Counted from the stretch's first letter, positions 1 to 39,028 are shown. The stretch is DNA of 39,028 nt from an archaeon GW2011_AR18 (GCA_000806155.1 JWKX01000016.1:1-39028), one strand, 5' to 3'. Made by a program: numbers and translations. The notes: generated by a model from the letters alone, not told the origin.

Positions 1-366
1 AGGATTTGCAGTACCACCAATAATCTCTATATGAGACTTATTTTGAGAGAATAATAATGGAGGCAATAAAGTCTGTAAAACCAGAGTTGTAGAACCAGCT
101 GTACCAATATCAAATTTATAATCAGAAGAGACAACTTTAGAAGGAATAAATTCTAATTCTTGAGAGTGTAAAATATTACCATTAACTTCTGCATTACAAA
201 TCTTAGAAACTGCGTTAACTGCTGTAAGATGTTGAGCTTGCAAACCAGGATTAGGTCTTTTATTACGAATATTAATAATCTTGAAAGATTTAGAAGTTAA
301 AGCTGATAAACTTAAAGAGGTACGCAATATCTGACCTCCGCCAATGGAACCATCTATATGAATCAT
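1..366 (-). CDS. rtcA: RNA 3'-terminal phosphate cyclase, N-terminal part (cut by window edge)
   Basis: RtcA converts an RNA 3'-phosphate into a 2',3'-cyclic phosphate with ATP, through an enzyme-AMP intermediate. The 122 codons in the window start at ATG 366 and are open to base 1, so the C-terminal two thirds lie outside. Recognisable family blocks are IDGSIGGGQILRTSLSLSAL at the N-terminus, then NIRNKRPNPGLQAQHL (the RxxRxxPGLxxQH block), and later FDIGTAGSTTLVLQTLLPPL. The usual glycine loop reads DGSxGEGGGQ; here it is DGSIGGGQ, two residues shorter and without the conserved Glu. RtcB lies immediately upstream in the same direction, so the two probably form an RNA-repair unit. Identity is clear; activity is less certain because of the shortened loop. 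Confidence 0.9.
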   Translation of the reverse strand, partial: MIHIDGSIGGGQILRTSLSLSALTSKSFKIINIRNKRPNPGLQAQHLTAVNAVSKICNAEVNGNILHSQELEFIPSKVVSSDYKFDIGTAGSTTLVLQTLLPPLLFSQNKSHIEIIGGTANP

Positions 367-484
367 AGATATGGTATGTTCATCAGTCTTATAATACTAA
401 CTATGCATCATAAAACTATCAAAACTTATTTTAAGTAAAATTTGCAGATATAAAATTTAAATTTGTTTTAGAATAAATCTTAGT

Positions 485-1942
485 TTACTTTATATTACCA
501 ATAGGAATCATTTTTATAATTGGTCTGCATATACCTGCTTTAGCAACAGAATCAATAACTAAATCAACAGATTTGTAAGCAGAACCAGATTCTTCAGCAA
601 GACCAGAATAAGAACCTGTCTTAACGTAAATACCACGAGATTCCATATCTTTTTGCAAAGACTCTCCCTTAAATTCTCTTCTAGCCTGATTACGAGACAT
701 CACTCTACCACTTCCGTGACACGTTGAGGAGAAAGTTTCATTGTCAGCTTTTTCTGTTCCAACCAAAAGATAACTTCCAGTCTCCATGCTGCCACCAATA
801 ATAACAGGAGATCCAATATCATTATATAATTTAGAAACTTCAGGATTACCAGGACCTTGAGCAAGAGTTGCACCTTTCCTGTGAACAACTAATTTTTTCT
901 TCTTACCATCAACTTTGAATTCTTGTAATCTAGCTAAATTATGAGCAACATCATAAACACAGTGCATATTCATATCTTCTGCTTTTTGTTTGAAAACTTT
1001 TTCAAAAGACTCACGAATACGATGTGTAATAACCTGCCTGTTAGCAAAAGCCATATTAGCAGCAGATGCCATAGCACTATAGTAATCCTGACCTTCATGA
1101 CTTGAAAATGGAGCACAAGATAATTCAGGATCATTAACTCTAATATTATATTTTTTCATAGCACCTTCAAAAATTTTTAAATAATCAGTAGCAACTTGAT
1201 GACCGAAACCACGAGAACCACAATGAAATGTAACCACAATCTGATCTGGAAAAATACCAAACCTTTTAGCAATTTTCTCATCTAAAATATTTTCTTTTTT
1301 TATATGCTGAATTTCAAGATAATGATTACCTGAACCTAAAGTTCCTAATTGGTCAATACCTCTTGCTCTTGCTTTTTGAGATATCTTAGAAGAATCAGCC
1401 CATTCAATCTTACCAGAACTTTCTATCCTATCTAAATCTTCCTTCCAGCCATAACCGTTATCCACACACCATTTAACACCATTATCCATAACTTCACTAA
1501 ACTGTTGATTATTAACCTTAACAAAACCTTTACAACCCACACCTGAAGGAACAGCATCATATAGTGTATTAACTAATTCTTTTATTTTAGGCTGAACATC
1601 TTTAATAGTTAAATTAGTGATTATAGTTTTCATGCCACAGTTTATATCAAATCCTACACCACCAGGAGAGATAACACCACCATTTTCTGGATCTGTAGCA
1701 ATAACCCCCCCTATACAAAAACCATACCCCCAGTGGGCATCAGGCATAGCCATAGCATATTTAACAACACCAGGAAGACAGGCCATATTAGTCAATTGAT
1801 CAAAAACACCAGCATCCATTGAATTAAGCAATTCTTTACTAGCTATAACTCTTGCTGGAACATTCATACCTTGCTTGAAAGAAGCAGGAATTTCCCATAC
1901 TGCTTCTTCTATTTGTTTTATATCTTTTGGGATATTTGACAT
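485..1942 (-). CDS. rtcB: tRNA-splicing ligase RtcB
   Basis: RtcB joins 2',3'-cyclic phosphate or 3'-phosphate ends to 5'-OH ends using GTP and Mn2+. In archaea it seals tRNA exon halves after BHB intron excision. The 485-residue protein is of normal length and has no intein. Visible motifs are PDAHWGYGFCIGG, GGVGFDINCGM (metal-binding Cys), HCGSRGFGHQ, AANMAFANRQ, YDVAHNLA, HRKGATLAQGPG and STCHGSGRVMSR, whose His (about residue 409) is the expected guanylylated residue. All metal and nucleotide ligands I can recognise are present. It sits 118 bp upstream of rtcA, and archease genes lie nearby at 3269-4097. The window itself contains intron-bearing tRNAs, its expected substrates. Confidence 0.97.
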   Translation of the reverse strand: MSNIPKDIKQIEEAVWEIPASFKQGMNVPARVIASKELLNSMDAGVFDQLTNMACLPGVVKYAMAMPDAHWGYGFCIGGVIATDPENGGVISPGGVGFDINCGMKTIITNLTIKDVQPKIKELVNTLYDAVPSGVGCKGFVKVNNQQFSEVMDNGVKWCVDNGYGWKEDLDRIESSGKIEWADSSKISQKARARGIDQLGTLGSGNHYLEIQHIKKENILDEKIAKRFGIFPDQIVVTFHCGSRGFGHQVATDYLKIFEGAMKKYNIRVNDPELSCAPFSSHEGQDYYSAMASAANMAFANRQVITHRIRESFEKVFKQKAEDMNMHCVYDVAHNLARLQEFKVDGKKKKLVVHRKGATLAQGPGNPEVSKLYNDIGSPVIIGGSMETGSYLLVGTEKADNETFSSTCHGSGRVMSRNQARREFKGESLQKDMESRGIYVKTGSYSGLAEESGSAYKSVDLVIDSVAKAGICRPIIKMIPIGNIK

Positions 1943-1997
1943 AAATTTGTACTAGATATCGTTTTTATAAAGTTTTGGTTTAAACTCTGTGCAATAT

Positions 1998-2294
1998 TCA
2001 CAACGCTTTGCCTAGGTTTTGCATTTCCTTCTTTATATATTTTATATCAAATTCAACAGTTGTTAAACCGCTTGCTATTTTTTCAGTCCTATTCTCTAAT
2101 TTACTTAACCTTTTTCTCATGTCGAAACTCATCTGAAAGAAAGCACCAGCACCAAAAATAGCACTAAATAAAGGAAATAATTCTAACCATAATGGAGTAT
2201 TAATAATTCCTAAAACTTTCAATATCAACCAGACAAGTATTGATAGTAATGACAACCAGAATATAATTGCATATAATTTAGAATAATCTTTCAC
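1998..2294 (-). CDS. small membrane protein with C-terminal coiled coil
   Basis: A 98-residue protein I do not recognise. Residues about 8-32 and 38-58 are hydrophobic and likely form two membrane helices joined by a short turn. The rest (MRKRLSKLENRTEKIASGLT and onward) has heptad spacing of hydrophobic residues and charged flanks, typical of a short coiled coil. The arrangement suggests a hairpin-anchored membrane protein with a cytoplasmic oligomerising tail. It lies between the PEBP gene and rtcB in the same direction and could be cotranscribed with either. No function can be assigned. Confidence 0.6.
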   Translation of the reverse strand: MKDYSKLYAIIFWLSLLSILVWLILKVLGIINTPLWLELFPLFSAIFGAGAFFQMSFDMRKRLSKLENRTEKIASGLTTVEFDIKYIKKEMQNLGKAL

Positions 2295-2348
2295 ATTATT
2301 ATTTATATTTTGAAATTTATAAGTGTTACTAAGAAATTATTGAAAATA

Positions 2349-2927
2349 TTAAACCCTCTTATAAGTTCCCATCAAAACTGCTTCTTCTAAAATATGACCT
2401 TTCATAGCAATTTCTACTTGAGTCTTAGAATAACCATGTTTTAGATCTAACATTTTATCCAAAGCAAAAACTTTGAAGAAATATCTATGCTCACCATCAG
2501 GAGGACATGGACCACTATAATCATTTAATCCCCTACTATCTTTTCCAATGATTCCTTTAGGGTTTTCTCCTTCTTTAATATTAACAGTTTCTGGAGGAAT
2601 ATTAAAAACAACCCAATGATCCCATACTTTGCCAGTTGCTTTAATAGCATCAGGATCATCCATAATCAAAACCAAAGATTTAGTATTAATAGGAACATCA
2701 CTAATCATCAAAGGAGGTGAGAGATTAATACCATCACATGTATATTTAATAGGAATCCTCTTCCCATCCAAGAACTCTGAACTTGTTAATTTCATAATAC
2801 TAGTTGTATTTTGTGATTTATAATAATTGGCTATATATTTAGTGCAAGATACAATTAATATCAAGATAATCAATATTTTTTCATAGATATTAAAGAATAA
2901 TAAACTTTTTAAATTTTTAGCAAGCAA
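2349..2927 (-). CDS. PEBP (YbhB/YbcL) family protein with N-terminal membrane segment
   Basis: The body (from MKLTSSEF, ATG 2795) is a standard phosphatidylethanolamine-binding-protein fold. It shows YTCDGINLSPPL, the DDPDA ligand-pocket motif, VWDHWVVFNIP, and YSGPCPPDGEHRYFFKVFALD. Upstream codons add a hydrophobic stretch ending in LIVSC, which could be a signal anchor or an archaeal lipobox, so the protein is probably exported or membrane-bound. The start is uncertain. The first in-frame start is TTG 2927, but a TATA-like box at 2906-2915 would begin transcription near 2885, which favours an internal start such as TTG 2873; the classical cytoplasmic start would be 2795. Family members bind small anionic or lipid ligands or act as inhibitors. 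The ligand here is unknown. Confidence 0.85.
   Translation of the reverse strand: MLAKNLKSLLFFNIYEKILIILILIVSCTKYIANYYKSQNTTSIMKLTSSEFLDGKRIPIKYTCDGINLSPPLMISDVPINTKSLVLIMDDPDAIKATGKVWDHWVVFNIPPETVNIKEGENPKGIIGKDSRGLNDYSGPCPPDGEHRYFFKVFALDKMLDLKHGYSKTQVEIAMKGHILEEAVLMGTYKRV
2906..2915. promoter_or_regulatory. TATA-like box between divergent PEBP and 111-residue genes
   Basis: The A/T-only block TTTTTAAATT is centred about 26 bp before the ATG at 2937, the spacing of leaderless archaeal genes. It reads as a TATA box on both strands, so it may also fire toward the PEBP gene. In that case transcription would start inside the longest PEBP frame. Confidence 0.45.
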
Positions 2928-2936
2928 CTAATAGTT

Positions 2937-3272
2937 ATGATAGAGATAAGAGATATAGTATCAAAAATAGGAGAGAGAGGATGGTGGATTTATGAGAATG
3001 GAGTCTATGTAAGAAACCCAAATTATTCAAAAACATACGTTATATCACCATTAGATACTGATTTTAGGATATCAAGCCATAGATTAGCTATATTAATGGA
3101 ATCAGGAATAAAACCTGAAATAGAACATGAAGGTAGAGTGATAGAATTAAGATATTTAAGATTATTATTAAATGAAGTAAATATAGGAGAATTATCAATA
3201 CAGTCAAGAGAATTTTATGAAGAATTAGAAAAAAATTTACAAGATATAAGAAGTTATAGATTTGATAATTAG
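2937..3272 (+). CDS. hypothetical protein, 111 residues
   Basis: A small soluble protein of unknown family. It begins MIEIRDIVSKIGERGWWIYENGVYV and ends in a charged helical tail (REFYEELEKNLQDIRSYRF). No membrane segment, cysteine cluster or nucleotide motif is visible. The start is supported by the TATA-like box about 26 bp upstream. The gene converges on archease with a 4-bp overlap of the two stop regions. The mixed polar content and lack of low complexity suggest a genuine protein. Confidence 0.55.
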   Translation: MIEIRDIVSKIGERGWWIYENGVYVRNPNYSKTYVISPLDTDFRISSHRLAILMESGIKPEIEHEGRVIELRYLRLLLNEVNIGELSIQSREFYEELEKNLQDIRSYRFDN

Positions 3273-3691
3273 ATATCAACAATAACATGTGCTATATATT
3301 TATCTTTAGTTTTTTTAATTTCAAATTTATGTTTTGTTATTGCTTTAGCATCAGCATTTAACTGGTGTTTTTTTCTGTCAATAATCTCACCAAAACATTT
3401 TGCATTAATAGAATATTTATTATTTTTTTCAGAGATATTTATTTCAAACTTATTAAATAATAATCCTTCAGTGTCTTTAACAAATATCAATTCAGATAAA
3501 AAATCATATAATAAATCTTCAAGAGAATCTGCTGATAATTTTATAGTATAAACTGATTTATTTCCTAATGTGCTTAATTTAACCATTATTTCTTCAACAG
3601 CTAATGCTGCATTCTCGAATAGTTCATCTAAATCATTACCATAAGCCTCGAACATAACATCTGCTGTATGATCAAAGAATTTATATCTCAT
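3269..3691 (-). CDS. archease, RtcB activator
   Basis: Archease speeds RtcB guanylylation and turnover and broadens its nucleotide use. From ATG 3691 the protein is 140 residues and begins RYKFFDHTADVMFEAYG, with the metal-binding DHTAD motif at residues 7-11. It continues with LLYDFLSELIFVKDTEGLLF, KCFGEIIDRKKHQLNADAKA and the terminal VIVDI carrying the last acidic ligand. Length and every family landmark fit. ATG 3691 is preferred over TTG 3703 because it gives the classical N-terminus and has TTGAGG just upstream as a ribosome site. It overlaps the end of the upstream archease-like gene, so the pair is probably translated in a coupled way. Confidence 0.95.
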   Translation of the reverse strand: MRYKFFDHTADVMFEAYGNDLDELFENAALAVEEIMVKLSTLGNKSVYTIKLSADSLEDLLYDFLSELIFVKDTEGLLFNKFEINISEKNNKYSINAKCFGEIIDRKKHQLNADAKAITKHKFEIKKTKDKYIAHVIVDI

Positions 3692-4097
3692 TTTTTTCCT
3701 CAACTAATAAACTAATCTGAACATGGCAACCATCTTTATCTTCCTTGATCAATACATTCTTAGATATCTCTTTCACTAAAACATCAATCTCATTGCCTTT
3801 AATCTTAGAGCCTGCAACAACAGATGATAACATGTAATCATTATTTACCATGTTTATACTTAAATCCTGAACTTCAGATAGAATAAAACATTCATTTAAC
3901 AATAATTCATTTAATTTATTTATGTAATTATATAATAAATATTTCAGGTTCTGAGAACGGAACATTATAGACTTATTTATTTCATTATTCAGATTTCCTT
4001 TATAAACTGTTTTTGAGAATTCAACAGCTATTAAAGAGAAAGCCTTTTCTAAGGTTTTAGCTTCGCTTTTTAAGCTTATTTCTTGGTAATCTGCCAT
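3681..4097 (-). CDS. divergent archease paralogue lacking metal-site residues
   Basis: A 138-residue protein that lines up with the neighbouring archease over most of its length. KTLEKAFSLIAVEFSKTV matches the LDELFENAALAVEEIMV helix. LKYLLYNYINKLNELLLNE matches LEDLLYDFLSELIFVKDTE. VVAGSKIKGNEIDVLVKEIS matches the CFGEIIDRKKHQLNADAKAI region, and CHVQISLLV matches AHVIVDI. The DHTAD metal motif is absent at the N-terminus and the terminal Asp is replaced, so it cannot bind metal in the normal way. It lies directly upstream of archease, overlapping it by 11 bp. It may be a non-catalytic partner or regulator in an RtcB complex. The homology call is my alignment by eye. Confidence 0.65.
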   Translation of the reverse strand: MADYQEISLKSEAKTLEKAFSLIAVEFSKTVYKGNLNNEINKSIMFRSQNLKYLLYNYINKLNELLLNECFILSEVQDLSINMVNNDYMLSSVVAGSKIKGNEIDVLVKEISKNVLIKEDKDGCHVQISLLVEEKNEI

Positions 4098-4202
4098 TAT
4101 AAGCCTTTAAAACACTGTTATTAATGTATTTTATGATGTCACGTAGAAGTGGTAAAGATAGTAAGGTTTTTAAAGGTTATTTCCTATATAAATACTATAA
4201 AA

Positions 4203-6788
4203 ATGGCAAAAATAAAGGGACAGGGAATATTTGAAAGATATAAGAATAGAGAGAAAACTCCTAAAAAAATTCATCAACCAAAACAGCAAAACTATAGTTA
4301 CAGACCAGAAAAACATAGAACTCGCAGGTCTTTAGGATCTAAATTAAGAAGATTAGGATTAGGACTAGCATTAGTGGCTGCATTATCAATACCATTAGAT
4401 CAATATACAGGAATACCGGGATATATAGAAGGAAAAATCATAAAAACTGTTAAATCTCATTCAGAAAACGGACAATACTGGCAGGCAATACATGAAAGAG
4501 ATGCATTCAAAGCAAAGATACAAAACAGAACACCAGAAAAACATGAGGAAAACAAAGATGCATTCCCAGATACAGATTTCATAAGAGAATTTCCAGCAAC
4601 AGAAACAAATGAGATAAGCATAGAGAGTGATGACACAAACTATCCAATATATAGAAAAGCATCAACAAGCCAAAAACTATCATGCGACATACTAAATAGA
4701 GATACAAACATAATACAGATGATAGTAGCAAGAGAGGATGATGCAGCATATGATCACGGAGGAATAAATTACTGGGGAAAAATAGCTGCTGCTGCAAGAT
4801 GGATAAAAGCAGGAAGAAAAGGAAATATGCCTGGAGGATCTGGACTAGTAGAGCAAGTTGCAAAGATGGCAACACTAGATGAAAATCAGGCAAGCAAAAA
4901 CAGAAAAGGATGGAAAGGAATAAAAGAAAAATTAGAAGAGATAGTATACTCATTAGAATTAGGAGCATTACCAAGAAATGATGTAATATGTTTTTATGCA
5001 AATACATCATACTTTGCAGGAGGAAACTACGGAGTAGAAGCTGCAGCACAAGATTACTTTGGAAGATCAGCATTAGAATTAACAAAAGCAGAAGCAGCAT
5101 TCCTAGCAGTATTAGTAAAAGCACCAGGACTAAACCCTAAATTAAGAAAAATAGATATCAAAGACAAAAATGGAAATGTGAAAACATTAGATCCATTCCA
5201 GCTACAATATGATAGATATAAAAGATTTGTAGAACAATTACATAGAGATGATAAAATAAGTGAAGTGGAATATCAAGAAATGATAGATCCAGCTGCAATA
5301 ACAATATCACCAAAACAAAGAACAACAACATCAACATTCACAGGAGCATTAGAAATAGTAAAAGATGAACTGCAAAAAAGATACGGAATAGACTTATATA
5401 AAATGATGCAGGATGATAATATACCATACTCATTAATATTAAAAACAACAATAAAACATGAAGACCAATTAAGACTAGAAGCAGCAATAAAAAAAGAATT
5501 CAAGCATCCGTTTGTAGAAATAAACGGAGTATTACAACCACTAGCAGATATTGGAGGAGTTGTATTAGACAAAGAGAGAAGAGTAGTATCATTAATAGCA
5601 GGAAGAGAATATAGAGGAGCTATTGGAGAATTCAATTATGCAACAAGCAAAGATACAGCAAGTGTAGAATTAGGATCAGTTATAAAACCATTATTGTATG
5701 CATATGCGTATCAATATGAGAAAATAAATCCAAATAGTATATGGAGCGAGGAAGGAGCTGGAGTAAGAAACTGGAACGGAGAAACACATCCGCCAATGTC
5801 ATTAAGAAGAGCATTGACAGCATCAAACAATCCAATAACAGTAAATTTATGGAAACACTTATTCAAAAGAAAAAATGATAAAACAGGAAACGAACAGAGA
5901 TTCACAAAGTTCATAGAATATTTAGATGGGTTAGGATTTGATATAACAGAATATAGAAAAGCAGGACGTGAAGATAACAGCCTAGCACTAGGATCAAAAG
6001 GGGGATTAACAGCTTTAGGAATAGCAGAAGTATATTCAGCATTCAATGATGGAAAATTAAGAGATACAACAATAATATATACAATAATACTAAACGGACA
6101 GGAATATGTTATAACACCATCAGAAGAAGCAAGAGAGGTATTTGAGACAAGAACCAGAAATGCAATATTAGAAAGCTTAGAAGCACGTGCTAATGAACTA
6201 AAAGTCAAAGGATGGTGCAAGACAGGAACAGGAGGAGACAAAGCATTAAGACTAGTATGTGATGAAAAAACTGGAGATCTTGACAGGATATTATCATTAT
6301 TCACAACAAGCAAACATGGAACATTAGGACAGAGAAAATATGCAGCAACAGAATTAGGACCTGTTGTAAGAGCATATCAGGAACAGACTAGAAAAGGTGA
6401 AGTATATGATACTAGAGAGACTAAAGTGCGTACAATAGAATGCTTAGATGATGATACAATAATACCAGAAGGAAGAATATTCCAGGCAGATTTAAAAGAT
6501 ATAAACAAATTAGCAGAAATATATGATTTATGCGCATCAGTACAAACACCAAGATCAGAAAGAAAAATAGGATACTATAGTGCAACAGCTTCAGCATACC
6601 AAGCTCTAGCAGAAGATTTAAAATGCGAAGGAGAAACTGCCAGAGCAGGAGTATTCCTAAGCAATGCAATATTATTCTATAAAAGAATGGCAAGAGAGTC
6701 AGATGGCAGTCAAAAAGAGACGGCACTAGGAATGATACAGGATATAGAAACACATAAGGATGATCCTCCAACTGATTGTACAGAATAA
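4203..6788 (+). CDS. class A penicillin-binding protein (GT51 transglycosylase plus transpeptidase)
   Basis: A bifunctional peptidoglycan synthase of the PBP1A type. After a basic tail and one membrane helix (about residues 47-65) comes a GT51 domain. It has AREDDAAYDHGG (catalytic Glu about 178), GGSGLVEQ (211), KEKLEEIVYSLELG, and FYANTSYFAGGNYGVEAAA followed by YFGRSALELTKAEAAFLA. The transpeptidase domain keeps SVIK (Ser about 492, Lys 495), SNN (541-543) and KTGT (673-676), so both active sites look intact. A helical C-terminal tail of about 130 residues follows. I chose ATG 4203; GTG 4149 would add 18 residues, but a TATA-like TTTTTAAA at 4167-4174 lies inside that extension. Codon use matches neighbouring plus-strand genes. 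Such enzymes are bacterial; finding one in an archaeal contig is the notable point. Confidence 0.92.
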   Translation: MAKIKGQGIFERYKNREKTPKKIHQPKQQNYSYRPEKHRTRRSLGSKLRRLGLGLALVAALSIPLDQYTGIPGYIEGKIIKTVKSHSENGQYWQAIHERDAFKAKIQNRTPEKHEENKDAFPDTDFIREFPATETNEISIESDDTNYPIYRKASTSQKLSCDILNRDTNIIQMIVAREDDAAYDHGGINYWGKIAAAARWIKAGRKGNMPGGSGLVEQVAKMATLDENQASKNRKGWKGIKEKLEEIVYSLELGALPRNDVICFYANTSYFAGGNYGVEAAAQDYFGRSALELTKAEAAFLAVLVKAPGLNPKLRKIDIKDKNGNVKTLDPFQLQYDRYKRFVEQLHRDDKISEVEYQEMIDPAAITISPKQRTTTSTFTGALEIVKDELQKRYGIDLYKMMQDDNIPYSLILKTTIKHEDQLRLEAAIKKEFKHPFVEINGVLQPLADIGGVVLDKERRVVSLIAGREYRGAIGEFNYATSKDTASVELGSVIKPLLYAYAYQYEKINPNSIWSEEGAGVRNWNGETHPPMSLRRALTASNNPITVNLWKHLFKRKNDKTGNEQRFTKFIEYLDGLGFDITEYRKAGREDNSLALGSKGGLTALGIAEVYSAFNDGKLRDTTIIYTIILNGQEYVITPSEEAREVFETRTRNAILESLEARANELKVKGWCKTGTGGDKALRLVCDEKTGDLDRILSLFTTSKHGTLGQRKYAATELGPVVRAYQEQTRKGEVYDTRETKVRTIECLDDDTIIPEGRIFQADLKDINKLAEIYDLCASVQTPRSERKIGYYSATASAYQALAEDLKCEGETARAGVFLSNAILFYKRMARESDGSQKETALGMIQDIETHKDDPPTDCTE

Positions 6789-6860
6789 AACAACAACTAG
6801 AAAGGTTTATATTTAATTCTTATAGCCTAAAAATCAAGGGCTCGTAGCTCAGCTTGGTGG

Positions 6861-6897
6861 AAACTCTGTAGCTTAAGAAAGTTATAAAGTTGCCAAA
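6861..6897 (+). other. tRNA-Lys intron 1, in the D arm (37 nt)
   Basis: A bulge-helix-bulge can be drawn. Central 4-bp helix TGGT (6855-6858) with GCCA (6892-6895), 5' bulge GGA, 3' bulge AAA, inner helix AACT/AGTT (6862-6865/6888-6891). Cutting each bulge after its second base rebuilds GAGC, the exact partner of the D-stem GCTC. The outer helix is weak, so this is a relaxed motif. Confidence 0.8.
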
Positions 6898-6934
6898 AGC
6901 AATAGACTCTTAATCTATGGGTCGTGGGTTCAAA

Positions 6935-6986
6935 ATTGAATCTTTTTAGAAAAAAGCTTCGGCAAAAACTAAAGAGAGAATGAAAG
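6935..6986 (+). other. tRNA-Lys intron 2, in the T loop (52 nt)
   Basis: The T stem GTGGG/CCCAC is the outer helix. TTCA (6929-6932) pairs with TGAA (6981-6984) as the 4-bp central helix, with bulges AAA (6933-6935) and AGT (6985-6987). Cutting after the second base of each bulge yields the canonical T loop TTCAAAT. This is a textbook BHB at a non-canonical tRNA position. Confidence 0.88.
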
Positions 6987-7034
6987 TCCCACCGAGCCCG
7001 CTAACATTATAAATCTTATTGAAATGGTAAAACA

Positions 7035-8021
7035 ATGACTATTGACCTAAGATTGGAAAGAGAAACAGAATATGCAGAATTTTCTCCAGGAGCAGCAATA
7101 TTAAACCTAGGACTGCACTTACCACATGATATAGGCAGGGTAGTCAAAGACCTAATAGCAATATCTGATGATAAAGATTTAATAATTTATGATACAGATG
7201 GAAAAGAAGTTGCAAGCCAAGATATTGGAACAAGCATAAAAGAATTAACATTCACAGGATTTACAAGACAATACTTACCACTTGATGGATATTTACTTGG
7301 TTTAACAGATAATAAAACAATAGAGATAATAAGACTAATAATAGACTTACATCCTGATGAGATAGAATTTAATAAAATAGAAGATTTAAGATTCAGGATA
7401 TCAATGCATAGAAATTATACATTAGATGATAACCCAGAACATATAATAAATGGGATGAACAGAATAATATGGCCATTATATGCAAGTACACAAGATGCAT
7501 TACATGCATTCTCTGAAAAAGAAATGGATAGAATGAATGGAATGAACCTGCAGTTCAATAATAAGTTTATGACTAAAGGAAGAACACCAAGATTATTCGC
7601 TATAGGATATGATGACATAAGAACAGAATATAATAAAAAACCACAAGCACATCCGTATGTACTATTAAAAGGAACACAAGAACTTTCCTCTTTAGCATGG
7701 CTAGACAGAATAAAAGGTGGAAAAACAAAAGATCCGAGAAGAAATAATATAAGAGTACCATATGATTCAGTATCAGTAGCACCAACATTTACAGATCGTA
7801 GTTTCCTAGCAATAGACAAGAATCGAAGATTATGGTACTTGCCTGACAATAAAGGAAAAAACCATATTGATAAAGAAGGGAATTTAAAATTAGAAGATTT
7901 TGGAATAACAGGACATAGAATAGGGATAATATCATCAACACAATACAGAGATGAAAGACCATTATTATATTTGACATATGATGATAGATCACTTGTAAGA
8001 TGCAGATTAAGAGAAAGATAA
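7035..8021 (+). CDS. hypothetical protein, 328 residues
   Basis: An unrecognised soluble protein placed between two intron-containing tRNA genes. Short repeated strand-like phrases such as DLIAISDDKDLIIYDTDGKEVA, PRLFAIGYDDIRTEY, RSFLAIDKNRRLWYLPD and RPLLYLTYDDRSLVRCRL suggest a WD/PQQ-like beta-propeller of irregular blades, but I cannot name a family. There is no signal peptide or membrane segment. A TATA-like TTATAAAT at 7008-7015 lies about 24 bp before the ATG, supporting this start and independent transcription. Codon use (A-ending) matches other plus-strand genes. Confidence 0.6.
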   Translation: MTIDLRLERETEYAEFSPGAAILNLGLHLPHDIGRVVKDLIAISDDKDLIIYDTDGKEVASQDIGTSIKELTFTGFTRQYLPLDGYLLGLTDNKTIEIIRLIIDLHPDEIEFNKIEDLRFRISMHRNYTLDDNPEHIINGMNRIIWPLYASTQDALHAFSEKEMDRMNGMNLQFNNKFMTKGRTPRLFAIGYDDIRTEYNKKPQAHPYVLLKGTQELSSLAWLDRIKGGKTKDPRRNNIRVPYDSVSVAPTFTDRSFLAIDKNRRLWYLPDNKGKNHIDKEGNLKLEDFGITGHRIGIISSTQYRDERPLLYLTYDDRSLVRCRLRER

Positions 8022-8063
8022 AAGGAATAATTTTATAAAACAACAGTTAATAACAAAAAACAA

Positions 8064-8182
8064 GCCCTGGTCGTCTAGCCCGGTCAAGGATAGAGCCCTC
8101 TCGAAACAAACTTTTTATAAAAAGGTTTGAACAAAAATTCAGGAGAAAGGCTCTGACGCGAGTTCGAATCTCGCCCGGGGCG
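8064..8182 (+). tRNA. tRNA-Glu (anticodon CUC) with a canonical 37/38 intron
   Basis: Acceptor GCCCTGG (8064-8070) pairs with CCGGGGC (8175-8181), with discriminator G 8182. The D stem is GTCT/GGAT. The anticodon stem GAGCC (8093-8097)/GGCTC (8149-8153) encloses CTCTCG plus A after splicing, giving anticodon CTC at 8100-8102. The T arm is GCGAG-TTCGAAT-CTCGC. A TATA-like TTTTATAAA sits about 29 bp upstream. CCA is not encoded. The mature length is 75 nt after removal of the 44-nt intron. Confidence 0.95.
8104..8147 (+). other. tRNA-Glu intron (44 nt) between positions 37 and 38
   Basis: The BHB uses the anticodon stem as outer helix. CTCT (8098-8101) pairs with GGAG (8142-8145), with bulges CGA (8102-8104) and AAA (8146-8148). 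Cuts after the second bulge bases give a 7-base anticodon loop. The intron interior folds into a CAAAC/GTTTG hairpin. Confidence 0.9.
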
Positions 8183-8196
8183 TAATATATTTAATT

Positions 8197-8799
8197 TTAA
8201 ACATTATTAGATTTATTAGATGACATTCTTTTTCTTTTAACAAAACCTGAAACTTGAAGTATAATAGTAATAACACCTAATATCATCATAATAAACTCTA
8301 CAATATTCAATTGATCAAAACCTGAGAATATACCAGACATCCAAACAAAATGAATAAATGCTAATATAAAGATTATATAATTAAGACGATGAATACGCTT
8401 CCACCATTTTCCTAATTTTCTCATAGAATAATCATTAGATGTCAAAAATAAGATAGACATCAATACAGCTGCAAAAAATCCGATAACTATAGGAGGGAAA
8501 TTAAAGATCAATAAAAAATTCCATTGAAAACCCCAGATCAGAACTGAAAAAAAATGAATTAATACAAAAACAAAAGTAATGATACCAATAGACCTTCTAG
8601 GTTCAAGCAAAGGAGCAAAGACCTTAGGATTAAGAACAACTAAAGGACCAATAATTAATGTAATGCATAATAACATAAAAGCAGTCAAACCTGAAAATTG
8701 AGTGAAAAAAGTAGTAGGAGTATTAACAGCCATAAAATAGGATAATAAAGATACAATAGCTAGAATAATCAGTGTGAAAAGATTAGTAGTTTTCTGCAT
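8197..8799 (-). CDS. MsrQ/YedZ-like ferric-reductase-type membrane protein
   Basis: A 200-residue polytopic protein with about six membrane helices. The features RRSIGIITFVFVLIHFF, TSNDYSMRKLGKWWKRIHRL and YIIFILAFIHFVWM match the ferric-reductase-like transmembrane domain, where paired His residues bind haem b. In bacteria MsrQ feeds electrons to the periplasmic reductase MsrP. No partner gene is seen here, so the electron acceptor is unknown. ATG 8799 is preferred over TTG 8811: a TATA-like TTTTTAAAT is centred about 26 bp upstream of it. The downstream gene on the same strand ends in the tRNA-Glu flank. Confidence 0.75.
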   Translation of the reverse strand: MQKTTNLFTLIILAIVSLLSYFMAVNTPTTFFTQFSGLTAFMLLCITLIIGPLVVLNPKVFAPLLEPRRSIGIITFVFVLIHFFSVLIWGFQWNFLLIFNFPPIVIGFFAAVLMSILFLTSNDYSMRKLGKWWKRIHRLNYIIFILAFIHFVWMSGIFSGFDQLNIVEFIMMILGVITIILQVSGFVKRKRMSSNKSNNV

Positions 8800-8839
8800 A
8801 AGATAAAACAATAATATTTATTTAAAAATGTTGTGAAAA

Positions 8840-9409
8840 TTATTTATTCTTATCAATGATATAATCAATAGCACTATAACCATTAGGAACATGAAGTCTT
8901 AAACGATTACTTGTAATAATACCAGCAAAAACACCAGCAGCAATACCTGCCACGAGGTTATCAGTTGACCAACCAATAAAAGTTCCAAGGACAAGAGCTG
9001 ATGCAAAAGGACCATTTTTAGGAAAATAAATCTGATTTCTGACTTTATACAAAAATTCTGCTTTCAAAGAATCCCTATCACCAACAATGTCACCATGAGG
9101 GAACTCTCCAGCAGCAATCACTAATTTTTTATTCTCTTTTAAAGTCCAACAATCAATAAAGAATTCATACATTCCCACTACTTTAGATCTTGTAAACTTA
9201 TCACAATAAATATCATTCCAATATTCTCTACGATTAAATCTCTTATCATCTGAAAAATCAGCCCATGTAAAATGCCTATCACAATCTTCTAACATGAAAG
9301 CAGATCTTAATGGATTAAATACGGAATTAAAATCATATTGATCAGCAAGATCTTCCAAAGGCATATGATCATTCTTATCAAGAGCTTCATAATATATCTG
9401 TTTATCCAT
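8840..9409 (-). CDS. hypothetical protein with C-terminal glycine-rich membrane hairpin
   Basis: A 189-residue protein not recognised. Residues 1-130 are polar and acidic with several aromatic-rich helices (MYEFFIDCWTLKENKKLVIA). Residues about 136-168 are Gly/Ala-rich and hydrophobic (ALVLGTFIGWSTDNLVAGIAAGVFAGII), which could be a tight membrane hairpin or a buried glycine-zipper. The tail LHVPNGYSAIDYIID is soluble. It lies 30 bp downstream of the sugar nucleotidyltransferase, in the same direction. Confidence 0.55.
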   Translation of the reverse strand: MDKQIYYEALDKNDHMPLEDLADQYDFNSVFNPLRSAFMLEDCDRHFTWADFSDDKRFNRREYWNDIYCDKFTRSKVVGMYEFFIDCWTLKENKKLVIAAGEFPHGDIVGDRDSLKAEFLYKVRNQIYFPKNGPFASALVLGTFIGWSTDNLVAGIAAGVFAGIITSNRLRLHVPNGYSAIDYIIDKNK

Positions 9410-9439
9410 GATAATGTAGCTATAAGAAAATTTAAAAGC

Positions 9440-10096
9440 TTATTTTATCAGTATTTTAATAACTTCAGGAAGGTCTGCTTTCTCGAATTCAGATATATCC
9501 TTCTTATTATTAACAGGCTTCCAGAAACCGAGATGTTTAAACATCCTGAAATTTATCTTGGGAAAGACATCATATTCAATACTACCCTTATCAGGAAGAT
9601 ATTTTAAAATATCATCACGAATAAAAAAATACCAACCGCAGTTAACCCAGTCATCAAGAACAGGTTTTTCAACAAACTTGCCATAACCATCAATTTCTTT
9701 AATTAAACCAAAAGGAAGCATAGGATGAGCAACACAGACATGATTTTCATTAAGTTTTTCTAAATCATTAATGTTAATATCAGTAATATCATCACAATTC
9801 AATACAATAACCTTATCAGAATCAGACATCAGTAAAGCTTTCTTAATACCACCAGCAGTACCAAGAGGTTCATTTTCAATACAAAATTTAATATTGTTAT
9901 TATGATAATGTGAATTAACAAAATCAATAATTTCCTGATGACGATGACCAACAGAGATAATAATATTGTTTACTTTATCTTTAAAATACTCAATCTGGTA
10001 GAACAAAACAGGCTTACCTCTAACAGAAACAATAGGCTTAGGCAAAACATCCTCCATACGAGTACTTTTACCGCCAGCTAAAATAACAACATCCAT
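9440..10096 (-). CDS. sugar-1-phosphate nucleotidyltransferase (NDP-sugar pyrophosphorylase)
   Basis: The enzyme activates a sugar-1-phosphate with an NTP to give an NDP-sugar. It starts MDVVILAGGKSTRMEDVLPK, the GGxxTRL..PK-type nucleotide signature. LGTAGGIKKAL (activator/uridine-binding region) and LNCDDITDININ (metal Asp) follow, then YGKFVEKP and NCGWYFF, typical of the RmlA-like fold. At 218 residues it is a minimal catalytic domain without the left-handed beta-helix tail. The sugar cannot be told from the sequence; a mannose or glucose type is possible. It probably supplies donors for the glycan enzymes encoded after 22 kb. Confidence 0.88.
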   Translation of the reverse strand: MDVVILAGGKSTRMEDVLPKPIVSVRGKPVLFYQIEYFKDKVNNIIISVGHRHQEIIDFVNSHYHNNNIKFCIENEPLGTAGGIKKALLMSDSDKVIVLNCDDITDININDLEKLNENHVCVAHPMLPFGLIKEIDGYGKFVEKPVLDDWVNCGWYFFIRDDILKYLPDKGSIEYDVFPKINFRMFKHLGFWKPVNNKKDISEFEKADLPEVIKILIK

Positions 10097-10142
10097 AATA
10101 TAATAGAGAAAAATTCTTATATAAAGATTTCCTTGATTAGTA

Positions 10143-10685
10143 TTATAAACTAGAACCTATTAAATCTTTTGATACTTCGTATTTTTTTGTTGAGTATATT
10201 ATTTCTTCTGCTTGTGATATTGCCTTCTTGCACATACCAGTCATGTTGTTATAGTTTTGTTTTACTTCTTCAATTTTTATTGATGGACTGTATCTTGCGT
10301 CTTCTCTTTTATCAACATCTGATTTTTCCTCTTTATCGCTATGCACTGTTATTCTGTTTATGAATTCATCATCATAATTTATTATATTATTATCTTTTAT
10401 GTATCTTATGAATAATGCTGTGCATTTCTGGCTTCTGCTTTCTACTCCAAATTTTGATAATATTGCTAATGCACAATAATATAATGTATAGAACCATTCT
10501 TCCGGTATTTTATAATCCAATCCCATAATTTTTAGAGTGTCGCATAATTCTAGATTCTTTTTTGCTTTCTTAATATAGTCTTTAGCTGATTCTTCATTTA
10601 CTTCTACTTTTAATAATCCTTTATGCTTTTTTCCTTTGTTCTCATCTTTTATTGCATTATTGAAGCATTCTTTTAGTTTATCCAT
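10143..10685 (-). CDS. HEPN-domain protein of an MNT/HEPN pair
   Basis: A 180-residue all-helical protein. EEWFYTLYYCALAILSKFGV is the HEPN core helix, followed by a second helix, KREDARYSPS and NNMTGMCKKAISQAEEIIYS, the usual C-terminal helix. The RX4-6H ribonuclease motif is not clearly present; the closest is RITVH, one residue short. It may therefore be a non-nuclease HEPN or a substrate for modification by its partner. It overlaps the upstream HTH-MNT gene by 8 bp, the normal arrangement of such toxin-antitoxin operons. The plus strand here is T-rich, opposite to neighbouring regions, suggesting recent acquisition. Confidence 0.72.
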   Translation of the reverse strand: MDKLKECFNNAIKDENKGKKHKGLLKVEVNEESAKDYIKKAKKNLELCDTLKIMGLDYKIPEEWFYTLYYCALAILSKFGVESRSQKCTALFIRYIKDNNIINYDDEFINRITVHSDKEEKSDVDKREDARYSPSIKIEEVKQNYNNMTGMCKKAISQAEEIIYSTKKYEVSKDLIGSSL

Positions 10686-11280
10686 TATGCATTTCCTTCA
10701 TGAATTTAACAAATTTTTCTTGGCCGTATAATACTATTCCTTTATTTATTGATTCTATAAATGCTTTATTATGATTTTTTATTTCATTCTTGAATTCTTC
10801 AACTGTAAAATTTATTGAATGAATATGTTTAACTTGGCTTTTTTGTATTTTATATATTGTTTTTTGAATATTTATTAAGTTATTTTTTTTAGATGTAACT
10901 CCTAATATGTCTATATCGTTTGCTTGTTCTGGAGAATGTATAATACTGCCGTATAATATAAGAAAATCTGTTATTTTTTCTAAATCCTCAAAATTATTTA
11001 ACCATCTTTGTTGCTTGAAAGATTCTTCAATAAGATATAATTCTATTCTTTTCTCTGTTATCTTATTCCATTCTATCTCTATAATATAAGTACTTGTTTT
11101 ACCATTACCTACTTGTTTTAATTTTATTAATTTGTTATTTTCTAACTTTTTTAATATTTTCCATAAACCTACCCTGCTAACTTTTAATTCCTTAGATAAA
11201 CCTGTTATAGTATATTCTATAGAGAATTCTTTGAAAACCTTTAATAAAGTCTTTTTTTCTAAACTATCTACTATTTCCAT
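10678..11280 (-). CDS. winged-HTH plus minimal nucleotidyltransferase (MNT) protein
   Basis: Residues 1-65 form a winged helix (SIEYTITGLSKELKVSRVGLWKILKKLEN). The middle holds a polymerase-beta-type nucleotidyltransferase with ILYGSIIHSPEQANDIDIL, a GS-x9-DxD motif, so metal binding and nucleotidyl transfer look possible. In known MNT/HEPN pairs the MNT protein adds AMP to the HEPN toxin and neutralises it. Here an HTH is fused, which suggests that the same protein represses the operon. An inverted and direct repeat array lies just upstream of the start (11284-11309). The gene is translationally coupled to the HEPN gene downstream. Confidence 0.78.
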   Translation of the reverse strand: MEIVDSLEKKTLLKVFKEFSIEYTITGLSKELKVSRVGLWKILKKLENNKLIKLKQVGNGKTSTYIIEIEWNKITEKRIELYLIEESFKQQRWLNNFEDLEKITDFLILYGSIIHSPEQANDIDILGVTSKKNNLINIQKTIYKIQKSQVKHIHSINFTVEEFKNEIKNHNKAFIESINKGIVLYGQEKFVKFMKEMHNG

Positions 11281-11283
11281 TTT

Positions 11284-11309
11284 GTTAATAGTTATTAACT
11301 AATAGTTAA
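11284..11309. promoter_or_regulatory. likely operator of the HTH-MNT/HEPN operon
   Basis: Interlocked repeats lie between the start codon (11280) and a TATA-like TTATATATT (about 11308-11316). GTTAAT (11284-11289) pairs with ATTAAC (11294-11299). TTAACT (11295-11300) pairs with AGTTAA (11304-11309). The nonamer TAATAGTTA is directly repeated at 11286 and 11300. Its position over the expected transcription start fits autorepression by the HTH protein. Confidence 0.55.
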
Positions 11310-11406
11310 TATATAAAGTTTTCTATTATTTATTGCTTATAATAAAAGGTTGCACCAGAGCTAATAATAGAACATTTTAAATATTTAATTATTGGACTTC
11401 TCGAGA

Positions 11407-12537
11407 ATGGTAAGCATAAATATACTACAATATGGATGTACAGCAAATTATGATAATGGAAATATATTAGCAGGATTACTAATAGAAAATAATCACAGCA
11501 TAGTAAACAATACAGAAGAGGCTGACGTAGTAATAGTTAATAGTTGTACAGTAAAAGGAAAAACAGCTGATAAGATACATCATAAGATAAGAGAATTAAT
11601 AGAAGAAGGAAAAAAATTAGTTGTTACAGGTTGTATGCCTGCTGCTGATAATAAATTATTAAAAGAGATAGCACCAAAAGCTGCCCTTATTAGTACACAA
11701 AATATTACAGAAATCAATAATGTAATAAGTAAATTACTAGAAGGAGAAAATTTAATATTAACAAATAAAAGAAAAGAGATAAAACTAGGATTACCAAAAC
11801 TAAATCCTGATAATAAGATAGCATCTCTGCAAATTTCTGAAGGTTGCGCGTCCCATTGCGGCTTCTGTTCCACAAAATTAGCTAAGGGAAACTTATATTC
11901 ATATCCAAAAGAAAAAATAGTTGAAGAGATGAAAAAATATGTAGAACAAGGATACAAAAGAATAAACCTAACTAGTACAGATAATGGATGTTATGGAATA
12001 GATCTAGGATATAATTTAGTTGATTTATTGAAAGATGTAATAGCAATAGAAGGAGATTTTAAATTAAGAGTTGGAATGGCAAATCCAGAACATGTGAAAA
12101 AATATTACAAAGAACTAGCTGACATTTATAAAAATGAAAAAATAATGAAGTTCATACATATACCAGTACAAGCTGGAAGTGATAAAATATTAGAAGAGAT
12201 GAACAGAAAATATACAGTGGAAGAATATAAAAGAATAGTAGAAGAATTCAGGAAACAAATACCTGGAATAACAATAGCAACAGATATCATAGTAGGATAT
12301 CCAACAGAAGATGATTCGGACTTTGTTAAGACTGTTGAATTAGTAAAAGAATTAAAATTTGAAGTAATAAATATAAGTAAATTTGCATCAAGGCCAAGAA
12401 CAAAAGCAAACAAACTAAAACAATTAACAAGTGAAGTAATAAAAGAAAGAAGTGTAGAATTAACAAAAGTATATCTAGAAACAAAAGAGAACAAAGAGAT
12501 AGAAGAAGAATTAATAGAAATAGATATTCTAGAATGA
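11407..12537 (+). CDS. tRNA t6A37 methylthiotransferase (MtaB/CDKAL1 type), no TRAM domain
   Basis: The radical SAM enzyme adds a methylthio group to t6A37 in ANN-decoding tRNAs such as tRNA-Lys. The N-terminal UPF0004 domain has the three cluster cysteines in QYGCTAN, NSCTVK and TGCMPA. The radical SAM core shows SEGCASHCGFCSTKLAKG (CxxxCxxC), and the C-terminal part includes HIPVQAGSDKILEEMNRKYT and IIVGYPTEDD. At 377 residues it stops after ELTKVYLETKENKEIEEELI, where family members carry a TRAM RNA-binding domain. ATG 11407 is chosen over TTG 11392 because a TATA-like TTTAAATATT is centred about 27 bp upstream. Whether it is active without TRAM is unknown. Confidence 0.9.
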   Translation: MVSINILQYGCTANYDNGNILAGLLIENNHSIVNNTEEADVVIVNSCTVKGKTADKIHHKIRELIEEGKKLVVTGCMPAADNKLLKEIAPKAALISTQNITEINNVISKLLEGENLILTNKRKEIKLGLPKLNPDNKIASLQISEGCASHCGFCSTKLAKGNLYSYPKEKIVEEMKKYVEQGYKRINLTSTDNGCYGIDLGYNLVDLLKDVIAIEGDFKLRVGMANPEHVKKYYKELADIYKNEKIMKFIHIPVQAGSDKILEEMNRKYTVEEYKRIVEEFRKQIPGITIATDIIVGYPTEDDSDFVKTVELVKELKFEVINISKFASRPRTKANKLKQLTSEVIKERSVELTKVYLETKENKEIEEELIEIDILE

Positions 12538-12572
12538 TAATAATTAAAAAGTGAATTAAAACTTAAAGATTT

Positions 12573-12938
12573 GTGGGAGTAGAAGAATTAGCTGAAAAGT
12601 ATCATAGAGATATAAAAATAGAGGACATGGATACAGTTCCTTGGGATGATGCTAAACATGATGTTGCAACATTAACACTTTTAATACCAAGAACAATGCT
12701 GGAAGAGTATAAGAGAGTTACAAATGAATAAGATATAGATTCTGAAAAGTTCTGGAGAGAAACAGGATTATATGAAATACTAGATAGACTAGAGATAATT
12801 AAAAGCCATCAAAGACTTGTAGATATAAAACCATATTTGTCAGGAAAAGTTGATATACACCTATACGGACAAGATAAATGTAATACTTTTAGATTAACTA
12901 TAATAGAATACCCCAGTGAGTTTCATGAGGATTATTAA
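12573..12938 (+). pseudogene. small gene interrupted by an in-frame TAA
   Basis: Starting at GTG 12573 the frame gives 52 residues (VGVEELAEKYHRDIKIEDMD through MLEEYKRVTNE) and meets TAA at 12729-12731. The same frame continues open for 68 codons (DIDSEKFWRETGLYEILDRL through EYPSEFHEDY) to TAA 12936. Both halves have normal amino-acid composition and codon use, and the second half has no usable start of its own. It is therefore most simply one 121-residue gene broken by a nonsense change, an assembly error or a readthrough site. The family is not recognised. Its end overlaps the stop of the convergent S-layer-like gene by 4 bp. Confidence 0.5.
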
Positions 12939-13507
12939 AATCTTAAAACATAACCATAAATAGATTCTGAATTTCCAGAAACAATAACTTTCTTATTTCT
13001 TAAAGGATAAGCATGATATAAACTTAAAACTTTAGAAGCTTTCTTAATAGATTCAAGATCATAACCAGAAACAACTAATACAGAACTTCTATCATTATTA
13101 AATAACTGTAAAAGACCTTCACCAGATTTCAAACCTAAAGAACAATCCTTAGACTGAGTGTAATAAGAAATCAATGAATTAGTACAGGAATCACCAACTA
13201 ATATAAGATTATGCTCGCCTTGAGGAAGATCAGATACAGTAACAATCTTAGGTTCAATAACATCAGAGAGTTTAATTCCGTTAAGAACATTATTAGCTGC
13301 TTCGAATTCATCTAAAGTATAACTATTAGGAAGAACTATGTATAAGGAATTGTAATTATTATTCTTGATAAAAGGATAAGGATAATTAGCTAAAGTAATC
13401 TTATCACCAGTGTATACAACATTACCGGTATATAAACTACCGAAAGTTGAAATGAATACCAAAGCTAAAACTAAAAACACCCCAAAAAGAATATGTTGAT
13501 CTTCCAT
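12935..13507 (-). CDS. S-layer-like surface protein domain with signal anchor
   Basis: A 190-residue protein with an N-terminal hydrophobic anchor (ILFGVFLVLALVFISTFGSL). Its exterior part ends in a pattern I know from archaeal S-layer proteins: NLILVGDSCTNSLISYY, a second Cys in SKDC, then GEGLLQLFNNDRSSVLVVSG and KKASKVLSLYHAYPL. S-layer proteins are usually much longer, so this is either a minor surface protein or an isolated domain copy. The two cysteines could form a disulphide. It would sit outside the membrane, where the glycans made by the 26-38 kb genes would be attached. Confidence 0.6.
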   Translation of the reverse strand: MEDQHILFGVFLVLALVFISTFGSLYTGNVVYTGDKITLANYPYPFIKNNNYNSLYIVLPNSYTLDEFEAANNVLNGIKLSDVIEPKIVTVSDLPQGEHNLILVGDSCTNSLISYYTQSKDCSLGLKSGEGLLQLFNNDRSSVLVVSGYDLESIKKASKVLSLYHAYPLRNKKVIVSGNSESIYGYVLRF

Positions 13508-13549
13508 ATAATATATATCAGGATGAAATTGTTATATAAATGTTACGAA

Positions 13550-13825
13550 TTAAATTTCTAAAGGTTTCTTTTCATTTGGAATATTATTGTATAACCCAAC
13601 AACTAATTCAACAAGACGACCATAATAGTCTGGCAATTCTCCTTCAATATCAACACTAACTTGATCTCTAGATGGCAATAGATACTCATCAATAAAATAA
13701 CACATAAAATCTGTAAAACCACCAGCAGGATGCATCAAGATTTTACCATCTTTATCTGTTAAAGAAAACTCTTCATCTCTTTCACCACTATAGACTAATT
13801 TATATTCTAACATAAAATTAGACAA
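13550..13825 (-). CDS. hypothetical protein, 91 residues
   Basis: A small acidic soluble protein with no recognised family. Notable stretches are LVYSGERDEEFSLTDKDGKI, MHPAGGFTDFMCYFIDEYLL and GELPDYYGRLVELVVGLYNN. There is no membrane segment and only one Cys. It lies between the S-layer-like gene and the broken TrmB gene in the same direction. It is well placed as a separate cistron but without functional hints. Confidence 0.5.
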   Translation of the reverse strand: MSNFMLEYKLVYSGERDEEFSLTDKDGKILMHPAGGFTDFMCYFIDEYLLPSRDQVSVDIEGELPDYYGRLVELVVGLYNNIPNEKKPLEI

Positions 13826-13878
13826 GAAGATAATATTTATAAGATTAATTAAAAAAAATAAATAATAAAAGAAAAGGT

Positions 13879-14040
13879 TTATTGTGCGCTACCGTTAGTG
13901 TCTTTGAACTTCTTATTAGAATGTTCAAAATCTTTCCAAGCAAGATCAAACATGTTCTCCAAAGCACCTGCAAAGAAAGGTGTATTAACCCAGACACCTA
14001 CATCATAAGTCGGATGGACATTATCATCATGCATCAACAT
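13879..14040 (-). pseudogene. detached C-terminal piece of the TrmB-family regulator
   Basis: These 53 codons (MLMHDDNVHPTYDVGVWVNT through ENMFDLAWKDFEHSNKKF) match the C-terminal end of archaeal TrmB-like regulators, where a phrase like HPTYDTGIWVNTPFF and LFELAWK ends the protein. They are in a different frame from the upstream regulator body, which stops at 14034. The segment expected between them is absent, so this is a remnant created by an internal deletion with frameshift. Confidence 0.65.
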
Positions 14041-14606
14041 AATGGGGCTGCAATCCTGATATTAACACCTTTCTTGCTAAGTTTCTGAAACAAAGGCTTC
14101 AAAGCTTCTGCTTTCCTTATGAAACCTTTAGATGTTGTACAGATAGTAACAGACTTTTCAGCATTCTTAACCATAGTCTCTAATTGTGTGTAAAGATTAT
14201 GCTTGCCTCTGATAGCACCTGAAAGGTCTGTAGCATCAACAAATTCAATACCTTGCTTATGTAAAGTATCTAGTTCCTTAAGAACTTCAGAATTATTTAA
14301 TTCTTTTAACTTAGTAATGTTATCATCAGCATCTTCCTGAATCAATTTCTTAACTCTCTCAACAACTTCAACTGGTTCAACTGCTATATACTTGATAGGC
14401 TTACCTAATTTCATAACAACAAAACCTTTTTTCTCTAAAGTTTCCAAAACATCATATGCTCTAGATCTTGGAACATGACCAATATTAGATAATTCACCTG
14501 CAGTAGAAACACCTCTAGATAATAATGCAGTCCAAATTCTTACTTCATATAAATTTAAATTAAAGTATCTCCTTAACTTGCTTAAAAGTTCTTCTTTGAC
14601 AATCAT
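14034..14606 (-). CDS. TrmB-family HTH transcriptional regulator, truncated
   Basis: The N-terminus is a winged HTH (LYEVRIWTALLSRGVSTAGE, HVPRSRAYDVLETLEKKGFV) of the TrmB/sugar-sensing type. It is followed by a coiled linker and the start of a phospholipase-D-like effector domain (SVTICTTSKGFIRKAEALKP, KKGVNIRIAAPLC). The frame stops there, and the normal end of the protein is found in another frame at 13879-14040, so about 30-40 residues appear to be missing at the junction. ATG 14606 is chosen over GTG 14627 because GGAGGG lies at a proper ribosome-site distance upstream. The DNA-binding part may still work, but ligand sensing is doubtful. Confidence 0.75.
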   Translation of the reverse strand: MIVKEELLSKLRRYFNLNLYEVRIWTALLSRGVSTAGELSNIGHVPRSRAYDVLETLEKKGFVVMKLGKPIKYIAVEPVEVVERVKKLIQEDADDNITKLKELNNSEVLKELDTLHKQGIEFVDATDLSGAIRGKHNLYTQLETMVKNAEKSVTICTTSKGFIRKAEALKPLFQKLSKKGVNIRIAAPLC

Positions 14607-14733
14607 CAAAAACCCTCCCAGGTTCACCCTCTTTTTTTAATCACAGGTGTTTTATACATTCAATAGTGATAAAACTAATATTTAAATGTTGTTGTGAAAA
14701 ATATCACTAGAGATTAAGTTATTGGTGACAAAA

Positions 14734-16506
14734 TTATTTATTTCTTCCTCTTTGAGCATCATAAGTTATCTTGATTTCATCCAAATAATTAATATCTGAA
14801 ACTTTTTTATCAGATCTTAAGTTAACAATTCTTGGAAATCTGAGAGAAAATCCTGAAGAGGAATCATTACTAGCCTGAATTTCTTCAAAAGCAACTTCAA
14901 TAATAACATGAGGCTTAATAGTTACTGTTTTTCCTTCAGTTGAAATAATTAAAGGTTTAAGGAGATTAGTAACTTCCAAAAAAGTTGTTCCTTCCTCTTC
15001 TTTTTCTTTTAATCCACTGCCCACTTTACCAATCTCTAAAAGATTACCATTAGAATCCTGGCAAGCAACAGTAAAAGATGTCAACCATCCTGCACGTTTA
15101 CCTTCACCATGATCAGCTTTAACTATAACTAAATCTAAAGTATCTAAAATAGGTTTAATCTTAACACCATAACCAACACGAGAACCTGGCTTGTATTCTC
15201 CAGAAAGATTCTTAGCCATAATACCTTCATTACCTAAAGATAAAGATTCTTCATAAAATTTCTTAGCAGCCTCAATATCATCAGTAACTACTTGTTTAGC
15301 TGGCTGTATTTTTTCAGGAATGTTTGGAACAATCTTTTCAATCATATTTCTTCTTCTAACAAAAGGAGCTGATATTAATGATTCATTATTCAAAGAGATA
15401 ATATCAAAGACATTAACCATAACAGGAACTTCCTTAACTAATTTCTCAATATCATACTTTCTCTTAATCCTTTGAGAGATATTCTGGAAAGACAACCATT
15501 TATGAGAGACAGGATCAATACCAATAATCTCAGCATCTAAAATAAAGTTCTCACCTTTAACAGTTTTCTTAATTAAATCAACAACATCAGGGAATTGTTT
15601 AGTTACATTCTCTAACCTTCTTGTGTATAATAAGATATTACCATTATTGTTATGAATTTGTAATCTAAAACCATCATACTTGTATTCTAAAGCTAAATTT
15701 TTACCAACAACCTCAAAAGCTTCTTCAACTGATTTAACTTTCTGGTATAACATGACATTAATTGGCTTTCCAGCTTTCAGAGTTATTTTTTCTAGAGCAT
15801 TAATACCCTGTTCTTTGATTATCTTAAAAACTTCGGCAAAATCATTAGTCAGATCATAACCATGCTGTACTTTATCAACAAACAAATCATATTCTTTACG
15901 ATTATTATCTGGAAGTTTGAATTCATTAGTAGATTGTTCATAAGATAATCTTAACTTATCTGAGAAGAAACACCAGACAATTGCATCTCTTAAAGTACTA
16001 TCAGCAGCACCTGTACGCATCTGTTCTAAAATTAAACGAACAATGAACTTAGCTTCCAAAGGAGTAGCTGAAGTCAACAATTCACTTATCAGACCTATTT
16101 TTTTATTAACAGTACCTTCACCTTCCAGATCAGCTAAATCTCTAACATTATTGTAAACTAAATCAACTGTAAGTCTTACGTTTTGTAAAGTAACTTGTTT
16201 CTTTTTTTTAACAAGTTCAAAAGCAACTTCACCTAAATCACCTAATTCAGAGAATAATTTATTGATATGTTCTTTAGAATTACCAGTAGAAGTTTCTAAA
16301 GCTTTAATTACTATCTTATCTGAAACACCAATCTTTCTCTCATCCCAGGCTGGAAAAACTTTGCCTCTTATTAGATTAATAAAAAGTTCAGGATCCTTTT
16401 CTTTAATAATATCCTTAAGAAGTTTAGTGATAATAAAAGTTTTTTCTAATCTTTTAGAAGTTTTTTCAAGCTCCTCAAAATATTCAGCAAGCTTAAGATA
16501 ATCCAT
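14734..16506 (-). CDS. lig: ATP-dependent DNA ligase
   Basis: Replicative archaeal DNA ligase that seals nicks through a ligase-AMP intermediate. At 590 residues it has normal length. An all-helical DNA-binding domain (about 1-225) is followed by the adenylation domain with motif I EYKYDGFRLQIH (Lys276). Motif III lies near VMVNVFDIISLN, motif IV at NEGIMAKN, and motif V at VGYGVKIKPILDTLDLVI. The OB domain ends in SSSGFSLRFPRIVNLRSDKK, where motif VI-type basic residues are seen. The start ATG 16506 gives the family N-terminus MDYLKLAEYFEELEKTSKRL. It is divergent from ftsZ across a 460-bp interval. Confidence 0.96.
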   Translation of the reverse strand: MDYLKLAEYFEELEKTSKRLEKTFIITKLLKDIIKEKDPELFINLIRGKVFPAWDERKIGVSDKIVIKALETSTGNSKEHINKLFSELGDLGEVAFELVKKKKQVTLQNVRLTVDLVYNNVRDLADLEGEGTVNKKIGLISELLTSATPLEAKFIVRLILEQMRTGAADSTLRDAIVWCFFSDKLRLSYEQSTNEFKLPDNNRKEYDLFVDKVQHGYDLTNDFAEVFKIIKEQGINALEKITLKAGKPINVMLYQKVKSVEEAFEVVGKNLALEYKYDGFRLQIHNNNGNILLYTRRLENVTKQFPDVVDLIKKTVKGENFILDAEIIGIDPVSHKWLSFQNISQRIKRKYDIEKLVKEVPVMVNVFDIISLNNESLISAPFVRRRNMIEKIVPNIPEKIQPAKQVVTDDIEAAKKFYEESLSLGNEGIMAKNLSGEYKPGSRVGYGVKIKPILDTLDLVIVKADHGEGKRAGWLTSFTVACQDSNGNLLEIGKVGSGLKEKEEEGTTFLEVTNLLKPLIISTEGKTVTIKPHVIIEVAFEEIQASNDSSSGFSLRFPRIVNLRSDKKVSDINYLDEIKITYDAQRGRNK

Positions 16507-16724
16507 TAAAAAAATAATAACTGATTAGGATAAAAAGATTGTGGTAATGAAAAGAAAATAATATAAATAAGTGAAAAAATAATAATTTATAGAAAAAAAT
16601 TAAAAAAATTCTGACGATTTTAATGAAATTCTATCATAGAGGGATAATTAGTACTAAAATAATCATAACTAACAAGAAGTATATAATTAAGGAAAATTAT
16701 ATTTATAAATAGAAACCTACAGTA

Positions 16725-16738
16725 TTATAATATAAATT
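16725..16738 (+). promoter_or_regulatory. probable TATA region for the ftsZ leader transcript
   Basis: TTATAATATAAATT is centred about 26 bp before the ATG of the first leader mini-ORF at 16757, the spacing seen at leaderless genes here. A second candidate, TTTATAAAT at 16702-16710, would start RNA near 16732. In either case ftsZ (ATG 16967) gets a leader of roughly 210-235 nt. Confidence 0.5.
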
Positions 16739-16742
16739 TTGA

Positions 16743-16798
16743 AGTTCAATTCATTAATGTTTTATTGGCGTAAAACATTTGGGCAATTGAAATGAACT
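16743..16798 (+). promoter_or_regulatory. nested hairpin in the ftsZ leader
   Basis: An inner perfect 9-bp stem AATGTTTTA (16756-16764)/TAAAACATT (16771-16779) closes on a TTGGCG loop. It is enclosed by AGTTCA (16743-16748)/TGAACT (16793-16798). The ATG of leader mini-ORF 1 (16757-16759) lies inside the inner stem, and the ATG of mini-ORF 2 (16792-16794) touches the outer stem, so folding could control their translation. Confidence 0.6.
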
Positions 16799-16878
16799 CT
16801 TTTTGGGCATGGTTAGTTAGACCAATATTAAATCCATAAAAACTTTGGCGAGTTAAAATGAATTCTAAGAGTAGATAG
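16757..16878 (+). other. tandem leader mini-ORFs upstream of ftsZ
   Basis: Three short frames follow each other. ORF 1 at 16757-16795 encodes MFYWRKTFGQLK; its TGA overlaps the ATG of the next (ATGA). ORF 2 at 16792-16839 encodes MNSFWAWLVRPILNP. ORF 3 at 16858-16878 encodes MNSKSR. The starts of ORF 2 and ORF 3 lie in an imperfect 22-bp repeat (16779-16800 and 16844-16865, 17 of 22 identical). The octamer TTTGGGCA occurs at 16778 and 16802, with relatives at 16764 and 16844. The rest of the 16507-16966 interval is plain A/T-rich DNA. Translation of these peptides is an inference from spacing and overlap only. Confidence 0.4.
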
Positions 16879-16966
16879 TGAGAACTATATTAAATACTTT
16901 ATGGTAGTCGAGCACATACTACTAAAATAGTACAAAGAAAAAAGAGGAGAGAATCGGGGGAGAAAA

Positions 16967-18064
16967 ATGGAGTTTATTATACAAAGCGCATTGGAAAGTG
17001 CACAAAACAACATAAATGAAGACATAAATATAGGGCATGCTAATATCAAGGTATTTGGTTGCGGTGGCGGCGGAAGCAACATGACAACATGGTTGTATAA
17101 GAAAGGAGTAAAAGGAGCTGAAATTATTGCTGCTAATACTGATAAACAACACTTAGACATGATGAGTGCTGACAAAAAAATTCTAATCGGAAGAGATCTA
17201 ACAAGAGGACTTGGAGCAGGTGGATATGCTAACGTAGGTATGGAAGCTGCTAAAGAACAACTTGCAGAAATTAAAGATTCATTAAAGAATGCTGATATGG
17301 TATTCATCTGTGCAGGAATGGGTGGAGGAACAGGAACAGGTTCAGCACCAGTAGTAGCACAAGCTGCAAGAGATACAGGAGCAATCGTAATTGGAACAGT
17401 AACAACACCGTTCACAATTGAGAGGGCAAGAGTAGACAAGGCAGAATTTGGATTACAACAATTAAGAAATGTATCAGATACTGTAATTGTAATAGACAAC
17501 AACAGACTAGTACAGATTGCTGGAAACTTACCAGTACAACAAGCATTTGCAGTAGCAAACGAACTAGTTGCAACAATGATAAAAGGAATAGTAGAAATCA
17601 TTGCAGTACCTAGCCTAGTAAACTTGGACTACGCAGATGTAAAGGCTATCATGACAAATGGTGGAGTATCTGTAGTTGGAGTTGGAGAGTCTGATGGTGA
17701 GAGAAGAGTTGAAGAAGCAACAAAAAGAGCTTTGACAAACCCATTACTTGATGTATCATACAAGGGAGCAACAGGAGCATTAATCCATGTAACTGGAGGA
17801 CCTGATATGACATTAGATGAAGTAAACAGATGCGGTGAGTTAGTAACTGAATCATTAGATGCTGACGCAAACTGTATCTGGGGTGCAAGAGTAGATGATG
17901 TAATGAAAGGAAAAGTAAGAGTCATGACCATCATCACTGGAGTACAAAGCCCATATGTTCTAGGAAAAGCAGCATCACCACAGAATGCAAGCCAGAGAAT
18001 GGAAAAGTCCAGAACAATGAGCAGAGAACTAGGAATAGATGTAGTACACGGAAAGTATTACTGA
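16967..18064 (+). CDS. ftsZ: cell division protein FtsZ
   Basis: A tubulin-like GTPase that forms the division ring. The 365-residue protein has the N-terminal VFGCGGGGSNM nucleotide loop, the signature GGGTGTGSA (about 119-127), PFTIERARVDKAEFGL, and the T7 synergy loop NLDYADVKAIM that completes the GTPase site in the next subunit. ARVDDVMKGKVRVMTIITGV is the usual end of the C-terminal domain. A short tail with a basic SQRMEKSRTMSREL stretch follows in place of the long linker and terminal peptide. Ribosome-site-like GAGGAGA and GGGGGAGA lie just upstream. Unlike most genes here it has a long leader, so it is probably regulated at RNA level. Confidence 0.98.
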   Translation: MEFIIQSALESAQNNINEDINIGHANIKVFGCGGGGSNMTTWLYKKGVKGAEIIAANTDKQHLDMMSADKKILIGRDLTRGLGAGGYANVGMEAAKEQLAEIKDSLKNADMVFICAGMGGGTGTGSAPVVAQAARDTGAIVIGTVTTPFTIERARVDKAEFGLQQLRNVSDTVIVIDNNRLVQIAGNLPVQQAFAVANELVATMIKGIVEIIAVPSLVNLDYADVKAIMTNGGVSVVGVGESDGERRVEEATKRALTNPLLDVSYKGATGALIHVTGGPDMTLDEVNRCGELVTESLDADANCIWGARVDDVMKGKVRVMTIITGVQSPYVLGKAASPQNASQRMEKSRTMSRELGIDVVHGKYY

Positions 18065-18071
18065 AATCATG

Positions 18072-18120
18072 CTTTTAGGGCAATGTGTAGAATTCTTCTA
18101 CCCCCTCAAACGCCCTAAAA
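18072..18120 (+). terminator. double hairpin after ftsZ
   Basis: TTTTAGGGC (18073-18081) pairs with GCCCTAAAA (18112-18120) over 9 bp and encloses a second hairpin GTAGAA-TTC-TTCTAC (18087-18101). It begins 9 bp after the ftsZ stop. No T run follows directly, so it may protect the mRNA end or act together with the next hairpin. Confidence 0.5.
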
Positions 18121-18132
18121 AAACCCTATAAT

Positions 18133-18176
18133 GGCTGGGACAAAACAAAAGAGTTCCAGCCTTTATTTCTTTTTAA
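18133..18176 (+). terminator. hairpin plus T-rich tract after ftsZ
   Basis: GGCTGGGA (18133-18140) pairs with TTCCAGCC (18154-18161, one G-T pair), followed by TTTATTTCTTTTT. The stem plus T-rich run looks like a terminator for ftsZ transcripts. The remaining interval to 18278 shows only a TATA-like CTTATAAA at 18203 and no convincing gene. Confidence 0.6.
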
Positions 18177-18277
18177 TTAATTCAATAATTCTCTAGACAA
18201 GTCTTATAAATTTTTTCTGATAACAAAGGGTTATGAGCCATACAAAGATGGAACAACTAGAACATTACAGGAATTAT

Positions 18278-18910
18278 TTACTTCTTCTTAACAAAACTTT
18301 CATGAATCTTATCTTTAATTTTTTCAAGATGATGGTCAATATGCTTAGATAGAGGGAAAGCACTCCTAGAATTGTCTAACCTATTACCCCAAGAACCATA
18401 GAAAACAAAATTATCCAAAGGCTCACGACCAATAGATTCTTCATCTAATTTAGAGTAGCCTAAACAGATAATAGCCTGAGGTCGAGCATCACCTGGAATA
18501 TTTAAAATCCTAGATAATTCAACTTCATCAAAAGTACCAATCCAACAACTAGATAAACCTAAATCATGAGCTTTCAATAACAAATTCTGGATAGAGGCAG
18601 CAACACCCTGAATAGAATACAAAGCTTCACCTCTAGAACCATAAAATTTAGTAATCTTACTAAGATCAGAACAGACAACAATCAAAACAGGAGCAGAAAC
18701 CATCCACTCATTATCATCACATAACTTAACTACTTGAGATCTTAAAGATTTATCAGTTATAACAATAAACTTCCAGTTCTGAGAATTACCAGCAGAGGGA
18801 GCGTATCTTGCAGCATTCAAACATTCAGCAATTAATTTATGATCAACATCATTAGACTTGAAAGATCTTATAGATTTTCTACCAACAATACATTTATCTA
18901 ATTCCATCAA
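18278..18910 (-). CDS. nitroreductase-family FMN oxidoreductase
   Basis: A flavin enzyme using NAD(P)H. It has the N-terminal FMN-phosphate motif IVGRKSIRSFKSNDVD, then NAARYAPSAGNSQNWKFIVI, a central AAASIQNLLLKAHDLGLSSCW-like block (read GVAASIQNLLLKAHDLGLSS) and ICLGYSKL near the C-terminus. At 210 residues it has standard single-domain length and would act as a homodimer in the cytoplasm. Substrates of the family range from nitro compounds and quinones to FMN itself, so no specific role can be given. The start could be either of two adjacent ATGs (18910 or 18907). It is convergent with ftsZ. Confidence 0.9.
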   Translation of the reverse strand: MMELDKCIVGRKSIRSFKSNDVDHKLIAECLNAARYAPSAGNSQNWKFIVITDKSLRSQVVKLCDDNEWMVSAPVLIVVCSDLSKITKFYGSRGEALYSIQGVAASIQNLLLKAHDLGLSSCWIGTFDEVELSRILNIPGDARPQAIICLGYSKLDEESIGREPLDNFVFYGSWGNRLDNSRSAFPLSKHIDHHLEKIKDKIHESFVKKK

Positions 18911-18950
18911 TTAAATCCTGAATAATTTTAAATATAAATATATCGATTAA

Positions 18951-19766
18951 TTAATAAAATAAAATATTTGGTGAAAAACTTTGATTCTCTACTTTAGGAG
19001 GATTTTCCATATTATAACCAATATCTCTTAAAGTTGCTCTAAATTGATGAGATAAATATCTCTGAGACCACCTATCATGTACTCTATTATTAGCATAAAA
19101 GTTAGAAATTACTTCATCAACTACTATCAACTGGTCAAAAGACTTAAGATTCCCGAAGGTATAGAAATTATCAAAATTGTCAAGAAGAGATATCCCCTCC
19201 CTACGATTTCTTTCCTGAATCTTTGCTGTTTCAGCAACATCCCACGCAAAATTTGAAATATTTAAATGAGTTAAATCCAGCACATCATTGAGTCTATCTG
19301 ATGAATTATAAGAATCGATAGCTGACTGGACTAATTTATACCTTTTCTCTGATGATAAATTATTAAATACATCGTGCAATGCTTCATGGATCATAGTCCA
19401 ATAGTCTACTCTATTTTGTGGAAGTAATAAACCTCTCTCTACTTTTATACCGTATTCTTTTTTTAATGCATTATTTACAGCTTTATAACCTTTAGAATAA
19501 ACATGATCTTTAGCCACGTATAAACCCCTACAAGTAGGCATTAAAAATGGGAATTCACTTCTGCTAAGTCTTTTATAAAAACCATCTAAATCTTCTAATA
19601 ATATCAAATCTAAATCACTAGGAATTAATTCTGTTTTTACATATAAATTCAATGGATGCCCTTCAGCCTTAATATTATCTGGAATAACTATCCTATCTTT
19701 AATTTCGTGAGGAATTCCATTAATTCCAAAACGGAAAGCTTCAGCTTTTTTTAGTCTCTTAACCAC
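18951..19766 (-). CDS. putative zinc-dependent peptidase (HEXXH protein)
   Basis: A 271-residue soluble protein with the zincin motif in YWTMIHEALHDVF (His127, Glu128, His131). A possible third ligand lies further on: AWDVAETAKIQE or VVDEVISNFYANN, both with Glu in a helix. The N-terminal half (PDNIKAEGHPLNLYVKTELI, FPFLMPTCRGLYVAKDHVY) is mixed alpha/beta. I see no signal peptide or membrane helix, so it would act in the cytoplasm. I cannot match it to a named peptidase family. Divergent from the broken channel-like gene at 19818. Confidence 0.6.
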   Translation of the reverse strand: MVKRLKKAEAFRFGINGIPHEIKDRIVIPDNIKAEGHPLNLYVKTELIPSDLDLILLEDLDGFYKRLSRSEFPFLMPTCRGLYVAKDHVYSKGYKAVNNALKKEYGIKVERGLLLPQNRVDYWTMIHEALHDVFNNLSSEKRYKLVQSAIDSYNSSDRLNDVLDLTHLNISNFAWDVAETAKIQERNRREGISLLDNFDNFYTFGNLKSFDQLIVVDEVISNFYANNRVHDRWSQRYLSHQFRATLRDIGYNMENPPKVENQSFSPNILFY

Positions 19767-19817
19767 ATGAATAACAATCCAGAAAATTTAATAAGGCTAT
19801 CCCAATAATATAATAAA

Positions 19818-20317
19818 ATGAAAAAGTGGTTACATACAGTAGAGGTGATAGTAGACAAACTTATACCATTCCTACTTATAATACTAGCAGCAATAATAAT
19901 AGTAGAACTGACATCAGATAAACTAGCAGAAAAATACCATACTTACATACAGATATTTGATTATTTCTTAATAACAACATTCATAATAGACTTAGGATTC
20001 AAGTACCACAGAATAAGAAACATACCACAATTCATAAAGCACAAAAAGTACTGCATGTAGGAGTAGGGGTAGAAAAAGAGTTAGTAGCAACAGTAAAAGA
20101 GGGATCAAGAGTAGCAGAAGAGGTAAGCAGAGCAGAAAAACTAACAAAATACATCAGAGCAGGAGCAAGAAGCCTAAGATTATTAAAATTAAAAGACAAA
20201 AAAGTAAGAGTAGGAGTAGAAAAAGAATTAACAAAGGGAGAGAAAATAGTCCTAGGAACAGTATTCTATGAGAAACCAGAAATAATGAAAAGACACTTAA
20301 TAGTAAAAAAATATTAA
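19818..20317 (+). pseudogene. channel-like membrane protein, frameshifted with a missing middle
   Basis: The first frame (19818-20060, 80 residues) encodes two membrane helices: IPFLLIILAAIIIVELTSDK and IFDYFLITTFIIDLGFKYHR, resembling the S1-S2 part of voltage-gated-channel-like proteins. It stops after IPQFIKHKKYCM. Another frame then runs from about 20048 to TAA 20315-20317. It encodes GVGVEKELVATVKEGSRVAE, RAGARSLRLLKLKDKKVRV and LGTVFYEKPEIMKRH, which looks like the normal C-terminal tail of such proteins. The hydrophobic segment expected between (after a phrase like FIKKYW) is missing. I read it as a single gene with an internal deletion that also shifts frame. Homology is from recollection, not a search. 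Confidence 0.55.
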
Positions 20318-20724
20318 TTATTTCTATAACTGAACTTATCTCCAAATTCATTAGCTAAATTCTCTAATTGATAAGCTAGCTGAGGATTTTCTCTAGATAG
20401 TCTTTCTTTTACTTTATCTTTACTGTGAGGAGACATTGTAACTGTGAAAACATCAATATTTTGAAAGCCACCGAATTTCCTATCTAAAATGCCTCCAGTC
20501 TGAAGATCGTTAATACCTTGAGTAATATCAGGAGAATGATGACCATCCAATGATTCTAAGAAACTTATATCTCTAAAAAATAAATGGTAAAATAAAGGTG
20601 ATTTTCTATGAATATCGTGAAAGAACCTATTAACATCTCCATTATCATAGACAAAATCTTTAGGAGCATAAACGAAAAAATCCCTTAATAAATTATAAAT
20701 CCTGGACTCTCTATATGATGTCAT
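20314..20724 (-). CDS. hypothetical protein, 136 residues
   Basis: A soluble, aromatic-rich protein. The N-terminal half (YNLLRDFFVYAPKDFVYDNG, YHLFFRDISFLESLDGHHSP) and the following ITQGINDLQTGGILDRKFGG might be an HTH-like element, but this is weak. It ends in a charged helix (KDKVKERLSRENPQLAYQLE). A TATA-like GATATTTAAAC about 26 bp before the ATG supports the start. Its stop overlaps the end of the convergent broken channel gene by 4 bp. No function is assigned. Confidence 0.5.
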   Translation of the reverse strand: MTSYRESRIYNLLRDFFVYAPKDFVYDNGDVNRFFHDIHRKSPLFYHLFFRDISFLESLDGHHSPDITQGINDLQTGGILDRKFGGFQNIDVFTVTMSPHSKDKVKERLSRENPQLAYQLENLANEFGDKFSYRNN

Positions 20725-20797
20725 ATTAACAATTTTAAATCATAGATATTTAAACATTATTGTAATTTTATAACTAGGTAAATTTATATATAAAATA

Positions 20798-22105
20798 ATG
20801 AAAATAAATAATATGAATATTGGAGAAATAGTAGAAATAAAAACAAAAGAAGGAATAAAAACAGGGATATTACTCCCATCAACAGAAAAAGATATAATAA
20901 TATTAAAACTAAATTCCGGATATAATATAGGAATAAACAAGAAAAATATAATAAGTTCTAAAGTCATTGATAAAAAACCTATAAAAGAAGAGAAAAAAAC
21001 AATACATAAAGAAGAGCGTAATAAAAACTTAAAAACAATATTAATATTACATACAGGAGGAACATTTGCTTCTAAAGTAAGTTATAAGACAGGAGCAGTA
21101 GCACCAAGCTTCAGCCCAGAAGAATTATTAGAATTATTCCCAGAATTAAAAACAATAGCAAATATAAAATCAAAATCAGCAGGAACAATGTTCTCAGAAG
21201 ACATGAGGTTTGCACATTACAACATATTAGCAAAAGAGATAGAGAAAGAAATCAATAATGTAGATGGAATAATAATAACACACGGAACAGATACACTAGC
21301 AATAACAAGCACTGCATTAAGTTTTGCACTAGAAAATCTAAACAAGCCAGTAATATTAGTAGGATCGCAGAGATCAAGTGATAGACCAAGCAGTGATGCT
21401 GCAATGAACTTAATATGTGCAATACAGTTTATAACAAAAACAGAATATAATGAAGTAGCAATATGCATGCATGGGAAATCAACAAATGAATATTGTAGCA
21501 TATTACCAGCAACAAAAACAAGAAAGATGCATAGTTCAAGAAGAGATGCATTCAGAGCAATAAATACAAAACCAATAGCAGAAGTAACAAAGACAGGAGA
21601 GATAAAATTCTTAGAAAAATATCATAAAAAAGAACATACAGATAAAATAAAATTAAAATTATTTGATGAAAAATTAAAAATAGGAATATTAAAAGCACAT
21701 CCAAACATGCATTCAATAGAAATAAAAAATTATAGTAAATTTGATGGGTTAATACTAGAAGGATATGGAATAGCAGGAAACTTCCCAATAAATGTAGTAG
21801 ACAATAAAACAAAAGAACATGATCTGATATTAAAAGAGATAACAAAATTAACTAAAAAAATACCAGTAGTAGCAACAACACAGTGCATATTTGGAAATGT
21901 AAACATGAATGTCTATGATACAGGAAGAAAAATGCAACAAGCAGGGATATTAGGAAATTTATTAGATATGACAACAGAGACAGCGTATATAAAATTAGCA
22001 TGGCTATTAAGTAATTACAAAGATAAAGAAGCAAGAGAACTAATTTCTAAGAATTTAAGAGGAGAGATAAATCACAGAATAGAGTATCAGGAAGAATTTA
22101 TTTAA
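20798..22105 (+). CDS. gatD: glutamyl-tRNA(Gln) amidotransferase subunit D
   Basis: GatD is the asparaginase-like subunit that releases ammonia from Gln or Asn, which GatE uses to convert Glu-tRNA(Gln) to Gln-tRNA(Gln). This is the archaeal route. An N-terminal small barrel (IGEIVEIKTKEGIKTGILLP) precedes the amidase domain with LILHTGGTFASK (catalytic Thr) and IIITHGTDTLAITSTAL (second Thr-Asp motif). VGSQRSSDRPSSDAAMNL and KMHSSRRDAFRAINTKPIAEV follow. At 435 residues the length is normal. The partner gatE is not in the window. ATG 20798 has a TATA-like TTTTATAA about 28 bp upstream. Confidence 0.96.
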   Translation: MKINNMNIGEIVEIKTKEGIKTGILLPSTEKDIIILKLNSGYNIGINKKNIISSKVIDKKPIKEEKKTIHKEERNKNLKTILILHTGGTFASKVSYKTGAVAPSFSPEELLELFPELKTIANIKSKSAGTMFSEDMRFAHYNILAKEIEKEINNVDGIIITHGTDTLAITSTALSFALENLNKPVILVGSQRSSDRPSSDAAMNLICAIQFITKTEYNEVAICMHGKSTNEYCSILPATKTRKMHSSRRDAFRAINTKPIAEVTKTGEIKFLEKYHKKEHTDKIKLKLFDEKLKIGILKAHPNMHSIEIKNYSKFDGLILEGYGIAGNFPINVVDNKTKEHDLILKEITKLTKKIPVVATTQCIFGNVNMNVYDTGRKMQQAGILGNLLDMTTETAYIKLAWLLSNYKDKEARELISKNLRGEINHRIEYQEEFI

Positions 22106-22151
22106 AAAATTATACGAAAATTATATAAATTTCTAAATAAATAATAATTAT

Positions 22152-22283
22152 ATGCAAGAAATTAAAACAATAGAAAAAAAACAAAGAAAAGTCAGGCATA
22201 AAGAAGAAAATGAAGACTTGATAATACAGTTTAGAAAAAGCCTAGAAGATTTAAAAAATGGAAGAATTAGGAGAGTTGTTTAG
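22152..22283 (+). CDS. possible 43-residue antitoxin-like peptide
   Basis: ATG 22152 to TAG 22281 encodes a highly charged peptide beginning MQEIKTIEKKQRKVRHKEEN and ending QFRKSLEDLKNGRIRRVV. The SLEDLKNGRIRRV-type ending reminds me of small antitoxins paired with RelE-like toxins, but no intact toxin follows. Downstream, about 22341-22367, a short stretch reads KKLKDLRKF and then hits a stop, possibly a toxin relic. The remaining 22284-22452 interval holds a hairpin and no gene. The call is tentative. Confidence 0.4.
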   Translation: MQEIKTIEKKQRKVRHKEENEDLIIQFRKSLEDLKNGRIRRVV

Positions 22284-22415
22284 AGATTTCTAGAGCCACT
22301 TTTTTATATTTGTCTAATTATTTTTAATAACCATTGCCTGAAAAAAACTGAAAGATTTACGAAAATTCTAGAAAGTTTTATAAATTCTAAGATATAATCA
22401 ATTATAACATTTTCC

Positions 22416-22448
22416 CTAGTGTTCCTATCTAATAAATAGGGACGCTAG
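22416..22448. terminator. 13-bp hairpin beyond the end of the 22453 gene
   Basis: CTAGTGTTCCTAT (22416-22428) pairs with ATAGGGACGCTAG (22436-22448), 13 bp with two G-T pairs, around a 7-base loop. It lies 4 bp past the stop of the minus-strand membrane protein gene. There is no strong T run on either strand, so transcript-end protection or a small RNA is also possible. Confidence 0.45.
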
Positions 22449-22452
22449 ATGA

Positions 22453-23280
22453 TTATTCTAACAAATGTTCTTTATGGACAAATAGACTTCTAACAAACCA
22501 ATACATTGCATATATTTCAAAGGCAAACGGAAGATAACCTAAATATCCAAGAATAGGCATCTCAAATATTTTATAGAGTCCTAAAAAAGGAACATTGTAA
22601 ACCCACTTATAAGGAGCCCAGTAATTCCAGAACTCCCAAAAGAAACCACATATAATACCAGCAAGCAATAAACATAATGGAACAGATAATTTTCCTTCTT
22701 TAAAATATTTAATAATACTAGGCTGTTTATGAAGATAATTAATAGGATCAAGCATGAAAAAGAAAGCTAACCATATAAGTGGATAAGCAAATACTGGAAA
22801 TATTATTGATAGAAGCAACATCAAAACACCAGAATAAACCATAATAAAGAGTGTTGATCTTGAAATATTATATCTTCTAATATTAAACCTATTAAATAAA
22901 TGAATAGTTCTTAAAAGTTCAAAAGTTTCAAAAATAGCTGGAACAACAGTAGAAAAAGATATTAACATAAAAATTTTCTCTGAAACAATACTATTCCAAA
23001 ATTCACCTCCAACATACAACCAGTTATTAAGTGAATGATTAATCAGTTCAAACAAACTCCATAAAACTGAAGATAATAATAACATACCAATAAACATAAT
23101 AAAATTATTTGAAATAAGAGAACGCTTCTTAAGTTTGTATACTAAAGCATCAATTATAAAAATAAAACCAAACCATGCCAAAGGAAAATAATAAAGCGAA
23201 ATATATCTTACATTAAATAAAAAACTTAATTCAACTATAAGAACTAAAATTATACCTAAAAAACCATACCATTTAAACAT
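22453..23280 (-). CDS. polytopic membrane protein, about eight helices
   Basis: A 275-residue integral membrane protein that I recognise only as a conserved type. The features are YYFPLAWFGFIFIIDALVYKL, WSLFELINHSLNNWLYVGGE, a WEFWNYWAPYKWVYNVPFLG block and PILGYLGYLPFAFEIYAMYW near the end. The pattern of Trp/Tyr-rich junctions and a repeated internal half (residues about 15-110 and 160-265) suggests a duplicated four-helix unit, as in carotenoid-cyclase-like membrane enzymes. I cannot assign a reaction. A TATA-like CTATATAAAAA lies about 25 bp upstream of ATG 23280. Divergent from a GT2 gene. Confidence 0.6.
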   Translation of the reverse strand: MFKWYGFLGIILVLIVELSFLFNVRYISLYYFPLAWFGFIFIIDALVYKLKKRSLISNNFIMFIGMLLLSSVLWSLFELINHSLNNWLYVGGEFWNSIVSEKIFMLISFSTVVPAIFETFELLRTIHLFNRFNIRRYNISRSTLFIMVYSGVLMLLLSIIFPVFAYPLIWLAFFFMLDPINYLHKQPSIIKYFKEGKLSVPLCLLLAGIICGFFWEFWNYWAPYKWVYNVPFLGLYKIFEMPILGYLGYLPFAFEIYAMYWFVRSLFVHKEHLLE

Positions 23281-23348
23281 AAAAATAATAAAAATAAATC
23301 TATATAAAAACCTATTCTTTTATAAATCAAATAATAACAGATTTCTTA

Positions 23349-24230
23349 ATGATAAGTATAATAATTACAGCATACAAAGAACCAAGAACAATAGGAAAAG
23401 CAATAGAGGCTTTCAAGAACCAAAAAATAAAAGAGAAACATGAGATAATAGTAATAGCTCCAGATGAAGAGACAATAAATGAAGCGAAAAAATACAAAGT
23501 AAAGATAATAAAAGATGAAAATAAAGGAAAACCTTCTGCACTAAATCTAGCATTTGAGAAAACAAGAAAATCTGATATTTTAATATTAACAGACGGAGAT
23601 GTATATGTTTCAGAGAATTCTGTAAATGAGTTAGTAAAACAATTCAGAGATGAAAAAGTTGGCGCAGCAACAGGAAGACCAATATCATTAAGTGATAAAA
23701 ATACAATGTTAGGATACTGGAGTCATCTGTTAACAGATGTAGGAGCACATGAGACAAGAACTAATTTAGTAAGAAAAGAAAAGTTCATAGTATGTTCAGG
23801 ATATCTAATGGCTATAAGAAACAAAATAGTTGATGTAATACCACCAGATTGTTTAAGTGATGATGCAGTAATATCAAATTTAATATATGCAAAAGGATAC
23901 AATACAACTTACAGTCCAGAAGCAAAAGTATATATAAAATACCCAGATAATTTCAAAGACTGGATGAAACAGAAAAGAAGAAGTGCAGGGGGATATTTAC
24001 AGATAAAAAAATATGCATACAGAAGCGATGGAATGAGAAGTTTCACAAAAGAAAGTTCTGGAATAATAAGAGCATTAAGATATCCATCTAATATTAAAGA
24101 ATTCTACTGGACAATAATATTAGTAATAGCAAGATTATATTTATGGATGATAATATTCATAGACTTCAAAATATTAAGAAGAAAACTATTCAAAGAAACA
24201 GGATGGGAAAGAATAGAGAGCACTAAATAA
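23349..24230 (+). CDS. GT2 glycosyltransferase with C-terminal membrane segment
   Basis: A family 2 (GT-A fold) transferase. SIIITAYKEPRTIGKAIEAF is the N-terminal nucleotide-binding strand and helix, KGKPSALNLAFE follows, and LTDGDVYV supplies the DxD-type metal motif. SDDAVISNLIYAKGY (acceptor-side acid) and MKQKRRSAGGYLQ complete a QxxRW-like region of processive or membrane GTs. A hydrophobic helix near residues 245-265 may anchor it. At 293 residues it is probably a polyprenyl-linked sugar transferase on the inner face of the membrane. It has its own TATA-like TTTATAAAT 26 bp before ATG 23349. It converges on the NUDIX gene with an 8-bp overlap. Confidence 0.85.
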   Translation: MISIIITAYKEPRTIGKAIEAFKNQKIKEKHEIIVIAPDEETINEAKKYKVKIIKDENKGKPSALNLAFEKTRKSDILILTDGDVYVSENSVNELVKQFRDEKVGAATGRPISLSDKNTMLGYWSHLLTDVGAHETRTNLVRKEKFIVCSGYLMAIRNKIVDVIPPDCLSDDAVISNLIYAKGYNTTYSPEAKVYIKYPDNFKDWMKQKRRSAGGYLQIKKYAYRSDGMRSFTKESSGIIRALRYPSNIKEFYWTIILVIARLYLWMIIFIDFKILRRKLFKETGWERIESTK

Positions 24231-24633
24231 TTTTTATTAATTTAAAAAATTTAATTAAGTCTTTCTTATAAGATTCTGGAAACTTATGTTGCTCAAGATT
24301 TGATAGAAAAAATTCTACACTTAAATGTTTAATTTCACTAATTTCATCAACCTGAATTCTTTCCTTGCCAGCTATTACTTTAGCTTTATACAAAATTAAC
24401 AGATTATTAATATTTTCATAAGAAATAAATATCTCCCCAATATAATCAGAAATTTTAACTTCAACATCAAGATTAGTCTCTTCTTTTAATTCACGTTTAA
24501 GAGCATCAATATCAGACTCATCTCTTTCAACATGCCCACCTGGAAGACTATACATCCCAATATAAGGATTCTTTCTACGTTTTACACATAATAATTTATT
24601 ATTATTAAAAATAACAGCATTAACTATTCGCAT
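24223..24633 (-). CDS. NUDIX hydrolase
   Basis: A pyrophosphohydrolase acting on nucleoside diphosphate-linked compounds. From ATG 24633 the protein has 136 residues. It begins MRIVNAVIFNNNKLLCVKRR and carries the complete NUDIX box in GGHVERDESDIDALKRELKE followed by ETNLDV (GX5EX7REUXEE). WxLPGG-type spacing is present as YSLPGG. An upstream in-frame ATG (24762) exists, but the added residues are hydrophobic and unrelated. The TATA-like box at 24655-24663 lies 26 bp from 24633, so this start is strongly favoured. Substrate may be an 8-oxo-dNTP or a nucleotide sugar; unknown. Confidence 0.9.
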   Translation of the reverse strand: MRIVNAVIFNNNKLLCVKRRKNPYIGMYSLPGGHVERDESDIDALKRELKEETNLDVEVKISDYIGEIFISYENINNLLILYKAKVIAGKERIQVDEISEIKHLSVEFFLSNLEQHKFPESYKKDLIKFFKLIKII

Positions 24634-24654
24634 AAATAAAACTATTACAATAAG

Positions 24655-24663
24655 TTTAAATAT
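24655..24663. promoter_or_regulatory. single TATA box shared by two divergent leaderless genes
   Basis: TTTAAATAT is centred 26 bp from the NUDIX ATG (24633, minus) and 28 bp from the GT39-like ATG (24687, plus). No other TATA-like sequence fits either gene. One near-palindromic box therefore seems to serve both directions. Confidence 0.55.
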
Positions 24664-24686
24664 CATTCTAAAACCTAAATTCTCAG

Positions 24687-26046
24687 ATGAACAGAGAGAA
24701 AATAAAGAACTGGATGAAAGAAAAACATAATTCATTATTTCTATTAATATTATTATTTGCACTAGGAATCAGATTATTATACTTAAATTCTAATGCGGCA
24801 GTATGGTGGGATGAGGCAAGCTATCTATCAACAGCAAAACACTGGTTCTTTAATGTACAGTATACACCAAACCCGCAAAATGCAATATTCTTTCCATTAT
24901 TATTAGGAATATTATTTAAAATAGGGTTAAATGAGATAATAGTAAAATTCCTAACAGTAGTAATACCATCAGCAATTCCAACCAGACTTTTTAGCATTAT
25001 TCTTCCAAGTATTAAGCATATATTATTTCTGGAAATGGTACAAACACAAGAAAAACATCAACATATACTTAGCAGGATTATTTCTAGGACTAGCATTCAT
25101 GACAAGAACACAGAGCGTCTTATTAGTAGGAATTTATATAATATTCTTATTGATAACAGATGGAATAATAAAAACAATAAAAAATAAATATCTATGGATA
25201 ACAGGAATAATAAGTTTCATAACAGTATCACCATACTTAATATATAATTACATAAATTATAAAAATGTACTGGCATTTACAGCGGGATATAGCGGACAGG
25301 TAGAGGCAAAAGTACCATTCGGATGGCATATATTAAATTTCTTAAAAAGCTATACAGGATTAGATACAATAAGCTGGATATATTTCATATTATTCATAAT
25401 AGGATTAGTTACACTAATAGACCTAATATTAGGATTTGATCAGATAAGAAAAGACAATATAAAAATAAAAGCTGACCTAATGAATGTAATAATAATGCTA
25501 GTAGTATTAGCATTTTTCATATTCTATATAAGGATAGCAGAAGACAGATGGATAATACTTACAGCAATACCAATGTTCTATTTCATAGGAAAAGGGATAT
25601 ATTATATTTTAGGATTTTTCAAGAACATGAAAACAAGTGTTAAAGTCTTTATAATATTAATAATATTAATACTTGGAGCATATTCACAATTAACAACAGC
25701 GGATATATTGATACAACAAAAAAAAGATTCATACTTACAGGTAAAACAAGCATCAATATGGATGAAAGAGAACACAAACACTAATGATAAGATAGTAAGT
25801 AATTCTGAACCACAGATGACATATTATACAGAAAGAAAAATAGAAACATGGGGAGTGAATGAAACAGAATTCAATGATATATGGGAAAGAGAGAAACCAA
25901 AATATTATGTAATATCAGGATTTGAGAGACATAATGACTGGGTGTATACATATCCACAAAACCATCAAGACAAATTAGTGCCAGTACAAAGCTATACAAT
26001 AGATGGAAAGAATCCAATATTAGTTATTTATGAAGCAAAACATTAA
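24687..26046 (+). pseudogene. GT39/PMT-like membrane glycosyltransferase, broken by internal deletion and frameshift
   Basis: The first frame begins as a normal GT-C enzyme: a membrane helix, then AAVWWDEASYLSTAKHWF (the DE catalytic-loop motif of PMT/ArnT enzymes) and FFPLLLGILFKIG. It runs to NEIIVKFLTVVIPSA at about 24978. Sense then continues in another frame, open from 24964: DFLALFFQVLSIYYFWKWYK, LAGLFLGLAFMTRTQSVLLV, several membrane helices, and a soluble exterior end with QMTYYTERKIETWG and YVISGFERHNDWV. The one or two helices expected between (perhaps 45-60 residues) are absent. Intact, it would move a sugar from a lipid carrier to a surface acceptor. Fragment calls: 24687-25187 and about 24964-26046. 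Confidence 0.7.
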
Positions 26047-27211
26047 CACTAGAATTAAGCATCTTAGAACAATTACTTCTAGAAAATCTTTCAGTTGATT
26101 TAACAATCTTAGAATGATTCTTAACTTTGAAATCAGAATTCAAAATAACTTCAATCTTAGAAGCGAAATCTTTAAGATCGTAAGGCTTAGCCAAAAGTCC
26201 ATTAACATTATCAATAACAATCTCAGAAGGACCAGCAGAATCATCCCAGGCAACAACAGGACAACCACAAGCCATAGCCTCAACTGGAACAATACCGAAA
26301 TCTTCCTTAACAGAAGGATAAGCAAAAACTTCAGCAAGATTATTCAATGCAACAAGATCCTTATCAGGAATAAAATCTAAAAATTTAATATTATCCTCAA
26401 CACCAATATCCTTAGCGATATTTATTAGTTCATTCTTGTAAAAGTTATCAATCTTACCAGAGAATACAATTAAAAAATCTTTATCCTTAAGATATCTTAA
26501 AGATTCAACAAGAAGCTCATAACGTTTATCAGGAATCAACCTACCATGAGAGATAATAAATTTCTTATTAATATTATATTTTTTAAGAACATATTCACAA
26601 GATTTCCTAGATAAAGGCTTGAATATCTCATTAATAGTAGGATAGCATACAACAGGTTTAATATTATAAATTTTTTCAGCTCTGTTCTTAGTATAAACAC
26701 TGTTAACAAAAACAGCATCAGCATTCTTAACAACTTTAATATCATCAGGACGCATCAACCTGCCAAGAAAAATACCAGCAACAAGAGCAATAATCCTCCC
26801 AACATCAAAACCGCCAACATATTTCATCCTCTTATCATCCATATACAAGAAATTAGGAGGGTGATGAAGGTATATGATATAAGGGATCTTATAATGTTTC
26901 TTCATGTAATAACATAATCTAGAACAGAGATAACTATGACTTATAAACAAAGATGAATCTTTATATCTATTTAATGAAGCCCTATTAAGAAAAGTCCACA
27001 TAATCTTCAAGAAACCAAATTTAAAAAATTTACGAGAATGCTCATCAACATTAATACCAGGAAACATCTTCTCTGAAATAGACTTATCAAAAGAGCCAAA
27101 AGAGACAGTAACATCAAAATCCTTCTTTAAAGATTCAGCCTGAAAGGCCATAACTCTCTCAAGACCGCCAAAACCGTGAAGAAAATCATAGATAATAACA
27201 ACTTTTTTCAT
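26024..27211 (-). CDS. GT4-family glycosyltransferase
   Basis: A retaining GT-B enzyme, 395 residues. IYDFLHGFGGLERVMAFQAE is the N-terminal glycine-rich acceptor loop. ISHGRLIPDKRYELLVESL is the start of the C-terminal donor domain. VFAYPSVKEDFGIVPVEAMACGCPVVAW-type sequence (here SVKEDFGIVPVEAMACGCPV) gives the EX7E donor motif. It is the last gene of a six-cistron operon, overlapping the methyltransferase upstream by 4 bp (ATGA). It probably adds a hexose to a lipid-linked glycan in the cytoplasm. It converges on the broken GT39 gene with a 23-bp overlap. Confidence 0.92.
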   Translation of the reverse strand: MKKVVIIYDFLHGFGGLERVMAFQAESLKKDFDVTVSFGSFDKSISEKMFPGINVDEHSRKFFKFGFLKIMWTFLNRASLNRYKDSSLFISHSYLCSRLCYYMKKHYKIPYIIYLHHPPNFLYMDDKRMKYVGGFDVGRIIALVAGIFLGRLMRPDDIKVVKNADAVFVNSVYTKNRAEKIYNIKPVVCYPTINEIFKPLSRKSCEYVLKKYNINKKFIISHGRLIPDKRYELLVESLRYLKDKDFLIVFSGKIDNFYKNELINIAKDIGVEDNIKFLDFIPDKDLVALNNLAEVFAYPSVKEDFGIVPVEAMACGCPVVAWDDSAGPSEIVIDNVNGLLAKPYDLKDFASKIEVILNSDFKVKNHSKIVKSTERFSRSNCSKMLNSSVNVLLHK

Positions 27212-27732
27212 TTTACCACCTTCAATTCAGCAATAACCTCAGAAGATGGGAGAATCCAGCAAAAAAATCTTTCATAAACAGCAGGAGATAAATTAACAAT
27301 AGGATTCATAAAAAAATTCAAAAAAGTAAAAGATAGTCTAGAGAAATTCAGTTTACTATAAACAACAACGAATTTAGGAGTATCATAATAACACTTATCT
27401 GTAAAAAAATCAAAAGTGAAATAAGAGAAATATCTTTTATGAGTAGGATCACGATAGTTAACACCGCAGGAAAAATGAGGAACATGAATTTTAATAATGC
27501 CATTAGGTTTAGTAATACGGTGCAATTCTTTCATGACTTTAATCAGATCATCAACATGTTCTAAAATGTGAGAACAGAAAACCTCATCAAACTCATTGTT
27601 CTTGAAAGGATAAGGAAACTTGTTCAAAGAGTGGACAACATCAACACCTTTTAGTTTAAGATCATCAAGATTAACCCAACCTTCAGACTTAGACCTGATA
27701 TCAGGACCACAACCAATATTAAGTTTTTTCAT
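27208..27732 (-). CDS. SAM-dependent methyltransferase (Methyltransf_11 type)
   Basis: A 174-residue class I methyltransferase. KKLNIGCGPDIRSKSEGWVN is motif I. SLNKFPYPFKNNEFDEVFCS and HILEHVDDLIKVMKELHRIT are the post-motif regions typical of enzymes found in surface polysaccharide clusters, followed by KPNGIIKIHVPHFS. In such clusters these enzymes usually methylate a sugar or act near chain termination. It overlaps both operon neighbours by 4 bp, which argues for coupled translation and a role in the same glycan. Confidence 0.88.
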   Translation of the reverse strand: MKKLNIGCGPDIRSKSEGWVNLDDLKLKGVDVVHSLNKFPYPFKNNEFDEVFCSHILEHVDDLIKVMKELHRITKPNGIIKIHVPHFSCGVNYRDPTHKRYFSYFTFDFFTDKCYYDTPKFVVVYSKLNFSRLSFTFLNFFMNPIVNLSPAVYERFFCWILPSSEVIAELKVVK

Positions 27733-28548
27733 CTTTGAGCCCTCATAAGCCAGCCTTTCTCTGTTGATAAATTACGATTCTTGAATTTAGAGACAATAGA
27801 CCCATAAATAAAGATTATCATCCAGAAGAATAATGAAAAAGCTCCCTTGAATGAACGAGTCTTATGAATATTTATGATATAAAAGAATAATAAAGGAATA
27901 TAAAAATTGAAGAAAGTTATATGAACATTATATTTAGAGAAAACCTGATCACGAGCCTTAGCTGTACGAGTTTTCTGTTTTAGAATATCCTTAAAAGACA
28001 TAGTATAAGTTAGAGTATGCATCCTTGGAAGCTTATGATCATCAACTACAACAACTTTGTAATCATTATTTAAAATTTCCAGACTTCTTTCAAAATCATC
28101 ACCAAGAGTAGTATTTTCCTTATATAACTTTTTCCTGAAAACATTAACAAGGAAAGGAAAACCATTCTTTGAACTATCAACAATCCTTAAACCATCAACA
28201 ACTTTAGTGTATTTCTTCTTAAGGAATTCAATCCATAAAAAATTTAAAATCCTTAGGATCATTCACTCTGAAAATCCAGTCAGCATCATGGACAATAATA
28301 ATATCACCCTTAGCTAACTTAATTATTTTATTAATAACAGCGTGCTTGCCTTTTCTTTCATTAAGATGGACATGCTTGACGAATTTATATTTATCAACAA
28401 TCTTAGATGTATTATCAGAAGAACCATCATTGCCTACTATTACTTCAATACCAGGAAAATGTTTTTTAAGATTTTTTAAATTATCAAGAACAGTACCAAT
28501 ATGCTTCTCCTCATTATGAGCAGCAATCAAAAAAGTTACTTTTTTCAT
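27729..28548 (-). pseudogene. GT2 glycosyltransferase split by a +1 frameshift
   Basis: Frame one (28228-28548) starts MKKVTFLIAAHNEEKHIGTV and includes VIVGNDGSSDNTSKIVDKYK and IIVHDADWIFRVNDPKDFKF before stopping. Frame two (27729-28262) continues the same protein: WIEFLKKKYTKVVDGLRIVD, LGDDFERSLEILNNDYKVVV (acceptor-side acids), KQKTRTAKARDQVFSKY (KQ..R motif) and two membrane helices. The change of frame falls at a run of six T (coding strand, about 28231-28240). One fewer T would give a single 270-residue GT2 enzyme. It may be a sequencing error, a true mutation or a frameshift site. Position in a tightly overlapping operon argues that the gene was recently functional. Confidence 0.75.
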
Positions 28549-29285
28549 AGTTTATCGTAAATTTTAACAATGAACCTGAAAGGAGAGTATATTAACCTTA
28601 GCCTTACAATAGCTAAAAACATTTCCTTGGAAGCTCTCTTAACATTAAGACTTGAACCAGGAGAGTCACTCCATACTGTAGGAATTTCCTTAATAGAAAA
28701 ACCATTTCTTTTGAACTGATATAATAAGTCAACATCAAAAGCCCAACGAGTAATACCTAAATGCTGAAGAACTTTCTTTAATCTATCTTTTTTGAAGAGC
28801 TTCGCACCGCACTGTGAATCATGAATCTCAATACCAAACAATAATCTGACTAAGAAATTAAAAGCCCTGGAAGCAACCCTCCTTAAAACAGGCTGTCTAG
28901 GACTAACTTTAGCACCATCAATCCAACGAGAGGCAATAATAGAATCATAACCATCAATATTCCTGACAAGCTCATAATAAGCATCAGCTTTAGTAGAATT
29001 ATCAGCATCAACAAAACCAATCAATTTTCCTTTAGCTGATCTGAAACCTTCAATAACTGCACCGCCTTTACCAATAGCTTCCTTGAAATCAAGAAATCTG
29101 ACTGAAGAATATTTTTTAGAGAAATTTTTAACAACAACTAACGTATTATCTTTACAACCATTAAGAACAACAATAATCTCATAATTTTTCTTATAAACAT
29201 TATTAAAAAATTTAGCATAATCATCCAATGTAGAAGATATCCTCTTCTCTTCATTATATGCTGGGATTATTATTGATAGTTCCAT
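28545..29285 (-). CDS. GT2 dolichyl-phosphate hexose synthase-like enzyme
   Basis: A DPM1/ALG5-type transferase of 246 residues. MELSIIIPAYNEEKRISSTL opens the GT-A fold. GKGGAVIEGFRSAKGKLIGF and VDADNST give the metal motif, and IIASRWIDGAKV, SRAFNFLVRLLFG, HDSQCGAKLFKK and WAFDVDLLYQFKRNG follow the family order exactly. It would make a polyprenyl-phosphate sugar used by GT-C enzymes on the outer face. It overlaps the flippase start by 32 bp and the downstream GT2 by 4 bp. Confidence 0.92.
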   Translation of the reverse strand: MELSIIIPAYNEEKRISSTLDDYAKFFNNVYKKNYEIIVVLNGCKDNTLVVVKNFSKKYSSVRFLDFKEAIGKGGAVIEGFRSAKGKLIGFVDADNSTKADAYYELVRNIDGYDSIIASRWIDGAKVSPRQPVLRRVASRAFNFLVRLLFGIEIHDSQCGAKLFKKDRLKKVLQHLGITRWAFDVDLLYQFKRNGFSIKEIPTVWSDSPGSSLNVKRASKEMFLAIVRLRLIYSPFRFIVKIYDKL

Positions 29286-30546
29286 ATCTGTTCCTATATA
29301 AAGTATAAAACATCATCAATATAAACATTAGCATCATAACAACAGTAAGAGAATTAATAACCTGCCTCAATGAATCATGAAATAATACAATAGAAACTAT
29401 CTCAATAATATTAAAAAATAATAAAATAAATATAAAACTAATCCTATTAACAGATAGATTATACAAAGCTAAAAGATATGATAATGAGAAGAATGACATC
29501 AATAAAGCAAAAGTAGCAATATAAGATGTAATTTCAAGATATTCAGATCCAAACAATATCATCACAATAAGTTTAGGGAGAACAAAATAACCAACACTAA
29601 TAGCTGCAGAGATAAGTGCAACAATAGATAATGCCTTGTTAAGAATATGGACATTAGGCTTTTTCATAGCATCCATCTCAGCAACTTTAGGGAACATAAC
29701 CATAGAAATTGATAAAGATGCAAAAAATACAATACGACCAAGAAGAGCAGCAGCAGCATAGAAACCAGACGAAATATCATTAAAGTAGTGCTTCACAAGA
29801 ATGACATCAAGGCTATAGAAAGCAGTAAGAGATAACATTGTAATAAGAACAGGGAAAGAATATTTGTAAATAGACTTAATCTCAATATCCTCAACTTTTT
29901 TAGATAAATATCTTTTTTTAAGAGGCCAAAGTGATATTATGAATGGTATAATATAGGATAGCACTATACCAATAAATGCGCCAACAATACCAAAACCTAA
30001 CATAACTAATAAGAAACCGAAAAATAATTTTGTAATAGCCTCAATTACGATATTAATACCAAGAGGTTTGAAAGTTTGTAAGCCTTGTAATATACCACGA
30101 TTTATAGGTAATAAAAATATAAAAAAAACTAATATAGACATAACTATAACAAGCGATATTCCGTATTTTAAATTTAAAAATGGGAATATAGTATTATACC
30201 AAAAAAAACCGCTTATTATTGCTAATATAATACCATATAAAGATAATTTCTTCAGAGAATAATAAAAAAGATATCTAATCTTGTTTTCCTGATCATTAGC
30301 CTTGAACTTAGCCACAAACTTCGATAGAGTAGTCTGAATAACATTGAAAGGAACTAATAATATATACAATAAAGAGAGTATAGCACCTAAAGCACCATAA
30401 TCAGCAGGACCTAAAATACGGCCCATACCAAGATGATAAATATAACCAGAAGCATTAGCAATCATAGTAGCTGTAAAAAGGATAATACCATCTCTAATTA
30501 AAGAATCATTCTTATCATATTTCAAAAATTTTTTAATTATATCCAT
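29254..30546 (-). CDS. polysaccharide/oligosaccharide flippase (Wzx/MOP superfamily)
   Basis: A 430-residue protein with about twelve membrane helices and no large loops. The N-terminal region contains GIILFTATMIANASGYIYHL, GRILGPADYGALGAILSLLY and FVAKFKANDQENKIRYLFYY, standard for O-antigen-type flippases. Later come SLTAFYSLDVILVKHYFND and MVMFPKVAEMDAM. It would carry the lipid-linked glycan across the membrane. Its start overlaps the transferase gene upstream by 10 bp and its end overlaps the GT2 by 32 bp, so it is in the middle of the operon. Confidence 0.92.
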   Translation of the reverse strand: MDIIKKFLKYDKNDSLIRDGIILFTATMIANASGYIYHLGMGRILGPADYGALGAILSLLYILLVPFNVIQTTLSKFVAKFKANDQENKIRYLFYYSLKKLSLYGIILAIISGFFWYNTIFPFLNLKYGISLVIVMSILVFFIFLLPINRGILQGLQTFKPLGINIVIEAITKLFFGFLLVMLGFGIVGAFIGIVLSYIIPFIISLWPLKKRYLSKKVEDIEIKSIYKYSFPVLITMLSLTAFYSLDVILVKHYFNDISSGFYAAAALLGRIVFFASLSISMVMFPKVAEMDAMKKPNVHILNKALSIVALISAAISVGYFVLPKLIVMILFGSEYLEITSYIATFALLMSFFSLSYLLALYNLSVNRISFIFILLFFNIIEIVSIVLFHDSLRQVINSLTVVMMLMFILMMFYTLYRNRYGTINNNPSI

Positions 30547-31544
30547 ATCAAGCTCGATATTATAAGTTCAATAATCATGAAAGAATAGACAATCTGATTT
30601 TCTGTAAATCTTCCTGTCCTAGTAAATAAATGAGTAAGTGAATAAACATGCTTACCATGCAAAGACATTATCTTGCCATCCTTAAAATAACCATAATTGT
30701 GAGCGTGCAACCTAGCTCTTGATTTTAATATTAGTTCAAGAATAAAAGGGATACTGCATATAAGAGCAGCTCTCTCAAGGTTACCAACAATAGCAATGAC
30801 AGCAATTATAGCACCAAGAAGATATGTCAGAGAATCACCAGGAAGAATCTTAGCAGGAGACCTATTATAGATAAAAAATGCAATAAGAGAACAGAATGTA
30901 AGAAGAGCAATTAGAGCGGCTACATAAGAATCATTAACGTAAGCGTAAAGACCAAGCATACCAGTATAAACAATACCCATACCTGCTTCCAAGCCATTGA
31001 AACCTGCAAGCATATTAACCATATTAGATGAACCTACAAAACCAAGAGGGACAAGAATCAAAGCATAAAAAATACCGAAATCAACAACACCAATAAATGG
31101 CAATCCCATATCTGTAGTCCCTATTTTTATCACCATAAGAGGAACTGCAGCAATAAGAGTAAGTAAAGGTTTCTGCCATTGTTTAAGACCAACAGAACCA
31201 TCATGAGACTTATCAATAATAAGATCATCAAGAAAACCAATAATAGTAACAGTAAGAATAGATAGAGCAGCACTAAATAATACAACAAGATTATAGTTAT
31301 TCAAAACCAAACCAATAGTCGTAAAACCTGAAAAAAAAGTCCTTACAAATAAAAACAACATCAAACCAGCCATAATACCAAACAAAACAGCAAGACCACC
31401 TGAAATCGGAACCAAAGGCTTAGATTCTTTATTCTGATCCTTAACAACCAAACCAATCTTCTTCAAATAACGAATAAGCCATGGAGTGATAAATAATACT
31501 ACAAAAAAACTAAAGATACCATATAAAAATACGAAATATTTCAT
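30537..31544 (-). CDS. polyprenyl-phosphate HexNAc-1-phosphate transferase (GPT/Alg7-MraY superfamily)
   Basis: The first committed enzyme of lipid-linked glycan synthesis, moving a HexNAc-1-phosphate from UDP-sugar to polyprenyl phosphate. From ATG 31544 it has 335 residues and about ten helices. Superfamily marks are KPLVPISGGLAVLFG, IIGFLDDLIIDKS (the DD pair), SSNMVNMLAGFNGLEAGMGI and NRSPAKILPGDSLTYLLGA, with KSRARLHAHNYGYFK at the C-terminus. The NxxNMLAGFNGLE form is closer to archaeal/eukaryotic Alg7 than to MraY. ATG 31544 is preferred over 31586 because a TTTTTAA box lies about 26 bp upstream. It is the first gene of the operon running to 26024. Confidence 0.92.
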   Translation of the reverse strand: MKYFVFLYGIFSFFVVLFITPWLIRYLKKIGLVVKDQNKESKPLVPISGGLAVLFGIMAGLMLFLFVRTFFSGFTTIGLVLNNYNLVVLFSAALSILTVTIIGFLDDLIIDKSHDGSVGLKQWQKPLLTLIAAVPLMVIKIGTTDMGLPFIGVVDFGIFYALILVPLGFVGSSNMVNMLAGFNGLEAGMGIVYTGMLGLYAYVNDSYVAALIALLTFCSLIAFFIYNRSPAKILPGDSLTYLLGAIIAVIAIVGNLERAALICSIPFILELILKSRARLHAHNYGYFKDGKIMSLHGKHVYSLTHLFTRTGRFTENQIVYSFMIIELIISSLIWI

Positions 31545-31641
31545 AAGAATAGGGCAGAATTTGAGATTAAAAAGCTTTCTAAACAAGATTATAAAATCAT
31601 AAAATAAAAAGTCTTATAATAAACAATTCCAGCATAAAATC

Positions 31642-33690
31642 ATGAAGGAATATCAGAAAAATATAATAGCAATAATAATCATTGTAATTGTAGGAATACT
31701 AGTATTCAGAGATATGTTCACAAATGAAGGATTCCTGATAAAATCAGACAATCCAGTACATATGATAGAAGCTAAATATATAGCAGACAATACATTAAAA
31801 GAACATCACTGGATAAACGGATGGGCAAATTTTGAGTATGCAGGAATGCCAATACAAATGTATTCATACCAGATAGGGATATGGCTAATAATATTATTAT
31901 ATTATCTTGGAATAAACATATTCTTAGCTTACAAGATAGCATTATTCATAGCAGCAATATCAGTTGTTATTACACTATATTTAGTATTAAAAACAAGATT
32001 CAGTTATTTCATAGCATTAACAACATCATTATTCTTCATATTCCAGAGAGACCATGTAAAACTATTCCTAGGAGGAATGTGGAGTCATGCAATAGGATTA
32101 TCAATATTAATAGTAATGATCTATATATTCAGCAAGAATTTTAATAATTTAGATATAAAAAAAATATCAATATTAGGATTATTATTCGGATTAATAATAT
32201 TAGCACATCCATTTGTCATGATAGCAGCAGCAGCATTAATAGGATGCTCACTATTATTACATATAATAAGGAAAAAAAACTTCATAGAAAATTTATGGAA
32301 ACATACATTAATAGGAATAATAGGAATATTGACAAGCTGGTTCTACCTATATCCTTACTATGATACATACGGATGGTACAGGACAGAATATGGATGGGGA
32401 CTAGGAGCAAGTATAACAGAGATCTTATACAAATTAGTAGGAATATTCTTTACATTAAAACCAAATACAGAATTCTTAGCACCACTAATGCAAGGAAATT
32501 ACATAAGAGCAATAAGCATATTCGGAGAGAGCATATACTCAAACCTGCCAATGCTTATAGCAGATGCATTATTCATACTAGGAATATATTATTATTTCAA
32601 AAACAAAGATGAGAACAAGACATTACTTGATCTAACATTCTTATTCATAATAGTAAGCTTAATACTAGGAACAGGATTCTGGTTCTTGTTTGACTTCGGA
32701 CATCAAATACCATTCCTAGGTGCTGCGTTGACTTACAGGTTTGTTTATACTGCAAAAATAGGATTATTAATATTTAGTGCATATGGAATGAAAAAATTCA
32801 TAGAAAACAAAAAAATTGATAATATACTAATAATAAAGAAAAAAACATTAGCAATATTCACAATAACAGTAATAATATTAGGATTAATAGTAGGAGTATA
32901 TGGAATACCAAAAGAGTATTCAGAAACATCAGGAACAACACCAATATTTGGAGAGACATTAGAGATGTATAACTGGGTTAAAAATAATATAACAGATGAT
33001 TCAAGAATATTCATACAAAATACATATGGAAATGTAAAAGAACCATTGATAACATATGACAGCATAATGCCTGTGATGGCAAATCATTATACAGGAAAGA
33101 ATTTCATAGGAAGCTTCTATGCAACTGTATTCCCATTAGAAAATAAGTTCAACACAGAAGATAATAAGATATTTGGGATAAAAATAAATGAGATAAAAGA
33201 TGAAGAACTAATAAAAAACTTACAAACATATAATATAAAACACCTAATAGCAATAGATCCAAACCTAAAGAAAAGACTTGAGAGCTCTAAAAATTTCAAA
33301 TTAATATATGAATCAAAAAATTATAAGATATATGAATTACTAAACTACAACCCTGAATATATAACATCAGAAAATAATATAGAATATGAAATAATAAAAT
33401 TCGAAGACCAAGAAATTAATCTAAATATAAAAAATGAATATGAAAACAATAAAATAACAATAAAGATAGCAGAACACCCATACTGGATAGCTCACATAAA
33501 TGATAAAGAATTAGATATCATAAAAGATGAAAATGAATTAATGCAAATAATAATACCAAAAGGAGAGTATTTACTGAATATAGAATATAAGCCTGTAAAC
33601 GCTATAAACATACTAATAAGCGTGATAACAATATTATTTGTAATAACAATAGTTAACTATAAAAAGAAAGCAAATTTAACTAGAATATAA
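31642..33690 (+). CDS. large GT-C-like membrane protein (PTPS-related membrane domain type)
   Basis: A 682-residue protein with about 12-13 membrane helices followed by a soluble exterior domain (about 430-655) and a final helix. The first loop has IKSDNPVHMIEAKYIADNTL and WINGWANFEYAGMPIQMYSY, the arrangement seen in the 6-pyruvoyl-tetrahydropterin-synthase-related membrane family. That family resembles GT-C enzymes and oligosaccharyl transferases. The exterior part has MYNWVKNNITDDSRIFIQNT and NHYTGKNFIGSFYATVFP. It may transfer a lipid-linked sugar outside the cell. The radical SAM gene follows after 4 bp. It is divergent from the GPT gene. Confidence 0.75.
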   Translation: MKEYQKNIIAIIIIVIVGILVFRDMFTNEGFLIKSDNPVHMIEAKYIADNTLKEHHWINGWANFEYAGMPIQMYSYQIGIWLIILLYYLGINIFLAYKIALFIAAISVVITLYLVLKTRFSYFIALTTSLFFIFQRDHVKLFLGGMWSHAIGLSILIVMIYIFSKNFNNLDIKKISILGLLFGLIILAHPFVMIAAAALIGCSLLLHIIRKKNFIENLWKHTLIGIIGILTSWFYLYPYYDTYGWYRTEYGWGLGASITEILYKLVGIFFTLKPNTEFLAPLMQGNYIRAISIFGESIYSNLPMLIADALFILGIYYYFKNKDENKTLLDLTFLFIIVSLILGTGFWFLFDFGHQIPFLGAALTYRFVYTAKIGLLIFSAYGMKKFIENKKIDNILIIKKKTLAIFTITVIILGLIVGVYGIPKEYSETSGTTPIFGETLEMYNWVKNNITDDSRIFIQNTYGNVKEPLITYDSIMPVMANHYTGKNFIGSFYATVFPLENKFNTEDNKIFGIKINEIKDEELIKNLQTYNIKHLIAIDPNLKKRLESSKNFKLIYESKNYKIYELLNYNPEYITSENNIEYEIIKFEDQEINLNIKNEYENNKITIKIAEHPYWIAHINDKELDIIKDENELMQIIIPKGEYLLNIEYKPVNAINILISVITILFVITIVNYKKKANLTRI

Positions 33691-33694
33691 AGAA

Positions 33695-34729
33695 ATGAGC
33701 TATCCAAAACTACTTACAAAAGTTGCAAAAACCAGACTGGCAAGAGACTGGGGATTCAAACAGCAACTGCCATGGAAATTATTAGTAGAGATAACAAAAG
33801 TATGCAATAATAAATGCCTAAACTGCAGTATATGGAGCACACCAAACAAACAATTCCTAACATTACAAAATTATGAACAATTATTCAAAGACAATTCAAA
33901 CCTAATGTGGCTAAGCATAACAGGGGGAGAACCATTCACAAGACTAGATATAGATGAGATAGTAAAATTAGCAGTAAAAAACTGTCCTGATCTAAAATAT
34001 CTAAGCATACCAACAAACGGATTCTGGACAGAGCAGATAGTGAAGAAAACAAAAGAATTACAAAAAACAGGACTAGAACTGCACATAACAATAAGCCTAG
34101 ACGGTCCTAAAGATGTACATAATATAATAAGAGGGACAAAAGACGGATATGACAGAGCTGTAAAAACATTCAATGCATTAAAAGAAATAGGAGTAGATGT
34201 AAGATATCAAGCTACTGTACATAAAGAAAATTTTTCAATATTCAAACAATACTACAATGATTACAAGAAAGATATAGGTGTATTAACATTCACACAGACA
34301 AGCGAGACCTACTACAGCAATGATAACAAAGTAAAACCATTAGAGGGAGAGGAAGTTGCTTCATTATTTGATTATCTAGGAGAGAATTTTGAATTAAGAG
34401 AGAAACACGATGTATTTGAAAAAATGCATTTAAAAATAGCGTCAAAATATTTAAGGAAAAAAGATATGATGATACCATGTACAGCAGGATTCAGCAGTGC
34501 TTATGTATCAACAGAGGGGGAAGTCTATCCATGCTTCTCAATGCCAACATGGGGAAATCTGAAAGAGAAAAGCTTCAAAGAAATATGGTTTGGGGATATG
34601 GCAGTAAAAGAGAGAGCAAAAATAAAGAAAAAACAATGTCCAAAATGCTGGATAAACTGTTTTAGCTTCCAGGATATGATGACATACCCAGAAAAAGCAG
34701 CTGTAAAAGCATTTGTGGGGAAGAATTAG
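33695..34729 (+). CDS. radical SAM/SPASM domain enzyme
   Basis: A 344-residue iron-sulphur enzyme. VEITKVCNNKCLNCSIW carries the CxxxCxxC cluster motif. WLSITGGEPFTR is the SAM-binding GGEP. The C-terminal SPASM-like region has IPCTAGFSSAYVSTEGEVYP followed by Cys, then GNLKEKSFKEIW and QCPKCWINC, with enough cysteines for an auxiliary cluster. SPASM enzymes modify peptides or sugars. Adjacent to membrane glycosyltransferases, sugar-chain or peptide modification are both possible. It begins 4 bp after the membrane protein and is surely cotranscribed with it. Confidence 0.88.
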   Translation: MSYPKLLTKVAKTRLARDWGFKQQLPWKLLVEITKVCNNKCLNCSIWSTPNKQFLTLQNYEQLFKDNSNLMWLSITGGEPFTRLDIDEIVKLAVKNCPDLKYLSIPTNGFWTEQIVKKTKELQKTGLELHITISLDGPKDVHNIIRGTKDGYDRAVKTFNALKEIGVDVRYQATVHKENFSIFKQYYNDYKKDIGVLTFTQTSETYYSNDNKVKPLEGEEVASLFDYLGENFELREKHDVFEKMHLKIASKYLRKKDMMIPCTAGFSSAYVSTEGEVYPCFSMPTWGNLKEKSFKEIWFGDMAVKERAKIKKKQCPKCWINCFSFQDMMTYPEKAAVKAFVGKN

Positions 34730-34780
34730 TAATACTATAGACAATAAATATTTATAAATAGAATAATATAATAAAGATTA

Positions 34781-35146
34781 ATGATTAATTATCCAAGCAG
34801 AGAATTTTATCATCATTTAGGTCTTCTTGTAGATACAAAAAGAACAAGACTAATAGAAATTTTGGAAAACGAAAATGAATTATTAAGACAAACTGTACTT
34901 GCTAGAAAATTAACAGATATGTTTATTCATAGAGATGGTAGATTAATGTCAAGAACATGGAATTCCATAGATGATTATTTTAAGAAATTAGAAACAACAT
35001 ATCCAGAAGCAGAGAGATTAGTGCCAGAACCAATTATTATAGACACAACAAGTAAATGGATAGAAAGAGTTGTAAAAAGAATACCAGATAGTGTAATATT
35101 ATACGCTGATAGCTACTCTATACCAAATTATGATAAATCAATATAA
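34781..35146 (+). CDS. hypothetical protein, 121 residues
   Basis: A soluble, mainly helical protein beginning MINYPSREFYHHLGLLVDTK. It contains ENENELLRQTVLARKLTDMF and SRTWNSIDDYFKKLETTYPE, and ends in strands (RIPDSVILYADSYSIPNYD). The first 50 residues could be a helical DNA- or RNA-binding unit, but no motif is definite. A TATA-like TTTATAAAT lies about 30 bp upstream of the ATG. It converges on a methyltransferase gene. Confidence 0.5.
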   Translation: MINYPSREFYHHLGLLVDTKRTRLIEILENENELLRQTVLARKLTDMFIHRDGRLMSRTWNSIDDYFKKLETTYPEAERLVPEPIIIDTTSKWIERVVKRIPDSVILYADSYSIPNYDKSI

Positions 35147-35152
35147 ATTAAT

Positions 35153-35848
35153 TTATTTCTCAGCCATCACAATCAAATCTAAACCTACTGGAATAATCAT
35201 CTTATTTTCAAATATAATAAACCACTTATCCAAAAGATAATTCAATAACTTATTATTAAGACCATCATCAGAAACAGGAACTTTACCAGTAAGTTTTGTA
35301 ATAAACAATATAGGAATACCCAGAATATCCCAGTTTTTTAAAAATTTAATATTAAAACCAACAGAGGATATCTTAGAACTCAAATCCTTTCTACTATATC
35401 TACGATAATGACCAACTGACTTATCAAAATTAGAATACAAACCAGGATAAGCAGAAGTCAATAATATCATACGACCATTAGGTTTTAACATAGAATAAAT
35501 ATCCCTCAATAATTTAACATCATCATCAATATGCTCAATAAAACCACTAATAACAATATTATCAAACTTACCTTTAATATTTTTAGAAGGGAAATAATCA
35601 TTGAAGAATTTAATCTTAACATTCTCTTTTTTAGCTTTCAGTTTAGCAATATCATGATATTTCTTAGAAGCATCAATATAAGTAACATCCAAACCTAATT
35701 TAGCTAACTTAATAGGAAAAGAACCAGTACCAGCGCCGATATCTAATAGAGAACCTTTCTTTACTAATTTAATTAAAATCCTATCTTTATTCTTATGCCA
35801 GAAATCATCTTCCTGAAGCTTCCACAAATAATCCTGATCCTGAATCAT
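35153..35848 (-). CDS. SAM-dependent methyltransferase (UbiG-like)
   Basis: A 231-residue class I methyltransferase. SLLDIGAGTGSFPIKLAKLG is motif I. TYIDASKKYHDIA holds the acidic ribose-binding residue. FDNIVISGFIEHIDDDVKLL and YSMLKPNGRMILLTSAYPGL follow. GHYRRYSRKDLSSKISSVGF is typical of methyltransferases in surface-glycan loci. It begins within the stop of the upstream GNAT gene (TAATG overlap), so the two are cotranslated. Acceptor unknown. Confidence 0.9.
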   Translation of the reverse strand: MIQDQDYLWKLQEDDFWHKNKDRILIKLVKKGSLLDIGAGTGSFPIKLAKLGLDVTYIDASKKYHDIAKLKAKKENVKIKFFNDYFPSKNIKGKFDNIVISGFIEHIDDDVKLLRDIYSMLKPNGRMILLTSAYPGLYSNFDKSVGHYRRYSRKDLSSKISSVGFNIKFLKNWDILGIPILFITKLTGKVPVSDDGLNNKLLNYLLDKWFIIFENKMIIPVGLDLIVMAEK

Positions 35849-36468
35849 TAAGCTTTCACCATCAAAACAGCACCTTTACCATCACTATAAAATGGTTTAA
35901 CAGATACAAGTTTAACATAACCTGCTCTTTCATTAATACCAATCATCGGATTATCTTCAATAGAGAAAGAGAATATAGGTTGCTTAGTCATACTTCTTAT
36001 TTTATAATTTAGTTGAGAAGCAATATGTTTTCTCCTATGTTCTGGAGATACAACAGTAACATATTTCATAAAAGCTGAATCAAGATCAATAATATTATGT
36101 GCTATAAAAGCACGATCTGAAAAATCAATATTAGTATCATCAGAATATGGAGCAGCAAGAACACCATTATTATTCTCCATTAAATAATCTCTAACTCTCT
36201 CTCTATCACAACTTAAAAGAGTCTCAACTGTTTCATACTCAGTTTCACCAAGAGCACCAATAATTGTAAAACCAATAACCTTACCATCATCAACATAACC
36301 AATAGTACTTAGAGATCTGGGATTAGAAATCCAAGAGTCAATTACAGAGCCACGAGCAGCAGCATCAGATAAGTCAAAAGAATTAACAAACAAATCACGA
36401 ACCTGAGATCTAACATCTGGATGTATAAGATGATTAGTAATATCTTGAATTTTATTATTATAAAACAT
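35848..36468 (-). CDS. GNAT-family N-acetyltransferase
   Basis: From ATG 36468 the protein has 206 residues. GKVIGFTIIGALGE is the central strand. The acetyl-CoA signature appears as YVTVVSPEHRRKHIASQLNY, where the usual Gly of RxxGxA is replaced by His. IEDNPMIGINERAGYVKL is the C-terminal N..Ay.kaGF-type motif. A longer start at 36522 exists, but a TATA-like CTTTTAAAAA lies about 28 bp before ATG 36468. It is cotranscribed with the methyltransferase downstream. Substrate unknown. Confidence 0.8.
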   Translation of the reverse strand: MFYNNKIQDITNHLIHPDVRSQVRDLFVNSFDLSDAAARGSVIDSWISNPRSLSTIGYVDDGKVIGFTIIGALGETEYETVETLLSCDRERVRDYLMENNNGVLAAPYSDDTNIDFSDRAFIAHNIIDLDSAFMKYVTVVSPEHRRKHIASQLNYKIRSMTKQPIFSFSIEDNPMIGINERAGYVKLVSVKPFYSDGKGAVLMVKA

Positions 36469-36553
36469 AAGAAAATAAGAGAAGAGAGGATTTTTAAAAG
36501 TTATTATTAATATTAAATTCAAAAACTATATAAAATAGAATAATATACTAAAT

Positions 36554-36626
36554 ATAAGGGGAATAGGACCTGACGAATCCCGTACTTGATACGGTTAGTA
36601 GGATTGACGGACCTTCTTACCCTTAT
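36554..36626. ncRNA. candidate structured RNA element, GC-rich island
   Basis: ATAAGGG (36554-36560) pairs with CCCTTAT (36620-36626). Inside, AATCC (36576-36580) pairs with GGATT (36601-36605), and CGTA (36581-36584 region) pairs with TACG (36590-36593) around a CTTGA loop. About half of the bases are G or C against roughly 30% around it, a common sign of RNA genes in AT-rich genomes. Similar TGACGA and TTGACGGA sequences face each other and could form G-A pairs as in a kink-turn. Strand is uncertain. It overlaps the last codons of the 36595 gene, so it could also be that gene's 3' structure. Confidence 0.45.
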
Positions 36627-37086
36627 TATATCTTAATCTTTCAATGTTAAGCAAAGTATCTATAACTAAACTTAACCTATATTCTAGAGAATCCTTCTTT
36701 AATTGGCTTTCTTTTATAATTTTATTATTTATAGTATCAACATTTTTAATTAATCTTTCAAAATTTGAATATTGTTTATCATCTATAGAAATAAATATTA
36801 AATATGTATTCTTGTTTTTTATAAATTCAAGTAGATCAGCATAAATCTCTGGAGTTTCTCTTAAAGACCTAATTTTTAATTTTAAAAAATAACCCTTTAG
36901 ATTATTATTTTCTATTATTTTATTTATTGAATGTAAATAAGCTGATTTATTCTTTAATTCCCTAAAATGAGAAAACCTGGAAATCTTTTGTGAAATATCA
37001 TTTATTTTTTCTTTTTCTATAATAAAGTATCCTAATAAATTTTCTGAATAGTCAATAAATATATAATAATCAAAATCTATTTTCAT
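36595..37086 (-). CDS. hypothetical protein, possibly RNase H-like fold
   Basis: A 163-residue basic protein. It opens FDYYIFIDYSENLLGYFIIE, two strands with an early Asp as in RNase H-like (for example DUF3800-type) proteins. HFRELKNKSAYLHSINKIIE resembles their ELKgS segment. TYLIFISIDDKQYSNFERLI has a further acidic turn, and a long helix ends in LNIERLRYNKGKKVRQSY. This fold guess is weak. The plus strand here is T-rich, unlike most surrounding genes, suggesting a different origin. Its end overlaps the GC-rich structured element at 36554-36626. Confidence 0.5.
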   Translation of the reverse strand: MKIDFDYYIFIDYSENLLGYFIIEKEKINDISQKISRFSHFRELKNKSAYLHSINKIIENNNLKGYFLKLKIRSLRETPEIYADLLEFIKNKNTYLIFISIDDKQYSNFERLIKNVDTINNKIIKESQLKKDSLEYRLSLVIDTLLNIERLRYNKGKKVRQSY

Positions 37087-37150
37087 AGAATATTTAGGAA
37101 TACAGCCTTTTAATATTTAACATCAGAAAAACTGAAGGATTTGCAAAAAT

Positions 37151-37777
37151 TTAAGAAATTTTCACAGCAACAAGAACATTAGTCAAGACATTAGCCTTTA
37201 CATCTTTAATTATTTTAAAACCATTATTTTCAAGTATTGAATGAATACTATTTTTACTGAACAAATGAATATTAACAGGTTTACTTAACTTAAGTTTACC
37301 ATAAGGAATAAAATATAATCCAGATAAATGATATAACTTGTATAAAATACCAAAAAAGTTATTCCTAGGATATACTAAAACAATAATACCATTCTTCTTC
37401 AATGATCTAGAGAAACAACTAATAGCTTTATATGAAGTTTTAGTGAATTCAAGAGAACCAGCACATAATATTTTATTAAATTGTTTATCAAAAGATAAAT
37501 TCTCAATATCACCAATAAAACCATTCAGACCTTTAGAGTTATATACAGAAATTGCAGCCTGCGAGGTATCAATACCAATAACTGATGAACCTCTAGCCTT
37601 ACAATATAAAGAATAATAACCAGTACCACAACCAGCATCTAATATAATATCTTTTTTCTTAGGATCTAAAAATTCCAAAACCAATTTACGCTCCTTAACA
37701 ACCTGAGAACCTAGAAGACCAGAAGACCTTGAACTATCATAATCATTAGTAACATTCTGGAAATTATATTTAACCAT
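37151..37777 (-). CDS. SAM-dependent methyltransferase
   Basis: A class I methyltransferase; from ATG 37777 it has 208 residues. IILDAGCGTGYYSLYCKARG is motif I. VIGIDTSQAAIS carries the ribose-binding acid. FIGDIENLSFDKQFNKILCA and SRSLKKNGIIVLVYPRNN follow in family order. Upstream in-frame starts exist (37816, 37795), but the TATA-like box at 37799-37806 lies 26 bp from 37777 and would not transcribe the longer forms. It shares this box with the divergent GT2 gene. A small-molecule, lipid or sugar acceptor is possible. Confidence 0.85.
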   Translation of the reverse strand: MVKYNFQNVTNDYDSSRSSGLLGSQVVKERKLVLEFLDPKKKDIILDAGCGTGYYSLYCKARGSSVIGIDTSQAAISVYNSKGLNGFIGDIENLSFDKQFNKILCAGSLEFTKTSYKAISCFSRSLKKNGIIVLVYPRNNFFGILYKLYHLSGLYFIPYGKLKLSKPVNIHLFSKNSIHSILENNGFKIIKDVKANVLTNVLVAVKIS

Positions 37778-37798
37778 AGATAATAAAGACTCCATAAG

Positions 37799-37806
37799 AT
37801 TTATAA
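37799..37806. promoter_or_regulatory. single TATA box shared by methyltransferase and GT2 genes
   Basis: ATTTATAA is centred about 26 bp from both the methyltransferase ATG (37777, minus) and the GT2 ATG (37829, plus). The symmetry matches that at 24655-24663 and supports both chosen starts. Confidence 0.55.
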
Positions 37807-37828
37807 GAATAACCAAACCTGGAAAAAT

Positions 37829-38569
37829 ATGCTAAAATACTCAATAGTAATACCAGCATACAATGAAGAGAGGGTAATAGGAAATACAATAGACAAGACA
37901 GTAGAATTCTTCAGGAAACAAAAAGGAACATTCGAGATAATAATAGCAAATGATGGAAGCAAAGACCAGACATCAAAGATAGTATTAGCAAAGATAAAAA
38001 AATACAAAGAACTAAGGTTGTATAGCAATGAAGTAAATCAGGGAAGAGGAGCAGTATTATCAAATGCATTTAAAACTAGTAAAGGAGAGATATTAGTGTA
38101 TATAGATGCAGACTTAGCTATTGATATTAATTTATTCCCTAAACTGATAAATGCAATAGAAGAAAAAAAAGTAGATATAGCAATAGGATCAAAACATCTA
38201 AAAGAATCAGAGGTAGAATATCCAAAAATAAGAAGATTATTCAGCAAAGCATATTTTCTATGTGCAAGATTATTACTAGGAACAAGTGTAAAAGATTACC
38301 AGTGTGGATTCAAGGCATTCAAGAGAGAGGCTTTATTAAAAATATTACCATACGTGCACAGCAAAGGATGGACATGGGATACAGAGACAATAGTGAAATC
38401 AATATGGGCTGGATACAAAGTAGCTGAATTACCAGCAAAAGTAGTAAATGTATATGGAAGAGAGAGCAAAGTAAATTTATTAAAAGATGTGAAAACAATG
38501 GGAAAAGGATTATTGAGATTAAGAAAAGAGAAAAAAGAATTCTTGAGAAACTTTTATTCTAAAACATAA
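37829..38569 (+). CDS. GT2 dolichyl-phosphate sugar synthase-like enzyme
   Basis: A second DPM1/ALG5-type enzyme, 246 residues. YSIVIPAYNEERVIGNTIDK, IIIANDGSKDQTSKIV, NQGRGAVLSNAFKTSKGEIL and YIDADLAIDIN (metal motif) come first. AIGSKHLKESEVEYPKIRRL, DYQCGFKAFKREALLKI and GWTWDTETIVKSIWAGYKVA then follow the family in order. It is similar in plan to the 28545-29285 protein, so the locus may make two different polyprenyl-phosphate sugars. It converges with the partial membrane protein (16-bp overlap). Confidence 0.92.
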   Translation: MLKYSIVIPAYNEERVIGNTIDKTVEFFRKQKGTFEIIIANDGSKDQTSKIVLAKIKKYKELRLYSNEVNQGRGAVLSNAFKTSKGEILVYIDADLAIDINLFPKLINAIEEKKVDIAIGSKHLKESEVEYPKIRRLFSKAYFLCARLLLGTSVKDYQCGFKAFKREALLKILPYVHSKGWTWDTETIVKSIWAGYKVAELPAKVVNVYGRESKVNLLKDVKTMGKGLLRLRKEKKEFLRNFYSKT

Positions 38570-39027
38570 AAACAGCTATTAGGCAATCTCTTCTTCTCAA
38601 CTAAACCACAGTTTTTAACAGCATCACAATAAGAATTAGAGGCTAAAACTTCTGTAGTATTAAAATATATTAAATTATCTTTGAAAGAATCACAATCATT
38701 CTTATATAATGATGTATAAGCATCATCCATCTTCTTAATGTATGAATAAGGTTTTTCCTGAGGATACCAACCAGAAATAGAATTAACATTTTTGGTAGCA
38801 GCATAAGAATAGAAAGCCTTAGGCAATATACCATCAGAACCATTAACAAAAAGAATAAACCTATTATCAATATCAGGAACATAACTAATGAATTCCTTAT
38901 CAAGTTCTGAATTAACAACAAATCTAGGAGTGTGAATAATATTAACAGAAACACTCAATAAAGAGATTATTATGAGAGAGTAGAATAATAATTTTTTCTT
39001 ATTAATTGTGAAATCAGTTATATCCAA
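38554..39027 (-). CDS. C-terminal part of a membrane protein (cut by window edge)
   Basis: About 157 residues are seen. A single hydrophobic helix (LLFYSLIIISLLSVSVNIIH) is followed by a soluble, presumably exterior domain with FILFVNGSDGILPKAFYSYA, SISGWYPQEKPYSYIKKMDD and three or more Cys (NDCDSFKDN, NSYCDAVKNC, NSCFYV). The plan of a last helix plus an alpha/beta exterior domain resembles the end of the 682-residue protein at 31642. It is probably the end of another GT-C-like surface-glycan enzyme. The frame is open to the window edge, so the true start lies outside. Confidence 0.55.
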   Translation of the reverse strand: MDITDFTINKKKLLFYSLIIISLLSVSVNIIHTPRFVVNSELDKEFISYVPDIDNRFILFVNGSDGILPKAFYSYAATKNVNSISGWYPQEKPYSYIKKMDDAYTSLYKNDCDSFKDNLIYFNTTEVLASNSYCDAVKNCGLVEKKRLPNSCFYVLE

Positions 39028-39028
39028 T

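Follow-up and report, generated by a model that had tools for sequence, protein, structure and literature searches.

A class A penicillin-binding protein of a DPANN archaeon in which the murein precursor pathway was not found

We describe a gene for a class A penicillin-binding protein (PBP), joining a GT51 glycosyltransferase to a transpeptidase, in a DPANN archaeon of the Woesearchaeota group, a tiny, symbiont-like organism. The PBP is almost certainly a genuine, working archaeal gene. We further think it likely that throughout one archaeal clade an active class A PBP is retained although no murein precursor is made, either to build the wall of another organism or to act on an archaeal lipid-linked substrate. 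The window (the whole stretch of 39,028 nucleotides from archaeon GW2011_AR18 that was analysed) is the entire contig C16 of a genome of 822,540 bases and 17 contigs (completeness 90%, contamination 1.45%); other genomes are given by our handles.

The PBP gene occupies positions 4203..6788 of the plus strand and encodes 861 amino acids from the ATG at 4203. Its frame is open from an in-frame GTG at 4149, holds no internal stop and closes with a stop codon ending at 6788. A candidate TATA-like box, read directly from the plus strand (TTTTTAAAGG, 4167-4176), lies about 27-36 bp 5′ of ATG 4203, making this codon the likely start. (Residues are counted below from GTG 4149; subtracting 18 gives the numbering from ATG 4203.) A whole-genome search returned this gene as the only GT51 gene of the window genome, with the same GT51 span. 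Both domains score over their curated Pfam cut-offs: the glycosyltransferase (PF00912 'Transgly', E 2.7e-28) at residues 185-332 (4701..5144, plus strand) and the transpeptidase (PF00905, E 1.6e-10) at residues 471-696 (5559..6236, plus strand).

Active site residues were compared in an alignment of 50 sequences (14 DPANN proteins, 35 bacterial PBPs and E. coli PBP1b). All 50 carry the catalytic base motif, E196-D197 in the window PBP (4734..4739) and E233-D234 in PBP1b. The motif G229-G-S-G-L-V-E-Q236 (4833..4856) has G232 for T267 of PBP1b, E235 for Q270, and Q236 corresponding to Q271, while in the second Glu helix, E260-K261-x-x-E264 (4926..4940), E260 takes the place of R286 and K261/E264 equal K287/E290. 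On the transpeptidase side, the SxxK motif with nucleophile and base (S510-V-I-K513, 5676..5687) and the SxN motif (S559-N-N561, 5823..5831) are invariant, and K691-T-G-T694 was located at 6219..6230 by the same alignment (all on the plus strand). A sequence-only reading of this DNA had named the GT51 motifs (catalytic Glu, GGS, second Glu helix) together with SxxK, SxN and KTGT and had called the protein intact. The alignment bears this out: E196, G229-G-S231, E264 and all three transpeptidase motifs are in place, the protein is full length, and each catalytic residue of both domains is kept.

Relative to PBP1b, the window protein retains E233, D234, H240, S266, Q271, K274, K287, E290, K355 and R372 in the glycosyltransferase and S510/K513, S572/N574 and K698-TGT in the transpeptidase. 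The pocket residues Q271/K274 are Q236/K239 here, and K324 and R356 correspond to K355 and R372, the pair that tunes the general base; the roles of E233, K355, R372, S510 and K513 in the E. coli enzyme have been described (PMC8119973). The glycosyltransferase departs from PBP1b at three positions, with G for T267, E for Q270, and E or Q for R286. The changes Q270E and R286E/Q are carried by the window, G003, G004, G009 and G137. R286 is invariant in 36/36 bacterial proteins, in which Q270 is Q save for a few M, and it is also kept by the f49 relatives of the window PBP.

The predicted structure agrees with the assignment. In a Foldseek search with the model (mean pLDDT 72; mostly about 80-95 in both catalytic cores, low near KTGT), class A PBPs rank first, with S. 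aureus PBP2 (3dwk) at E 1e-19, and they also come top in a sequence search of the PDB. Domain order, catalytic residues and predicted fold are thus like those of bacterial class A PBPs (TIGR02074; S. aureus PBP2 3dwk/2olu; E. coli PBP1b). As judged from these comparisons, chance is excluded as the origin of the domain and motif match. The window PBP nevertheless differs from the bacterial proteins in the substitutions T267G, Q270E and R286E/Q, in scoring far under the NCBIfam cut-off (168.8 bits against a curated 508.75 for TIGR02074, PBP_1a_fam; G004 reaches 241.9 and G277 225), in C-terminal helices of its own, and in belonging to an organism in which neither a lipid II pathway nor SEDS/class B partners were found. 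The N-terminus has a basic tail and a single stretch of weak hydrophobicity (mean hydropathy 1.34 over residues 71-89). The C-terminal extension (6468..6773, plus strand), helical in the predicted model, is confined to the window's family: a profile built from four family members matched only those members and a GenBank copy of one of them, and found neither a bacterial PBP nor any other protein of the window genome. A C-terminal domain shared across the clade was considered and dropped, the extensions of families f1 (the window's) and f49 having no significant profile similarity.

The surroundings of the gene are archaeal. To its left, all on the minus strand, lie a gene at 485..1942, which we take to be RtcB-like from its sequence and its archease neighbours (homologues in G003, G004 and G009 at 79-86% identity), an archease at 3269..3703 (Pfam E 4.9e-43 and synteny), and archease-2 at 3681..4097, a divergent tandem paralogue (Pfam Archease E 2.8e-8 and synteny) and the conserved left neighbour of the PBP. 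Archease-2, which is tied to the PBP locus in the window's family, evolves faster than archease (38-77% versus 59-74% identity). To the right, on the plus strand, are a tRNA-Lys(CTT) at 6838..7000 with two putative introns (D-loop and T-loop), recognised by ARAGORN once spliced by hand, and a tRNA-Glu(CTC) at 8064..8182 with an anticodon-loop intron, recognised with introns allowed; ARAGORN in default mode and Rfam found neither. Between them a 328-residue ORF (7035-8021, plus strand) has no Pfam or NCBIfam match and is not conserved beside the PBP in relatives.

The order RtcB, archease, archease-2, PBP is common to the window, G003, G004 and G009, four genomes of one family, and archaeal-type EF-1alpha and ribosomal S10 come next on the 3′ side of the PBP in G003 and G009. 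In G008, a congener of these two, archease-2 and EF-1alpha are separated by 137 bp, with neither a PBP nor a remnant of one; this empty site is most simply a loss. The PBP gene is dispensable and was probably lost cleanly in G008.

Could the gene nevertheless come from a contaminating bacterial contig, or be a decaying relic of a recent transfer? In favour of contamination, GT51 is viewed as a bacterial marker (PMC3541169), and another 'archaeal' match, the PBP of G209 (C43, L072), does resemble it: its contig is short, its neighbour is a bacterial EF-G-like gene, and it branches inside CPR, so that it is likely CPR contamination in a DPANN bin. Since G209 fails them, the tests for contamination are able to fail. 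The window PBP passes them, with synteny to archaeal genes in four genomes, EF-1alpha and S10 adjacent, an empty site in a sister, and an archaeal clade in two trees. Against a relic stand a frame without an internal stop and catalytic residues that are invariant at 20-40% identity. We therefore consider both origins very improbable; relaxed decay in particular is ruled out by the intact frames and invariant catalytic residues. The sequence-only reading had judged the gene archaeal from its composition and from adjoining tRNAs with archaeal introns. Its GC is indeed close to that of its neighbours, the Glu intron is real and the Lys introns are likely, and the synteny, the empty site and the separate clade now carry the same judgement further.

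GT51 genes are sparse in these archaea, being present in 5/103 genomes of the window's order, in 15/371 genomes sampled across the phylum and in 16/242 genomes of the order containing G137 and G177. (A single-sequence scan of genome contigs returned no relatives; an alignment query did.) The phylogeny that the sequence-only reading had proposed placed the window PBP among DPANN proteins. In a careful tree it groups with G003, G004, G009 and G137 (bootstrap 100, SH-aLRT 96), and this group joins G177/G277 (bootstrap 99, SH-aLRT 95). In a quick tree, from which the worst long branches were dropped and to which three more members were added, ten DPANN proteins (families f1, f30, f49 and f123) split from all the bacteria sampled (SH-aLRT 93). 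By these trees, the window PBP belongs to a DPANN clade of 10 genomes in four families, apart from the sampled bacteria. The PBPs of G106, G007, G172, G136, G175 and G382 fall outside this clade or are unplaced, the last five being long-branched and their placement unreliable. A scan of viral contigs gave one weak GT51-like match only (E 2e-6, 23% identity) and thus no evidence for a viral carrier.

The PBP changes much faster than the genes around it. Between G003 and G009, of the same genus, identity is 95% for EF-1alpha, 89% for S10, 77% for archease-2, 74% for archease and 40% for the PBP. The window and its relatives share 79-82% identity in RtcB and 28-31% in the PBP; within the whole family the PBP ranges over 28-40%, against 79-86% for RtcB and 95% for EF-1alpha, and both catalytic sets are invariant. 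Family f49 behaves likewise, with PBPs 30-35% identical and most direct syntenic neighbours 53-89%. Conservation is highest in the glycosyltransferase domain (34-44% between the window and family members, versus 27-31% in the transpeptidase half) and lowest in the linker and C-terminus, and the glycosyltransferase residues E196, E264, Q236, K239, K261 and S231 are kept across the DPANN clade. The pattern points to purifying selection that holds the chemistry fixed and to very fast evolution in the rest of the protein, a combination also seen in proteins of partner interaction.

We searched the window genome for the enzymes that would supply such a PBP. No Mur ligase (PF08245, Mur_ligase_M) and no EPSP/MurA family member (PF00275) was found in it or in the PBP-positive genomes G003, G004, G007 and G009. 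The phmmer queries E. coli MurB-G, MurI, MurJ, MraY, UppP, FtsW, FtsI and MltG had no match in the window genome, nor was a class B PBP found there by phmmer, whereas the controls EF-Tu, L1, TsaD, IspB and FtsZ were all found. Against the archaeal Ddl and MraY equivalogs of the pseudomurein system, scores stay well below the cut-offs (Ddl-like, 50.1 versus 500 bits; MraY-like, 38.8 versus 450 bits), and a GT4/MraY-superfamily protein at 30537-31586 reaches 60 bits against the 192-bit MraY cut-off. A MOP-type transporter is encoded at 29254-30546 of the window contig, and the E. coli MurJ query matches nothing. A Ddl-like ATP-grasp (C6:39276-40271) was considered as part of a pathway and rejected: the sequence-only reading had suggested looking for Ddl, and one is present, but it fails to track the PBP, being absent in the PBP-positive G003 and G004 and present in the PBP-negative G002 and G008. 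Of 16 DPANN genomes with a PBP, ten likewise lack any Mur ligase, among them G106, which is complete and in one contig. Because precursor enzymes were not found, the making of own murein by a known route is rejected on gene content. The murein-like polymer that had been suggested for this organism is accordingly left unsupported as a product of its own synthesis by that route, the searches for MurA, Mur ligases, MurG, MurB, MurJ and FtsW all being negative. A predation toolkit of the GH23 type was also rejected: the window genome has no SLT/GH23 domain (PF01464), and no peptidoglycan-binding or hydrolase domain is among the families listed, 25 of 29 in one scan, for its 57 predicted secreted proteins.

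Several other features of these genomes deserve mention. Window positions 29254-31586 and 23349-28548 resemble a surface-glycan type cluster, with the GT4 phosphoglycosyltransferase, the MOP transporter and several glycosyltransferase-like ORFs. The window genome has two FtsZ genes (window 16967-18064; G000 C15:8914-10035) and a type II/IV secretion ATPase split by an intein with a LAGLIDADG-like domain (G000 C11:25413-29921; L042:5413-9921). MurA/EPSP-family genes with E values of 1e-89 to 1e-116 occur in DPANN with no or one Mur ligase (G188:C9:4199-5434; G327:C24:7905-9140; G277:C14:19184-20377; G177:C31:31674-32864).

Another DPANN genome of the window's class, G381, bears most of the murein precursor pathway on contigs with archaeal-type genes (loci L178, C2:1-10000; L074, C2:10000-29900; L180, C7:18000-31273). 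One contig encodes MurA, a MurB-like protein, MurG, MraY, a MurF-M23 fusion, FemAB, MurC, a monofunctional GT51 and a MOP transporter, together with TruD, a YGR210-type GTPase and a KaiC-family ATPase. In the fusion (L074:4077-5816, minus strand), a MurF-like Mur ligase has a C-terminal M23 peptidase domain, so that a single polypeptide would both make precursor and cleave wall. MurE shares a contig with topoisomerase VI-B, RIO1 kinase and a KRR1/PNO1-type KH protein. Separate MurD and Ddl were not found in G381. From this gene content, G381 is a possible archaeal peptidoglycan maker.

An intact PBP without detectable lipid II synthesis implies that the donor comes from outside or is something else, and the enzyme probably acts on a bacterial partner's material or on some archaeal substrate. 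We tentatively favour, at somewhat less than an even chance, an accessory surface enzyme whose substrate would be the lipid II or nascent peptidoglycan of a bacterial partner. Anchored at the archaeal surface as an accessory to the partner interaction, the PBP would draw on an attached bacterium for lipid II, or for nascent glycan strands bearing D-Ala-D-Ala stems, either where the two cells touch or from lipids acquired from the host. GT51 would then lengthen the glycan, E196 acting as base, and S510 would cross-link or trim the stems. In this way the partner's wall might be sealed again or remodelled around the contact, or be used as an anchorage; the rapidly evolving flanks and family-specific C-terminal helices may tune partner specificity. 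The complete transpeptidase site favours a D-Ala-D-Ala stem, of which bacterial peptidoglycan is the only known source. Patchy distribution, clean loss and fast flanks, as in partner-interaction genes, also argue for a bacterial partner. The family-specific C-terminal extension fits adaptation, and use of ordinary peptidoglycan fits the PBP of G106 (one contig, 100% complete, a Mur-less DPANN), which lies outside the clade and has a bacterial-type active site. Some Woesearchaeota and Pacearchaeota have been proposed to live on or prey on bacteria by means of GH23-type murein enzymes (PMC8204110, PMC9723730).

The same reading is weakened by geometry, as lipid II would sit in the partner's membrane and the enzyme in that of another cell, by the weak hydrophobicity of the predicted anchor, and by the families listed for the secreted proteins, where the lack of a hydrolase or peptidoglycan-binding domain is odd for remodelling. 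Most cultured DPANN live on archaea, and we know of no host for the window's lineage. The donor-pocket changes T267G, Q270E and R286E/Q would suit another substrate, and the main and strong rival is that the archaeon's own polyprenyl-pyrophosphate-linked oligosaccharide is polymerised to a surface glycan, which the transpeptidase joins to peptide or protein. For an enzyme presumably anchored in the archaeon's membrane a same-membrane substrate is natural. The altered positions are near-invariant in the sampled bacteria, the PBP adjoins a cis-prenyltransferase-like gene in f49 genomes, and the GT4/MraY-superfamily and MOP-type genes share the window contig. In this reading the GT4-type phosphoglycosyltransferase and other glycosyltransferases would make the oligosaccharide and the contig's MOP flippase would export it. 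Against the new substrate, full SxxK/SxN/KTGT motifs imply a peptide resembling D-Ala-D-Ala, for which no synthesising enzyme is known in this organism, the GT4 protein is far from the MraY cut-off, f49 relatives retain R286, and clean loss in a same-genus sister speaks against a structural coat; we regard it as a serious but less than probable explanation.

The loss in G008 likewise suggests no structural wall, and so counts against a thin murein coat of the archaeon's own, polymerised from scavenged lipid II that arrives with bacterial host lipids. Some DPANN are thought to take lipids from their hosts, and an intact polymerase with an absent precursor pathway would be expected of such a coat; the proteins for upkeep of a sacculus (hydrolases, SEDS, MltG, peptidoglycan-binding) were not detected in our searches, and we consider this coat improbable. 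There is, finally, the idea that only the transpeptidase/carboxypeptidase half matters, as a secreted or surface DD-peptidase with the GT51 domain kept for binding. Invariant SxxK/SxN/KTGT motifs and an altered donor pocket would agree with it. However, the catalytic residues of the glycosyltransferase are kept in the clade too, and that half is the better conserved, making a pure DD-peptidase improbable; its proposed roles (trimming bacterial peptidoglycan, modifying antibiotics or feeding D-alanine to the cell) each share that small likelihood.

Among known systems, the GH23 murein lytic transglycosylases of Woesearchaeota and Pacearchaeota (PMC8204110, PMC9723730) are likewise peptidoglycan enzymes in DPANN without a murein pathway, but they cut peptidoglycan and belong to another family, whereas the window PBP is of the polymerase and cross-linker type. 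Archaeal peptidoglycan hydrolases that kill bacteria (PMC12352652) are also archaeal proteins aimed at bacterial walls, but hydrolases rather than synthases. Pseudomurein of Methanobacteriales and Methanopyrales (PMC11915815) is an archaeal cross-linked glycopeptide wall; its Mur-ligase-like enzymes are absent from the window genome, and the text of that paper on pseudomurein biosynthesis does not mention PBPs or transpeptidases. The DPANN peptidoglycan genes published so far are GH23-type lytic enzymes and hydrolases (PMC8204110, PMC9723730, PMC10936187, PMC11537232, PMC12352652). The open-access literature held no earlier report of class A PBPs in archaea (subscription journals and preprints lay outside this search), so the novelty is provisional.

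An earlier study put GT51 forward as a genomic marker for peptidoglycan producers: the presence of GT51 and that of peptidoglycan correlate at 0.963, and of 101 archaea examined none had the minimal gene set for peptidoglycan (PMC3541169). Here a complete GT51-transpeptidase is inherited in archaea unable to make lipid II by any known route, and either outcome, if true, would overturn the rule by which GT51 denotes a peptidoglycan maker. If the enzyme is active on bacterial peptidoglycan, it would be direct evidence at the molecular level that some DPANN have bacterial hosts, a question of long standing; if it is active on something else, it would reveal a new substrate for a main antibiotic-target enzyme family.
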